NCBI RefSeq assembly: GCF_018811945.1
Contig: NZ_JACRVU010000002.1
Location: 1-64,000, forward strand
DNA length: 64,000 nucleotides
Source: Gluconobacter sp. P1C6_b
Lineage (GTDB): Bacteria; Pseudomonadota; Alphaproteobacteria; Acetobacterales; Acetobacteraceae
Reading direction: 5' to 3'
The notes beneath the pieces are model-generated. The model did no database searches, was not told the origin of the DNA, and worked only from the letters and a program-made list of their open reading frames with translations. The position numbers and the translations under genes are program-made. This document shows, piece by piece, positions 1-64,000 of the stretch (its first letter is position 1; every line of letters begins with the position of its first letter).

Positions 1-19
1 AGATGTGTATAAGAGACAG
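1..19. other. Tn5 mosaic end (Nextera adapter) at contig edge
   Basis: The first 19 bases are identical to the hyperactive Tn5 mosaic end used in Nextera/tagmentation libraries (AGATGTGTATAAGAGACAG). It sits at the very edge of the sequence and interrupts a coding frame, so this is residual adapter and not genomic DNA. Confidence 0.95.
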
Positions 20-403
20 CAGGAAAGCCTGCTGGCATGGCATCTCGAAGCTTCTCAAAACACCGTAGAAGGCGGCGAACGTATAAATGGCGCCGGTTGT
101 CAGCAGATGAAACGCGGCCCCAAAGGCCAGGGTCGCAGTGGCCAGGATTTCGCAGACCTGACAGATCAGGACGATGCTGCGCCGGTTGAAGCGGTCCGCG
201 ACATGACCGGCGACAAAGGTCAGCGGGACCATGGGCAAGAACTGGGCCAGACCCAGATAGCCCAGAGACGCGACGTCATGTGTCAGCGCATAGATCTGCC
301 ACCCGATGGCGATCGTCATGGTAGTCGCTGAAAGCTGTGAGAAAATTCTTCCGACAATCAGGGACGGAAGGCCGGGGAGGGAGCGCAGGGCCGGATCGAT
401 CAT
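20..403 (-). CDS. MFS transporter, N-terminal part (truncated by contig end)
   Basis: The minus strand is open from an ATG at 403 to the contig edge (128 codons); an in-frame TAA lies just upstream of the ATG, so this is the first available start. The protein begins with a hydrophobic helix, then GWQIYALTHD, a second helix, and the loop GHVADRFNRR, which matches the cytoplasmic motif A between helices 2 and 3 of major facilitator proteins. The overall pattern is that of the MFS_3/EntS exporter group. The substrate cannot be told. The C-terminal two thirds are missing because the contig ends in the adapter. The gene diverges from gpt. Confidence 0.75.
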
Positions 404-473
404 TGCGGCACTTTAGGCATTTCCGTCGCTCAAGTTTATTGCAAAATTGCGAGACGGAAGGCAGAGGAAGACC

Positions 474-980
474 ATGACAGCCAATCAGACCCCCCAAACC
501 GTTCATTATGCGACCGTCACCTGGGATCAACTCCATCGTGACGCGCGTCTTCTGGCCGCAACTCTCATGCAGAAACATGGTCCTTTCCGTGGAATCGTCG
601 CCATTACCCGTGGTGGCCTGATCCCCGCTGCCATTCTCGGGCGCGAAATGGGCTGCCGCCTGATCGAGAGCGTCTCGGTCATCAGCTATGCCGGAGAAGA
701 AGGCACGCAGCACGAGCCGAAGGTCGTCAAGCCACCTGTTGCCGCAGGTGACGGGGAAGGCTTCCTGATCGTGGACGATCTCGTGGATTCGGGTGTAACG
801 GCCCGTATCGTGCGTGAACTGCTGCCCAAGGCGCTGTTCGCCTGCCTCTACGCCAAGCCCGAAGGCAAGCCCTTCACCGATCATTACGTGACGGAAGTCG
901 CTCAGGACACCTGGGTTCTGTTCCCGTGGGATACGGCGCCGCTTTTCGTGCCTCCGCTCGTAAGAAGTGAAGGCGAATAA
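474..980 (+). CDS. gpt: Xanthine-guanine phosphoribosyltransferase
   Basis: This 168-aa protein transfers the phosphoribosyl group of PRPP to xanthine or guanine in cytosolic purine salvage. The PRPP-binding loop is visible at residues 97-107 ([11 protein letters not shown]). TRGGLIPA near residue 45 and the C-terminal WVLFPWD segment are typical of Gpt. The ATG at 474 is preferred over an upstream in-frame TTG at 447 because a purine-rich AGAGGAAG ribosome-binding site lies a few bases ahead of it. Length fits the family (about 150-170 aa). It stands alone, upstream of two tRNA genes. Confidence 0.9.
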
Positions 981-1028
981 AAAACCCCCTTGCCTCGACC
1001 GGTCAGACATCCTAGGTTCCGGCCGGTT

Positions 1029-1105
1029 CGGGGCGTGGCGCAGCCTGGTAGCGCGCTTGTTTTGGGTACAAGAGGCCCCCGGTTCGAGTCCGGGCGCCCC
1101 GACCA
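1029..1105 (+). tRNA. tRNA-Pro (TGG)
   Basis: The 77-nt cloverleaf has acceptor stem CGGGGCG/CGCCCCG (1029-1035 with 1095-1101), anticodon stem CTTGT/ACAAG with anticodon TGG at 1063-1065, and T-loop GGTTCGAGTCC. Discriminator A and CCA are encoded at 1102-1105. It reads proline CCA codons. Confidence 0.97.
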
Positions 1106-1123
1106 GTTAATGGCTTCATTGAT

Positions 1124-1200
1124 GCGCCCTTAGCTCAGCTGGATAGAGCAACAGCCTTCTAAGCTGTGGGTCACTGGTTCGAATCCAGTAGGGCGCGCCA
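1124..1200 (+). tRNA. tRNA-Arg (TCT)
   Basis: This 77-nt tRNA lies 18 nt after tRNA-Pro and is probably co-transcribed with it. The acceptor stem is GCGCCCT/AGGGCGC, the anticodon stem ACAGC/GCTGT with anticodon TCT at 1158-1160, the T-loop GGTTCGAATCC, and CCA is encoded at 1198-1200. It reads the rare arginine codon AGA. Confidence 0.97.
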
Positions 1201-1241
1201 GCCATTCCCCAGGCTCAACTGGCACCTGATTTCCTTTAATT

Positions 1242-1652
1242 TCAGTCTGATGGATTATTATCCTGATAGGCTTTGAGAAGTACCTTCTGTATGGCTGCGT
1301 CCGGTGCGCCCAGAAAGTTCTGCTTGAGCGATCTCTCGTCCTTGAGGCTCAGAAGGCCCCAGGCTGCTGAATGATCCTTCGCGAATACGACTTCCAGCTG
1401 TTCCGCGGCACAGTCATGGGGACGGCACATATGGCCCAGAATGTAGGGCTTGCCCCCAATACTGAGAGTAATGACGGGTACGGACGTCGCCTGTGCTGTC
1501 GTCACCCATGACGGAAGGGTCAGCATGGCCTGATAGGCCTGCCTGAATCCATTTTCGCCCGCCAGTTCAGCCGTTGTTGGCGGTGTCGCCGCCGACACCG
1601 TCCGGAGTGTCGCAAGTGCGAGAATGACAGGAAGCAATCTGGTGATCCGCAT
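1242..1652 (-). CDS. ivy: Ivy-family C-type lysozyme inhibitor
   Basis: A 136-aa predicted periplasmic protein with an N-terminal signal peptide (hydrophobic residues 5-20, likely cleavage near residue 22). Residues 76-81 read CRPHDC, matching the CKPHDC loop that plugs the active site of C-type lysozymes in Ivy; the flanking Cys pair would form the loop disulfide. Ivy proteins protect the cell wall from host lysozyme or control endogenous lytic transglycosylases. It is the last gene of a minus-strand run after pncA, 11 bp away, so the two are probably co-transcribed. Which muramidase it inhibits cannot be seen. Confidence 0.85.
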   Translation of the reverse strand: MRITRLLPVILALATLRTVSAATPPTTAELAGENGFRQAYQAMLTLPSWVTTAQATSVPVITLSIGGKPYILGHMCRPHDCAAEQLEVVFAKDHSAAWGLLSLKDERSLKQNFLGAPDAAIQKVLLKAYQDNNPSD

Positions 1653-1663
1653 TGTTCCGACCT

Positions 1664-2236
1664 TCAGAAAGTGTTCAGGTTTTTGAGTAGAACACCCTGT
1701 TTTTCAAGTTTTTTCAGTGCGTCGCCGGGCTCGGGTGCCATGCTCCGGCAGGCTTCTGGCACCACCTCTGTGCGATAGCCGCACTGCACGGCATCCAGCG
1801 CAGTGGCCGTCACGCAGTAATCAAGTGCGAGGCCGCAGATCACGATGTGCTCTACGTCCAGCCCCTTCAATAACCCATCCAGCCCGGTCGAGGTTGCACG
1901 GTCATTATCGAGAAACCCCGAATAGCTGTCCCGTTCCTGTAACACGCCCTTGCGGATGATATGCGTCACAGGCCCCGGCAGGAGCGTTTGCGGAAAATCA
2001 GCACCATGAGTGCCGGCAACGCAGTGAACGGGCCAGGGACCGCCCTGCGTGCTGAAGGAACAGTGCTGGGATGGATGCCAGTCCTGCGTCGCGATGACCG
2101 CCCTGAACGGATGTCTGGCAATCGCATTGACGGCTTCAAGGATACTGTCTCCGTCCGGAACGGCCAGAGCGCCGCCGGGCAGGAAATCGTTCTGGATATC
2201 GACAAGAATGAGAGCGGAGCGGCTGAGATCGATCAT
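1664..2236 (-). CDS. pncA: Nicotinamidase (PncA)
   Basis: A 190-aa cysteine hydrolase of the isochorismatase-like fold that converts nicotinamide to nicotinate for NAD salvage. The catalytic triad is visible as Asp13 (LVDIQNDF), Lys96 (RKG) and Cys141 (LDYCVTA). Metal-binding candidates Asp52, His54 and His71 surround QDWHP. The LDYCV context is characteristic of nicotinamidase rather than other isochorismatase hydrolases. It sits between the CorC-like gene (36-bp gap) and ivy. Confidence 0.92.
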   Translation of the reverse strand: MIDLSRSALILVDIQNDFLPGGALAVPDGDSILEAVNAIARHPFRAVIATQDWHPSQHCSFSTQGGPWPVHCVAGTHGADFPQTLLPGPVTHIIRKGVLQERDSYSGFLDNDRATSTGLDGLLKGLDVEHIVICGLALDYCVTATALDAVQCGYRTEVVPEACRSMAPEPGDALKKLEKQGVLLKNLNTF

Positions 2237-2272
2237 TTCATGATCTAAGCAGGCTCCGTTAGTCGACGGAAG

Positions 2273-3622
2273 TCAGTTCAGGCGTGTGACCAGCAACTGG
2301 TTGATTCGGAAGCCTTCCACATCAACGACTTCGAAGCGAAAGCCTGAAGACTGTACGCTATCTGCCTTGCGGGCCATACGGCGCAGACGGTTCATGACGA
2401 AGCCGCCAACCGTGTCGAAATTCTGGGCATCGTCGAACATGGGGATGTCCAGTTCGCGGATGACGTCTCCGATGGGGGCGGCGCCGTCGATCAGCCAGGA
2501 TTTATCGTCACGCCGGACGATGGCCTGCTCTTCGAACGGGCTGACCAGACCGTCCATCAGCGCACCCATGATGTCCTTGTAGGTGATGAGACCGACAACC
2601 AGACCATATTCATTGACGATCAGGGCGAAGCCGGCGGAGTGGGCTTCGAACTGGGCCAGGGTTTCCCACAGGTTCAGCGTGTCGGGCAGGGACAGGACAT
2701 CCCGTCGCATCTTGAAGATCTGACTGGCTACAGGGGCCAGACCGGTGCTTTTGGGCTGCGGTTCGTCCACGACAGCGACGAGCACGTCTTCGGCACGGAT
2801 GGAGCCGATGACCTTGTCCAGGCCACCATCGCAGAGCGGATAGCGCGAATAGGGACGTACCCGCACCTTGTCGCGCTGGCTTTCCGGGCTTTCCTGAACG
2901 TCGAGGAACACGATTTCATCGCGCGGGGTCATGGCGGACGTCACGGCGCGGTCCTGAAGGCCCAGCACATTCTGGATCATCTGGTGCTCTTCTTCCAGAA
3001 GCACGCCGGAGGCTGTTCCTGCCGCCAGAATGGCCCGCAGGTCTTCAGGCGTTACGGGCTCTACGGTGGCCGCGGCCGGGATCTTGAGGAGCTTGAGAAG
3101 CCAGTCGGAAATCTTCGAGAAGACCAGAACCGCCGGATAGAGAACCTTGAGGGCGACGGCGGGGAACCAGCCAACCTTGAGCGCAATCCGGTCCGGCGCG
3201 TTCATCGCGATCCGCTTGGGGAGCAGATCCGCGAACAGGACGAACAGGCCGGTAATAAGGATGAAGGAACAGGCCGAACCCAGGTTTCTGGCCAGAGAAG
3301 ACGCCATTCCCAGAGCGCGGAAGCCTTCGGCAATCGGGTCGCTCAGCATGGATTCGCTGATGATGCCGCCCAGGACCCCGACGGCATTGAGGCAGATCTG
3401 AAGGACCGTGATGACCTGACCGCTGTTGCGGCGCAGCTTCAGGAACGCAACGGCTCGTGGGTCGCCCGCTTCCGCCCTTGAGCGCAGCCGTACGTCGCGT
3501 GCGGCTGCAAAGGAGATTTCGGACAGCGAGATCAGCACGGAGACGCCAATCAGCGCGACCGTGGCGACAAGGCCCAGCAGGAGAAGGACAATCTGGTGCT
3601 GGGAGGAAGGGGAGACTGACAT
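2273..3622 (-). CDS. CNNM/CorC-like transporter (DUF21-CBS-CorC_HlyC)
   Basis: This 449-aa inner-membrane protein carries a DUF21/CNNM transmembrane domain (about residues 10-200, with several hydrophobic helices), a CBS pair (about 220-345; AMTPRDEIV marks the start of the first) and a C-terminal CorC_HlyC domain (about 360-447, including FDTVGGFVMNRL). The family is implicated in Mg2+/Co2+ efflux and is often labelled hemolysin C by homology. It heads the corC-pncA-ivy run. It lies 70 bp downstream of ligA, with a weak hairpin in between. Confidence 0.88.
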   Translation of the reverse strand: MSVSPSSQHQIVLLLLGLVATVALIGVSVLISLSEISFAAARDVRLRSRAEAGDPRAVAFLKLRRNSGQVITVLQICLNAVGVLGGIISESMLSDPIAEGFRALGMASSLARNLGSACSFILITGLFVLFADLLPKRIAMNAPDRIALKVGWFPAVALKVLYPAVLVFSKISDWLLKLLKIPAAATVEPVTPEDLRAILAAGTASGVLLEEEHQMIQNVLGLQDRAVTSAMTPRDEIVFLDVQESPESQRDKVRVRPYSRYPLCDGGLDKVIGSIRAEDVLVAVVDEPQPKSTGLAPVASQIFKMRRDVLSLPDTLNLWETLAQFEAHSAGFALIVNEYGLVVGLITYKDIMGALMDGLVSPFEEQAIVRRDDKSWLIDGAAPIGDVIRELDIPMFDDAQNFDTVGGFVMNRLRRMARKADSVQSSGFRFEVVDVEGFRINQLLVTRLN

Positions 3623-3642
3623 GCGGGAGGCGTTATACCCTG

Positions 3643-3671
3643 AAAAAGTGAGATGTTACCAACTTTCTCAC
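3643..3671 (-). terminator. Possible intrinsic terminator after ligA
   Basis: Read on the minus strand, GTGAGA and TCTCAC (3666-3671 and 3648-3653) flank a 12-nt loop and are followed by a run of five T. The stem is short, so strength is doubtful. Its position just after the ligA stop would end the division cluster. Confidence 0.4.
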
Positions 3672-3692
3672 GGTTCCGGTTTTGCAGTTCTG

Positions 3693-7462
<3,770 letters not shown>

Positions 7463-7507
7463 GACAGCAATGTTGGGAGCATGTCGTCCCGTTTCAAAGG
7501 GACGATG

Positions 7508-8407
7508 TCAGAAGACGCTGTGCCACATGCGGGAGAAGAAACCGCGATGGTCCTGCTGTCCGGGATGGATGACCGGCTTTTTGAGATCGCTCTTGAGCAG
7601 GTGGGTTTCCCGAAGATCATTATAGGCATAACGATACCACTGGCTGTCGGGATAGTTATAGCCCAGAACAGCGGCGGTCTGATGCGCCTGATCTTTCAGG
7701 CCGAGGGCCAGATAGACCTCCACGAGACGCTCGAGCGCTTCGGCGACATGGTTGGTCGTCTGGTAGTCCTGCACGACGCGCTGGTAGCGGGTCATGGCGG
7801 CTTCATAGTTGCGCTGCTGCTGGTACCAGCGGCCGACCAGCATTTCCTTGCCGGCCAGATGGTCGCGGCACAGATCGATTTTCAGCTGGGCGTCGCGGGC
7901 GTAGGAGGTCTGCGGAAAGCGGGTGATGACTTCTTCCAGCGCATCCAGAGCTTCAACGGTGCCCTGCTGGTCACGTTCGACGTTTGCGATCTGCTCGTAA
8001 TAGCAAAGCGCGCGCAGATAGAAGGCGTAAGCCGCGTCCGGGCTGGTCGGGTGCAGCTGCAGATAGCGTTCGAGCTGCTGGACCGAAAGCGCATATTCGC
8101 CCTGAAGGTAGTAGGCATACCCTTCCATCAGCTCGGCGTTACCCGTGAAGCCGGAATAGGGGTAGTTCTGCTGCAGCAGTTCGAATTCACCGCCGGCCAG
8201 TTCGTAATGGCCCGTGTGAAGGGCATCGATGCCGTAGTTGTACAGGGTCTCGGCATCGGCGGTTTTGGGAATCGCGGGCTTTTCGTGCTGATGCGAGAAC
8301 ATCGAGCAGCCGGAGAGCAGTAGAAATCCGCTGACAGCCGCAGCTCTCAGAATGAAACCACCATTCATGACCGATGCTTCAAAATGACGCTGAGTGCTGC
8401 TTGTCAT
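7508..8407 (-). CDS. bamD: Outer membrane assembly lipoprotein BamD
   Basis: A TPR-repeat lipoprotein of the BAM complex that folds beta-barrel outer-membrane proteins. The N-terminus has a lipoprotein signal ending in the lipobox LLLSGC, and the mature part is helical with TPR segments (about residues 55-260). The frame is open much further upstream, but the ATG at 8407 is chosen because an AGCAGG-like ribosome-binding site precedes it and little protein-like sequence lies upstream. An alternative start is the ATG at 8368, which would give a shorter signal peptide. It lies 68 bp after lpxC. Confidence 0.9.
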   Translation of the reverse strand: MTSSTQRHFEASVMNGGFILRAAAVSGFLLLSGCSMFSHQHEKPAIPKTADAETLYNYGIDALHTGHYELAGGEFELLQQNYPYSGFTGNAELMEGYAYYLQGEYALSVQQLERYLQLHPTSPDAAYAFYLRALCYYEQIANVERDQQGTVEALDALEEVITRFPQTSYARDAQLKIDLCRDHLAGKEMLVGRWYQQQRNYEAAMTRYQRVVQDYQTTNHVAEALERLVEVYLALGLKDQAHQTAAVLGYNYPDSQWYRYAYNDLRETHLLKSDLKKPVIHPGQQDHRGFFSRMWHSVF

Positions 8408-8475
8408 ACCTGCTCTTCCCGTGGAAGCCCGTCTTATATCACGGGAATGCGCTGACGAAAGACCTGCCATGCGTC

Positions 8476-9507
8476 TCAGGCAGCAACGCGCGCGCGCAGG
8501 GCCTTGGTGACGGCTCGCGACGAGCTTGTGGGGACGAAACGCCAGTTGGCGGCATCGGAAAAAACCGCCCGCAGAAGCCTGTTGTTGAGCGTATGTCCGG
8601 ATTTGTGACCAATAAATCCGGCCTGCATCCGGTGTCCGGCGCAATAGAGATCGCCAATCGCATCAAGTAGTTTGTGGCGGGCGAACTCGCGCTCGATTTT
8701 CAGGCCTGCGGGATTGAGGATATTTTCTCCATCCACGACGACAGCCGTGTCCAGAGAGCCGCCACGCGCCAGTCCGATACTCTGCAGATACTCGATATCT
8801 TTGCGGTTGACGAAGGTACGGCAGAACGCGAGTTCTTCCATGAAGCGACGTTCATCAAGCTGGATGGCGTAACGCTGGTTTCCGATGGCCTGAGCCGGGA
8901 AGCTCAGTGAAATGGCCAGGGAGAGTCCGCGCTGGGCGGGGCGTAGTTCGGCGAAGGCGCCGTTCTCGCCTTCGACCCGGACGTTGCGCAGGATCTCGAT
9001 GACCTGACGGGGGGTGTCCAGCGTTTTACGACCGGCGCAGCGGATCAGGAAGGCAAAGGCATCTGAAGCGCCATCGAGAACGGGCAGTTCGGGGCCACTG
9101 ACCGCCACGAGGATATTGTCGATCTCGCAGGCGTTGAGGGCCGCCATGAGATGCTCGATCGTGGCAACACGCAGCGAGGGATCCGTGGAGCAGCCGACAA
9201 CCGTTGAAAGGCGGGTGTCCACGATATGGTCGTAGAGGGCGGGAAAGGAAGGGGAGCCCTCGATGTCCGAACGCTGGAACCTGACGCCGGTATCCGCGGG
9301 GGCAGGGGAGAGAACCAGATCGACAGTTACGCCACTGTGCAGGGCGATACCCTGACAGTGAATGGGGCTGGCAAGGGTTGTCTGCAGGTTTTTCGAGTGG
9401 CCGCGTTCCAGACGGGAAGGCGTTCCATCGAGGGCGGAGACCGTTTCCGGCTGTCCTGCCTCAACGCCTTTCGCCGTGCTGCCGCCCTGCGTTGGCGTAA
9501 CCTGCAT
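8476..9507 (-). CDS. lpxC: UDP-3-O-acyl-N-acetylglucosamine deacetylase
   Basis: A 343-aa zinc amidase that catalyses the committed step of lipid A synthesis. Zinc ligands are visible in EHLMAAL (His) and HKLLDAIGDL (His and Asp), and the catalytic His lies in HKSGHTLN. The N-terminal extension of about 40 residues before the LpxC fold is longer than in E. coli. A GGAGG ribosome-binding site sits 6 nt before the ATG. It follows ftsZ after 116 bp that contain a strong hairpin and a candidate promoter. Confidence 0.96.
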   Translation of the reverse strand: MQVTPTQGGSTAKGVEAGQPETVSALDGTPSRLERGHSKNLQTTLASPIHCQGIALHSGVTVDLVLSPAPADTGVRFQRSDIEGSPSFPALYDHIVDTRLSTVVGCSTDPSLRVATIEHLMAALNACEIDNILVAVSGPELPVLDGASDAFAFLIRCAGRKTLDTPRQVIEILRNVRVEGENGAFAELRPAQRGLSLAISLSFPAQAIGNQRYAIQLDERRFMEELAFCRTFVNRKDIEYLQSIGLARGGSLDTAVVVDGENILNPAGLKIEREFARHKLLDAIGDLYCAGHRMQAGFIGHKSGHTLNNRLLRAVFSDAANWRFVPTSSSRAVTKALRARVAA

Positions 9508-9544
9508 AAAGCCTCCGAAAAATCTGATTCCGGGGACTAGAAAA

Positions 9545-9571
9545 CAGATACCGGGCGTCAGTTCCAGTCAA
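9545..9571 (-). promoter_or_regulatory. Candidate lpxC promoter
   Basis: On the minus strand TTGACT (9566-9571) and TATCTG (9545-9550) are separated by 15 bp, 38 bp before the lpxC ATG. The spacing is short, so this is tentative. A promoter here would give lpxC transcription independent of ftsZ. Confidence 0.35.
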
Positions 9572-9587
9572 CGATTGTTGCCGGATA

Positions 9588-9618
9588 TTTCCCCCTCATG
9601 GTGTGCATGAGGGGGAAA
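9588..9618 (-). other. Strong hairpin just downstream of ftsZ
   Basis: Perfect 13-bp arms TTTCCCCCTCATG (9588-9600) and CATGAGGGGGAAA (9606-9618) enclose a 5-nt loop, 5 bp beyond the ftsZ stop codon. There is no T-run after the stem on the minus strand. It may be a partial terminator, an RNase processing site or an mRNA stabiliser between ftsZ and lpxC. Confidence 0.7.
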
Positions 9619-9623
9619 GAAGA

Positions 9624-11153
9624 TCAGCGGCGCAGGTAGGTCGGAATATCCAGGTTGGAATCGTCAGCATTGCCGGAAGGCTGTTCCTGCTGCTGCGGTG
9701 CCTGCTGGGGGTATCCGTCGCGGGTGCTGGGCTCCGTCCGCTGGGTGGGCTGCTGGGGCTGCTGCGCCTGGGGCGGACGGCTGCGGAAGGCTCCTGTGAC
9801 CATGCCGAACAGGCTGCGCGGTGCTTCGGGCTGCGGCGGCGGGGCATGGCGGGACGGATCGGAGAACAGGCCAGCCCGGGGAGAAGGCTGATGGGTGTTT
9901 TCCTGACGGGGCGTCTGGGTTTCAGTGGCCGTAGGCTGGGCCGCCGGGGCTTCCTGCTGCGGCTGCGGGGCTGTGTTCTGCGCCGGCTGCTGGGGATCAA
10001 TCGCGAAATTCGGGCGCGGCGGGCCACCTGCATAGGTCGAACCAGGCTGGAACGAGGATGCTGCCGCGCGGGCCCCGGCGCTGTCGCGCGGAGCCGTCGT
10101 TCCGGCGTTCGTCTGCGGCGCAGCGGCTTGACGGGTTTCCGCGCTCGGAGCCGAAGGATCCTGGCGCGGCTGTGTGTCGATGCCGGTTGCAACGACGGAC
10201 ACGCGGACACGACCGTTCAGCTTTTCGTCGATCAGCGCGCCGAAGATGATGTTGGCATCATCGGCCACTTCCTCACGGATGCGGTCCGCAGCAGCGTTGA
10301 CTTCGTACAGCGTCAGGTCTTCGCCGCCGGTGATGTTGATGAGAAGGCCACGCGCACCTGCCATGGAGGCGTCTTCCAGCAGCGGGTTGGAAATCGCGCG
10401 TTCGGCTGCGAGCACGGCACGGTCTTCCGCATCTTCCTCGCTCGAGGCTTCGCCTGTTCCCATCATGGCCTTGCCCATCTCTTCCATCACGGCCTTGACG
10501 TCCGCGAAATCGAGATTGATGAGGCCCGGGGAGACCATGAGGTCCGTAATGCCCCGAACGCCCATGTTCAGGACATTGTCGGCCATCCGGAAGGCTTCGC
10601 GGAACGTCGTGTTCTGCGTTGCAGAATTGAACAGGTTCTGGTTCGGGATGACGATCAGCGTATCGACGTGCTTCTGCAGCTCGGCAATACCGTTCTCTGC
10701 AGCAGTCGTGCGACGGCGGCCTTCAAAATTGAAGGGCTTGGAAACAACGCCGACCGTCAGGACGCCGCGTTCACGCGCCATGCGCGCGATGACCGGAGCT
10801 GCGCCCGTACCCGTGCCGCCGCCCATGCCAGCCGTGATGAAGACCAGATTCGCGCCTTCGAGCTGACGGTCGATTTCCTGGGCCGCTTCTTCAGCGGCTT
10901 CGCGACCGATTTCCGGCTTTGCACCTGCACCCAGACCGCGCGTCAGATGCGGGCCAAGCTGGACGCGGCGTTCGGCCTTGGAGTGGGCAAGCTGCTGGGC
11001 GTCGGTATTGGCAACGACGAATTCCACGCCCTTGAGTTCAGACGCGATCATGTTGTCGACGGCATTCGTGCCGCCGCCACCAACGCCGATCACGGTAATC
11101 CGTGGCGCCAGCTCAACGTGGGAATTGGGAGTAGGAGTAAGGTTCAGCGTCAT
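9624..11153 (-). CDS. ftsZ: Cell division protein FtsZ
   Basis: A 509-aa tubulin-like GTPase that forms the Z ring at mid-cell. The nucleotide-binding [11 protein letters not shown] lies at residues 25-35 and the tubulin signature GGGTGTG at 111-117; the T7 catalytic region is NLDFADVK (213-220). The globular part ends near residue 327. A Pro/Gln/Ala-rich linker of about 165 residues follows, before the conserved tail [10 protein letters not shown] that binds FtsA and other partners. The linker is much longer than the roughly 50 residues in E. coli, as in other alphaproteobacteria. It follows ftsA after 57 bp. Confidence 0.98.
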
Positions 11154-11210
11154 GATCTGGTCCGGAACTTCATGAAAGCGACAGGTGTGGGCGTTGTGAT
11201 CTGTAGTAGA

Positions 11211-12608
11211 CTACACATTGTTGCGTATGAAGCCTACGAGACGTTTAACAAGTCCGCGAGGTTTGGGTTCAGGAACAGAAATATCTCCGAAATCCCGATC
11301 CGCACCCGCTGCCCAGGCCAGAAGCCCCGCAGCGGTTGAAAATCCTGCCGAAGCCGCGGCTGTCTCGGGCAGGCCGTAAATGTTCTGGGGTTTTCCCATC
11401 CGGACAGGCCGGCCAAGAATACGCGTTGCGACGGGCACGATTCCCTCAAGAAGCGATGCGCCACCTGTCAGCACGACCCGACCATTGGCCAGGCGTCCCA
11501 GTCCCGCATTGTCGAGCGACTGCCGAACGAGTTCGAGCGTTTCCTCGATCCGGGGCTGGATGACGGAAATGACCTTGGAGCGCTGAAGGCGGACCAACCG
11601 GTCGCTGTTCTCGCCGATCAGCGGTACCGAGAGGATTTCCCGCTGGTCGTCCGAGCCCATCTGGGCGGCGCCATACATTGTCTTGAGACGTTCAGCCGTC
11701 TCCAGAGACGTTGAGAGCACGCCGGCAATGTCGCGCGTGACATGCAGGCCGCCGACGCGGATTTGGGCAGTGTGGAGCAGTTTGCCTTCGCAGAAAACGG
11801 CCAGTGACGTCGTGCCGCCACCCATTTCCACCACGGTCACGCCCAGTTCGCGCTCTTCTGCGGCCAGGACTGAAACGCCGGAGGCAAAGGGACTCGCGAC
11901 CAGCCCGTCCAGCTTCAGTTCGGCATGCTGCAGGACGGCATCCAGAGTGCGTAATGCGCTGGAATTCATGTCCACGACATGCATCCGGGTGGCCAGTTCT
12001 TCGCACTGATGCCCGATCGGATCCGCGATTCCCGGAATGGAATCCACGACATATCCGATGGGGAGCGTATGGATGACTTCGCGGCCTTCCATCCAGGCGC
12101 GGGCCTGTCCTTCGGCAATCAGGCGCTGCACGTCACCGGCGGTAACTTCGCGGCCGCCGATGGGGATCTGCGCGTCGACCAGACGGCTCAGCGGCCGGCC
12201 GCACGACAGATTGACGACCAGCGAGTCCATACGTCGCTCGGCAGCTTCCTCGGCCTGTCCGACAGTAGCCCGGATCGCGGCTTCGGCCTCGCGGATATCA
12301 ACGATGGAGCCCGAGCGGATGCCGTGGGAACGGCGCCATCCATGGCCCAGAACCTGAATGGATCCATCCGGTTCGCCTTTGCCGATGAGGCAGGTCATTT
12401 TCGTCGTGCCGATGTCCAGCGCACCGAAAATTCCTGGACGCCAACTGACGTTCCGCTGGGTATCCTCGGGAGGAAGCTGCAGGATATCACGCGGGACGCG
12501 GTTGACGCTGACGTCACGTTCGCCGCCGACGGGAATGAGGGACCGGCCCCTCAGACCGCCCCGGCGCCGGAATGCCGGAAGATCTGACATGGAGTTGTGG
12601 TCGTTCAT
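11211..12608 (-). CDS. ftsA: Cell division protein FtsA
   Basis: A 465-aa actin-like ATPase that anchors FtsZ to the membrane and recruits later division proteins. The phosphate-binding segment GALDIGTTK and the second-lobe EMGGGTTSLAVF and VVLTGGASLLEG are typical of the actin/Hsp70 fold. The C-terminus (GLVKRLVGFIRNNV) forms the amphipathic membrane-targeting helix. About 60 residues precede the actin fold. The ATG overlaps the ftsQ stop by 4 bp. Confidence 0.96.
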   Translation of the reverse strand: MNDHNSMSDLPAFRRRGGLRGRSLIPVGGERDVSVNRVPRDILQLPPEDTQRNVSWRPGIFGALDIGTTKMTCLIGKGEPDGSIQVLGHGWRRSHGIRSGSIVDIREAEAAIRATVGQAEEAAERRMDSLVVNLSCGRPLSRLVDAQIPIGGREVTAGDVQRLIAEGQARAWMEGREVIHTLPIGYVVDSIPGIADPIGHQCEELATRMHVVDMNSSALRTLDAVLQHAELKLDGLVASPFASGVSVLAAEERELGVTVVEMGGGTTSLAVFCEGKLLHTAQIRVGGLHVTRDIAGVLSTSLETAERLKTMYGAAQMGSDDQREILSVPLIGENSDRLVRLQRSKVISVIQPRIEETLELVRQSLDNAGLGRLANGRVVLTGGASLLEGIVPVATRILGRPVRMGKPQNIYGLPETAAASAGFSTAAGLLAWAAGADRDFGDISVPEPKPRGLVKRLVGFIRNNV

Positions 12609-13540
12609 GGCTGCTTCGTGCTGTCTGCTGGTGGTGTCGGTGAGGAGGGGTCAGGCTTTGCGCCATCCGGGGGCGGCGCTGCCTGAGGCGGCTGATGGAC
12701 GACCATCCGGTCCGGAAGGCGCAGATCAATCGACTGAACCGGCCGTTCCAGCAGGCGCATGCTCTGCTGATAGCGGGCCAGACGGTTGAATGCCGCGGCT
12801 TCCTCGCCTTCAGGCAGCATGACGGTCGTCCCGTCCCTGAGTGTAGCGTTCCAGCGCCGGTTGCCCACGCGGATCAGGGCTGTGACCTGGCTTTTGACCA
12901 GCGGTTCCTTGTTCAGTGCATCGATGACACTGGCGGCGGCCGTATTCGCACCTTCTCCCACAACCAGAGGGAGTTGCAGGAACGCCTGGGCATTTTTCCC
13001 GGTCATGCCCTGATCGGACACTTCTTCTCCCGCCCGGTTGATGAGCATGAAATGACCCCGGTCCTGCCAGACGGCGATCGGGGTCCGCTCGACGAGCGTG
13101 ATGATGATCGTGTCGGGCATGTGCCGCTCGACCGTGGCATGGTCAATGAATGGCAGTTCATCCAGTCTCTGACGGGCGGCTTCGACGGAAAATCCAAAGA
13201 TCGGGTGACCGATGGACGTGCCCAGAGCCTCCTCGATCGAGGCCTCACTTGTCATGCCACGACCGTTGACGATGATGTGGCGGATGGGCAGCGGTTCCAT
13301 TTCCACCAGACGGGCCCGAAATGGGGCGAAACGCTCTTCGGAGGCGGCGTCATAAAGAAGACGCATGCCCGCCCCGGCAATTCCCATCACAACCAGAAAC
13401 ACGATCGCAGGCCGGACCAGCCGCCGCTGCCGGCGCCAGAACAGCTTTGCCCGCGAGGGGCGGTCTTCCTGGGGCGGTAAAGCCCCGGAATAACGCTCCC
13501 GGACAAAATCGTCTCTCTGAAAGGACGGATCCTCCCGCAT
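12605..13540 (-). CDS. ftsQ: Cell division protein FtsQ
   Basis: A 311-aa bitopic inner-membrane protein. A basic cytoplasmic tail (about 1-43) precedes one transmembrane helix (about 44-64, IVFLVVMGIAGAG). The periplasmic POTRA domain (about 85-155, with IRHIIVNGRG) and the FtsQ beta domain follow. It bridges FtsA/FtsW and the FtsLB complex. The C-terminal 30 residues are Pro-rich. The start overlaps the ddl stop by one base (TGATG), implying coupled translation. Confidence 0.94.
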   Translation of the reverse strand: MREDPSFQRDDFVRERYSGALPPQEDRPSRAKLFWRRQRRLVRPAIVFLVVMGIAGAGMRLLYDAASEERFAPFRARLVEMEPLPIRHIIVNGRGMTSEASIEEALGTSIGHPIFGFSVEAARQRLDELPFIDHATVERHMPDTIIITLVERTPIAVWQDRGHFMLINRAGEEVSDQGMTGKNAQAFLQLPLVVGEGANTAAASVIDALNKEPLVKSQVTALIRVGNRRWNATLRDGTTVMLPEGEEAAAFNRLARYQQSMRLLERPVQSIDLRLPDRMVVHQPPQAAPPPDGAKPDPSSPTPPADSTKQP

Positions 13541-14451
13541 CAGCGCGTCAGTGCCTCCCGGACCATCCAGTCACACAGTTCCGGATAGGAAATCCCGCGA
13601 TAGGCGGCCTGTTCCGGAAGCAGGGAGGTCGGCGTCATCCCCGGTTGTGTGTTGACCTCGAGGATGACCAGTGTGTCGGTGTCTTCGTCGTAACGGAAGT
13701 CCGTTCGGCTGGCACCTTCACAACCCAGCGTCTGATGGGCGCGCAGGGCGTAATCGAGCGCACGGTCCGTCACCGCCTGCGGCAGCTCCGCAGGGACCAC
13801 GTGACGCGACCCGCCAGCCTTGTACTTGGCCTCGAAATCATAAAACGCGGCCGTTTCGCTGGGTAGGATGTCCGTGACGGCCAGAGCCCGGTCTCCCATG
13901 ACGCCTGCGGTCAGTTCGCGTCCTGGAATGAAGCTCTCGACGAGGGCCTCTTTTCCGAAGCGCCAGCTCCGAGCGATTTCGGCGCGACGGTTGTCTCCCG
14001 TCCGCACGATCTCGACACCGACTGAGGAACCTTCCGCGACGGGCTTGATGACGTAAGGCGTGGGGAGTGGATCGGTTTCGGCCAGTTCATCGACCGTCAC
14101 GACACGCCCCTGTGCTACGGGCAGTCCAGCGGCGGCCAGCAGAATACGTGTGGCCCCCTTGTCCATCGCTACGGCCGAGGCGCGGATGCCGGAATGGGTG
14201 TAGGGCAGGTCAAGCCATTCCAGAACGCCCTGAATGGCGCCGTCCTCGCCGCGCGGGCCGTGCAGGGCGTTGAAAACGACGTCCGGTTTGGCGGCTTTCA
14301 GGCTGGCGATGGTCGTTGCGATATCCGGTCCGACATCGATCGGGGTGACGTCATGTCCCTTTTCGCGCAGCGCCTCGACTGCGGCTTCGCCACTGACGAG
14401 ACTGACAGGCCGCTCACTGGATATTCCCCCCAACAGGACTGCGACCTTCAT
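13540..14451 (-). CDS. ddl: D-alanine--D-alanine ligase
   Basis: A 303-aa ATP-grasp enzyme that makes the D-Ala-D-Ala dipeptide used by MurF. The start [14 protein letters not shown] is chosen: it overlaps murB by 4 bp, and the upstream in-frame sequence is an out-of-frame reading of murB. ATP-grasp features include VIKPVAEGSSVGVEIV and, near the C-terminus, ILEVNTQPGMT with the Glu/Asn metal ligands. Length matches Ddl enzymes. Confidence 0.96.
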   Translation of the reverse strand: MKVAVLLGGISSERPVSLVSGEAAVEALREKGHDVTPIDVGPDIATTIASLKAAKPDVVFNALHGPRGEDGAIQGVLEWLDLPYTHSGIRASAVAMDKGATRILLAAAGLPVAQGRVVTVDELAETDPLPTPYVIKPVAEGSSVGVEIVRTGDNRRAEIARSWRFGKEALVESFIPGRELTAGVMGDRALAVTDILPSETAAFYDFEAKYKAGGSRHVVPAELPQAVTDRALDYALRAHQTLGCEGASRTDFRYDEDTDTLVILEVNTQPGMTPTSLLPEQAAYRGISYPELCDWMVREALTR

Positions 14452-15368
14452 ACCGTCTGTTCTCCTTCGGATCTGCGTCCGATACGTTTGATTTCCCAAT
14501 GCAGGTCCACACCGCTCTGTGCCAGCACTTTTTCGCGCACGGTTTCGCCCAGCGTTTCCAGATCCGCACTGCTGGCCTGTCCCAGATTGAGCAGGAAGTT
14601 GCAGTGTTTCTCGCTGACCTGCGCATCGCCGATCTGAAGACCACGGCAACCGGCTTCGTCAATGAGTTGCCAGGCCTTGTGACCTTCGGGGTTGCGGAAG
14701 GTGGAGCCGCCGGTGCGTGCCCGCACGGGCTGCGAGGCTTCGCGCGAGGCCCGGATGTCCGCAATACGAGTGCGGATGGCGTCTGCGTGGTCCGGTGTGC
14801 CGCGCAGGCTGGCGCGGATGACCACGCTGCCTTCGGGAAGCTCAGAATGACGATAGGCAAAGCCGAGGTCATTGTGGGACAGGCGACGGGGCTCGCCTTC
14901 AGCCGTCAGGATGTCCGCCCATTCGAGAACGGCGTTGATATCTGATCCGTAAGCGCCCGCATTCATGCGAACGGCGCCACCGATCGATCCCGGAATGCCC
15001 GCAAGAAACTCCAGCCCTGCCAGACCGGCAGCGGCGGCATGTTCGGCTACGGTGATGTCGAGCGCGGCCGCGCCCACGATCAGGCTGTGGTCCTGAACGG
15101 TGATGTCCGCAAAGCCGCGTGCCAGACGGATGACCGTACCGGCAATGCCGCCATCGCGGATGATGACGTTCGAGCACGCGCCCAGAACCGTAACCGGCAT
15201 GGTGGTCGGCTTTTCGCGCAGGAAAAGGGCCAGATCGTCCTGGTCTTCGGGGATGAACAGCCAGTCCGCCGGGCCGCCGACCCGGAACCACGCACGCGGA
15301 CCGAGCGGTGCGTTTGGGGTCAGTCTGCCGCGCAGGCCTTTGACGGGAAAATCGCTGCTGACCGTCAT
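14448..15368 (-). CDS. murB: UDP-N-acetylenolpyruvoylglucosamine reductase
   Basis: A 306-aa FAD enzyme that reduces UDP-GlcNAc-enolpyruvate to UDP-MurNAc. Residues 15-35 carry the MurB entry motif [16 protein letters not shown]; the FAD domain includes [15 protein letters not shown], and the catalytic Ser lies in [10 protein letters not shown]. The start ATG overlaps murC by 4 bp. The upstream in-frame 22 codons lie inside murC and are rejected. Confidence 0.96.
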
Positions 15369-16798
15369 GCCGCGCCTTCGGTTGCGGGCTGGCGGTTCAA
15401 GGCTTCGAGCTGGGCGGGAAGGGCCTGGGCCCACTGGGTGATGGTGCCGGCGCCGAGGCAGACGACGTAATCGCCCGGTTTGGCGATGGCGTTGATCATT
15501 TCCGGCAGGAGCGCGGGGTCGGGGAGAGGTACGACGGAGCGGTGGCCACGGTCCCGCAGGCCTTCGACGAGCGCATCACGGCCCGCATCTTCGATCGGCG
15601 TTTCGCCTGCGGCATAGACGTCGGCCACGATGACCGTATCGGCGTCGTTCATGCAGGTGCAGAACTCGTTGAACAGGACCTTCAGGCGCGAATAGCGGTG
15701 CGGCTGCATGACGGCGATGACGTTGCGCGCACCGGCCTGACGGGCAGCCTTGAGAACGGCAGCGATTTCAACGGGGTGATGGCCATAATCGTCGATGATG
15801 GAGATGCCGTTATATTCGCCTGTGCGCGTGAAGCGCCGCTTGACGCCCTTGAAGGTCGTCAGGGCGGACGCGATGACGGAATCGCTGATTTCCATTTCAA
15901 GCGCGACGGCGATGGCGGCGAGCGAGTTCAGGACGTTGTGGTGTCCGAGCATCGGCAGGCGGAACGGCCCGGCGCGGCGCGAGCGGTTGCGCTGGCGGTT
16001 GGTAATCACGACCTCGAATGTCGCGCCGCGCTTGTCCATCACGACCTTTTCGGCGCGCACATCGGCCTGCGGACTGAAACCGTAGGTGATGACGCGATGG
16101 TCGGACAGGCGCGGGATCATCTGCTGGACCTGCGGGTGATCCACACACAGGACCGCAAAGCCGTAGAACGGAATGTTCGAGACGAACTGGTCGTAGCCGG
16201 CCTGCATGGCCTCTTCCGTGCCCCAGTGATCCAGATGTTCCGGATCCATGTTCGTCACGACAGCGATTACGGCGGGCAGGCGCAGAAAGGAGCCGTCGCT
16301 TTCATCGGCCTCGACGACCATCCAGTCGCCCGACCCCATACGCGTGTTGGTACCGTAAGCCTCAATGATGCCGCCATTGATGACGGTCGGGTCCAGACGC
16401 GCATGTTCGAGCACGCAGGCCACGAGGCTGGTCGTGGTCGTCTTGCCGTGCGTACCGCCGATGGCGACGGACCAGCGCAGGCGCATCAGCTCGGCCAGCA
16501 TTTCCGCACGCCGGACGACCGGAATGAGCTTGGCGCGGGCGGCTACGACTTCCGGATTGTCCTTTTTCACGGCCGTCGAGGTCACGACAACCTGCGCGTC
16601 GCCCAGATTGGCGGCGTCATGGCCGATATGCACGACAATTCCCGACTGGCGCAGGCGCTGCACATTGGCGCCTTCAGCGATATCGGAACCCTGTACCTTG
16701 TAGCCCAGCATGTGCAGGACTTCGGCGATACCGGACATGCCGATGCCGCCGATACCGACGAAGTGAATGGTTCCGATGTTCAGGGGCAGGGCGCGCAT
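15365..16798 (-). CDS. murC: UDP-N-acetylmuramate--L-alanine ligase
   Basis: A 477-aa Mur ligase that adds L-Ala to UDP-MurNAc. The N-terminal Rossmann segment reads [17 protein letters not shown], the P-loop [12 protein letters not shown] (about residues 105-116), and the central domain has the family's DYGHHPVEI motif. The ATG at 16798 is preferred because the 21 upstream in-frame codons give a Cys/Pro/Phe-rich sequence not expected of MurC. It lies 40 bp after murG. Confidence 0.96.
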
Positions 16799-16838
16799 GG
16801 GGCAGGTACTCTTGGGCAGGAACGAAAAAAAACAGGGA

Positions 16839-17936
16839 TCAGGACCGCAGGGCGGATTCAATCAGATCAGCGACTTTTGCGGCAGCATGAGGGCGCGCGC
16901 ACAGATGAGCGGCTTTTGCTGCGTTTTCGAGCTTTTCTGGATGGGAAAACAGATCTGTCAGCAGAGCCGTCAGGGCTGCGGGCGTGAAATCGGGCTGTCG
17001 GATCATCCAGGCCGCACCGGCATCGACGAGCGCCTGACCATTCGCACCCTGTTCATCGGATGCTGCGATGGGCAGTGGTACCAGAATGGATGGCAGACCG
17101 GCCATGGCCAGTTCTGCCACTGAAGAGCCGCCTGCGCGTCCGATCACGAGATGGGCGTTTTTCAGGCAGGCCGGAACATCCGTGAAGAAGGGAGCGGCTT
17201 CGACTTCGATCCCCGCATTTTCGTAGAGGGCGCGGACGCGCTCCAGATCATCGGCCTTGATCTGCTGTGTAACTTTCAGGCGTTTGCGGAATTCTTCAGG
17301 AAGGGCGACCAGCGCCTGTGGCACGATGTCGGAAAACACGCGCGCGCCCAGGGAGCCACCCCAGACCAGAAGGTTGATCCTGTCTTCGGGCGGGGCATAG
17401 ACATGACCGAACAGCGCCTCGATGCCTGCGCGGACAGGCATGCCAGTCAGGGTGGTCTGGGCATCTTTCGGAAGACGGGCGACCTTTGCGTAAGATGTTG
17501 CGATCAGTGGAGAAAAGCGGGACAGGAAGGCGTTGGCCTGCCCGAGCACGGCATTGCCTTCATGAATGACCATCTGCGGGCGTTTTGCAAAAGGCAGAAG
17601 GCGTGACGCGGTCAGAGGCGGGATGGACGGATAGCCGCCGAAGCCAACAACCGCCGCTGCATCCAGTGAACCGAGGACGCGACGTGCTTCCATCATGCCG
17701 CGCAGCAGGGCCAGCACGCCACGGACTTTCCCGCTAACGCCTTTGCCAGCCACGCCTGCGCCGTCCAGCACATATTGCGGACGGTCTTTGAACAGACCGG
17801 TGTCGCGACGTCCATGCCTGGCGTCCGTCATCAGGACAAGGTCGTGCCCCCGTTCCGAGAGCACGGTTGCGACGGCTTCGGCCGGGAAGAAATGTCCGCC
17901 CGTGCCACCGGCGGCGATAACGATGGGGCGGCTCAC
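16839..17936 (-). CDS. murG: Lipid II synthase MurG (GT28)
   Basis: A 365-aa peripheral membrane glycosyltransferase that adds GlcNAc to lipid I. The N-terminal [10 protein letters not shown] loop (residues 10-19), [10 protein letters not shown] and the C-domain motif [12 protein letters not shown] (UDP-GlcNAc binding) are all present. It overlaps ftsW by 4 bp. Confidence 0.96.
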
Positions 17937-19126
17937 GGCGCGTTCCTCTCAAACAGTGGTCCCTGGCCGTAAGGCGCAGAAGTTCTCTGACCGATCCTGC
18001 TCTGGCCGACGTGATGGCGTGTCAGGGCCAGAACCATACCCATGGTCAGGGCCACCGACATTGCCGAACTGCCGCCATAGGAGATGAAGGGCAGCGTCAT
18101 GCCCTTTGTCGGGATCAGATGCAATGTCGAACCCATGTTGACGAAAGCCTGGAGACCAAAACCCGTCACCAGACCGGCTGCGGAGACGATGACGAACGGA
18201 TCGTCCTCATGCATCAGCTTGAGAAGGGTGCGCAGAACGATGATCCCGAACAGCAGGATGATCCCGATGCACAGAATCAGACCGTATTCCTCACCGGCGA
18301 CCGCAAAGACGAAGTCGGCATGGGCGTCAGGGAGCAGATCTTTTACACGGCCTTCACCGGGACCGCGTCCTAGCAGACCGCCATTTCCAAAAGCGCGGAG
18401 AGCGGTATCGATCTGGTAGTGGTCACCGACATCAGGATGCAGGAAGCGCTGCACGCGGGACTGCACATGCGGAAAGACGATGTAGGCGATTGCAAAGGCG
18501 CCCGCCATGCCAGCCACGCACAGTCCGACCCAGTAGAGTTTGAGACCGTCCACGAAAAGCTGGGTCATGAAGACCATCGTAATGACCGACAGCATTCCGA
18601 TATCCGGCTGGGATTTCAGCAGGACCAGAATGAACCCGAAGCACAGGAAGGCAACCAGCATGCCCGGAAACGCGATGTTGCCCCACATCACGACGGAACG
18701 GCGCGCGGAGAGCAGCCAGCCGGTTACGACCGCAAAGCAGGGCTTGAGGAACTCGGAAGGCTGAACCGACATCATCGGCAGCGCAATCCAGCGGCGCGCG
18801 CCCTTGATTTCCATGCCGTGCACCAGCGTCATGGCCGTGGCGCCGAGCGCTATGATGCCGCCGATGATCGCGAGTTTCTTGATGGCCTGTCGGGACAGAT
18901 AGGACGTTCCAAGCACGATCGCTCCGGCAAGCGCCAGAAAGATGACCTGCTTGAGAATGAACATGTTGCGCGAGGCACCGATGCGGGATGCCACGGCAGG
19001 ACTGGCCGCCAGCATCAGGACATACCCCAGGCCGATCAGCAGGCCGACGCAGGCCAGCGTCACACGGTCCAGGTTCCGCCACCAGCGGGCAACTGCAGAA
19101 GTATCGACACGGGACAGTCCCGACAT
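17933..19126 (-). CDS. ftsW: Peptidoglycan polymerase FtsW (SEDS family)
   Basis: A 397-aa polytopic membrane protein that polymerises septal glycan together with FtsI. About ten hydrophobic helices are visible from residue 24 onward. SEDS hallmarks include the stretch ending QPSEFLKPCF, the KSQPDIGML segment with its catalytic Asp, and the C-terminal FISYGGSSAMS. It starts 4 bp downstream of the murD stop and overlaps murG by 4 bp. Confidence 0.95.
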   Translation of the reverse strand: MSGLSRVDTSAVARWWRNLDRVTLACVGLLIGLGYVLMLAASPAVASRIGASRNMFILKQVIFLALAGAIVLGTSYLSRQAIKKLAIIGGIIALGATAMTLVHGMEIKGARRWIALPMMSVQPSEFLKPCFAVVTGWLLSARRSVVMWGNIAFPGMLVAFLCFGFILVLLKSQPDIGMLSVITMVFMTQLFVDGLKLYWVGLCVAGMAGAFAIAYIVFPHVQSRVQRFLHPDVGDHYQIDTALRAFGNGGLLGRGPGEGRVKDLLPDAHADFVFAVAGEEYGLILCIGIILLFGIIVLRTLLKLMHEDDPFVIVSAAGLVTGFGLQAFVNMGSTLHLIPTKGMTLPFISYGGSSAMSVALTMGMVLALTRHHVGQSRIGQRTSAPYGQGPLFERNAP

Positions 19127-19130
19127 GGCG

Positions 19131-20477
19131 TCAATCCTCCTGTTTCTGCGTGGGGTTGGTGCCCGAATGACCTGATTTCACAATATTATCGCAAATCTGA
19201 AGGAAGTGTGAACCTCGATCCTCGAAACTGCGAAATTGATCGAAACTTGCACAGGCGGGTGACAGCAGGACGACGGGAATATTTTCGTTGCGAGCGGCTT
19301 CGAACGCTGCCGGAACAGCCTTTTCCAGCGTTCCACACTGCTGGAAGGGTACGCCATGCGTTTCCAGCGTCGCGGCCAGAACGTCCGCATTCTGTCCGAT
19401 CAGGAAAGCCTGTGCGATGTGACCGAAAAAGGGCGCAAGACTTTCGATGCCACCCGCTTTTGCAACGCCGCCCGCAATCCACATGACTTTGTCATAGGCG
19501 GCGAGCGCCTTGGAGACGGCCTCGGCGTTCGTGGCCTTGCTGTCGTTGATGAAAGAGACACCATCGCATTCCGCGACTTTCTGCAGCCGATGCTCCAGAC
19601 CGGGGAAGGATTTCAGGGCCGTCCGGATTGCTGCGTCATCAAGGCCGAGATGGCGTGCAATGGCCAGGGCCGCGCCGACATTCTGGGCATTGTGCCGTCC
19701 GGGCAGGGCCGGGCCGTCGTAAGGTGGCAGGGCGTCCGCGTCCAGTTCCGCAACCTGCACGCCGCGCGAGGCGACCTGTGACGCGATGGAGCGGCACCAG
19801 TCATCATCCGTGCCGATCACGGCCAGATCGTCCGGGCCCATATTGTCGAAGACATGCGCCTTGGCGGCGGCATAGCCTGCCATGTCGCCATGCCGGTCCA
19901 GATGGTCGGGGGTCAGGTTCAGCAGGCAGGCGGCGTTCGCGTGGAAACGGTCCAGCCGTTCGAGCATGTAGGACGACATTTCGATGACGTAGACGCCGTT
20001 ATCGGGCAGGAGCGGCAATGCCAGTGATGCCGTACCGAGATTGCCACCCGCTGCGCAGGGGCGTCCGGCCGTTGTAAAAAGATGGGCAATCAGAGCCGTC
20101 GTCGTCGATTTTCCGTTCGTTCCTGTGATGGCGACGAACGCGGCCTTTGAGCCGGATTTCCGGACGACGCGATACAGGATCTCGGCGTCGGACAGGATCT
20201 GCACGTTCTGCGCACGTGCGAGGTCGGCGACGGGATGCGCCTTGGGCAGGAGATGTGGAATACCGGGGGAGAGGATCAGCGCCGTCATGCCGGACAGGTC
20301 GGTTAGTGGGGCGACTGTCAGGTTTGGTTGCGCGGGAAGATCGGCATTGCGGTCATCCCAGGCATGAACTTCTGCACCCATTCCGAGCAGCGCCTGCACA
20401 ACGGCCGTGCCATTGCGGCCCAGACCGTAGACGGCATAACGCTCGCCTGCGAGGATGTTGGACGGAAAGCCGTTCAT
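19131..20477 (-). CDS. murD: UDP-N-acetylmuramoylalanine--D-glutamate ligase
   Basis: A 448-aa Mur ligase that adds D-Glu. The N-terminal domain begins [14 protein letters not shown], the P-loop is [14 protein letters not shown] (about residues 110-123), and the [10 protein letters not shown] motif follows in the C-terminal part. The ATG at 20477 is chosen because it overlaps the mraY stop by 4 bp; the 70 upstream in-frame codons belong to mraY in another frame. Confidence 0.96.
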
Positions 20478-21565
20478 CGCAGTTTCAGCGTTGCCAGACC
20501 GCACAGGCCCAGCACGATGGAGACGATCCAGAAGCGGATCACGATTTTCGGCTCCTGCCAGCCCTTTTTCTCGAAATGGTGATGCAGCGGCGCCATCAGG
20601 AACACGCGCCGGCCCGTCCGTTTGAACCAGAAAATCTGGATCACGACGGACAGGGTTTCGGCCACGAAAACGCCGCCCACGATGCACAGCACGAGTTCAT
20701 GCTTGGTGGCGACGGCCACGGCTCCAAGAGCGCCGCCGAGAGACAGTGAGCCGGTATCGCCCATGAAGACGGCGGCCGGTGGGGCGTTGAACCACAGGAA
20801 CCCGAGGCCCGCCCCAATCAGGGCTGCGCAGAAGACTGCGAGTTCGCCAGTGCCGGGGACCGGGTGGAGTTGCAGGTAGTCGGCGAAGACGTGGTTGCCG
20901 ACCAGATAGGAGATCAGGGCGAAGACCAGTGCGGCGATCACGACAGGGACGATGGCCAGCCCGTCCAGACCGTCCGTGAAGTTCACGGCATTGCCGAAGC
21001 CGGTGATGGTGATCATCGCAAAGATAGGGAAGGCATAGCCCAGCGGAAGCAACACATCCTTGACGAACGGAAAGGCCACCATGTTGCGAAGTTCCGGCGG
21101 TGTCAGGGACTGGAGCCAGATGCCGGCGATCAGCGACGCCAGAAACTCGCAGCCCAGTCGGGTGCGCTTGGAGACGCCGGTCGTGTTGCGCTTGGAGAGC
21201 TTCAGGTAATCGTCCGCAAAGCCCACCGCCCCGAAGGCCGCCGTTGTCAGCATGACGGCCCAGACAAAGCCGTTTGTCAGATCGGCCCAGAGCAGCGTGG
21301 CGGAGAACAGCGCAATCAGGATCAGCATGCCGCCCATCGTGGGCGTTCCGGCTTTTTCGAGAATATGCCGCTCGGGGCCGACGGTGCGGATCGGCTGGCC
21401 TTCGCGCTGGATGCGCTTGAGTTGCGCGATGAAGGGGTTGCCCAGTGCCAGCGAGATGACGAGCGCCGTCAGGCAAGCGCAGCCCGAACGGAACGTCAGG
21501 TAATGGAACAGGTTGAAAAACCCGCCATGGGACGTGTCATGAGCGGCGATGAGATTGAAAAGCAT
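20474..21565 (-). CDS. mraY: Phospho-N-acetylmuramoyl-pentapeptide transferase
   Basis: A 363-aa polytopic membrane enzyme that makes lipid I from UDP-MurNAc-pentapeptide and undecaprenyl phosphate. The catalytic Asp pair is in [26 protein letters not shown] and [11 protein letters not shown] carry further active-site acids, and [12 protein letters not shown] gives the histidine loop. About ten hydrophobic helices are present. It follows murF with a one-base contact. Confidence 0.97.
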
Positions 21566-22938
21566 CAGGCAGAAACCGGGCTGGAAGCGTTGTCGAGGAC
21601 TGAGATCACGTCACGCATCCGGCTGCCGAAGCTGCCTTTCACGAGCAGGAGATCACCGGGGCGAAGGGCTTTGAGCAGAAGAGGCGCCAGAGAGGCGGCA
21701 TCAGCGGCGTATCCGCCCTGAAGTTCGGAGGGAAGCGCGTCGTAGAGCGCGCGCATATGGGAGCCGCAGCAGAAGGCGATGGCCCTGGCGTTCTGAACGG
21801 CGTCTGCGAGCGAACGGTGTTCGGCATCGGCAAATGTGCCGAGTTCGCGGATGTCTCCGAGGGCTGCGATGTGCCGCTGGGCGGGGAGCAGCGCGAGGGT
21901 CGCCAGTGCCGCGCGGACGCTGGGCGTGGAGGCGTTATAGCTTTCGTCCAGAAGGCGCACGTCGTTCAGGATCATGCGCATCTGTCCGCGTCCGGCACCC
22001 GGCACGAAGTTCTGCAGCGCGCTGGCGGCAACGGTGACGTCTTCGCCAAGGGCTGCAACCGCGCCGAGGGCCAGAGCGGCATTACGGGCGAGATGTTCTC
22101 CCGGCGCCGTCAGCGTCACGTTCTGGATGCCGCAGGGCAGATGCAGCGAAAAATGGCTGCCTTCTGACGAGCAGCGCAGATTTTCGATCCGGAGTTGTGC
22201 CGTCTCGGAGAAGCCCGAACGCCAAAGGGCACGTCCTTCAGGAAGAGCGGTCAGGAAATGCTCCTGACCGGCTGCGTCGTCGGGGACGATGGCGGTTCCC
22301 TTGTCCGCAAGCGCGCCGAACAGGTCGGATTTTTCCCGCGCAATTGCCTCGATGCTGCCCATGTGGCCGAGATGTGCTGTACCGATCGTGGTGATGATGG
22401 CCACATCAGGCCGGACCTGAGCGGCGAGGGGAGCAATTTCCCCGACATGATTCATGCCGACCTCGCTGATGCAGAACCTCGCGTCCTGCGGCAGTCGGGC
22501 CAGCGTCAGGGGCACGCCCCAGTGATTGTTGTAGGAGGCGACGGCGGCGTGCGTCGGGCCTATGGCGGACAGTGCGACGTTCAGCATGTCCTTGGTCGTC
22601 GTCTTGCCGACACTTCCGGTGATGGCGACGACTTTTCCCCGAAAACGCGCGCGCGCATAGCGGCCCAGATCCATCAGTGCAGTCATGGTGTCAGGGACGA
22701 TCAGAAGGCGCGGGTCGTCCAGTCCGGCTGTGTCATGCACAAGCGCGCAGGCTGCGCCCTTGTCCAGAGCCTGCTGCACGTGGGCGTGACCGTCGCTCGT
22801 CTCGCCACGCAGGGCTATGAACAGGTCACCCGCTGTCAGCGTTCGGGTGTCGATCGAGATGCCGGTGACCTGAACGCCAGCGTTCAGCGTTCCGCCTGTC
22901 GCGGCCCGAAGGTCCGCACTGTTCCACAGAACGCTCAT
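21565..22938 (-). CDS. murF: UDP-MurNAc-tripeptide--D-alanyl-D-alanine ligase
   Basis: A 457-aa Mur ligase that adds D-Ala-D-Ala to the tripeptide precursor. Seen are the N-terminal domain with [14 protein letters not shown], the P-loop [15 protein letters not shown] (about residues 106-120), [13 protein letters not shown], and the C-terminal [11 protein letters not shown]. It overlaps murE by 4 bp. Confidence 0.96.
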
Positions 22939-24398
22939 GCCGCACCTGCCAGTTCACGAATGACGAGACGGTCATCGAAGGGCAGGACTTCCGTGCCGAC
23001 GATCTGACCCTGCTCATGCCCCTTGCCGGCCACAACCAGGATATCGCCGGGCATCAGAGCCTCTAAACCTGCTGCGATGGCGCTGCGACGATCAGCGATT
23101 TCGAGCGCATCCGGGCAGGCCGTGAGGATTTCGGAACGGATGGAGGCAGGCTCTTCCGTGCGGGGATTATCATCGGTCACGATCGCCAGATCTGCCATCT
23201 GCGCGGCGACTGCCCCCATGAGGGGGCGCTTGCCGCGGTCACGGTCCCCGCCCGCGCCAAAGACCACGACCAGACGTCCTGCCGTATGGGGACGCAGGCT
23301 GGACAAAACGCAGTCGAGCGCATCGGGGGTGTGGGCATAATCGACATAGGCGGCAGCCCCATTGGGCAATGCAACAGCCCGCTCGCACCGTCCGTGAACG
23401 CCCGTCAGGCGCGGCAAAAGGGCCACAACCTGTCGGGCGTCGGCTTCATCTTTCCAACACATGGCAGCCGCAAGCATCACGTTGTCGGCCTGAAAGCGGC
23501 CGGGCAGAGAAAGGGAAATTTCGGGCAGTTCCTCGCCATACAGGGCGAGACGCAGGATCTGACCTGACGGCGTGGGACGGGCTTCGATCAGTCGCAGCGT
23601 GGTGCCATTGCGCCCGACGCTGCGGAGTTTCAGGCTCCGGCGGGCAGCAATGTTCTGAAGAGCGGCGAACGTCTCGCCGTCCATATCTGCATTGACCGCC
23701 GCGATGCCTCCCTTGGGAAGCACCTCGTCAAACAGGCGCAGTTTTGCCGCGCGATAGGCTTCCAGCGTCAGATGATAATCGAGATGGTCGCGCGTCAGAT
23801 TGGAGAAGCCTGCTGCCGTCAGCGTCACACCATCCAGCCGGTGCTGCTCCAGTCCGTGCGATGAGGCTTCGAGGGCAACATGCTCCACGCCGTTGCGGGC
23901 CAGCGCAGCCAGGGTCTGGGACAGCGATACGGGGTCCGGCGTCGTCAGGCTGGGTGGAGCCGGGACATCCGTATCGGAAATGAGGCCCAGCGTCCCAAGG
24001 CTTGCCGCCCGATTTCCCTGAAGGGTCCAGAGCTGGCGCAGGAAATCGGCCGTGCTGCTTTTACCATTCGTGCCCGTGATCGCTGCGATACAGGCGGGTT
24101 GCGGACCGGCAAGCGCGGACGCCATGCAGGCGAGCAGATGCTTGGCATCGGGCCGTACAATCACGGGAACTGCGCTGTCGGGCGCCGCAGTTTCGTGATC
24201 CACGATCACGGCTGCGGCTTCCTGCGATACGGCCTGCGGAATGAAGGCGCTTCCGTCCTGCTTCGCGCCGCGCAGGGCGAAGAAGAGCGTCCCCGGGGCG
24301 GCCCGGCGGCTGTCGGCGGTCACGGCCAGAATGTCGGGGTCGTCTGTCAGGGACTGCGACGTGCCGCAAAGGGCGAAGAGCTGGGAGAGACGCATCAA
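22935..24398 (-). CDS. murE: UDP-MurNAc-L-Ala-D-Glu--2,6-diaminopimelate ligase
   Basis: A 487-aa Mur ligase that adds the third stem residue. The P-loop [15 protein letters not shown] lies near residue 108, and ALEASSHGLEQHRLDG is the characteristic central motif. The DNPR specificity motif (VTDDNPRTEEP, about residue 410) indicates meso-diaminopimelate rather than lysine as substrate, as expected in a Gram-negative. The second codon is also Met, so the start could be 24395. It begins 5 bp after ftsI. Confidence 0.96.
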   Translation of the reverse strand: MMRLSQLFALCGTSQSLTDDPDILAVTADSRRAAPGTLFFALRGAKQDGSAFIPQAVSQEAAAVIVDHETAAPDSAVPVIVRPDAKHLLACMASALAGPQPACIAAITGTNGKSSTADFLRQLWTLQGNRAASLGTLGLISDTDVPAPPSLTTPDPVSLSQTLAALARNGVEHVALEASSHGLEQHRLDGVTLTAAGFSNLTRDHLDYHLTLEAYRAAKLRLFDEVLPKGGIAAVNADMDGETFAALQNIAARRSLKLRSVGRNGTTLRLIEARPTPSGQILRLALYGEELPEISLSLPGRFQADNVMLAAAMCWKDEADARQVVALLPRLTGVHGRCERAVALPNGAAAYVDYAHTPDALDCVLSSLRPHTAGRLVVVFGAGGDRDRGKRPLMGAVAAQMADLAIVTDDNPRTEEPASIRSEILTACPDALEIADRRSAIAAGLEALMPGDILVVAGKGHEQGQIVGTEVLPFDDRLVIRELAGAA

Positions 24399-24403
24399 AT
24401 GGT

Positions 24404-26389
24404 TCAGTGCTGTGTCTTTGAGGGCTGGGTCTTGGCGGCGCGGGCCTGATTGCGCGGATCGCCCGGGTCGTTGCCGGGACCAAGGGCGCGGTATCCGGGA
24501 GGCACGGGCGGGTTCATCGGAATGGCCAGAGACGCGTCGATCGCGTCCTTGTTTGCCAGATCCGGGAACTGGTTCAGGATCGGGCCGACACGCGAGATGA
24601 TCTTCTTGACGGTTGGTGCCGCGTTCCAGGCAGCCGTCGTCCAGCCATGCGTCGCGGCTGTGCCCTGCGGGCTGTCGAGCATCACATAGACGGCGTAATG
24701 CGGGTTGTTCATCGGGAACACGCTGGTGAAGGCCGAGACGTTGACGTGCTTCAGGTATCCGCCATGCGCGCCGATCTTTTCTGCCGTGCCGGTCTTGCCG
24801 CCGACATAATAGCCCGGCACTTCGGCGGACTTGCCGCTGCCCATCGTGACGTCGAGGCGCAGCAGTTTGCGCAGAAGCGCTGAGGTCTGCTCGGACAGGA
24901 CGCGCGTGCCCACGGGCGTTTCGGCTCCGATCTCATCGCTGTCCGCACCCGGCCGGTAGGCTACGGGCCGGAGCTGTGCCGCATCGGCGTCGGGCCCCGG
25001 CTTGCTGTCGTCCTCGCTATCGCGTGCCACGAGGGTCGGCTTGAGCAGGATACCGCCGTTCACGGTTGCTGCTGTACCGCGCACGATGGCCAGCGGCGGT
25101 TCGGCAACACCGTGACCGAACCCGACCGTCATGACCGTGGAAATGCCCCAGTTGCGCGAGGCGGGAACGAGAGGCCGTCCGGCTTCGGGCAGTTCGACCG
25201 GAACACGATTGAAAAATCCCATGTTGCGCAGCCAGTCCTGCTGACGCGCCGCACCGACATCAAGCGCGATATGCGCCGCCGCCGGGTTGGACGAATAGGC
25301 CAGAACGCCGGGCAGGGAGAGCCAGGGGGCGAAATGGTCGGTCTTCATGTCGCGGATGGTGAAGCGGCCGACCTTGATGGGAATGGTCGAGAAACGGTCC
25401 CACAGATGGACGATCCCGAGTTGCAGGCCCATTGCCGCCGTCTGGAGCTTGAAGGTCGAACCCGGTTCGTACATGCCGGTAACGGCCCGGTTGAAACGGG
25501 CGTCGTTGGGTGCGTGGCCGAAATCGTTGGCGTCGTAATCAGGCAGGCTGACCATGGCCAGGATCTCACCCGTGCGGACATCCATGACGATCGCGCTGGC
25601 ACCGATCGCCGAGAACTCGTCCTTCGCAGCCTGAAGCTCGTCATGCGCCACGGTCTGCACGCGTACGTCCAGCGACAGACGCAGCGGTGTGCGGTCGGAG
25701 TTCAGGCGCTTGTCGAAATACCGCTCCACACCTGCAATGCCGTGATCGTCGATATCGACGCTGCCCATGATCTGCGCGGCTGTGCGACCCAGCGGATAAT
25801 GGCGGCGTTCGCCCGCTTCGAAATAGATGCCCGGAATACCCAGATTGTTGATGGCGATTTCCTGAACGGGCGAAATGTCGCGCGCCAGATAGACGAACTG
25901 CTTTTTCAGCGACAGCCGGCGGATCGTCTCGTCGCGGTCAAGCTGCGGCAGAACCTTGCGGAGCTTGTCGGCGGCATCCGCCGGATCAATCAGCTCCATC
26001 GGGTTGGCATAGACCTGCGCGACAGGCAGCGAGAGCGCCAGAGCCTGACCCGTGCGATCGGTAATGGTCGCGCGTTTGACGGTGGGCAGAACGAAATCGC
26101 CCGCCATTTCCCCGCGCGGATCGCTCTTGGGGATTTCCGGAACCTGAGGCGCGATCTGGCGCTTTTCAGGCTCCATCGGCATCAGGACGGTGGCGACGGT
26201 CGCCTTGAGTGCCACGGCGCCATAAATCGCGAGAAATCCCATGCCGACGCCGAGCAGGCGTCCGTGCATCTGGTCAAGATTCAGCCTGCGGAACCCCCGC
26301 GGCGTCCCGCCCCGCCGGAAACGCCCTGACGGCACATCCGGACGCTCGGGGCGCTGCGAACCGGAAGAAGGTGGCACGTCCTGGGGCAT
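24404..26389 (-). CDS. ftsI: Septal transpeptidase FtsI (PBP3)
   Basis: A 661-aa class B penicillin-binding protein that crosslinks septal peptidoglycan. A cytoplasmic basic tail (about 1-42) precedes one transmembrane helix (about 45-65), a pedestal domain, and the transpeptidase with STFK (active-site Ser), SSN and KTG motifs in order. The C-terminal 40 residues are Pro/Gly/basic and low complexity. The gene is 81 bp after ftsL, the largest gap in this half of the cluster. Confidence 0.96.
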   Translation of the reverse strand: MPQDVPPSSGSQRPERPDVPSGRFRRGGTPRGFRRLNLDQMHGRLLGVGMGFLAIYGAVALKATVATVLMPMEPEKRQIAPQVPEIPKSDPRGEMAGDFVLPTVKRATITDRTGQALALSLPVAQVYANPMELIDPADAADKLRKVLPQLDRDETIRRLSLKKQFVYLARDISPVQEIAINNLGIPGIYFEAGERRHYPLGRTAAQIMGSVDIDDHGIAGVERYFDKRLNSDRTPLRLSLDVRVQTVAHDELQAAKDEFSAIGASAIVMDVRTGEILAMVSLPDYDANDFGHAPNDARFNRAVTGMYEPGSTFKLQTAAMGLQLGIVHLWDRFSTIPIKVGRFTIRDMKTDHFAPWLSLPGVLAYSSNPAAAHIALDVGAARQQDWLRNMGFFNRVPVELPEAGRPLVPASRNWGISTVMTVGFGHGVAEPPLAIVRGTAATVNGGILLKPTLVARDSEDDSKPGPDADAAQLRPVAYRPGADSDEIGAETPVGTRVLSEQTSALLRKLLRLDVTMGSGKSAEVPGYYVGGKTGTAEKIGAHGGYLKHVNVSAFTSVFPMNNPHYAVYVMLDSPQGTAATHGWTTAAWNAAPTVKKIISRVGPILNQFPDLANKDAIDASLAIPMNPPVPPGYRALGPGNDPGDPRNQARAAKTQPSKTQH

Positions 26390-26470
26390 CGTGCGGGGGT
26401 GCGTCCTGTTGAAGGGCTCGCCCTAAGCTATCCGAAAATGCTGAACGAGCGGTTAACGATGAAAGAGCTT

Positions 26471-27271
26471 TCAGTTAGCCAACGGCACCGGCGCGGGCAA
26501 TGCGTCATTCGCATTTCCCAGAGCGGAAAGTTGTGTGTGATGCGTGCGGGGCGGTTCTTCGGCCAGGCGGGTCGAGGCTGCGCTGTGGCTGACATGCACG
26601 GTCTGGGGGTGCCAGGCGGCAACCATCAGCGGGGCAGGATGGCTCTCACGATACTCACGATAGTTGACCAGTCGGACGCTGGGGGCGCTGTCGGCATGGG
26701 CGTGAACCGGCGCCGAAACCGTGCGCGGCGCAGCAGACGCGATCTGCATGTCCGTATTGTGGGCATGGGAGACATGCACCGGGATGGCGGCCGGCTTCGG
26801 TGTGGCGGCGGGATGCGATGCCATGGCTACAACCACCGGACGCGGAGCCGGGGTCGGCTGGGCGGAGGAAGGAGCATGCACGACAGCCTGCGGAGCGGGC
26901 AGGGGCAGGTGAGCGGCTTCGGCAGCGCGGTTCACGACCTCATGCAGTCCCTCGCGCGGATCGGCCGGCTGCGCCTTTGAGCCCGGAGCGGGAAGGCGTG
27001 CTTCGAGCGAGGCCATACGGATGAACTGGTCCGGCTCCATCGGATGCAGGGCGGGGACAAAACGGACCGCCAGTGTTTTCAGGCGGTCCGGCTGGTTCAG
27101 CAGGGCCCATTCCGTACGCAGCATGGCGGTCTGGCTGCGCACGCGCTGCGTCTCCTGCACGATCTTCGTGATCTTCTGGTCCAGAACCGTGGTCTCGTGC
27201 TTCTTGGTATAGAGAAACAGGCCAGATCCTGCGGCAAGGACAGCGCAGGCGACGGTGAAGGGCCGGATCAT
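26471..27271 (-). CDS. ftsL: Cell division protein FtsL, with long C-terminal extension
   Basis: A 266-aa bitopic protein. One transmembrane helix (residues 5-22) is followed by a coiled-coil stretch (about 25-65, [20 protein letters not shown]). The short conserved segment [14 protein letters not shown], typical of alphaproteobacterial FtsL, comes next. FtsL joins FtsB and FtsQ to activate FtsWI. The remaining 150 or so residues are Ala/Pro/His-rich and unlike usual FtsL, which is near 100-130 aa. Identification rests on the N-terminal half and on position between rsmH (4-bp overlap) and ftsI. Confidence 0.85.
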
Positions 27272-28239
27272 GAGGGCATTCCTGAGACGGGCATCTTGGA
27301 GACGGGATTGCGGACCAGGGCACGCAGACGGGCACTGCGCGCGCGCGGATTTTCCCGGGATTCCTCATCCGTGGCGGAGAGGGGACGGGAATAAAGAAGG
27401 GAAAAAGCCGGTGCTTCCTGACGGAGCGGCGCCGGTTCGTAACGGGAAGGATTTCCCGTCCGGCCTGCAAGGACGGCCAGGGCACGTTTCGCCAGACGAT
27501 CTTCCAGGGAATGGAATGTTACGACGACGAAAATGCCGCTGGGAGCCAGAAGGCGCGGTGCAGCTTCCAGCGCCCGTTCCAGTTCGCCAAGCTCGTCGTT
27601 CACGGCAATCCGCAGGCCCTGAAAGCTGCGGGTGGCCGGATCGATATTGGCGCGGTCGCGGGGGACGCAGCAGCGGATGATATGAGCGAGCTGGCCGGTC
27701 GTGGTGATCGGGGCCTCGGCACGGGCGGCCACGATGGCGCGCGCGATGCGGCGGGAGAGCTTTTCCTCGCCGTAACGGTACAGGATGTCCGCGAGCTCGG
27801 CTTCCTTGCACGTATTGACCAGATCAGCCGCCGACGGGCCATCCGAGCCCATCCGCATGTCCAGAGGGCCGTCGTTACGGAAGGAGAACCCACGCTCGGC
27901 CTGATCGATCTGGAAGGACGAAACGCCCAGATCCAGAACGATGCCGTCGAACGGGCCTTCTGCTCCAACCAGAGCTTCCATGTCGCCGAACGTGCCCTGA
28001 TGCATCCGCAGCCGCCCGTTGGCCTGAATGGCCATGGCGTTTCCGCGCTCGATGGCCGCCGGGTCGCGGTCGATGGCATCGAGCGTGCAGTCGGCTGCAT
28101 TCAGGATGGCGCGGGCATAGCCGCCGCCCCCGAACGTGCCGTCCAGATAGCGTCCACCAGCTCGCGGGGAAAGTGCTTCGAGAACCTCGTGCAGCATGAC
28201 CGGAACGTGGCCGGAATGGACCAGGGCGATCGCGTTCAT
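27268..28239 (-). CDS. rsmH: 16S rRNA m4C1402 methyltransferase
   Basis: A 323-aa SAM-dependent enzyme (formerly MraW) that N4-methylates C1402 of 16S rRNA. It begins [13 protein letters not shown]; the SAM motif is [14 protein letters not shown] (about residues 33-46), followed by [19 protein letters not shown] and [11 protein letters not shown], all diagnostic. It overlaps mraZ and ftsL by 4 bp each. Confidence 0.97.
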
Positions 28240-28730
28240 TCCGCTGCTCCCGCTGTGGTGTCGGCGACAGGCGCGCTGGCGGGGCGACGGCTGGTTGCGA
28301 GGGTTCTGGCACGGCTGCGGGCGGCCTGACGCCGCTCTGCCGCAGCTTCGGGGTTCCAGATCTGGAATGTGCGGCCAAGCCCCATGAAGGAGACTTCGTC
28401 GGTCAGGGCTGCGTGAGTACGCAGGTTTTCGGGAAGAATGATGCGGCCTTCCTTGTCGCTGTCCAGCGGATAGGCGTCCGCATAGAGGCTGGCGGCCAGA
28501 TCTTCATGATCTTCCGAAAAGGGGTCGTATTCGTCGAGCGGTGTCGCAAGGGATGCGAAAGCGCCGACCGTCCAGCCTTCGATGCAGGGATGGAGATGGG
28601 ACGGACGCAGGATAACCAGTGGATCTCCCGGCTGGGCCTGTGATTTCAGGGCGGCGCGGAAAGATGCGGGAATGGAGACACGTCCCTTGGCATCGAAACG
28701 GTTCTGATGCGTGCCGAGGAACATGCTCAT
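28236..28730 (-). CDS. mraZ: Transcriptional regulator MraZ
   Basis: A 164-aa AbrB-like DNA-binding protein that controls its own dcw operon. Two SpoVT-AbrB-type halves are visible, each with the RxxxP core ([14 protein letters not shown] near residue 12; [13 protein letters not shown] near residue 88). The last 30 residues are an Ala/Arg-rich tail. It is first in the cluster and is preceded by three TGGGA repeats, the known type of MraZ site, so autoregulation is likely. Confidence 0.95.
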
Positions 28731-28798
28731 GGATGATGTGCCTCCTTCCTGCGTCAGAACCGGTCATGCGGTTTCTGGTTATTTGGCTTGGTCTTGAC

Positions 28799-28829
28799 TG
28801 GGATATCATGGGATTTCATGGGACGTCAA
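28799..28829 (-). promoter_or_regulatory. dcw promoter with MraZ operator repeats
   Basis: Three TGGGA repeats at 28799, 28809 and 28819 (plus strand), each separated by 5 bp, match the TGGG-N5 repeat array bound by E. coli MraZ. On the minus strand TTGACG (28824-28829) and TATCCC (28800-28805), 18 bp apart, form a candidate -35/-10 pair, so the repeats fill the promoter. The mraZ start is 70 bp downstream. The repeats are seen directly; repression is inferred. Confidence 0.8.
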
Positions 28830-29021
28830 ACAGATATCGTCTGAAAACCGCAGAAAACTGCGACATTTTCAAAATCTGAAATGTGACGGAATTTTTTGCT
28901 TTTTGTTAGGGATTATCAGGGATAATCGCGCAGGCGGATCTATACCTGCCGTTATTTGTTCTGTTTTTGTTCTTCTTCGTGAAGGAGAACAATTACTGGG
29001 GAGAACAGATTTTTCCAAAGG

Positions 29022-29443
29022 GTGCCAGACGGCCTGTAAGCCGGGTTCTGTCCGCCCGAAGGCGGGACGATCATTCCTCTGGGACCTGCATTGCTGCAGG
29101 CCTCACGCAACCAACCCGAACGACGGGGCGAGAAACCCCCGGTCTCCTTGCGGAAACCTGCCGTTCCTATTCGGTCTTGCTCCCGGTAGGGTTTACCATG
29201 ACCATCGCCGTTGCCGGAGATGCGGTGCGCTCTTGCCACACCGTTTCGCCCTTACCCGCAACATGTTCCCCCGCGAATGAACGCATGGGGCACAGTCCGG
29301 CGGGCGGTCTGTTTTCTGTGGCACTGTCCCTGGGGTCGCCCCCGCCGGCAATTAACCGGTACCGTTTTCCCATGGAGCCCGGACTTTCCTCCCTGTATGC
29401 GATCCTCATCGCACACACAGCGATCGTCCAGCCGTCTGGCGGC
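29022..29443 (-). ncRNA. rnpB: RNase P RNA (M1, type A)
   Basis: The minus strand carries the conserved RNase P core: near the 5' end GGAGGAAAGTCCGGGCTCCA, internally the CRIV-like GGTAAGGGCGAAA and AGAGCGCACCGC-like segment, and near the 3' end ACAGAACCCGGCTTA. The ends pair as P1 (CCAGACGGC at 29439-29431 with GCCGTCTGG at 29033-29025). The RNA cleaves 5' leaders from pre-tRNAs. Exact ends are approximate by a few bases. Confidence 0.95.
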
Positions 29444-29447
29444 GCAG

Positions 29448-29476
29448 ACACTGCTCCGGGACGCCTGCGGGGTCAA
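29448..29476 (-). promoter_or_regulatory. Candidate rnpB promoter
   Basis: On the minus strand TTGACC (29471-29476) and CAGTGT (29448-29453) are 17 bp apart, which would place the start of transcription at about 29441, the predicted 5' end of RNase P RNA. The -10 is a weak match. Confidence 0.45.
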
Positions 29477-29514
29477 GGGCAGACTTTTGGGCATGATCCC
29501 TGCATAATAGTGAA

Positions 29515-30510
29515 ATGCGCCCGACCCTGACATTACGGATCTTCCTGTCCTGGCTGGCCTGGCAGAGCCGCAGACGTGGCGTTACGCCGCGTATGATCGC
29601 CCTGGACGAGATCCCACCCATTCCCGCCGCGCCACCCGCCGCGCCAGTCCTGAAGCAGATCCGGCGTGTGACGGGGCACCCGAGTTTTCCTGTGGCTTTG
29701 TCCTCACTGGGGATCCGCCGATGGCGTGAGATCCATGTCCCCGGAGCCGATGGCTTCCGCACCGCCCGCCTTTACCGGCCGCGCGGAAAGGTCCGGGGGG
29801 TCGTTCTCTTTCTGCATGGTGGCGGATTCGTTCATTGCGATCTGATCTCCCATCACGGGATCTGCTGCCGTCTTGCGGCCGCGTCCGGCGCGATGGTGGT
29901 TTCGCTGGATTACCGTCTCGCGCCCGAGCACCGCTTTCCGGCAGGGCTGGAGGACGCCAAAGCCGCGCTCGCCTGGATTTTGCGGAGCGTTGGCGAGGAT
30001 GTGCCAGTTGCGGTTGCGGGAGATAGTGCAGGGGGCAATATGTCCGCGGCGCTCACGCAATGGGTGCGGGAGAAGGGGCTGCGCCCGCTCAGCGCGCAGC
30101 TCCTCTATTACCCGGCCCTGAGCGGGCCGTTTGTTCCGCCTTCGCGTCGGGCCTATGCCGAGGGCTACATGCTGAGTGCGGAACTTCTGTACTGGTATTG
30201 CGGCCAGACGCTGCGCAGCCCCGAACAGCTTTTCGATCCGGCATTTTCGCCCCTTCTGGCGGATAATTTCCAGAGCCTTCCGCCGGCGATGATCGTGACT
30301 GCGGGTTTTGATCCGCTCAGGGGAGAGGGCGAACTCTATGCCCGGTGTCTCGCTGAGGCGGGTGGGCCGGTTCGGCTGAAGAATTTTCCGCGCATGATTC
30401 ATGGTTTCCTGAACGGCTATGCGCTGTTCAGGGACGGCCGTCAGGCATTGCGGGAAGGGGGAATGTTCCTGCGCGAAGTCTTTGCACAGAAAAACGGCGG
30501 ACCCTGCTAG
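29515..30510 (+). CDS. Alpha/beta hydrolase, HSL-family esterase
   Basis: A 331-aa carboxylesterase/lipase of the hormone-sensitive lipase (bHSL, family IV) group. The oxyanion-hole motif FLHGGGFVHCD lies near residue 100, the nucleophile elbow GDSAGGN (Ser near 170), the acid in AGFDPLRGEGE, and the catalytic His in MIHGFLNGY. No signal peptide is obvious, so it is probably cytosolic. The natural ester is unknown. The ATG at 29515 is close to the rnpB promoter, and the two genes are divergent. Confidence 0.88.
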   Translation: MRPTLTLRIFLSWLAWQSRRRGVTPRMIALDEIPPIPAAPPAAPVLKQIRRVTGHPSFPVALSSLGIRRWREIHVPGADGFRTARLYRPRGKVRGVVLFLHGGGFVHCDLISHHGICCRLAAASGAMVVSLDYRLAPEHRFPAGLEDAKAALAWILRSVGEDVPVAVAGDSAGGNMSAALTQWVREKGLRPLSAQLLYYPALSGPFVPPSRRAYAEGYMLSAELLYWYCGQTLRSPEQLFDPAFSPLLADNFQSLPPAMIVTAGFDPLRGEGELYARCLAEAGGPVRLKNFPRMIHGFLNGYALFRDGRQALREGGMFLREVFAQKNGGPC

Positions 30511-30521
30511 CGGCGTCCGCC
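30496..30521 (+). terminator. Weak hairpin overlapping the esterase stop
   Basis: GGCGGAC (30496-30502) and GTCCGCC (30515-30521) form a 7-bp GC-rich stem around the stop codon, followed by CTTCTGGGAATGTTTT. The T-run is delayed, so termination is uncertain. Confidence 0.35.
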
Positions 30522-30534
30522 TTCTGGGAATGTT

Positions 30535-31005
30535 TTAAAGAGGAAGGTTGTGGAATGCGCCTGGCGTTCCCGCATCTGTCTCCACGGTCCGCTCCGAGCG
30601 GTTGATCTTCAGGCTGAACAGCTTGTCCGCCGAAGGTGTCGTGCCGGGGCAGCCATTGCCGTGCCGCCCCAGGACATCCATCGTCGGCGTATTGTCCGCT
30701 GCGTTGCCGTTGACCACGAAAACGAGGCAGTTGCGCGGCAGGTCCGTCAGGTTGTCTCTCACGACCGCCAGGCGGAGATGCTCCACCAGGGCCGTGTTGT
30801 CGAACCAGCTCAGCTTGCTGAACGTGATCTTGTCATAGGACATGTCCAGCAGGCCGGTCCGGACCGCGATGAACATCAGCAGAAAGGCCGGGATGACGAC
30901 CAGCAGTCGCCGCAAAAGGAGCTGTTTGAAGCTGCGGGGCTGCCGGCGCGTGCCCCGGCCCGGTGTGCGGCCCAGGCGGGGCGTTGCGCTTTTATCGTCA
31001 CTCAA
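30535..31005 (-). CDS. Hypothetical membrane-anchored protein downstream of zwf
   Basis: A 156-aa protein of unknown function. A basic N-terminus rich in Arg (residues 10-30) precedes one transmembrane helix (about 32-50, LLVVIPAFLLMFIAV). A predicted periplasmic part of about 100 residues follows with two Cys (in RNCLVF and NGCPGT) that could form a disulfide. It starts 6 bp after the zwf stop and is probably co-transcribed with it. I recognise no family. Confidence 0.65.
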   Translation of the reverse strand: MSDDKSATPRLGRTPGRGTRRQPRSFKQLLLRRLLVVIPAFLLMFIAVRTGLLDMSYDKITFSKLSWFDNTALVEHLRLAVVRDNLTDLPRNCLVFVVNGNAADNTPTMDVLGRHGNGCPGTTPSADKLFSLKINRSERTVETDAGTPGAFHNLPL

Positions 31006-31011
31006 ATGCGG

Positions 31012-32481
31012 TTACTCCGACGCTTCATGCCAGGTGTCGCCATGGCTGGCGAGCAGTTGTGTCGCCAGTTCCGGTCCATAGGAGCCCGCACTGTAGGTCT
31101 GCATGGGCGCTTTGTCATTCTTCCAGGCGTCGAGGATGGGCTCGGCCCAGCGCCATGCGGCCTCGACCTCATCGCGGCGGATGAACAGGACCGGATCGCC
31201 CCGCACGGCATCGAGAAGAAGCCGCTCATAGGAATCCGGGAAGGGCAGGCCGCCTTCCATGCGGATGGAAGTATCAAGATCCGCCGGCCGCAGGTTGAAG
31301 ACATCCAGCGCAGGGTTCTTGACGTTCAGGCGCAGGTCCACGCCTTCGTTGGGCTGGATGCGCAGGACCAGCCTGTTGCTGGCCGGGGTGGCGCCAAACA
31401 TGGTGGTCGCCGCCGGGCGGAAGGTGATGACGATCTCGCTGACCTTCTTGCCGGAACGCTTGGCCGTGCGGATGTAGAACGGCACGTTTTTCCAGCGCGG
31501 CGTATCTACCCAGGCGCGGATTGCGGCATAGGTTTCCGTCGTGCTGGGCTTGCCGAGCTCTTCAAGATAGCCCGGAACGTTCTCGCCATCCACTACGCCG
31601 GCCGTGTACTGCGCGCGCACAGTCTCGGTGGCGGCTGTGGCATCCGTGATGGGGCGCAGGGCGTTCAGGACGGCCAGCTTGGCGTTGCGGACGGCATCGG
31701 CCTCAAGGGAATCGGGGGCTTCCATCGCAACCAGACACAGCACCTGAAGCAGGTGGTTCTGGATCATGTCGCGAAGCGCGCCGGAGGTGTCGTAATAGGC
31801 CGCGCGGCTTTCGACGCCCACGGTCTCGACTGCCGTGATCTGCACGCTCTCGATATGCTCGCCCGACCAGGCGGCGTTCATGAGCGGGTTTGCAAAACGC
31901 AGGGCGAGAACGTTCTGGACCGTCTCTTTCCCGAGATAATGATCGATCCGGTAGATCTGCTTTTCCGGAAAATACTGGCCGACCCCGTCATTGATGGCGG
32001 TGGCGGTGGCCATGTTCGTGCCGATCGGCTTTTCGAGAACGACCCGCGAGGTGGGGGTGATCAGTCCATAGTGGTTCAGGTTCTCGCAGATGCTGCCGTA
32101 AAGCTGCGGTGCGGTTGCGAAATAATAGACGCGCACCCGGTCAGGCTGTGCCTTGGCCAGCAGGGACTTCAGGGCGTCCCATTGCGGGCCCTCGCGGCTG
32201 CTGTCCAGCGTCACGTAATCGAGACGGGCGAGGAAACGCTCGACCAGTCCGGGGCTCAGGATGTCTGAGGGAAGAAACCGCTCAAGGGCGTCTCGGGCCC
32301 GCGCGACATAGGCCTCCCGGTCAAGCTCGGTCCGGGCGGCTCCGATGATGCACGCATCATCCGGAATCTGGCCCATCCGAAGACGGTTGTAGAGCGCGGG
32401 CAGCAGCTTGCGCATCGTGAGATCGCCAGTGGCGCCGAAGATGACATAGTCGAAAGGCTCGACCTGCTGGAAATGTTCCAT
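31012..32481 (-). CDS. zwf: Glucose-6-phosphate 1-dehydrogenase
   Basis: A 489-aa NADP(+) enzyme opening the pentose-phosphate and Entner-Doudoroff routes. The nucleotide-binding start is FDYVIFGATGDLTMRKLLPA; RIDHYLGKETVQNVL (about residues 176-190) contains the active-site motif with catalytic His. Length matches the family. In acetic acid bacteria the pentose-phosphate pathway is the main cytosolic sugar route, which makes this a central gene. Its promoter should lie in the 281-bp divergent region shared with gapR. Confidence 0.96.
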   Translation of the reverse strand: MEHFQQVEPFDYVIFGATGDLTMRKLLPALYNRLRMGQIPDDACIIGAARTELDREAYVARARDALERFLPSDILSPGLVERFLARLDYVTLDSSREGPQWDALKSLLAKAQPDRVRVYYFATAPQLYGSICENLNHYGLITPTSRVVLEKPIGTNMATATAINDGVGQYFPEKQIYRIDHYLGKETVQNVLALRFANPLMNAAWSGEHIESVQITAVETVGVESRAAYYDTSGALRDMIQNHLLQVLCLVAMEAPDSLEADAVRNAKLAVLNALRPITDATAATETVRAQYTAGVVDGENVPGYLEELGKPSTTETYAAIRAWVDTPRWKNVPFYIRTAKRSGKKVSEIVITFRPAATTMFGATPASNRLVLRIQPNEGVDLRLNVKNPALDVFNLRPADLDTSIRMEGGLPFPDSYERLLLDAVRGDPVLFIRRDEVEAAWRWAEPILDAWKNDKAPMQTYSAGSYGPELATQLLASHGDTWHEASE

Positions 32482-32659
32482 GGAAGACTCTCTGACCTCT
32501 CGAACCCGCAGACCGGGAAAAAAGGGTTAGGGTTCAGGCCTTTTCAGGCACCGTCTAGTTCCCTGTCAGAGCCCTTCCTGTCAAGGGATGGGCCCTGCAC
32601 GACCTCGGGAGAAAATCTTCGTCATCTTCACGCGTTCATGAAACGTGCACATAATTCCG

Positions 32660-32687
32660 TTGACCGTCCTGCCCTCATCACGATAAG
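32660..32687 (+). promoter_or_regulatory. Candidate gapR promoter
   Basis: TTGACC (32660-32665) and GATAAG (32682-32687), 16 bp apart, lie about 75 bp before the gapR ATG. This is the best sigma-70-like match in the divergent zwf/gapR region. Confidence 0.35.
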
Positions 32688-32762
32688 CCGCGCGGCGGAT
32701 GCTGTGTTCGTGCAGCGCCGGAAAATACAGCCAAGACTTACGCCTCAGGAAGGAAACCGGAC

Positions 32763-33029
32763 ATGGATGCAGAAAGCAAAAGCGAAGGCGCTGCCACAGG
32801 CGGGATCGCTGCGGACCGTCTGCGCTCCATCATCGAGCGCGTCGAGCGTCTGGAAGAAGAGCGCAAGGCTCTGGCCGGGGACATCAAGGATATTTTTTCC
32901 GAAGCCAAGTCCGCCGGATTTGACGTAAAAGTCATCAAGCAGATCATCCGTCTGCGCAAGCAGGAGCCGGCCGAGATCGAGGAGCAGGAGACCCTGCTCG
33001 ATATCTATCGCCGTGCCCTTGGTATGTAA
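32763..33029 (+). CDS. gapR: GapR-family DNA-binding protein (DUF2312)
   Basis: An 88-aa, mostly helical nucleoid protein. The sequence AADRLRSIIERVERLEEE opens the long coiled-coil helix, and EAKSAGFDVKVIKQIIRLRK carries the basic DNA-contacting region of the alphaproteobacterial DUF2312 family. In Caulobacter GapR binds overtwisted DNA ahead of replication and transcription and stimulates topoisomerases. Length is normal. Confidence 0.92.
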   Translation: MDAESKSEGAATGGIAADRLRSIIERVERLEEERKALAGDIKDIFSEAKSAGFDVKVIKQIIRLRKQEPAEIEEQETLLDIYRRALGM

Positions 33030-33098
33030 TTGCGGGGCATGTAATTCCGGTCTCCGGATACCCGAACGCGCTACCTTCAGACTGGACCAGGCCTCCTT

Positions 33099-33686
33099 AT
33101 GATGTCTGATTTTTCATGGCTGCCGGGCTGGGCCTTCGGGTGCCTGGTCGTGGTGGCCGCCCTGTTTGCGCTGGCGCTGCTCTGCATGCCCTTCGCCGTC
33201 TTCGGCACCAAGCCGCGGTTGCAGGAACTGGAGTTCCAGATCGCGGAACTGCGGGCGGAACTCCGGGCGCTCAACATGCGGCTGGCCGTTTCGACACGGC
33301 CTGACAGTCTGCCTGCCGGACAGACTGCTGCGGCTGCTGAACCTCGTACGGTTCATTCAGGCCCGACTCTGCCGGCTGAGGATTATCTCATGCCGGCGCG
33401 AAGCCTGCGCTCCGATCTGCCGTCCTATGAGGATGGCCCGGGAGTAGGGGATCCTGAAACCCTGCCACGTCGTGGGCCGTCCTCCCAATCCGCTCTGCGG
33501 GAGGAGATGTCCGACGTCTCCGAACGTGCCTGGGTCCGGGCTCCATGGGAAAAGGATGTCTCGACGACGGGGCGCCAGCCTCTTGGTCGCAGCATGGACA
33601 GGACGCAGGGCAACAGACCGGTCGTCGAGGAAGACGCCTACCGGCCCCGCTCGGAGCCCAAGCTCCGCTGGCCGCCCAGAGACTAG
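33099..33686 (+). CDS. Hypothetical membrane protein with short coiled coil
   Basis: A 195-aa protein of unknown function. One transmembrane helix (about residues 11-33) is followed by a charged heptad-like helix (about 40-66, LQELEFQIAELRAELRALNM) and then a long low-complexity, probably disordered tail rich in Pro, Arg, Ser and Glu. It lies 69 bp after gapR in the same direction and ends convergently with proB. Confidence 0.6.
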   Translation: MMSDFSWLPGWAFGCLVVVAALFALALLCMPFAVFGTKPRLQELEFQIAELRAELRALNMRLAVSTRPDSLPAGQTAAAAEPRTVHSGPTLPAEDYLMPARSLRSDLPSYEDGPGVGDPETLPRRGPSSQSALREEMSDVSERAWVRAPWEKDVSTTGRQPLGRSMDRTQGNRPVVEEDAYRPRSEPKLRWPPRD

Positions 33687-33708
33687 CCAGCGGCGCGCAG
33701 ACCACCCG

Positions 33709-34845
33709 TCAGGGAAGATCGAGCGCCAGATCATCCCGATGGATCAGGGCATCACGTCCGCGATATCCCAGAAGCTGTTCCATCTCGCCGGAACGGTGGC
33801 CGATCAGCTTCTGGCTCTCTTCGGAATCATAAGCGATCAGACCGCGCCCGATAACGCTTCCCTCAGCATCACGGATGAGCACGAGATCACCCCGCCCGAA
33901 ACTGCCCTCAAGACCGGTCACTCCGGCAGGTAGGAGAGATGCGCCCTCCTCAAGTGCACGGCGGGCGCCGGCATCGATTGTGAGTGACCCCTTGGGCTGA
34001 AGACTTCCGCCGATCCAGCGCTTGCGGGCTGAGCCGGCATCGGTCTGCGCCATGAACCAGGTGCACAGGCCGCCATTCTGCAGTCTGCGGAGCGGATGAT
34101 GCTCCTGTCCGGCCGCGATCACCATGTTCGCACCCGCACGTGTCGCAATCCGGGCCGCAAGGAGTTTCGTGCGCATTCCGCCAGACGAATAACCCGGTGG
34201 CGGCTCGCCCCCCATCGCCATGATCTCGTCCGTCATCTGTTCGACAACAGGAATATGCCGCGCGGACGGATCCTGTCGTGGGTCCGCCGTATAGAGTCCG
34301 TCGATGTCGGACAACAGGATCAGACAGTCGGCCCCGGTCATCTGGGCTACACGGGCGCCCAGTCGGTCATTGTCGCCGAAGCGGATCTCGCCAGTTGCAA
34401 TGGCGTCGTTTTCGTTAATGACCGGAACGCAGCCCAGATCGAGCAGGGTCTGAAGCGTGGCGCGCGCATTGAGGTGCCGCTCACGGTTTTCCGTATCGTC
34501 CGGGGTCAGCAGAAGCTGGGCCGCGACCAGATCATGGCCTGCGAGGGCCGCGCTCCAGCCCTGTGCCAGTCCGATCTGGCCGACACTGGCCATGGCCTGT
34601 TTTTCGTCCAGCCGCAGGCGGCGGGATGTCAGGCCCAGGCGATGCCGGGCCAGGGAAATTGCGCCCGAGGATACGACGATGACTTCCGCTCCCCGGGAGC
34701 GCAGGTCGGCGATATCCGCACAGACGCTCTGCAGCCATTCAAGACGGAGGCTTGCATTTGCGGAGTCAACCAGAAGCGCACTTCCGATCTTGATGACGAT
34801 CCGGCGGGCCTGCGCCAGACGAGGAGCAGAAGCCGGAGCCGTCAT
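33709..34845 (-). CDS. proB: Glutamate 5-kinase
   Basis: A 378-aa enzyme that phosphorylates glutamate in the first step of proline synthesis. The amino-acid-kinase domain (about 1-265) shows [38 protein letters not shown] and [12 protein letters not shown]-terminal PUA domain (about 280-360) follows, as in E. coli ProB. The ATG at 34845 is chosen because it overlaps the obgE stop by 4 bp; the long upstream in-frame stretch is obgE in another frame. Confidence 0.95.
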
Positions 34846-35852
34846 CCCTGCCGGTCCTTTTTGGCAGCGGTCACGCGATCCTGAAGCAGGCGAAGCAGTT
34901 CGGGCAGGCCCTCCTGTGTGGCGCCGGAGAGCATCATCACTTCCGCGCCAGAAGCCTTTGCCAGAGCCCGCTTCTTGGCGGAACGCTGGGTTGGCGTCAG
35001 GGAATCGCACTTGTTCAGAACGATGATTTCCGGCTTGGCGGCAAGCACGGGATCATAGGCTTCCAGTTCCTTGCGGATCAGACGCCAGTGCTTGACCACC
35101 TGGCTTTCAGTGCCGTCAATCAGGTGCAGCAGCGTCGCGCAACGTTCTACATGCCCAAGGAAGCGGTCACCAAGACCAGCACCTTCGCTGGCGCCTTCGA
35201 TCAGGCCGGGAATATCGGCGATCACGAACTCTTCCGTATTGTTCAGCCGCACCACGCCGAGCTGCGGATGCAGGGTCGTGAACGGATAATCGGCAATCTT
35301 GGGGCGGGCCCGGGAGGCGACGGAGAGCAGTGTGGATTTGCCCGCATTGGGCAGCCCCACGAGGCCGATATCAGCAATCAGCTTCAGGCGCAGCCACACC
35401 CAGCGCTCTTCGCCCGGCCAGCCCTTGTCGGCCCGGCGTGGCGCACGGTTGGTGCTGCTCTTGAAATGGGTATTGCCAAGGCCGCCATCACCGCCACGGC
35501 ACAGAAGGACTTCCTTGCCCTCGGCATCGAGATCGGCCAGCAGGGTTTCGCGGTCTTCGTCAAAGATCTGCGTGCCGACCGGGACATTGATGGTGACAGT
35601 GGCTGCAGCCGCACCGGTCCGGTTGGAGCCTGCGCCATTGCCGCCCTTGCGGGCCTTGAAATGCTGGGTGTACCGAAAGTCGATCAGGGTATTCAGACCG
35701 GGGACGGCACGGAAAAGAATATCACCGCCACGACCGCCATCACCGCCGTCCGGACCGCCGTATTCGATGTATTTCTCGCGCCGGAATGCGATCACGCCGT
35801 CACCGCCGTCACCGGAACGTACATAGATCTTGGCCTGGTCGAGAAACTTCAT
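34842..35852 (-). CDS. obgE: GTPase ObgE/CgtA
   Basis: A 336-aa essential GTPase of ribosome assembly and stress control. The N-terminal glycine-rich Obg domain (about 1-158, [12 protein letters not shown]) is followed by the G domain with GLPNAGKST (G1), [10 protein letters not shown] (G3) and LNKCDSL (G4). The ATG at 35852 ([11 protein letters not shown]) is the standard start; 14 upstream in-frame codons are rejected. There is no long OCT extension. The rplU-rpmA-obgE order is classical, and here proB is coupled behind it. Confidence 0.96.
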
Positions 35853-35891
35853 CGTATTGTCCGCAAGAAAAGGTGAGGGGCGCTTTATACG

Positions 35892-35925
35892 CAAAAAGGC
35901 CGGTCCCGAACAGGACCGGCCCCTT
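35892..35925 (-). terminator. Intrinsic terminator after rpmA
   Basis: Minus-strand GGCCGGTCC (35921-35913) pairs with GGACCGGCC (35906-35898) around a 6-nt loop, and five T follow. It lies 30 bp beyond the rpmA stop and 40 bp before the obgE start, so it can separate or attenuate obgE-proB from the ribosomal genes. Confidence 0.85.
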
Positions 35926-35952
35926 TCGCTCGCGCTGGAAAACGCGGGCTGC

Positions 35953-36219
35953 TTATTCAGCAGCTTCCGGCAGTGCCACGGAAACGTGGACGCGGCCTTC
36001 TGCGCGGCGCTGGAACTTCACATGACCGTCCACGAGAGCGAACAGCGTGTGGTCGCGGCCGATACCGACATTGGCGCCAGCCTTCATCTTCGTGCCGCGC
36101 TGACGGACGATGATGTTGCCTGCGATGACGCTTTCGCCACCGAATTTCTTCACGCCCAGACGACGACCTGCACTGTCGCGTCCGTTACGGCTCGAACCGC
36201 CTGCCTTTTTTTGTGCCAT
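35953..36219 (-). CDS. rpmA: 50S ribosomal protein L27
   Basis: An 88-aa ribosomal protein near the peptidyl-transferase centre. It starts [16 protein letters not shown] and contains the diagnostic LGVKKFGGE and [10 protein letters not shown] segments. It begins 33 bp after rplU and ends before a strong intrinsic terminator. Confidence 0.98.
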
Positions 36220-36252
36220 GGCTGTTTATCCTTACCTGGAGTGTCGGGCCGA

Positions 36253-36567
36253 TCAGGCCGCGTTGATCGCGTTGATGCGCAGGACGGTCACCGGCTGACG
36301 GTGGCCGTTCTTGCGGCGGCTGTTCTGACGGCGACGCTTCTTGAAGATGATCACCTTCGGCAGACGATCCTGAGCAACCACAGTTGCCGTCACGGTTGCG
36401 CCAGCGACCAGCGGTGCGCCAACGGTCAGGGTGCCTTCGCCGCCAACCATCAGGACGTCGGTGAAGGTGATGGTGCTGCCGGCTTCAGCTTCGAGCTTCT
36501 CGACCTTGAGGATGCTCTCGGGAGCAACGCGATACTGCTTGCCGCCGGTGCGGATGACTGCGTACAT
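36253..36567 (-). CDS. rplU: 50S ribosomal protein L21
   Basis: A 104-aa ribosomal protein that binds 23S rRNA. The family start [14 protein letters not shown] and the C-terminal [18 protein letters not shown] are clear. It is the first gene of the rplU-rpmA unit, with a 5' leader of roughly 120 nt from the candidate promoter. Confidence 0.98.
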
Positions 36568-36696
36568 TCTGGAAACTCTCTCTGTTCCGATCTCGTGGCC
36601 GCTTCTGCCGGGTTGACCCGATCTGGCGCGACCCAGTCGCTTTTTGTCGTTGGCTCCATGCTGCCCAATAAGAATTGGAACACGGAACAGCCGCGG

Positions 36697-36725
36697 TCGA
36701 TACAGATATGAAGGCTTCCAGTCAA
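36697..36725 (-). promoter_or_regulatory. rplU-rpmA promoter
   Basis: On the minus strand TTGACT (36720-36725) and TATCGA (36697-36702) are 17 bp apart, a good sigma-70-type pair. The leader downstream contains a GCGAC/GTCGC hairpin. Confidence 0.6.
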
Positions 36726-36857
36726 TCAGAAACGGCGAAAAAACCCTTTCCGGAGCATCTTTCTCTCAGGAACATCCTCTGGCCCTCTTGCAATGTCCGG
36801 AAAACCCCGTCATAAGCCCCTCCGTCGATCAGGTTCAGCGCAAAAGCAGAGCCGTAC

Positions 36858-36950
<93 letters not shown>

Positions 36951-37172
36951 AAATCAAAAATTCCAAGATTTTCAGACGGTTATTTGATTTATCGAAATCC
37001 ATCCCACCTTGGGTTCCATCTTAAAAAATACGTCATCGCGAAGCGCCCGGACGCGATATACGTCGTCCTATAAATTTCCCGATGCGATCCGCTGACTAAA
37101 ATCCTGTCTTTCTCCAGAGGCCCAACGGAAGGCACTTATACAGATCCGGATTTTCCGCGGGTCAGTCGCTCA

Positions 37173-37538
37173 TTGCTGGATATTGCCAAGTCCATCCAGC
37201 GCGATATGCCGCGTGATATCGGCGCAAAATGGTCCCGTGTTTATTTCGAAAGCCCAAATTTCCCGGACAGAAAAATAGATGAAATCATAGAGAGGCTGAC
37301 ACTACGACAGCCCTATTCAAAGATCGGAAACCCGGACTTTTGGGCACAGACAGATGCCGTCATGGAATTGCTGTTCGCCCGGGCATCCTGCTGGTCTGGC
37401 GCGTTGAAACTGGAGGACCTTCTGCCGCAGCTGACATCAGGCCGGATGATCCAGGTTCATGACGAATATCGACAGACAGGTCTGCCCCTCAACGTGATTG
37501 CAGAGCACGGTCCCTTTTATAAAAGACCGATCCGGTGA
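37173..37538 (+). CDS. Unrecognised ORF, possibly a gene remnant
   Basis: A 121-codon frame with only a TTG start at 37173; protein-like sequence continues upstream to a TAA at 37071 without a good start, which suggests a decayed gene. Composition is balanced and helical (RKIDEIIERLTLRQPYS, VMELLFARAS). I recognise no family. After its stop the neighbouring frame (37501-37611) reads SGELRRLARALRDLGW, reminiscent of the C-terminus of VapE/primase-type mobile-element proteins, as if a frameshift separated them. No promoter or Shine-Dalgarno is evident. Confidence 0.35.
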   Translation: MLDIAKSIQRDMPRDIGAKWSRVYFESPNFPDRKIDEIIERLTLRQPYSKIGNPDFWAQTDAVMELLFARASCWSGALKLEDLLPQLTSGRMIQVHDEYRQTGLPLNVIAEHGPFYKRPIR

Positions 37539-37845
37539 GCTGCGCCGTCTTGCTCGCGCTTTGAGGGATCTTGGCTGGACGCAGCATCGCACGGCGCAGG
37601 CCCGGCGCTGAATAGTGCCCCTGATTTTCCACCAAAAGCCCCAATGGCATCACAGGTGAAGCCATCTCGTAAAGCACAACGACTTCTCCGGTGTCTTTCT
37701 TTGCGCAGCCGTCCTCTTCTTGGCCATCTCCCTCAGTGCAACCATCGTGCTCTGGCCGCAAGTCCTGAGCCCGGGAGGCACACATGTTTACAGGCCATGG
37801 GGCATTTCGTAACAAAAAGCGTCACCACATAAGGTTCTAAAGCGG
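37539..37845 (+). other. Gap with coding remnants before the helicase-PLD gene
   Basis: No intact gene is seen. Plus-strand 37501-37611 stays open with primase-like residues and ends at TGA. Plus-strand 37654-37812 reads a membrane-like peptide without a start codon: a hydrophobic stretch AAVLFLAISLSATIVLW, then a short polar tail to TAA. Its pattern loosely recalls Pycsar-type membrane effectors, but this is weak. The stretch probably holds debris of earlier insertions. Confidence 0.35.
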
Positions 37846-40800
37846 ATGTCGTCGAAGCCAAGCCATCATTCGGTCCTTTCGTACTGGCATTCCGCTCTTC
37901 TTGATGACGCCCAGATGAAGATCTCCTTCAGCCGGGATAATCTGGTCGCCCTTGACGAAGATGGCTTTGAAAAAGGTCACCTGCCGCCTGAAAAAAACCA
38001 GGCGCTGAGAAAGATGCACCCTGCCTTCCGTGAGCTGACTCCGGACGATTCCATTATCGCGATGGCCGGTATTCGCATTCTTCTCGGACAGGTCAGTCAT
38101 TCCACCGAGCATTCGAAGCAGCCTGCCCTTTTCTGTATGGCCATGCTCGTCAACGTCAGTCCGGAAGGGGCCATCCAGCCGCTCAAGGATGCCCCACCCT
38201 GGATAAACCGGGAGCTTCTCGAACCGTCCGATGGTGAAGTCCTGATTGGTGATTTGGCCACCATGGACAAGTGGCTTCAGCTCAATCCGTTTGAGGGAGG
38301 CAGTCTCGGCAAGACCCTGGAATGGGCGGAAAAGCTTTGGAACGCCGTGACCGGGGAAGACGGATTACCCGATGGCTATGAACTCTGGGAGCGCGTGGCT
38401 CTTCAGCCTGCAGAGTCCAGCATCGGGATGATTGCGACCCTCCATCAGCGGCGGTTTTACGATGCCGTTCTCGCTGACAGTGCTCTCGTAACACCCCTGC
38501 TTGAACGTTATGTCGACGGCGGCCCTGAACCGGCTGTTGTAGATGAGAAGCAGAGATGGGCAGCCGCTGGACAGGTCAGGGGAACGATGACCTCCGCCTA
38601 TGGAATGTCACCCAGCCAGTCCGAAGCCATGGCGGCGTTCTGCTCGGTGAAGGATGGTGACATCCTTGCTGTCAACGGACCTCCAGGCACGGGCAAGACC
38701 ACACTTCTGCAGGGTATCATCGCGACGGAGCTGGTGACGCGTGCCCTCGAGGGTGGCGACCCGGCTGTGATCGTCGGGACCTCGACCAATAACCAGGCTG
38801 TCACCAACATCATTGATGCCATGAAAAAAGCCATGGCTTCCAAGGATAGCCGGCCATGGGCGAGAAGATGGATTGAAGGTGCCGATGCGCTGGGTCTGTA
38901 TTTCCCTTCCGGAGAGAAAGGAAAGGAGGCTCTGAAAGCCGGCTACCTTGTCGCGTCTCCAGGAAGAGGCCTGGGCACGATGGAGTGGAAGGGCTTCCCC
39001 GAACGGGAACGGGATACGGTCGATGCCTGGGCGTCCCGTGATGCTTGGATCAACGGTTACTACGGTTCTTTCTATCCGGGTGTCACTCCGCCAATCCGTA
39101 AGGAGCACCTCTCAGGCCACGGTCCCCAGGGGCCGCGTCATGATATCAGCCTTGTTGAAGATGGCATCGCGAAAATCCGTGCGCGGATGAAGGTCCTTGT
39201 CGAAGCAGGGCGGGTCTGTGTGGAAGAGGCCCGAAAGCTACATCAGCTATATGTGTCCTCGGGGTATGGGACATATCCTGAAATCACACAGACCATCGCC
39301 CAGCGGGAAGCCCTTCTTCAGGAACGCAGGCCCAGGGAAGAGGCTCTCAAATTCGACCTCAAGGAAAAAGAGGCTGCCGCAGCCGTCCTGCACGCCAGGG
39401 TCGATGACGAGAACCGGAAGACCCGGAATCTCCTGAAGCAGTGCGATGATGCCGTGCATACTGCCGAGCAGAAAGTCGAGCAGGTGGGAGCACATGCCGT
39501 CGCGCTCATCGCAGCATTGCCAGAGGGGGGTTTCTTTTCGAGCCTGATAAGTGGACGTAGCTGGGCGAATGTTGAGAAGCTTGTCGCCGAGGGGGGGCAG
39601 GGAAGTTTCTTTCGGTCGCTCATGCAGGCTCAGGTGAAATCCAAACCCGAATGGATGGATGCCATTAATGAGATGACGGCATCAGCCGAGAGCGCGCTTG
39701 CAGCAGCCAGAAAATCCCGGGAAGAGACGCATCAGGCTCGGAATGCCCTGGTCCAGAAGCTGGAACGTGAGGCGGCTGCCGCCGAAATGGTGAGTAAGAC
39801 GGCCCGTGGCGAGTACGACCACTATGTTGGAGGCTCCTATATTCTGGCTGGTCGCGAACTTGAAAAACTCCTCATCCTCAAGCGCCAGATACTCTGGCAA
39901 CTTCAGGATGGCTGCGCGGCCATTGAAAAGGTTCTGGCACCGTCCGACTGGGTCGGGATGTTCGACATGCCGGAAGAAAAGCTTCCCTGGCGCCAGAACA
40001 ACTGGACAGGCAGACTGGATGTCATCGAGGATTTCCTGGACCGGACGATACGCTACGCCCTGTTCCAGTATGCTCTGCGCTACTGGGAGGGGCGGTGGGT
40101 TCTTGAAGTGCAGGCTTTGCAGGATGCGCTCGAGAAGAACGACAACAAGGCCTATCCGTTCAAGGTTGGCGGCAGAGCCATGGAGGCCATGTATCGTCGA
40201 TGGGCGATGCTGACACCACTCTTCATCGTGACCGCAGCCAGCCTTCCGAAGTTCCCCAAATGCACGCTGAAGGAAAAGGGCAAGTTCGTCGAACGCTTCA
40301 TGACAGGCTTCTTCGACCTGCTCATTGTTGACGAGGCCGGACAGATTGCCCCCTACCAGATGGTGCCGGCCATGGCCTTCTCGAAGAAAGCCGTTGTGGT
40401 CGGGGACGTCTTCCAGATTGAGCCGGTTGTCACCAGTTCCTATGCAACGGATACTGGAAACGCCCGAAAGGCCGGTGTCCAGGAATACTTCTGGGATGAC
40501 GACGGACCGGTTGATCCCCGCGTCGTCACGGCCGCACCGGGAAACAATAACCTCATGGGCTCCGTGATGCGCGTGGTCCAGACAGGCACCAGCCACTCCT
40601 CACCGGACAGCCCAGTTCCCGGCATCTTCCTGACCGAGCACCGCCGGTGTCGACGGGACATCATCGAGATCTGCAACGAACTTGTCTATAATGGCCGTCT
40701 GAAACCCATGACTGCAGAACCGGACAAGGTGCCACCGCTGCCGCCTCTGGCCTGGGCCAATGTCAACGGGGTATCGGAGCGTCTGGGGCGCAGTCAGCGC

Positions 40801-41805
40801 AATCCCCGTGAGGCAGAGGCCATCGCGAGGTGGATTGTCAGTAAAGCGGATGAATGGAAGGGCTTCTACGACAAGCCGGTGAACGAGATTGTCGCGGTGA
40901 TTACTCCCTATGGACCGCAGAGAGACGCCATCCGGCGGGCTCTGCGCAGGTTCAGCAAAGACAATCCTGACAAAAACATCTCGAAAATCAAGGTCGGCAC
41001 GGTCAATGCCATGCAGGGCGCTGAACGGGATATCATCATCTTCTCGCCGACATGTGACCGCAAGGCGAGCACGGGTTTCCTGGATGGCAAGCGCAGTCTT
41101 CTCAACGTCGCCATCTCACGAGCCGTCCATTCGTTCGTCGTCATTGGTACGATGGAAATCTTCGAGCGCAACTCTGCGTCGGCCCTGGGAATTCTGGGAA
41201 GGGCTCTGTTCTCCAAGGGCTATGAACTTGGGGATGTGACAGGCAACTGGGCGGCGGACACGTCTCTCATTCTGCGAGGCGAGAGGCTCTCGTCCGTAAA
41301 CGACCACCACGCGCAACTGGACAAAGCCCTTGCGGACCTGAAAGACGGCGAGGAAATTGTCATTGTCTCCCCCTTTCTGTCCCTGTCCGGCGTAAACGCA
41401 CCTGAACTCCAGGACAGCATCCGCGAGGCCGTTGGCAGAGGGGCCGTGGTGAACATCGTGACGCGCGCTCCCAACGCTCCCGGTTACTCCAACGGAACAT
41501 CACCTGCGTGCAGAAAGGCACTGCAGGAAGCGGGAGCAAGGCTGCACGATATCAAGCTTCTGCATTCGAAGACGCTGATGACGCAGAATTTTATTGCCGA
41601 GGGGTCATTCAACTGGCTGAGCGTCATGCGCGACAAGCCTGAGGGCGCCAACCTGGATACGTCATGGGTGCTGACCGGGGAGGATGCCCATATAGCTGCC
41701 CGAGAAGCCATTGATGAGCTGAACGTTCTTCTGAAAGAGAACAGACCCCCGTCCGAAGTGGGGCATGGAATAATGGCGGCCTTCGCCAGTCAGGGCAAAG
41801 GCTGA
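37846..41805 (+). CDS. SF1 (UPF1-like) helicase fused to PLD nuclease; Mokosh type II-like
   Basis: A 1319-aa protein combining a DNA2/NAM7/UPF1-type superfamily 1 helicase with a C-terminal phospholipase-D domain. Helicase motifs in order: Walker A GPPGTGKTT (residues 278-286), Walker B VDEAG (828-832), VVGDVFQIEP (Asp854), EHRRCRRD (about 931-938), TVNAMQGAERD (about 1052-1062) and ISRA with Arg1092. A large insert at about 450-720 separates motifs I and II and contains charged coiled coil. The PLD part (about 1130-1300) shows HSK at 1240-1242 and GSFNW with Asn1256, a single HxK set. COG1112 helicase plus PLD in one chain is the architecture of type II Mokosh (MkoC) antiphage proteins. It stands alone after remnants near tRNA-Ser. 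Another role in nucleic-acid repair cannot be excluded. Confidence 0.8.
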   Translation: MSSKPSHHSVLSYWHSALLDDAQMKISFSRDNLVALDEDGFEKGHLPPEKNQALRKMHPAFRELTPDDSIIAMAGIRILLGQVSHSTEHSKQPALFCMAMLVNVSPEGAIQPLKDAPPWINRELLEPSDGEVLIGDLATMDKWLQLNPFEGGSLGKTLEWAEKLWNAVTGEDGLPDGYELWERVALQPAESSIGMIATLHQRRFYDAVLADSALVTPLLERYVDGGPEPAVVDEKQRWAAAGQVRGTMTSAYGMSPSQSEAMAAFCSVKDGDILAVNGPPGTGKTTLLQGIIATELVTRALEGGDPAVIVGTSTNNQAVTNIIDAMKKAMASKDSRPWARRWIEGADALGLYFPSGEKGKEALKAGYLVASPGRGLGTMEWKGFPERERDTVDAWASRDAWINGYYGSFYPGVTPPIRKEHLSGHGPQGPRHDISLVEDGIAKIRARMKVLVEAGRVCVEEARKLHQLYVSSGYGTYPEITQTIAQREALLQERRPREEALKFDLKEKEAAAAVLHARVDDENRKTRNLLKQCDDAVHTAEQKVEQVGAHAVALIAALPEGGFFSSLISGRSWANVEKLVAEGGQGSFFRSLMQAQVKSKPEWMDAINEMTASAESALAAARKSREETHQARNALVQKLEREAAAAEMVSKTARGEYDHYVGGSYILAGRELEKLLILKRQILWQLQDGCAAIEKVLAPSDWVGMFDMPEEKLPWRQNNWTGRLDVIEDFLDRTIRYALFQYALRYWEGRWVLEVQALQDALEKNDNKAYPFKVGGRAMEAMYRRWAMLTPLFIVTAASLPKFPKCTLKEKGKFVERFMTGFFDLLIVDEAGQIAPYQMVPAMAFSKKAVVVGDVFQIEPVVTSSYATDTGNARKAGVQEYFWDDDGPVDPRVVTAAPGNNNLMGSVMRVVQTGTSHSSPDSPVPGIFLTEHRRCRRDIIEICNELVYNGRLKPMTAEPDKVPPLPPLAWANVNGVSERLGRSQRNPREAEAIARWIVSKADEWKGFYDKPVNEIVAVITPYGPQRDAIRRALRRFSKDNPDKNISKIKVGTVNAMQGAERDIIIFSPTCDRKASTGFLDGKRSLLNVAISRAVHSFVVIGTMEIFERNSASALGILGRALFSKGYELGDVTGNWAADTSLILRGERLSSVNDHHAQLDKALADLKDGEEIVIVSPFLSLSGVNAPELQDSIREAVGRGAVVNIVTRAPNAPGYSNGTSPACRKALQEAGARLHDIKLLHSKTLMTQNFIAEGSFNWLSVMRDKPEGANLDTSWVLTGEDAHIAAREAIDELNVLLKENRPPSEVGHGIMAAFASQGKG

Positions 41806-42116
41806 CAGCTCTGCCCGGAGTAAGACCGGCAGTCATGATGCCGTTTTTCGATGATGAAGTTCGGCATCATTCAGGCTTGTGTTCGGCAGGCGCTCGTTCA
41901 CGAATAAAGGTGGTCGTGGAAAAGAAACTCTGATCGTATCCACAGTTTTCTGCGGCACGTATTTGAAGTCACGTGAGACTGCCAACCATTTCTTGGTAGG
42001 GGGAAAACAGAATGTCCGCTATCCGTAATCGAACGTAAAATAACAGACGTTCCTACTCGTCTAAACTGTGTGTCGAACGATATTAATGCCTTCGTCTGGC
42101 ATGACGGTAAAAGCGA
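41806..42116. other. Intergenic region after the helicase-PLD gene
   Basis: No gene is visible. Arms ATGATGCCG (41835-41843) and CGGCATCAT (41862-41870) form a 9-bp stem with an 18-nt loop, 30 bp after the helicase stop and without a following T-run; it may act as a terminator. The rest is AT-richer sequence with no recognised motif. Confidence 0.4.
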
Positions 42117-42842
42117 TCAATCGGCTTCACTGGTAACCTTTGCGAGTTCCGATATGCGTTGCGCTTTCCAGCGTTGAAGCAGTCGGGAGCGAGGCTCACC
42201 TATCTTCTCATCCAGAATTTCTACCGCGTGTATCCGGTCCGTACGGAAATGACGAAAGCCCTGCCTCAGCTCGCACCAGGCGATCAACATGCACGTGGTG
42301 TCCGAATAACCGAGAACGACCGGCCATACCGTGCGCTCGGTGAACTCACCCTGTTGATCGCGATAATGCAGGCGCAACTTCGTCCCTGTGCGGATTGCGG
42401 CTCGAAGATTCGCCGTATCAGCCATCCGTTGTGATGCATCCAGAGGCAGTTTCGCTGCTGTGCTCGGAGTGTTGATCAGCGGCTGTAAGCGCCCGGGTAC
42501 GGTCACAGCGACTTTGGCGAGAACGTCCTGTGCTGCACGTGCCAGCATTTTATCACCATGAGCAGCCACCCACTGCGCACCCAGTACGATTGCCTCAAGC
42601 TCCACCGGGAGCAGTGCGAGCGGTGGCATGTCATATTCGGACCCCAGAACGTAGCCAACGCCGGCTTCGCCTGAAATGGGTACGCGCTGCCCCATCAGAT
42701 GCGCGATGTCGCGGTATATCGTACGGACGGAGACCTCCAGTTCGTCGGCCAGCATCCTCGCCGTGACGGGGCGAGACGACCGGCGCAGAATCTGGATGAT
42801 CTGAAAAAGGCGATCGGTGCTGCGCAAAGGTTTCGCAATCAT
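42117..42842 (-). CDS. HTH-WYL transcriptional regulator (YafY type)
   Basis: A 241-aa DNA-binding protein. The N-terminal helix-turn-helix (about residues 8-60, RLFQIIQILRRSSRPVTARM) resembles DeoR/HTH_11 domains, and ISGEAGVGYVLG follows. A WYL-type sensor domain (about 135-225, including LRAAIRTGTKLRLHYRD) probably binds a ligand. It diverges from the VOC gene. A perfect palindrome covers its own start codon, suggesting it represses itself and its neighbour. Confidence 0.85.
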   Translation of the reverse strand: MIAKPLRSTDRLFQIIQILRRSSRPVTARMLADELEVSVRTIYRDIAHLMGQRVPISGEAGVGYVLGSEYDMPPLALLPVELEAIVLGAQWVAAHGDKMLARAAQDVLAKVAVTVPGRLQPLINTPSTAAKLPLDASQRMADTANLRAAIRTGTKLRLHYRDQQGEFTERTVWPVVLGYSDTTCMLIAWCELRQGFRHFRTDRIHAVEILDEKIGEPRSRLLQRWKAQRISELAKVTSEAD

Positions 42843-42868
42843 GCTGACAGGATGCTGTCAGCATGATT
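42837..42868. promoter_or_regulatory. Perfect 14-bp palindrome between WYL regulator and VOC gene
   Basis: AATCATGCTGACAG (42837-42850) and CTGTCAGCATGATT (42855-42868) are exact reverse complements with a GATG spacer. The left arm contains the regulator's start codon (42840-42842), and the VOC gene starts 43 bp to the right. The likely role is an operator for the WYL regulator; a hairpin masking regulator translation is an alternative. Confidence 0.75.
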
Positions 42869-42910
42869 GTGCCAGAAGGCGGGGAACACAACCTGCGCAG
42901 GAACTTACCG

Positions 42911-43309
42911 ATGAAATTTACCTCCATCCGCCTGATTGCCGCCGACATCACTACGATGGTAGCCTTTTACGAACTGGTGACCGGTCAGTCTGCCGAATGG
43001 CTTGCACCCCAGTTTGCCGAAATCGTAACCCTTGGAGCGACACTTGCGATCGGTGGTGCTGAGACGGTAGCGCTGTTCATGGAAGGGAGTGCCGAACCAG
43101 GTGCAAATCGCACAGCCCTCCTGGAATTCAAGGTCGATGACGTGGATTCCGAGTTCACGCGTCTGAAAGGGAAGGTGGATGTTGTGATCGCACCCAGGCT
43201 GCTGCCCTGGGGTAACCGCACGGCCCAGTTCCGCGATCCCGAGGGCACGATCATCAGCCTGTTCACGCCGGTAACTGAAGCCGCCCGCGCCCGTTTCGGG
43301 AGCCGTTGA
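42911..43309 (+). CDS. VOC-superfamily protein (glyoxalase/dioxygenase fold)
   Basis: A 132-aa vicinal-oxygen-chelate protein. It opens MKFTSIRLIAADITTMVAFY, typical of the first beta-alpha-beta unit, and ends with WGNRTAQFRDPEGTIISLF, the second. Such single-chain proteins dimerise and may act as glyoxalases, dioxygenases or drug-binding proteins; the substrate is unknown. The ATG at 42911 has an AGGAA ribosome-binding site and fits the family; an upstream start inside the palindrome is rejected. Divergent from its probable WYL regulator. Confidence 0.82.
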   Translation: MKFTSIRLIAADITTMVAFYELVTGQSAEWLAPQFAEIVTLGATLAIGGAETVALFMEGSAEPGANRTALLEFKVDDVDSEFTRLKGKVDVVIAPRLLPWGNRTAQFRDPEGTIISLFTPVTEAARARFGSR

Positions 43310-43822
43310 CAAAGCACGGCCCGGCAGATGCGTAACTCTGTGTAGCAGTAAACCACCGGGTACTTGCTGGTGCCGGACTACGGATCGTGTTTGTATCAGG
43401 TAACTGACGTCTGCTTGCCGGAAGCCTCAGGGTGAAGAAAGATGTCTGACAAGAAGGCGACTGCCGCCTGTCTGCTCAATTCTTAAAGCTGACAGGTAGC
43501 TATGGGGGCTAGGCGGTTGGTTCTGAATGACAATTTTCCGTTCTGGGCAATCTTTTACCGAGCAGGGAGCGGGTCATATTGAAGCAGAAAACGCAACCAG
43601 AAGCATCCTATCAGGGAAGACAGGGCAGAGCCGGCGAAAGTGCCCATCTTGTCTGGGGTCATAAGGTAGAGTGTTCTAACAATCCCTTGTTTCTAGGTGT
43701 TTTTCTGTGATTCTATTCCTTGTGTCGTGATAAGGGGATGGTTGCATGAAACAGTCTGGTTTCTCTGCGTTCAAACGCGGGCACACCCAGAATGGGCAAG
43801 CGCTTGTCGACAACGATTGCCC
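43310..43822. other. Gene-poor stretch between the VOC gene and the ankyrin gene
   Basis: No intact gene is seen over about 500 bp. It contains one membrane-protein-like remnant on the minus strand (listed separately) and otherwise short frames with frequent stops, consistent with decayed accessory DNA. Confidence 0.45.
43555..43690 (-). pseudogene. Short membrane-protein remnant, perhaps C-terminus of NhaA
   Basis: About 42 minus-strand codons end at TAA (43557-43555). They read VRTLYLMTPDKMGTFAGSAL and then SSLIGCFWLRFLL. The pattern of a small residue-rich GS turn followed by a hydrophobic helix ending in LR recalls the last helix of NhaA Na+/H+ antiporters. An in-frame TAG upstream and no plausible start make it a fragment. 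The family assignment is tentative. Confidence 0.3.
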
Positions 43823-44336
43823 ATGCAGAAGAAACGCGTTGTGGCAGTTATTGCCGCTCTTACCTGTCTCGCTGGTTATGGGAAACTGACGGCCTCTACG
43901 CTGGAGAATAAACCCATGCCCCCTGGTGACCAGACGGTCTCCCCGGGCAGCAGTCAGCCCATGCTCGGTGCCGTCATGAATTCAGAAATCGATAAAGTCA
44001 GACGCCTTGCCGAACGATATCAGGGACTGGATGAACGTGATACAGGCGACAAGTCAACGCCGATGATAGCGGCTTCAGACACGGATCAATGGCCGGTCGT
44101 GGAGATCCTGATCGACCATGGCGCTGATATCTGGGCACATGACAAGTTTGACATTACGACTGCTCAACGTACGGCTCACCAGCCGTATCCTGCGTGGCTC
44201 TCCTGAGGATGCAGCCCGACTGCGGGTGATCGAAAAACTCAGGGCACGAGGGTACCCCTTTCCTCCGCCCTCCCGTGCCCAGATCCTGGCCCTCGACAAG
44301 GCGGGCAAATGGCCACCGCCAGGAGCGAAACGCTGA
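43823..44336 (+). pseudogene. Secreted ankyrin-repeat protein gene with frameshift
   Basis: The frame from ATG 43823 encodes a signal peptide (VVAVIAALTCLAGYG) and an ankyrin-like unit (TPMIAASDTDQW, VVEILIDHGADIWAHD), then stops at 44206. The continuation lies in another frame, from about 44160 to the TGA at 44336: LTSRILRGSPEDAARLRVIE and PPSRAQILALDKAGKWPPPG. One indel near 44160-44200 would restore a protein of about 170 aa. This is either a real mutation or a sequencing error. Ankyrin proteins of this kind usually bind other proteins; no partner is apparent. Confidence 0.7.
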
Positions 44337-44427
44337 GGCAAACAATGCAGCCGTCCCTTACGACAGACGCCCGATTGTCTTCTTCTCAGCCATCTGTCTC
44401 GCCGCAACTGTCATGTCCTAGCTATGA

Positions 44428-44456
44428 GGCCTGACCCTGGCGGCGCGTGTCAGGCC
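44428..44456. other. Hairpin between ankyrin gene and DUF1543 gene
   Basis: GGCCTGAC (44428-44435) and GTCAGGCC (44449-44456) form an 8-bp stem with a 13-nt loop in the convergent gap. It could serve as a bidirectional terminator, although no T-run follows. Confidence 0.4.
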
Positions 44457-44539
44457 GCAAACAGTACTTATGTCCGAGACGGTTATTGTCTCACTTTCAT
44501 GCTTACCCTTGAGGCTACCACTGAAACCACTGTGTTATT

Positions 44540-45055
44540 TCAAATTCGTTGATATCCTTGCCAGGCAGCAATAAGTGGTTTTCCGTCTTCGCTCGGTGTG
44601 AGATGAATATGCAGACCCCCGAACTGTTCAAGCGGGACGCAGTCATCTACTTCCATAAAATTGTCACGATGCCGGTGCGTGCGGCCCCGCAACAGGATCT
44701 GTCTGGCTCGGGCTTTGGCGTCATCAGCTGAGGCCGCCACAAAAAACGTGAACTCATGCTCTTCTTTCAGGGCACCGGGTTCGTAACCGCCCATGTTGAC
44801 GAAATACAGACGCAGATCCGATGAAGGCGGTTCCGGATGCAGGGAAATCCGATGGCCATCGGCCCATTCGACAATACCATAAGCATCGATGTGCAGTGAC
44901 TCCCGAAGGCCGAACCAGCGCATGGCTAGTGCTTCGTAAACGTCTTCCGGATGCACCGCGACCGCAAACTGGACATCATGGACCTCGATATTCGCCCCCG
45001 GGGCGGAGCCACCAAGATAAAAAATGAAAAGCTGTTTTTGGTTCTGATCTGTCAT
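44540..45055 (-). CDS. DUF1543 domain protein
   Basis: A 171-aa cytosolic protein. It opens with the family's LFIFYLGGSAPGANIEVHDV and includes the DVYEALAMRWFG segment; the C-terminal half (about 80-165, LRLYFVNMGGYEPGAL) looks like a second copy of the same fold. The function of DUF1543 proteins is unknown to me. It has no operon partner, with the ankyrin pseudogene convergent and the LLM gene upstream in the same direction 178 bp away. Confidence 0.8.
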   Translation of the reverse strand: MTDQNQKQLFIFYLGGSAPGANIEVHDVQFAVAVHPEDVYEALAMRWFGLRESLHIDAYGIVEWADGHRISLHPEPPSSDLRLYFVNMGGYEPGALKEEHEFTFFVAASADDAKARARQILLRGRTHRHRDNFMEVDDCVPLEQFGGLHIHLTPSEDGKPLIAAWQGYQRI

Positions 45056-45233
45056 CGTGTTTCCATCATATCTTCTCCATCCGCCTGCACCCGATTTTCA
45101 GCCTGCATTCCCAAAGTAAGGAACGACACGCCGATTATATTACCCGCTATGAGCAATCCGGACTGATGGGATCAGGTCCCGTCACAGTAACAAAAAATGC
45201 CTTTAGAGCTGCGGACGGGGGCCAGCCATAATC

Positions 45234-46211
45234 TCAGTCATCCATCAGATGACGGGCAACCCCGCTGAGGGTCTTCTGCCTTTCTGCCTGAGAGAACAGT
45301 GGTGTACCGATCAGCAGTTCATCAGGTCTGTGCTGCTCCACGAAAGCCGAGATGTTTTGTGCAACATCCTTTTCTGTCCCCACGAACGTGTAACGCAGCG
45401 TATTGTCAAGCAGACGTTGTTCCTGACTGTTCCATGACACTCGCCGGGGGGCCGGAAAAGTCGTTGGCCGCCCCTGACGCAGGGCAATGAAGTGCTGCTG
45501 CAGGGAGGTGGCGGCCTGCTGCGCTTCAGTATCCGTTTCCCCAATCACTGCGTTGATGCTTAGCATGACATACGGTTTTTGCAGCCGCCCGGAAGGTTCG
45601 AAGCGCTCCCGGTAAAGAGCCACGGCCTCTTCCATTAGGTCAGGGGCAAAATGACTGGCGAATGCGAACGGCAGTCCCATGATAGCAGCCAGATGGGCGG
45701 AGAACAGGGAAGACCCCAGCAGCCATACCGGCACAGTCAATCCAGCGCCCGGTACAGCAAAGACGATCTGTCCCGGTTGCGCCTTTTCGAAATAATGCAG
45801 CAACTCGACAACATCCTGCGGAAAACGCTCGGCGGAGGTTGGATCACGACGCAGTGCGCGCATGGTCGCCTGATCGGAGCCGGGGGCACGTCCAAGTCCG
45901 AGATCAATTCGGCCGGGATAGAGGGATTCCAGTGTTCCGAACGCCTCGGCGACAGCGAGCGGGGCATGGTTCGGCAGCATAATTCCCCCTGCGCCCACCC
46001 GAATGGTTTTCGTAGCCCCTGCGACATAGCCGATCACGACTGCAGTTGCGGCGGAGGCAATACCCGGCATCGCATGATGTTCGGCCAGCCAGAAACGCCG
46101 AAAACCCAGACTTTCTGCATGCCGCGCAAGATCGGCACTGCGATGAAGCGCCTCCGCTGCCGAGGTGCCCTCGGTGATGAATGCAAGATCGAGAACCGAA
46201 AGTGGGATCAT
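45234..46211 (-). CDS. LLM-class flavin-dependent oxidoreductase (YhbW-like)
   Basis: A 325-aa luciferase-like TIM-barrel protein expected to use FMNH2 and oxygen. It opens [12 protein letters not shown], followed by [35 protein letters not shown] and [13 protein letters not shown], which are typical of the MsnO8/YhbW group. The substrate is unknown. It is divergent from the FucP-like symporter, separated by about 290 AT-rich bp. Confidence 0.88.
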
Positions 46212-46500
46212 ATGGAAAGCCCTGTCACCAGTTTCTCATAGAGGTGGGGTGGATTGTGGACCGTGCCAGTCAGAAACAGGAAAACCTTCTGAAAGCACCT
46301 CTTTGCAAGCCTGACCTCCATAAAATGTGACTTCCAGAAGAGATCAAAGGGACAAAACTCACAATAAATAGTCCTTTCAAAACATTTTAAATGTGATATT
46401 TATCATAAAGATAACGGAAACTGATGCTGGAAAGTCGCCTCTCGTACAGGCGGTCCAGCCTTTTATCTTTAGCGGTCAACAAGTTCTTGCGAGGCAATCC

Positions 46501-47835
46501 GTGGCCAAATCCGACCCCATCGTCCAGCTCCCGGACGGCTTTTATCTCAACCGTACACCGCTGCTTGCTTTCGGCCTGTTGTGCTGTCTGTTCTCACTAT
46601 GGGGCTGTGCCATGAGCCTCAATGACGTGCTGATCGGCCAGTTCCGCAAAGCCTTCATGCTGTCGGATTTTCAGTCCGCACTTGTGCAGTTCTCTTTTTA
46701 CATCAGCTATTTCGTGCTGGGCATTCCGGCCGGCATGATCATCAAGCGCTTCAGCTATAAATGGTCGATCCAGCTGGGCCTGCTGCTGTATCTCATTGGC
46801 TGCTGCCTGTTTTTCCCTGCCGCCCATTTCGCCACATACCAGATCTTCTTCGTGGCTCTTTTTGTTGTTGCAGCCGGGCTGGTCTTTATTGAAACCGCTG
46901 CGGATACGTACTGCACCCTGCTCGGGCCGCCGGGACGTGGAACGCACCGTCTGAACTTTGCCAGCGCCTTTCAGCCAATCGGCGCCATTCTGGGGTCCAG
47001 CATGGGAGCCTACCTGATTTTCAGGGACGGCGATCTTTCACGCGAGCAGCTCTCTGGCATGCCAGCCGCGCAGGCCTGGCAGCATCAGCTCGGCATGATC
47101 CATGCCACTCTTGAGCCCTATGTCTACATCCTCGGCGTTCTGCTGGTCGTTATGGTCGCCATCGGCCTGACGCGTTATCCAGCCTGTAAAGGCCGCGATC
47201 AGCAGCGCAGTCACGAACTCGATACGACCGGCGCTCTCAAACGGCTTTTCGCCAACAGACGCTTCGTCCTCGGGATCCTGACGCAGTTCCTGTATGTCGG
47301 CGCACAGGTCGGCGTCTGGAGCTTCATCATCCGCCTGTCCATGCGACTGGGGCACATCAACGAGCGGCAGGCTTCCGTTTACCTGATTGCCTCATTCTGT
47401 GCGTTCTTTGTGGGCAAGCTCGTGGCCAATTTCTTCATGCGGCACGCACGCCCGGCGCGGGTTCTGTTCGTTTACAGCCTGCTCTGCATCGTCGCGCTGG
47501 GTTATGCCGTCATGGTCCACGATTTTACGGCTGTGTACGCCGCCATTTTCGTCAGTGGACTGCTCGGTCCCTGTTGGCCAACAATTTACGGACTGACCGT
47601 CGATGAGCTCGGCCATGACCGCGCTTACGGCGGGTCAATCCTGGTCATGAGTATCAGCGGCGGCGGAATTCTCCCCCTCCTGCAAGGCTATATCTCGGAT
47701 GCGACCGGCGGAAACATGCAGCTTGCCTACATCGTACCGATGGCATGCTTTATCGTGATTGCCATGTTCGCGGCATACTGCATGAAAACCACGGATGAAC
47801 CGGCAGAGCAGATCGTCTTTGACGCCACGCTCTAG
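46501..47835 (+). CDS. fucP: FucP-type sugar:H+ symporter (MFS)
   Basis: A 444-aa protein with about twelve hydrophobic helices, similar to L-fucose permease: FGLLCCLFSLWGCAMSLNDV in helix 1, then FSFYISYFVLGIPAG in helix 2 and ETAADTYCTLLGP further on. The GTG at 46501 has a GAGG ribosome-binding site 6 nt ahead and gives the usual length; another in-frame GTG at 46393 would add 36 residues unlike the family. The sugar is uncertain (fucose, galactose or glucose are all known for the family). It ends convergently with the LysR gene. Confidence 0.85.
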   Translation: MAKSDPIVQLPDGFYLNRTPLLAFGLLCCLFSLWGCAMSLNDVLIGQFRKAFMLSDFQSALVQFSFYISYFVLGIPAGMIIKRFSYKWSIQLGLLLYLIGCCLFFPAAHFATYQIFFVALFVVAAGLVFIETAADTYCTLLGPPGRGTHRLNFASAFQPIGAILGSSMGAYLIFRDGDLSREQLSGMPAAQAWQHQLGMIHATLEPYVYILGVLLVVMVAIGLTRYPACKGRDQQRSHELDTTGALKRLFANRRFVLGILTQFLYVGAQVGVWSFIIRLSMRLGHINERQASVYLIASFCAFFVGKLVANFFMRHARPARVLFVYSLLCIVALGYAVMVHDFTAVYAAIFVSGLLGPCWPTIYGLTVDELGHDRAYGGSILVMSISGGGILPLLQGYISDATGGNMQLAYIVPMACFIVIAMFAAYCMKTTDEPAEQIVFDATL

Positions 47836-47950
47836 GCTCAAAACCCATTGATTTGATTGCGGAAATCTGTTTCAGGCCTCTCTGAGGAGGCAGGAGATGA
47901 GCGCCCTGTTTTGGCTGACAGACGAGTAAATGGTGCGAGCTGAGGTGATT

Positions 47951-48940
47951 TCAGCTGCGAGCCGGACGTCCAGCCAGACGCCCGGTATTCTGCACTGGTC
48001 GCAGTGTTTTCTTCAGTTCGTCGAGAACCTTCATGGTAGGGCGCGACTGATTTCGGGATTTGAGCATCAGAATTCCGTATGAACTGATCGCGATGTTCAC
48101 ATCGGACGAGACGATCTGGATCTGCCTGTATTTCGCCTGCTGATTGGCCACTGCGGCTGAGAGAATTGTCAGCGCATCCGTTTTTTCCAGATAGGCGAGG
48201 GTCATCAGCAGGGAGTCGCTTCCGATGATATCTTTCGGAAGGGACAGCTTCCTGTCCTGAAAGATGCTTTCGAGTTTGCTGCGCGATTTTCCCCCCTTTC
48301 GTTGCAGAACCCATGGAAAAGGCGCCATATCCTCCAGTCGGACCGGGGCTGCCTTCCGGAAGAGAGGGTGCTCCTGACGCGCTGCGATGACCATGGGTTC
48401 CTCGCCGATCGGGATGTAATGGCACGCCATGCTCCGCGCATCTTCTGGCGCCCGACCGATCATGATGTCGATGTCGCCATTCATCAGGTCATGAAAAAGC
48501 CCCACACTCGATCCGGTACGGATTTCGAGCGATATATCCGGGTTATCACGCTGGATGTTGAGGACGGCCGTCGTCAGGAGATCGACCACGGGCCCGTCGA
48601 TGGCACCGATTGATACTGTGCCCGCCCCACCCGAAAGAAGCGCATTGAACTCGTCTCGTGTGCGGTCAAGTTCATCGAGCAGATTGTTGGCATGCCGGGT
48701 CAGCACACTGCCATAGGCATTGATAACGAGACGGCGTCCTTCCCGCTGGAAGAGCGGGATACCAATCACATCTTCGAGATCCCCCAGCAGCCGCGACGCG
48801 GCGGGCTGCGCCAGACCGAGACTTTCAGCAGCGCTCTGGAGCGTGTTGTGGCGTGAAAGGGCCTGCAATAGCTGCAGATGCCTGAACTTCAGCCGGATAT
48901 CGACGAACCATGAGGGAGGTAAAAGCCGCTTCTCTTGCAT
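47951..48940 (-). CDS. LysR-family regulator of the tetronate operon
   Basis: A 329-aa LysR-type regulator. The winged HTH spans about residues 14-75 (FRHLQLLQALSRHNTLQSAA, QPAASRLLGDLE), and a periplasmic-binding-like effector domain lies at about 100-310. It is divergent from ltnD with an inverted repeat in the shared 144-bp region, so it most likely controls the threonate operon in response to an acid-sugar intermediate. The exact inducer is an inference. Confidence 0.88.
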   Translation of the reverse strand: MQEKRLLPPSWFVDIRLKFRHLQLLQALSRHNTLQSAAESLGLAQPAASRLLGDLEDVIGIPLFQREGRRLVINAYGSVLTRHANNLLDELDRTRDEFNALLSGGAGTVSIGAIDGPVVDLLTTAVLNIQRDNPDISLEIRTGSSVGLFHDLMNGDIDIMIGRAPEDARSMACHYIPIGEEPMVIAARQEHPLFRKAAPVRLEDMAPFPWVLQRKGGKSRSKLESIFQDRKLSLPKDIIGSDSLLMTLAYLEKTDALTILSAAVANQQAKYRQIQIVSSDVNIAISSYGILMLKSRNQSRPTMKVLDELKKTLRPVQNTGRLAGRPARS

Positions 48941-48975
48941 GGGCTCAGCATAACATCTGGAGCATGAAACATAAC

Positions 48976-49003
48976 ATTTTATGCATTAGACCTATCATAA
49001 AAT
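48976..49003. promoter_or_regulatory. Inverted repeat in the LysR/ltnD divergent region
   Basis: ATTTTATG (48976-48983) and CATAAAAT (48996-49003) are perfect 8-bp arms with a 12-bp spacer, containing the T-N11-A layout expected of LysR operators. It lies 36 bp from the regulator start and 82 bp from ltnD. Confidence 0.65.
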
Positions 49004-49084
49004 ATGTGAATTATTCCCCTCAATCACCTCTGCCCTGTGCAGCAGGTGCAGAAAGAACTTTAGCGCTTCAGGCGGGGAACGACG

Positions 49085-50005
49085 ATGCAGGGTAAGGATC
49101 AGACAGGTCAGATCGGTGTGATCGGCCTCGGGGCGATGGGTCTTGGTGTTGCGAAATCGTTGTTGCGTGCAGGCTTTCCCGTCGGCGCCTGCGATTTGCG
49201 CGCAGAGGCTCTGACCGCGTTTGAAACTGAAGGCGGCAAGGCGTACACGTCGCCTGCTGCCCTCGCAGAGTCCTGTGACATCCTGATCATTCAGGTTGTG
49301 AATGCGGAGCAGACAGAGCAGGTTCTCTTCGGCGAAGAGGGGGCAGTGGACACGCTGAAGCCCGGTTCTCTGGTCATTTCCTGCGCGACTGTGGCGCCAG
49401 CCTTCATCGAAGGGCTTGAGACGCGTCTGAGGGAGCACGACATCTGGCTGCTTGATGCGCCGATGTCCGGAGGCGCCGCCAAGGCGGCTTCCGGCGAGAT
49501 GACGCTGATGACCTCCGGCCCCGAAGAAGCCTATGCCCGTGCGGAAACGGTTCTGCCTGCCGTGGCTGGCAAGGTCTATCGGCTTGGAGCCAAAGTGGGT
49601 GTCGGCACCCGTGTAAAAATCGTCAACCAGCATCTGGCCGGCATTCATATCGCGGCAGCCGCCGAAGCCATGGCGCTGGGACTGCGGGAAGGTGCCGATC
49701 CTGCGACCCTGTTCGAAGTCATCACCAATAGCGCTGGCAATTCCTGGATGTTCGAAAACCGGGTGCCCCATATTCTTGCGGGGGATTACACGCCGCTGTC
49801 AGCGGTGGATATCTTCGTCAAGGACCTTGGCCTGGCGCTCGATACCGCCCGTCGGACGAAATTTCCCCTTCCTTTGGCGGCGACGGCCCATCAGATGTTT
49901 CTCAACGCCTCTGCCGCAGGCCATGGTCGGGAAGATGACTCGGCTGTCATCAAGATTTTCCCGGGGATTAAGCTTCCGTCTTCCGACAAGGGAGAGGGAG
50001 CATGA
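49085..50005 (+). CDS. ltnD: L-threonate dehydrogenase
   Basis: A 306-aa beta-hydroxyacid dehydrogenase that oxidises L-threonate at C2 to 2-oxo-tetronate with NAD+. The Rossmann motif GLGAMG is at residues 14-19; LDAPMSGGAAKA and the catalytic-Lys segment VKIVNQHLAGIHIAAAAEA are family hallmarks. It is the first gene of a five-gene operon and overlaps the kinase gene by 4 bp. Specificity is inferred from the otnK/otnC/otnI neighbours. Confidence 0.88.
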   Translation: MQGKDQTGQIGVIGLGAMGLGVAKSLLRAGFPVGACDLRAEALTAFETEGGKAYTSPAALAESCDILIIQVVNAEQTEQVLFGEEGAVDTLKPGSLVISCATVAPAFIEGLETRLREHDIWLLDAPMSGGAAKAASGEMTLMTSGPEEAYARAETVLPAVAGKVYRLGAKVGVGTRVKIVNQHLAGIHIAAAAEAMALGLREGADPATLFEVITNSAGNSWMFENRVPHILAGDYTPLSAVDIFVKDLGLALDTARRTKFPLPLAATAHQMFLNASAAGHGREDDSAVIKIFPGIKLPSSDKGEGA

Positions 50006-51291
50006 CCAGAGCCGGTGCGCTCATCGGCTGTATCGCCGATGATTTCACGGGCGCGACCGACATTGCCAGCACGCTGGTCCGTGCAGGCATGAAAACGGTG
50101 CAGACCATTGGCATTCCAGATGCGGATGATCCGATGATCGCCGATGCCGAAGCCATTGTCGTCGCCCTCAAGTCGCGCACAATTGCCGCCGGGGACGCGG
50201 TGGCGCAGTCACTGGCCGCTCTGGATTTCCTGCGGTCTGCCGGCTGCCAACAGATCGTTTTCAAATACTGCTCCACCTTCGATTCCACCGAAAAGGGCAA
50301 TATCGGTCCTGTTGCGGAGGCGCTGGCCAAGGCGCTCGGACAGGAGGTGACGATTGCCGCGCCCTCTTTTCCGGCCAACGGGCGCACAGTCTATAATGGC
50401 CATCTCTTCGTCGGGCATGCGCTGCTCAATGAAAGCGGGATGCAGAACCATCCGCTGACACCGATGAAGGATGCCAACCTCGTACGCGTGCTTCAGGCCC
50501 AGTCCACCGGAACTGTCGGGCTGATCGATCTTTCGACGGTCCTCAGGGGGGCGGAGCAGATCAGGGCAGGGATCGAGAAGGCGAAGGCCGGGGGAGCCAC
50601 CCTTCTTGTTGTCGATGCAATTTCCGAATCTGATCTTACAGTGATCGGACAGGCCTGCCGTGATCATGTCTTGATCACGGGCGGTTCGGGAATTGCCTTG
50701 GGACTGCCGGACAATTTCAGGGCAGGCACCGAACTTTCCGGTGCAGACGCCGCCGTTCTGCCTGCTGTCGCTGGACAGGATGTCGTTCTCGCCGGCAGCG
50801 GTTCGCTAAGGACGAATCTTCAGGTGGCACGCTGGATTGAAGCGGAGCGGCCTGCTTACCGGATTGATGTCATGAAGCTGGCTGCCGGTGCACCGGTTGT
50901 GGAAGAGGCGGTTGCCTTCTTCGACGCTCATGCCGATCAGACCGTTCTCATCTACGCGACCAGCCCGGCCGATGAACTCAGGCAGGTGCAGGCTGCGATA
51001 GGAGCCCAGAAGGCGGGGGAAATGGTCGAGCATGCTCTGGGCCGTATCGCACAGTCTTTGAAAAACCGGGGTGTCAGGCGTTTTGTCGTTGCCGGCGGAG
51101 AAACCTCAGGCGCCGTTGTTCAGGCGCTGGGTGTCAAGGGGCTGCGTATTGGTGCGCCGATTGCGCCGGGCGTTCCTGCAACCGTCTCAACGGGCAGCGT
51201 GCCGCTCGCACTTGCCCTGAAATCAGGCAATTTCGGTGAGGCCGACTTCTTTGAAAAAGCGCTGCTGGCATTGTCGGGAGGTCAGTCATGA
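50002..51291 (+). CDS. otnK: 3-oxo-tetronate 4-phosphate kinase (DUF1537)
   Basis: A 429-aa acid-sugar kinase that phosphorylates 3-oxo-tetronate with ATP. The N-terminal domain begins IGCIADDFTGATDIASTLV and includes FKYCSTFDSTEKGNIGPV; the C-terminal nucleotide-binding part shows VVAGGETSGAVVQALG. All three are diagnostic of DUF1537 kinases. It overlaps ltnD and otnC by 4 bp each, so translation is coupled across the three. Confidence 0.93.
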   Translation: MTRAGALIGCIADDFTGATDIASTLVRAGMKTVQTIGIPDADDPMIADAEAIVVALKSRTIAAGDAVAQSLAALDFLRSAGCQQIVFKYCSTFDSTEKGNIGPVAEALAKALGQEVTIAAPSFPANGRTVYNGHLFVGHALLNESGMQNHPLTPMKDANLVRVLQAQSTGTVGLIDLSTVLRGAEQIRAGIEKAKAGGATLLVVDAISESDLTVIGQACRDHVLITGGSGIALGLPDNFRAGTELSGADAAVLPAVAGQDVVLAGSGSLRTNLQVARWIEAERPAYRIDVMKLAAGAPVVEEAVAFFDAHADQTVLIYATSPADELRQVQAAIGAQKAGEMVEHALGRIAQSLKNRGVRRFVVAGGETSGAVVQALGVKGLRIGAPIAPGVPATVSTGSVPLALALKSGNFGEADFFEKALLALSGGQS

Positions 51292-51929
51292 CGGATGAAA
51301 GAGCATACCGTGAGGAAATCTGCGCGATCGGCCGGGATCTGTACGCGCGAGGGCATACGAGCGGAAGCGCGGGAAACATCAGCGCGCGTCTTTCTGACGG
51401 ATGGCTGATCACGCCAACGGATGTCTGTCTGGGGCGTCTCACACCCGACGGGATCGCCAAGGCCGATTTTGAAGGAAACTGGGTTTCCGGTCCGCGTCCG
51501 TCCAAAACGGTGACCCTGCATCGCAGGATCTACGAGCAGAGACCGGATTGCAACGGCATCATCCATACGCATTCCACCCATCTCGTCGCGCTGACGCTGG
51601 CGGGGGTGGATACCGAAAATGCCATCCTGCCCCCGATCACACCGTATCAGGTCATGAAGATCGGGCGTGTTCCGCTGATCCCTTATGAACGTCCGGGATC
51701 GCCGAAAGCGGCAGCGCGCGTGGCGGAACTGGCTCCCTCGGTCAACGGAGTCATGCTGGATCGTCTCGGACCGGTCGTCTGGGGGAGCAGTGTGACGCGT
51801 GCAAGTGATGCGCTTGCCGAACTCGAAGAGACGGCCCGCCTATGGCTGATGACCACACCCCGTCCCGCACCGCTGGATGATGCCGCACTGGCAGAGATCG
51901 CGGCCGTGTTCGGGGTGACATGGGACTGA
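51288..51929 (+). CDS. otnC: 3-oxo-tetronate 4-phosphate decarboxylase (class II aldolase fold)
   Basis: A 213-aa zinc enzyme that decarboxylates 3-oxo-tetronate 4-phosphate to dihydroxyacetone phosphate. SGSAGNISARL (about residues 25-36) and the metal-binding IIHTHSTHLVALTLAG (about 95-110, His-x-His) mark the aldolase II/AraD fold. Without the neighbours it could be read as fuculose-phosphate aldolase; the otnK-otnC coupling favours this assignment. Confidence 0.9.
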   Translation: MTDERAYREEICAIGRDLYARGHTSGSAGNISARLSDGWLITPTDVCLGRLTPDGIAKADFEGNWVSGPRPSKTVTLHRRIYEQRPDCNGIIHTHSTHLVALTLAGVDTENAILPPITPYQVMKIGRVPLIPYERPGSPKAAARVAELAPSVNGVMLDRLGPVVWGSSVTRASDALAELEETARLWLMTTPRPAPLDDAALAEIAAVFGVTWD

Positions 51930-51960
51930 TTTGGCCTTTTCGAAAGCAGGAGAAGTCCTG

Positions 51961-53349
51961 ATGACCCCCATGGTTCTTCTGGGCAGCGCCATTGCCGGCA
52001 TCGTGCTGATGCTGGTGCTGATCATCCGTTTCAAGCTTCATCCGATCCTGACGCTCCTTATCGTCAGCATGTTTGTCGCGCTTTTTGCCGGAATGCCTGC
52101 AGCCAGGATCGTTCCTGCGATCGAGGCAGGGATGGGCAAGACACTGGGCCATATCGCCATCATCATCGCCCTCGGGGCGATGATCGGAAAGATCGTGGAG
52201 ATTTCAGGTGGCGCCCAGGTTCTCGCGCGCGATCTTATCGCACGTTTCGGAGACCGCCGCGTCCCGCTTGCCCTGACGCTTGCAGGCTTCCTGATCGGCA
52301 TCCCGGTCTTTTTCGAGGTCGGCGTGATTATGGTCATGCCCTTGCTCTACGGCGTGTCGAACGTGACCCGGCGCTCCCTCATGATTTTCGCACTCCCGAT
52401 GTGTGTGGCCATGCTGACGGTGCATTCGTTCCTGCCGCCGCATCCCGGTCCGGCCGCTGCCGCCGCACAGATCGGCGCAAATATGGGGCGCATTCTGGCA
52501 TTCGGAGTGCCGATCACCCTTATGGTCTGTGGGGCAGGGGCTCTGATTGCACAGCGCATGACGCGCCGCGAGTTCATATATGCGCCCGACATCCAGGCAG
52601 CGGTCAGCGGATCTGAGGACGGAACGTTCAGTGCCCTGCCAGAAGCATCCGCCCATGCACTGCCTTCGGCTGAGCCGCCCGGATTCTGGCTGATTGTCGG
52701 GCTGATCCTGCTTCCGATCATCCTCATCATGTTTGGCACCATGCTGTCGATCTTTCTCCCGGCCTCCTCTTCCTACGCCGGAGCTGCCCACCTTGTCGGC
52801 TCACCAGTAACTGCGCTGCTGCTCGATACCCTCCTTGCCGGCTACACGCTGGGACTGCGACGGGGATGGAGCTTTGAACAGGTTTCGACGGTCATCGGGT
52901 CTGCGGTGCCCGGTGTTGCCCTGGTGATCCTGATCGCGGGTTGTGGAGGGGTGTTCGGGAACATTCTGGTGGAAAGCGGCATCGGCCACGTCATCTCCGA
53001 CATACTCCGTACGACCGGGCTGCCTGCACTCGCCCTGGCTTTTATCCTGAGCATGATCCTGCGCGCGGTGCAGGGATCGACGACAGTAGCGCTTGTGACG
53101 ACCGCAGGGATTCTCGGTCCCATGATCTCGGAGATGCATGCCTCCCCCAACCAGCTTGCCCTGCTCGCGCTTGCCATGGGGGGCGGGGGACTGTCGGTTT
53201 CCCACGTCAACGACGCAGGGTTCTGGATCTTCACGAAACTGTCCGGGATCGACGTTGCCGATGGCCTGCGCACCTGGACCGTTCTGACAACAACGCTCGG
53301 TGTTCTGGGGTTTCTGGCCACCTGCGTCCTGTGGCCTTTCGTCTCGTAA
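51961..53349 (+). CDS. GntP-family acid-sugar:H+ symporter
   Basis: A 462-aa inner-membrane transporter of the gluconate permease family with about twelve hydrophobic segments; FHSFLPPHPGP-like motif is present as VHSFLPPHPGPAAAA. The ATG at 51961 has an AGGAG ribosome-binding site; an upstream TTG at 51931 is rejected. It sits between otnC and otnI, so threonate or a related tetronate is the likely substrate rather than gluconate. This is inferred from position. Confidence 0.9.
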   Translation: MTPMVLLGSAIAGIVLMLVLIIRFKLHPILTLLIVSMFVALFAGMPAARIVPAIEAGMGKTLGHIAIIIALGAMIGKIVEISGGAQVLARDLIARFGDRRVPLALTLAGFLIGIPVFFEVGVIMVMPLLYGVSNVTRRSLMIFALPMCVAMLTVHSFLPPHPGPAAAAAQIGANMGRILAFGVPITLMVCGAGALIAQRMTRREFIYAPDIQAAVSGSEDGTFSALPEASAHALPSAEPPGFWLIVGLILLPIILIMFGTMLSIFLPASSSYAGAAHLVGSPVTALLLDTLLAGYTLGLRRGWSFEQVSTVIGSAVPGVALVILIAGCGGVFGNILVESGIGHVISDILRTTGLPALALAFILSMILRAVQGSTTVALVTTAGILGPMISEMHASPNQLALLALAMGGGGLSVSHVNDAGFWIFTKLSGIDVADGLRTWTVLTTTLGVLGFLATCVLWPFVS

Positions 53350-53374
53350 TTCATTGCAAGGGAAGTTTCTCGCC

Positions 53375-54172
53375 ATGCCTGCTTTTGCCGCAAACCTGAC
53401 CATGAACTACCCCGAGATTAAATTCCCCGAGCGTTTCGACGCTGCCGCGCGTGACGGCTTCAGGGGAGTTGAATTCCTGTTCCCTTACGCTTTCGAGAAA
53501 CAGGATCTGAGCGCGCGGGTGCGGGGAAACAATCTGCATGTCGCGCTGTTCAACGCTCCGCCAGGAGACTGGGATCGAGGGGAGCGTGGACTGGCGGCAC
53601 TCCCCGGTCGGGAGGAGGAGTTCCGCCGCACGATCGGGACGGCACTGGAATATTCCCAGGCTCTCGGGAACAGCCGCCTGCATGTCATGGCCGGTTTGCG
53701 CGATGCCGAAATTCCGCATGAACGGCAGATGGAAACCTATCTGCGGAATATCGAATACGCGGCCTCTCAGGCGCAATCCATCGGACTGACCATTGTTCTG
53801 GAAGCCATCAACACGCGCAACATGCCCGGCTATTTCCTGAATTATCAGGAAGAGACGAAAACAGTCTGTGATCTGCTCAGGGCGGATAACGTCAGAATCC
53901 AGTTTGACCTTTATCACGCGCAGATCATGCAGGGTGACCTCGCGGTTCGACTGGAAACCCTTTTTGGATCAATCGCTCACATTCAGGCGGCCAGCGTTCC
54001 GGACCGGCACGAGCCGGATGAGGGAGAGGTCAATTACCCCTATCTATTCGCTCTGCTGGACCGTCTTGGCTATCGTGGCTGGATTGGATGCGAATACAAC
54101 CCACGGGCTTCGACGTCCGAAGGCCTGGACTGGTTGCGTCCATGGCGGGGAGCTGCCGCAGTAACGCCCTAG
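53375..54172 (+). CDS. otnI: 2-oxo-tetronate isomerase
   Basis: A 265-aa TIM-barrel enzyme of the hydroxypyruvate-isomerase family that turns 2-oxo-tetronate into 3-oxo-tetronate. Metal/substrate residues are visible in VLEAINTRNMPGYFL (Glu), QFDLYHAQIMQGDL (Asp, His) and WIGCEYNP (Glu). The ATG at 53375 follows a GGAAG site 25 bp after gntP. With ltnD, otnK and otnC it completes the route from threonate to dihydroxyacetone phosphate. Confidence 0.9.
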   Translation: MPAFAANLTMNYPEIKFPERFDAAARDGFRGVEFLFPYAFEKQDLSARVRGNNLHVALFNAPPGDWDRGERGLAALPGREEEFRRTIGTALEYSQALGNSRLHVMAGLRDAEIPHERQMETYLRNIEYAASQAQSIGLTIVLEAINTRNMPGYFLNYQEETKTVCDLLRADNVRIQFDLYHAQIMQGDLAVRLETLFGSIAHIQAASVPDRHEPDEGEVNYPYLFALLDRLGYRGWIGCEYNPRASTSEGLDWLRPWRGAAAVTP

Positions 54173-54197
54173 GTCACTTCGGTAGAGCATCCGGTCC

Positions 54198-54232
54198 AGT
54201 GACTTGCGTGTCGCGGTACAGCGCAAGTCACT
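54198..54232. terminator. Long hairpin between otnI and the FUSC gene
   Basis: AGTGACTTGCG (54198-54208) pairs with CGCAAGTCACT (54222-54232); an inner TGT/ACA extends the stem past one bulged G. The site is between convergent genes but lacks a T-run on either side, so a bidirectional terminator is likely though unproven. Confidence 0.5.
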
Positions 54233-54259
54233 GAGATGTCCGAACATGATTTCGCTGTC

Positions 54260-56503
54260 TCAGCCCTGACCGGAATTGAGCAGGCGGCTGTTTCTTTCGC
54301 CCCGGAATGGCTTGCTGGCATCGAGGAAGTCCTCGTTCGTCCGCATCGTGTAGGCGATGACGACGAGATAGGTAATGGCGCGGGTCAGTTCGAGGCGCGT
54401 TACCAGATCCGTTTCCTGGGCATCGAGAACACGCAGGCGCCTGACCGCCGCTTCCGCAATACGGGCCGCCTTGTCATGCCGCTTCGTGGACTGTTCCACA
54501 TAATGCAGAACCAGAAGGATCGGGCGTCGCGCGCTTTCGGGCAGGTATTCACGGTCCAGCAGCGTGCGCAGTCGGATGACGTTCAGGCCGAGTGTCAGCG
54601 TTGCCAGCGTGCCCAGAATACAGGCTTCGATCAGCGGGGCCGGGGTTGGTCCGGCATGGCGGATCAGCCGGGCGAAGCGATCCGTATTGCGGCCGATCCA
54701 GACGCTGATGCGTGGCGTGAAGCCCGGATGGGCCAGACGCTGCAATTCTCCGAGCATGATCCGGCGCAGACGGAAGCGCTCGGCATCGCTGCTGAACGGC
54801 AGGACACTTCGGAAAACGATGACACTGACAGCCACAGCCAGAACAGTCGCCATGTTACCATTGTAAAAGGCGATTTCATTCATGACGTGATGGTTCTCAA
54901 GCCCCAGCATGGCTGGAAGCAGAAGCCCGTAAGCCGCTGAGCCACCGGCCGTGGCTGGATTGCCCTTCGCCAGGCCACCCAGAAACATTGCTGGGCCCAG
55001 AAAAAGCGCCAGCGTCTCGAAGGTCGTGACTTTCGGCATGAGCACGAAAACCAGGATCCATGCCATGAAATAGGCAGCGACGGCACCTTTGAGGAACTCG
55101 GTTGTACCAAGAACAGGGTTTTCCTTGGTTGCGAACAGTCCACAGACCAGCGTCGTAATGGCGATGAAACCGAGCCCGTTTGGCCAGGCCGTCACTTCAT
55201 AGATATAGGCCGTGATCAGAACAGCGCAGGCACCGCGCAGACCGTTATGGACCGCTTCACGGGTGTCGCGATGGGTTTCAAGCTGGAAATGGAAATGATC
55301 GCCTTTGATGCGATGCGTACTGGCCTCGTATTCCTTGATGGCCTGTTCCAGATCGCCCAGAAGCTCCCCGAGGGAGACGAACAGGATGCGTTCATCCAGC
55401 CTGTCTGCCCGCATTCCCTGACCTTCATCGGTCTGGTCAAAGGGTTCGAGGCCGGGAATGGGTTCAAGGTCGGGCCGGATGTCGCTTTCGCGATGCGGCG
55501 CGGCATAAAGACGGCAGATGTCGCGAAAGTGCTGAAGATCCGCGAGCAGGGCAGGGACGGCATTCTGATCCGGCAGGCGCTGCGGGAACTGCTTGAGGAA
55601 GGCAAGGATTTCGTCAGCGGTTTTGGTGAACGCCGGATGATTGTGGTTGAGCACCTGAAGGCGCATGGCCATGCCGAAGCCGCGTGACAGAAGGGCAGAA
55701 ACCGCTGCGAGCGCCGCACGCGCATGATCGCCTTCATGGCCGTGCGGTCCCATTTCGACTTCTGCGAACTCGATCTGGTCATTGATCGTCAGAATCGTCC
55801 CGAACTGCCGCCGTGCGGCATTCAGTGCCCCGCGTTCCTCGCCCAGAAGACTGCATAATGTGGTGGTGACGAGGACCAGGGCGGATTCAAGCTTCTGCCG
55901 AAGCTGTGCCCGGGCATGTCTTTCCTGGCTCGTCGCGAAAATGAGTCCCATGAAGGCTTCGCACAGCACGCCAAGCACGATGTACGTGCCGCGTGACATC
56001 GCGACCATGAAAACATTGTCCGGATTGGACGCCGCGCCCATGCAGATAATCGAACAGGTATATCCTGCAAGAACAAGGGCATAGGAGCGGAAGTTACTGA
56101 CGAATGTCGCAAATCCGCTGCACAGGCCAATCCACAGGGCGATCATGGGAAAGAACATCCATGGGGCCTGTGGAGCGGCTGCCATGATGGTGATGGCGGC
56201 GATAGCGCCACTGATGGTGCCTACGATACGCCATTTTGCTTTCGACTGGCTTTCGCCCCGGCTGGTCTGCGCGACGGCCCAGACGGTCATGGCAGCCCAG
56301 GCCGGATCGTCCAGTTCCATCCAGAACGCAATCCCGACTGCCAGACACGCCGCAATGGTGTTGCGCAGGGCAAAGGTGACGGAGGAGGGGCTGGGTGCGT
56401 ACAGCCACGAGAGAAAGGGACGCGCGCGCGGCCGCAGAGGTGCAGGCCGTGTGGTCGTATTATCCGGAGTCGGTTGTCCCGAGGATATGGTGCTGCCACT
56501 CAT
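54260..56503 (-). CDS. FUSC-family membrane transporter (aromatic acid exporter-like)
   Basis: A 747-aa protein with two blocks of hydrophobic helices (about residues 45-190 and 410-560), each followed by a long soluble helical region, the layout of FUSC/AaeB/YccS proteins. WAAMTVWAVAQTSRGES matches the first FUSC block, and the second begins near the helix AVLITAYIYEVTAW. Family members export aromatic acids or other small anions, often with a MFP partner; none is adjacent here. It lies 27 bp downstream of udgX in the same direction. Confidence 0.85.
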   Translation of the reverse strand: MSGSTISSGQPTPDNTTTRPAPLRPRARPFLSWLYAPSPSSVTFALRNTIAACLAVGIAFWMELDDPAWAAMTVWAVAQTSRGESQSKAKWRIVGTISGAIAAITIMAAAPQAPWMFFPMIALWIGLCSGFATFVSNFRSYALVLAGYTCSIICMGAASNPDNVFMVAMSRGTYIVLGVLCEAFMGLIFATSQERHARAQLRQKLESALVLVTTTLCSLLGEERGALNAARRQFGTILTINDQIEFAEVEMGPHGHEGDHARAALAAVSALLSRGFGMAMRLQVLNHNHPAFTKTADEILAFLKQFPQRLPDQNAVPALLADLQHFRDICRLYAAPHRESDIRPDLEPIPGLEPFDQTDEGQGMRADRLDERILFVSLGELLGDLEQAIKEYEASTHRIKGDHFHFQLETHRDTREAVHNGLRGACAVLITAYIYEVTAWPNGLGFIAITTLVCGLFATKENPVLGTTEFLKGAVAAYFMAWILVFVLMPKVTTFETLALFLGPAMFLGGLAKGNPATAGGSAAYGLLLPAMLGLENHHVMNEIAFYNGNMATVLAVAVSVIVFRSVLPFSSDAERFRLRRIMLGELQRLAHPGFTPRISVWIGRNTDRFARLIRHAGPTPAPLIEACILGTLATLTLGLNVIRLRTLLDREYLPESARRPILLVLHYVEQSTKRHDKAARIAEAAVRRLRVLDAQETDLVTRLELTRAITYLVVIAYTMRTNEDFLDASKPFRGERNSRLLNSGQG

Positions 56504-56530
56504 TGCGTGAGTTTCTTAGCCCTAACAGCA

Positions 56531-57796
56531 TTATCCTGCGAGAGCGGAAATTGCCATTCTGAGATCGGTTACAAATTTTGTATATTCGCGTGTCTTCGAC
56601 TCCTCATCGGGGAGGCGCAGCAGATAAGACGGGTGTACGGTTACCAGTCCGATACTTCCGTCCGCGAGCGGAATAGGTCTTGAACGTTCACGCGACACTG
56701 TCACCTGACGCCCCAGAACAGCGCTCGCACCTGTAACGCCCAGCATCACGGTCACTTTGGGGGCCAGAACCTTGCGCTCTGCTGCCAGCCACGGAGAACA
56801 GGCGGTTATTTCTGTCGCGTCCGGTTTCTGGTGAATACGACGGTTTCCCCTTGGCACAAACTTGAAATGTTTGACGGCATTTGTGATCCACGCCTGTGCG
56901 CGGTTTCCCCCTGCTTCTTTCAGGGCACGGTCGAACAGTTGCCCCGCCGGTCCCACGAATGGCCGTCCTTGAAGGTCCTCCTGATCTCCCGGCTGTTCGC
57001 CGACAAAGATGATTCTGGCCTCCGGATTGCCTTCTCCCGAGACGGTCCGTGTTGCGGGCCCGCAGAGGTCGCACATCCGGCAGTCGATCGCTTTCCCCCG
57101 AAGGCTGGCCAGGGAAGGAGAGGAGACAATATCGGCGGCGTCAGGATGCAGGCGCACCGGAGCAATTCCATCCCACCACTCATTGTCGGCACCGGCTGTT
57201 GCAAGACTGCGTGCAGCCGCGATGACTTCGGCAGAATCCGCAATATCCCCTCCCAGTCCCGGGCCAAAACGGTATTCCTGACCATTCCAGCAAAGTGTCC
57301 GCTCCGGAGCCAGCACGATCCAGGGCGTGGGATGGAGGTCTGCAAGCGCGGTCGCCTGACTGTCGATGAGGGCGGAAGCATGGGAGGTACGGATTATCTG
57401 CCAGTCAGGATTGCGGGCGTCCTGCATCTGGCAACGCAGGTCAAGAACACGCTTCCGGCTCTCGACTGCGAGTCTCGTGAGCTGTTCTACAAGTTCATCC
57501 GGAACAGACTGGTCATCACGCAGGGTCTGAAGCGTAATATAAAGTAACTGGAACCGCTCGGGTGCCTCGGATACGAAAACAGCAGGGAATAGAGTCGCGA
57601 GAGACCGGGGAACGCTGGTTGTCGAAGGGGCGCTGGGAAGAACACGCGTGGCAGAAGGGGCGTAAAGGTCAGCCGGAGTCTTTATGATCCACCGTATAGA
57701 CTCGGCTGGTACTCTCTCGTGAAGCAGTTTTCGTGACCAGGCGCGCCAGCCGGAAAAATCACTTGTCGTTGAGAGCACAACAGTTTCGCGGTTCAT
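56531..57796 (-). CDS. udgX: UdgX-type uracil-DNA glycosylase with N-terminal DUF4130
   Basis: A 421-aa protein. The N-terminal part (about 1-200) is a DUF4130-like domain; the C-terminal 200 residues are a family 4-like uracil-DNA glycosylase. Motif A GEQPGDQEDLQGRPFVGPAG, R-loop NRRIHQKP and motif B VTVHPSYLLR are visible. The His of RRIH is the residue that, in mycobacterial UdgX, attacks the deoxyribose and leaves the enzyme covalently bound to the abasic site. Cys residues (CRMCDLC and TACSPW) should ligate a 4Fe-4S cluster. Divergent from mucR. Confidence 0.9.
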   Translation of the reverse strand: MNRETVVLSTTSDFSGWRAWSRKLLHERVPAESIRWIIKTPADLYAPSATRVLPSAPSTTSVPRSLATLFPAVFVSEAPERFQLLYITLQTLRDDQSVPDELVEQLTRLAVESRKRVLDLRCQMQDARNPDWQIIRTSHASALIDSQATALADLHPTPWIVLAPERTLCWNGQEYRFGPGLGGDIADSAEVIAAARSLATAGADNEWWDGIAPVRLHPDAADIVSSPSLASLRGKAIDCRMCDLCGPATRTVSGEGNPEARIIFVGEQPGDQEDLQGRPFVGPAGQLFDRALKEAGGNRAQAWITNAVKHFKFVPRGNRRIHQKPDATEITACSPWLAAERKVLAPKVTVMLGVTGASAVLGRQVTVSRERSRPIPLADGSIGLVTVHPSYLLRLPDEESKTREYTKFVTDLRMAISALAG

Positions 57797-57993
57797 GTCA
57801 TCATTCCAGTTGTAAGCTGCAAGGCTGAATACTCCGGAAAAGGTGCTTGCTTTTTTGTTTGCGGGTTATTTTGATATGATGATATTCCTGAATCGGCAAA
57901 GGCATGTGCCAAATATTTCCATGCCGCATTTACCTGACCCTTTACAGGCGTTATGGAACTGAAAAAAACATTAGAGCAAAGGGGTGAATTATC

Positions 57994-58461
57994 ATGTCCG
58001 AAGACATTTCCAGTACAGGTCTCCTGGAACTTACTGCCAAGATCGTTGCTGCCCAGGCATCCCGTGGAACACTTGAAGCAGAAGCACTGCCCGCCCTGAT
58101 CCGCCAGGTATACGACGCCCTTGCCAAGGCCGGAGTTCCCGAGGAAGAGCCCCAGTCCGAGCGGCCGCAGCCGGCAGTCCCCATCAAACGCTCTGTTTTT
58201 CCGGACTACATCATCTGTCTCGAAGACGGCAAGAAACTGAAAATGCTCAAGCGCCACCTTCAGAGCGCTTATGATATGACACCGGAACAGTATCGTGAGC
58301 GGTGGGGTCTCCCCTCGGACTACCCGCTGGTCGCCCCCAACTATGCACAGCGCCGCTCCGCCCTGGCGCGCGAGATCGGTCTTGGACGCAAGATCAGTGC
58401 CGCAACTGGCGAGGGCAAGAAAGAGAGTGCCCGCGGACGTCGTACCAAGAAGGAAGACTGA
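57994..58461 (+). CDS. mucR: MucR/Ros-family zinc-finger regulator
   Basis: A 155-aa regulator. The conserved core ICLEDGKKLKMLKRHL (about residues 71-86) contains the Cys and His of the unusual prokaryotic zinc finger, and DMTPEQYRERWGLPSDYPLV and APNYAQRRSALA follow as in MucR. The C-terminal tail is Lys/Arg-rich. MucR proteins act as H-NS-like silencers in alphaproteobacteria and bind AT-rich upstream DNA; the AT-rich 197-bp leader here fits autoregulation. Confidence 0.93.
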   Translation: MSEDISSTGLLELTAKIVAAQASRGTLEAEALPALIRQVYDALAKAGVPEEEPQSERPQPAVPIKRSVFPDYIICLEDGKKLKMLKRHLQSAYDMTPEQYRERWGLPSDYPLVAPNYAQRRSALAREIGLGRKISAATGEGKKESARGRRTKKED

Positions 58462-58551
58462 GTATCGTCAGGGCAGGCTGGTGGGACTCTTCCAGATGGG
58501 AGCGGTATCGCCAGTCGGCTCTCTTGAGACGACAGGGACAGGAGCGGTTTC

Positions 58552-59496
58552 ATTAACGCTGAACTGAATGCCTTTCTGGCGGGGCAGGTCAAACACCGGC
58601 AACTGCTGGTCTGGCGGGTCGGGGCTCTTGTTGCGTTTTTCGGCGCCGTGGTCATTTCGATGGCCGGTCACGGCGGTACCGTCAGTGCGAATTCCATTCA
58701 CCGGCCGCATATCGTCCGGCTGGCCATCAACGGCATCATCAGGAATGACGTCTCCCAGACCGTGCGTGCCCTGAAACAGGCCCGCGACGCGTCGGATGTG
58801 ACCGGACTTCTGCTCGTGGTGGACAGCCCCGGCGGCGGTGTGACGGGTGGAGAGCGCCTGCACGAAGCCGTCAAGCGCTTTGCCGCCGTCAAGCCCGTCG
58901 CCGTTTCCATGGGGGATATGGGCGCCTCTGCCGCCTATATGCTGTCCGTGCCGGCGCAGCATATCGTGGCCTTGCCCTCTACGCTGACGGGTTCGATCGG
59001 CGTTCTTTTCCAGCGTCCCGATGTCTCGGCCGGGCTGGGGCGTCTGGGAATTGGCTTGGATGCCATCACGTCCGGCGCCATGAAGGATCAGACCGATCCT
59101 ACCAGTGCCCTGACGCCCGAAGGCCGGCAGATGCTTCAGGGCCTTGTGAATGACCTGTTCGGCCAGTTTGTTGCGATGGTCGCCGAAGGGCGCCATCTGA
59201 CTGAGGAAAAGGTTCGCTCCCTGGCGGATGGCCGGGCCTATACGGGTCGCCAGGCGATTGCCCTGGGGCTGGTGGACGAACTTGGCGACGAAGATGCGGC
59301 CCGGCTCTGGCTCCGCAGGCAGCTGAAGATCGGCAATGCGTCATATCCCGTGGTGCCGCTGATCCCCGAGCACTCACGGTACTGGTATCAATGGCCCGGT
59401 AAAAAGGCGCTTCTGAAGGGCCTGCTGGGTGGAACTTTCTCAAGTGTGATCGATCGCGAAGGCCTTGACGGAGCCGTTGCGATTTTGCAACTCTGA
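58552..59496 (+). CDS. sppA: Signal peptide peptidase SppA (S49), apparent ATT start
   Basis: A 314-aa inner-membrane serine protease degrading cleaved signal peptides. An N-terminal transmembrane helix (about residues 20-38, [17 protein letters not shown]) precedes the S49 domain with [11 protein letters not shown], the nucleophile in GDMGASAAY and the candidate catalytic Lys in SGAMKDQ. No ATG, GTG or TTG precedes the helix in frame. AGGAG at 58540-58544 lies 7 nt before ATT at 58552, which is therefore taken as the start. The first standard codon (GTG 58648) would delete most of the anchor. Confidence 0.85.
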
Positions 59497-59536
59497 TGGC
59501 CCGTTTCAGAAGGCGGAGTCAGGTGGAACAGCTGTC

Positions 59537-59842
59537 ATGACCCGATCCGAACTTATCGCCGAACTGGCGGCCGCGTACCCGCATCTTCTTACCCGCGATA
59601 TCGAACGTATCGTCCATGCGGTCTTTGACGAGATCGGGGCGGCGCTTGCGCGGGGAGACCGGGTCGAACTGCGGGGCTTCGGAGCGTTTCTTCCCCGCGA
59701 ACGGGCGGCCAGAACCGGACGCAATCCCCGGACCGGCGATGTCGTGCCGGTAGAGGAAAAAAGCGTCCCCTTCTTCAAGGTGGGCAAGGAACTCAGGGAA
59801 CGCGTCAACCAGCGCCTGTCTGCCCGCAAAAACGGTGACTGA
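59537..59842 (+). CDS. ihfB: Integration host factor subunit beta
   Basis: A 101-aa DNA-bending protein that pairs with IHF alpha. It opens [18 protein letters not shown], then [20 protein letters not shown] and [20 protein letters not shown], the beta-arm region with the conserved Pro. The ATG at 59537 is the usual start; an upstream in-frame ATG at 59465 adds residues that lie inside sppA. The sppA-ihfB order is common in alphaproteobacteria. Confidence 0.96.
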
Positions 59843-59939
59843 ACGGGCTGTGTCCGTGCTGCATCAGGCGTGTCCAAGGAACGCCCTGCGTAAAGCCCGG
59901 GGCTGGTTCGAAGGGCCGGTTCTGCAGTATTGTAAGACT

Positions 59940-60269
59940 ATGAAACCTGTCCCGCATTTTCTGGTTGTGTCTGCCTGGGCTGTCAGCCTGTGCCTGACGG
60001 GAGGATCTCTTCTGGCTCCCTCAGTCGCTTCGGCTCACGGAGTATTGAAATCTCCAACCAAGACATCGCTGCATCACACGACCAGATCGCGCTCGGCGCA
60101 GGCGAGAATCTGTTACCGGATGGCATCCGGCGTCATTGTACTGGAACAGATGCCCAACAGCGCCCGGCATCTTGGACGTGGAAGCGGGTTTGCTCCGATC
60201 GGGGAAGCGGTCTTCCGCTCCAGCAACCGGCTTCATGCCTGTCCCGGCGCGCACGGACGCCGGGGATAG
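59940..60269 (+). CDS. Hypothetical secreted small protein
   Basis: A 109-aa frame. It begins MKPVPHFLVVSAWAVSLCL and has a signal peptide likely cleaved after PSVASA (about residue 31). The rest is Ser/Arg/His-rich with two Cys and no recognisable family. An overlapping frame (to 60388) also looks open after the signal region, so a frameshift is possible. It is convergent with the LysR gene, 28 bp away. Existence as a gene is uncertain. Confidence 0.45.
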   Translation: MKPVPHFLVVSAWAVSLCLTGGSLLAPSVASAHGVLKSPTKTSLHHTTRSRSAQARICYRMASGVIVLEQMPNSARHLGRGSGFAPIGEAVFRSSNRLHACPGAHGRRG

Positions 60270-60297
60270 GGAGACGGGACCGTCTCCCGGGTCTACC

Positions 60298-61197
60298 CTA
60301 CTCGTGTCCCTTGAGGTTGCTGATTTCTGAAAGAAGGAAATCCCGGAACACCGCGATCCGCTTGGATGTCCGCAGTTCTTCCGGATAGACGAAATAGGCT
60401 TCCACCAGAGGGACCTGCTGGTTCGGCAGGATCCTGACAAGCTCCGGATAGCCCGTTGCGGCATAAAGGGGCAGGGAGCCGATCCCCGTTCCGGCCGCAA
60501 TGGCGTTTGCAACCGCAGAAATATTATTGATCGCCAGTCGTCGGCTTCCCTGACGGGCAACACCTTCCTGCCGCAGCAGGTCCAGTAGCCAGTTCACGTT
60601 GGGAAGCGGCAGATGCCAGCCCGCAAAGCTTATGATCTGATGATTGGCGAGGTCTTCCAGTGAATGCGGCGTGCCATTGCGCTCAAGATACTCGGCGCTG
60701 GCATAGATCGGCATGGGAAAATTCGCGAGATGACGCTGGACGAGATCCGGCTGTGTTGGCGGATGGAGCCTGATCGCAACATCGGCCTCCCGCATTCCCA
60801 GATCCAGATCCGCATCCTCGAGCAGAAGCGTGACTTCGATATCGGGATGCAGCTCCAGAAACCGGTTCAGACGCGGAGAAAGCCAGGACAGACCAAAGCC
60901 GGTCGTCGTGGTGATCTTGATCTTGCCGGCGGCCCGTTCCTTGCTTTCGCTCAGGAAAGCCTGGGTGAGGGCCAGTTTCGAGAAGACTTCCCGCACCGTA
61001 CGGTTCAGCACATCGCCCTGCTCCGTCAGGATCAGTCCACGCGCATGCCGATGGAACAGCGGCACGCGCAGGACATCTTCAAGCGCGGAAATCTGGCGCG
61101 ATACTGCCGACTGACTTAACCCCAGCCGGTCGCCGGCATGGGTGAAGGACCCGGCTTCCGCGACGGCGTGAAAAATCCGCAGCTTGTCCCAGTCCAT
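60298..61197 (-). CDS. LysR-family transcriptional regulator
   Basis: A 299-aa LysR protein. The HTH covers about residues 1-60 (MDWDKLRIFHAVAEAGSFTH, LSQSAVSRQISALE), followed by a substrate-binding domain of the CrgA/LTTR_2 type. The ATG at 61197 is preferred over one at 61248 because GGGGAG precedes it and the family starts at this point. It lies 118 bp after trxB in the same direction; the target is unknown, but thioredoxin reductase or redox genes are candidates by position only. Confidence 0.88.
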   Translation of the reverse strand: MDWDKLRIFHAVAEAGSFTHAGDRLGLSQSAVSRQISALEDVLRVPLFHRHARGLILTEQGDVLNRTVREVFSKLALTQAFLSESKERAAGKIKITTTTGFGLSWLSPRLNRFLELHPDIEVTLLLEDADLDLGMREADVAIRLHPPTQPDLVQRHLANFPMPIYASAEYLERNGTPHSLEDLANHQIISFAGWHLPLPNVNWLLDLLRQEGVARQGSRRLAINNISAVANAIAAGTGIGSLPLYAATGYPELVRILPNQQVPLVEAYFVYPEELRTSKRIAVFRDFLLSEISNLKGHE

Positions 61198-61315
61198 CTG
61201 GTTTTCTCCCCGTTCGCCGATGCGACGGTCTTCGTCCTTCTTGCCCATACGTCCCGGCGTTATCCGTCAAGATATGTCGTTGAACGGACGAAACTGTCTG
61301 AACCGCAGGCGAGGG

Positions 61316-62290
61316 TCAAGTTTTTGTCATGGCAGGTATGCCAGAAAGATATCGTTCCGCTTCCAGCGCCGCCATGCAGCCCGTTCCGGCTGCCGTCACG
61401 GCCTGCCGGAAAATCCGGTCCTGAATGTCACCGGCTGCGAACACGCCTTTGACGGACGTGCCCGTGCCGTCGCTTTCCGTCAGGACATATCCGTCGCTGT
61501 CACAAGCCACTTCATGCCGGAACGGACCGGCATTGGGCGTATGACCGATGGCCACGAACACACCGTCCACGTCCAGCTTGGAGAGAACGCCCGTCTGCGT
61601 GTCCTTCAGAGCCACGCCGCAGACGACTTCCGGCTCACCCGTGCCCAGGATTTCCTCGACGGCCTGGTTCCAGTGAACTTCGACCTTCGGGTTGGAAAAC
61701 AGGCGCTCCTGCAGGATGCGCTCGGCCCGCAGACTGTCGCGGCGATGGATCAGATGCACCTTGTCCGCGTGATGCGTCAGATACAGCGCTTCCTCGACCG
61801 CCGTATTGCCGCCGCCAATCACAGCGACCGTCTTGCCACGATAGAAGAAGCCGTCACAGGTCGCACAGGCCGAAACGCCACCGCGCTGAAGACGCTTTTC
61901 CGATTCGAGACCGAGCCATTTGGCCTGGGCCCCGGTGGCGATCACAACCGTGCGGGCCCGGAACTCGTCTCCCGAGTCTCCGACCAGCCGGAAATATCCG
62001 TCCGGCCCCGGACCATTCTTCAGATCGGCCTGTACGATCAGGTCATAAATCAGCTGCGTCCCGACGTGCTCGGCCTGCGCGCGCATCTGCTCCATCAGCC
62101 AGGGACCCTGCACAGGAGTCGCAAAGCCGGGATAGTTTTCAACATCCGTCGTGATGGTGAGCTGACCGCCGGGCTGCATCCCGGTGACGAGAATCGGCTT
62201 GAGGCTCGCGCGGGCCGCGTAGATCGCAGCGGTGTAGCCAGCGGGGCCGGCGCCAACGACCAGCAGATCCGTATGATGGATTTCAGGCAT
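61316..62290 (-). CDS. trxB: Thioredoxin reductase
   Basis: A 324-aa FAD flavoprotein that reduces thioredoxin with NADPH. FAD motif VVGAGPAGYTAAIYAARA (about residues 11-28), redox CATC in GVSACATCDGFF (about 140-143), NADPH motif VIGGGNTAVEEALYL and the C-terminal FAAGDIQDRIFRQAV are all seen. Length is normal. Divergent from the Lrp-family gene, a common pairing in alphaproteobacteria. Confidence 0.97.
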   Translation of the reverse strand: MPEIHHTDLLVVGAGPAGYTAAIYAARASLKPILVTGMQPGGQLTITTDVENYPGFATPVQGPWLMEQMRAQAEHVGTQLIYDLIVQADLKNGPGPDGYFRLVGDSGDEFRARTVVIATGAQAKWLGLESEKRLQRGGVSACATCDGFFYRGKTVAVIGGGNTAVEEALYLTHHADKVHLIHRRDSLRAERILQERLFSNPKVEVHWNQAVEEILGTGEPEVVCGVALKDTQTGVLSKLDVDGVFVAIGHTPNAGPFRHEVACDSDGYVLTESDGTGTSVKGVFAAGDIQDRIFRQAVTAAGTGCMAALEAERYLSGIPAMTKT

Positions 62291-62387
62291 GATGGGTCCT
62301 CAATGGGTATCTGGTCCCCATATAAAGACTTCCGACGCATCTGCCATCTTTGCGGATCATGTCACCTGCCATATACGTCAGAGTGAA

Positions 62388-62870
62388 ATGAACGTACCGC
62401 CACACCTCGCACCGATTGAACTGGACGCCATCGACCGGCAGATCATTGCCGAACTCCAGGCTGATGGACGCATGACCAACGTGGAACTTGCCCGTCGGAC
62501 CGGCATTTCCGCGCCGCCCTGCCTGCGACGTGTCCGGCGGCTCGAAGAACTGGGGATCATCAAGGGCTACCACGCGGAAGTGGATGCGGCCCTGTTGGGC
62601 TGGTCCCTGAATTTCTATGCCCTGATCGGCCTCGAGAGCCAGAAAGGTAGCGTGCTGGAAGCCTTTGAGGCGCAGGTCGGCGCCTGGCCCGAAACGCGGG
62701 AATGCCACATGATCCGTGGCGGTGGCGATTTCCTCGTGCGCCTTGTCGCCCGCGACGCCGCCCACCAGAACGCCCTGACGCGCCTGCTGACCGATAGCCC
62801 GCATGTCGTCCGCGTCCAGACCCTTCAGACCATCCATACAAGCCGTGATCTCGCCGGCGTGCCGATCTGA
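62388..62870 (+). CDS. Lrp/AsnC-family transcriptional regulator
   Basis: A 160-aa regulator. The HTH (about residues 10-60) reads LDAIDRQIIAELQADGRMTN then VELARRTGISAPPCLRRVRR, and a RAM ligand-binding domain follows (about 75-150). The ATG at 62388 is the family start; the 33 upstream in-frame codons overlap the trxB promoter region and are rejected. It is 98 bp from trxB and ends 11 bp before the glycosyltransferase gene. Confidence 0.93.
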   Translation: MNVPPHLAPIELDAIDRQIIAELQADGRMTNVELARRTGISAPPCLRRVRRLEELGIIKGYHAEVDAALLGWSLNFYALIGLESQKGSVLEAFEAQVGAWPETRECHMIRGGGDFLVRLVARDAAHQNALTRLLTDSPHVVRVQTLQTIHTSRDLAGVPI

Positions 62871-62881
62871 CGGCTGACCCC

Positions 62882-63988
62882 ATGACCGCCTCGCGGCTGC
62901 TGCCGCTTCCGGCCGAACTGAGCGTCATCGTCCCGTGCTACAACGAGGTCGCCAATGTAGCGCCCATGGTCGCCGCACTGGACAGCGCGCTCGAAGGCCG
63001 GAAGTGGGAAGTCATCTTCGTCGATGACAGTTCTCCGGATGGCACGGCAGCCGAGGTCTCCCGGATTGCACGTCTGGACCCGCGGGTCCGGGTACTGTGC
63101 CGGGTCGGGCGCCGCGGCCTGTCGTCCGCCGTGATTGAAGGAATCCTTTCATCGAGCGCCCCCTGGATCGCGGTCATGGACGGCGATCTGCAGCACGATG
63201 AATCCGTCCTGCGCACCATGCTGGCCGAACTGCAGGCCGGCGCGGATATCGTCGTGGCGAGTCGACATGTCGAAGGCGGAGACAGTGCCGGACTGGCAGG
63301 CCACTGGCGGCACATGCTCTCGGATGCGGGCATCAGGGCCGCCCAGGCCATCATGCCGCACCCGCTCAGTGATCCGATGAGCGGCTTTTTCGCCATGCGC
63401 CGGAGTCTCTTTGACACATTGCTGCCCCGCCTGTCCGGAACCGGCTTCAAGATCCTGCTCGATCTGGTCATGTCGGCACCCCGGAATGTGCGCATTGTCG
63501 AGGTGCCCTTCGTCTTCCGTCCACGACTGGCCGGTGAGAGCAAGCTCGATATCGTGGTCCTGATTCAGTTTGCGACCATGCTGCTCGACAAGTTGACCCG
63601 AGGCTGGCTGCCGACGCGCTTCATGGCTTTTGCGCTGGTCGGGCTGATTGGGGTGGCTGTCAATGTGGCCGTCCTGAATCTGGCAGGCGCCTGCGGTCTG
63701 AGTTTTTCCTGGGCCCAGCTGGCCGGAACCGCCGTCGCCATCCTGACGAACTTCATGCTCAACAACCGTTTCACCTATCATGACCGTCGTCTGAAAGGGG
63801 TGAAGCTCTGGCGCGGGTTGGTCATTTTCATTGCTGTCTGCTCGCTGGGTGCGATCGCCAATATCGGTATTGCCCGCATGATGCTGGACAGCGCCGGTCA
63901 TGGCCACTGGGACCGTTCCTCCGCTGCCGGAGCCGTCGTAGGCGTTGTCTGGAATTACGCGGTTTCTTCCACGCTCGTCTGGCGCTGA
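62882..63988 (+). CDS. Polyprenol-phosphate glycosyltransferase (GT2) fused to GtrA
   Basis: A 368-aa protein. The N-terminal GT2 domain (about 1-225) is of the dolichol-phosphate-mannose synthase type: LSVIVPCYNEVANV, FVDDSSPDGT and AVMDGDLQHDESVL with its acidic cluster. The C-terminal part (about 240-368) has four hydrophobic helices of the GtrA family, including LTNFMLNNRFTYHDR. Such fusions make and flip a lipid-linked sugar for modification of surface glycans; donor and acceptor are unknown. Possibly co-transcribed with the Lrp-type gene. Confidence 0.9.
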   Translation: MTASRLLPLPAELSVIVPCYNEVANVAPMVAALDSALEGRKWEVIFVDDSSPDGTAAEVSRIARLDPRVRVLCRVGRRGLSSAVIEGILSSSAPWIAVMDGDLQHDESVLRTMLAELQAGADIVVASRHVEGGDSAGLAGHWRHMLSDAGIRAAQAIMPHPLSDPMSGFFAMRRSLFDTLLPRLSGTGFKILLDLVMSAPRNVRIVEVPFVFRPRLAGESKLDIVVLIQFATMLLDKLTRGWLPTRFMAFALVGLIGVAVNVAVLNLAGACGLSFSWAQLAGTAVAILTNFMLNNRFTYHDRRLKGVKLWRGLVIFIAVCSLGAIANIGIARMMLDSAGHGHWDRSSAAGAVVGVVWNYAVSSTLVWR

Positions 63989-64000
63989 CCCCTTGAGTGA

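Follow-up and report, generated by a model that had tools for sequence, protein, structure and literature searches.

Our analysis shows that the gene at 37846..41805 on the forward strand of the window (the whole stretch of 64,000 nucleotides analysed here) encodes a divergent member of a known family, type II Mokosh, and does not represent a new system. We are confident that the gene encodes MkoC, which makes up a type II Mokosh system against phages on its own, and that it belongs to a branch of long forms in the Acetobacteraceae; most likely it works as a helicase-plus-PLD nuclease. Direct support exists for the family, the unbroken reading frame, both folds (helicase and PLD), horizontal gain and purifying selection, and for the lack of any partner gene that recurs. 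The result puts a mobile Mokosh type II gene, linked to plasmids, on record for the acetic acid bacteria; among the open-access papers searched, none names Mokosh together with Acetobacter, or Mokosh together with Zucchini.

The mkoC-like open reading frame starts with ATG and runs for 1319 codons with no internal stop, exactly where the original prediction had placed a single chain of 1319 aa. The search with PADLOC models that had been called for gives MkoC as the best match (E=3.8e-270, 897.5 bits), with residues 7-1293 of the protein aligned to profile positions 5-1133 of 1136. A full-length match with such an E value excludes chance. The next models are those of MkoA (E=1.1e-49 and 4.1e-32). 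Since the MkoC match runs from end to end and includes the PLD part, the idea that a COG1112-like helicase fused to a PLD domain marks the protein as MkoC has held up. Pfam recognises AAA_12 and AAA_11 (PF13087 and PF13086), the two halves of this kind of helicase, and names no PLD family in the protein at E<=1.

The score alone, however, leaves membership unproven, because two helicases without a PLD domain, L083 from Tenacibaculum with 957 bits and L092 with 947, outscore the PLD-bearing window protein (897 bits) on the same model. Both of these stop at profile position 966; it is the coverage of the PLD part that proves the membership of the window protein. PLD-less relatives are common. 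Among 80 loci taken from at least 458 confirmed on genome contigs, 29 hold no ORF that matches the PLD profile, some loci being ended by contig ends. All six Tenacibaculum loci retrieved (L083, L084, L085, L094, L095 and L100; 990-1021 aa) lack such a match; two papers report that Tenacibaculum has Mokosh type II and that its effector is a PLD. Calls of Mokosh type II that rest on the model may cover proteins that lack the nuclease. Our results are a warning that the MkoC model by itself also calls proteins without any PLD domain.

Residues 1-1112 are modelled as an SF1 helicase similar to UPF1 and SMUBP2 with very long stalk helices. The SF1 helicase motifs that had been claimed were located on the forward strand: motifs I (GPPGTGKT, residues 278-285) and Ia (TSTNNQAVTN, 312-321) at 38677..38808, by motif search and an alignment of 12 sequences, and motifs II (DEAGQ, 829-833) to VI (NVAISRA, 1087-1093) at 40330..41124, by motif search, alignment and the PF13087 and PF13086 matches. 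VVGDVFQIEP (851-860) and VGTVNAMQGAE (1050-1060) are further motifs, and in the alignment most of the motif residues fall in columns with little or no variation. A large coiled-coil insert had been proposed as well, and three long helices (residues 437-472, 477-557 and 600-697) are indeed modelled between motifs Ia and II. We place this long-helix insert at residues 437-697 (39154..39936, forward strand) based on the model helices and on extra segments relative to 50 shorter relatives. The median length of these relatives is 1166.5 aa; the window protein is about 150 aa longer, mostly in the stalk helices, and the long branch as a whole owes most of its extra length to this insert.

The predicted structure also contains the PLD fold. 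Residues 1108-1319 are modelled as a PLD domain resembling Nuc, NucT, BfiI and SauUSI, and the range aligned to Nuc, residues 1144-1306, corresponds to 41275..41763 on the forward strand (profile search and structure model). Searched against the PDB, a profile of the C-terminal domain made from 41 sequences matches Nuc (1byr, E=3.7e-7), NucT and mitochondrial cardiolipin hydrolase. The HSK/GSxN site of the original prediction lies at 41563..41613 (forward strand; motif search and alignment): the catalytic residues H1240 and K1242 are present in HSK 1240-1242, followed by GSFN 1253-1256. A second HSK at residues 89-91 falls outside the PLD domain. The Asp of the HKD motif is absent, with Gln1247 where the classical HxKxxxxD pattern would have it. 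None of the eight long forms carries this Asp, as opposed to 52 of the 54 other PLD-bearing rows, and in seven of the eight the loop that bears it is one residue shorter by sequence comparison. The His, the Lys and the GSxN are kept in all eight. Judged by its motif residues, the PLD part has the fold but an atypical motif, and it is not classed as a classical HKD enzyme. The absent Asp makes it less certain for this protein than for other MkoC members that it acts as a nuclease. This natural loss also lets forms with and without the Asp be compared to learn whether the Mokosh PLD domain must cut.

Close relatives of the protein are found on plasmids. A tblastn search matched 725 plasmid records, 11 of which cover at least 80% of the window protein. 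Ten of these are Acetobacter records with 91.7-91.8%, and the eleventh is a plasmid of A. pasteurianus with 57.9%. Phage records gave six matches, none of them covering 80%. Relatives among the 80 genome-contig loci listed include A. pomorum (58%), A. okinawensis (94%, best segment) and Gluconacetobacter aggeris (43%). In the copy of A. okinawensis JCM 25146 (L027, 795-4768) the frame is split into several ORFs, which could reflect a damaged gene or draft errors. At E<=1e-100 the MkoC model matches 4 of 397 genomes of the window's family, including the window's own; in one of the four, G398, the PLD part is absent. The protein of genome G321 is identical to that of Gluconacetobacter aggeris.

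The original prediction had considered a new branch possible, and a branch does exist, although within the known family. In a tree of 88 of the 93 rows (five rows under 900 aa were left out), the eight long forms (1317-1335 aa) fall on one side of a branch with an SH-aLRT of 100. All eight rows are Acetobacteraceae. They represent about five distinct lineages, as L014/L015 and L016/L025 are near copies and L026/L109 are identical. The tree is of a quick kind, without bootstrap and with long end branches, and the unity of the long branch is surer than its place among the other MkoC proteins. Two further long forms score 837 (L026) and 867 bits (G252) on the MkoC model; four other PLD-bearing members (three outside the window's family, one gammaproteobacterial) score 1012-1500 bits. 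Compared with the A. pasteurianus copy, dN/dS is 0.126 overall, 0.192 in the insert and 0.144 in the PLD part, ratios that show purifying selection keeping the mkoC-like gene as a working protein.

Within its genus the gene is rare: at E<=1e-60 it occurs in 1 of 26 genomes, the window's own, and the weaker, 33%-identical helicase of G021 is a different protein. It lies in a 17.3-kb insertion (36948..54259, unstranded) that is absent in five relatives. The window's sequence is common to the relatives up to 36947, the end of a tRNA-Ser (CGA) gene (36858..36947, forward strand; comparison with relatives) that forms the left border. In five of 12 relatives' regions (L123, L125, L126, L127 and L128) the sequence of the window resumes, at 54259-54260, about 25-27 bases after the tRNA. 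Other DNA follows the tRNA before the sequence resumes in L124 (~4.6 kb), L130 (~9.0 kb), L131 (~4.6 kb) and L134 (~18 kb); L133 does not rejoin within 20 kb, and L129 and L132 are uninformative, reaching contig ends. Hence, with varied DNA or none behind the same tRNA in the relatives, the site is an insertion hotspot of the genus at which the window carries its 17.3 kb. The G+C content of the insertion is 57.3%, that of the left flank 62.4% and that of the right flank 60.3%. Inside the insertion, a block at 37360..41930 (forward strand) is common to Acetobacter plasmids at about 90% DNA identity (89.8% to the A. pasteurianus and A. oryzoeni plasmids), with unrelated flanks on either side. 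These comparisons show that the chromosomal region with the mkoC-like gene was gained horizontally, and recently. Tyrosine integrase (PF00589) has 17 matches genome-wide and none in the window, the PF13358 transposase has none in the genome, and at the right border a search for repeats of at least 16 bases found no directly repeated copy of the tRNA end.

We found no recurrent partner around the mkoC-like gene, which fits a one-gene system. An all-against-all comparison of neighbouring ORFs (minimum 70 aa, within ~6 kb on the contigs of 60 PLD-bearing loci) put the commonest family at only five of the 60 loci. The 486 bases upstream that are common to Acetobacter plasmids hold small ORFs, and one candidate partner, a divergent gene for a hypothetical protein on the Acetobacter plasmids, was rejected: indels of 5, 1 and 11 bases between the copies break its frame in the window and therefore speak against a conserved second gene. 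Pfam and PADLOC scans of this would-be partner gave no matches. A gene remnant without a Pfam match lies upstream of mkoC at 37111-37663, partly on the Acetobacter plasmids. At the same site, the genome of L133, which has no mkoC, carries a stretch (1725-2410) with 84% identity to it, so the region just upstream predates mkoC or travels apart from it. Four marine gammaproteobacterial loci (L039, L046, L070 and L071) share two ORFs of ~530 and ~470 codons upstream of mkoC. Some relatives elsewhere do have defence genes beside mkoC: among 103 neighbouring ORFs, which come from part of the loci only and have no control set, four match a type I methyltransferase model and three each match MADS mad2 and mad5 (E<=1e-15).

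Downstream of the gene, a terminator-like hairpin followed by TTTTT lies at 41827..41843 on the forward strand; it is a pattern match only (7 such sites found, 4.7 expected) and is nearly identical on the A. pasteurianus and A. oryzoeni plasmids. Of four sigma-70-like promoters in 36800-42300 (both strands), none lies upstream of the mkoC-like gene.

Type II Mokosh with its protein MkoC was reportedly described by Millman et al. in 2022. The window protein shares its architecture, one chain in which a COG1112-like SF1 helicase precedes the PLD domain at the C-terminus, but is longer in the stalk helices, no longer has the Asp of the HKD motif and reaches a lower MkoC score. Type I Mokosh uses the same kind of helicase, and the MkoA models match the helicase part of the window protein. 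In type I, however, two separate genes encode the helicase and the PLD, and a kinase domain is present as well (PMC11672841), whereas in the window protein helicase and PLD are fused. Type I was rejected for the window, where the sole ORF matching the PLD profile is the mkoC-like gene itself and no separate MkoB is found. Nuc and NucT likewise have a PLD fold and a single HxK motif in each chain, but they are free-standing, have no helicase and keep the Asp (H-K-IIVD for Nuc in the alignment). The SF1 helicases UPF1, SMUBP2, Sen1 and Aquarius differ in having no PLD domain, and phmmer confines their sequence match with the window protein to the C-terminal RecA domain.

How might the protein work? 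The UPF1-like helicase would load onto single-stranded phage nucleic acid, probably RNA, and move along the strand. The C-terminal PLD domain would pair with that of a second MkoC and then cut the same or a neighbouring strand; pairing is proposed because one chain holds only one HxK motif. We infer the defence function, RNA substrate, dimerisation and nuclease activity of this MkoC. Preferring RNA to DNA is a guess from fold likeness. Four papers describe Mokosh as a system of RNA helicase and PLD (PMC11672841, PMC10013915, PMC11291487, PMC10952713), and one of them has it degrading viral transcripts (PMC11291487); another paper lists the mechanism as unknown (PMC12926258).

One could also argue that the target is phage DNA, attacked by a DNA-directed helicase-nuclease in the manner of SauUSI, a PLD restriction enzyme, or of Dna2. 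We consider this possible, if clearly less likely than not to be right. SauUSI itself carries the PLD at the N-terminus (chain residues 2-182 in PDB 7clg), and its helicase belongs to another superfamily. Less probable still is a type II Mokosh relative whose PLD does not cut but binds nucleic acid or dimerises, so that the helicase alone or an unlinked nuclease acts. The missing Asp and the shortened loop of the long forms argue for it, as do PDB matches to TrmBL2/TrmB and FAM83B, PLD-fold proteins that to our knowledge are not known as nucleases. On the other hand, the retained His, Lys and GSxN and the purifying selection on the PLD part speak for a cutting domain, and tyrosyl-DNA phosphodiesterases are active although they have no HKD Asp. 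With similarly little credence we entertain that the long forms make up a functionally distinct variant of type II Mokosh, spread by plasmids among acetic acid bacteria, in which the Asp loss and the longer stalk helices altered the action or target of the PLD. If so, the domain could, for example, process ends as the Asp-less phosphodiesterases do, or bind without cutting.

That the protein is a housekeeping SF1 helicase with no role in defence is very improbable. The insertion without defence neighbours and the abundance of similar-scoring PLD-less relatives would be compatible with it. Yet the gene is missing from 25 of the 26 genomes of the genus and is borne by plasmids and by an insertion. 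Membership of the IGHMBP2 helicase family was rejected too: its model TIGR00376 gives 82.7 bits, far below the curated cut-off of 348.9.

The original prediction also took an island location as strengthening a defence role. The gene does sit inside an insertion, but this insertion is no defence island: among 18 ORFs in or beside it, PADLOC (E<=0.001) finds no second defence system, and the remaining contents are metabolic genes. The best WYL-model match of a WYL/HTH regulator encoded at 42117-42842 has an E value of 5.7e-60; in PADLOC the WYL models are listed as CRISPR-associated. Weak single PADLOC matches link 43697-44206 to PDC-M72A (0.00096) and a luciferase-like monooxygenase at 45234-46211 to C3a156 (8.9e-7). 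At 42117-43309 the WYL/HTH regulator is divergent from a glyoxalase-like gene, and ~1.1 kb of this stretch is 81-82% identical to plasmids of Komagataeibacter medellinensis and K. xylinus. Further along, at 49085-54172, genes for an NAD-binding hydroxyacid dehydrogenase, an SBD_N/NBD_C kinase, a class II aldolase, a GntP permease and a xylose-isomerase-like protein stand in a row, a cluster that looks like four-carbon sugar-acid catabolism.
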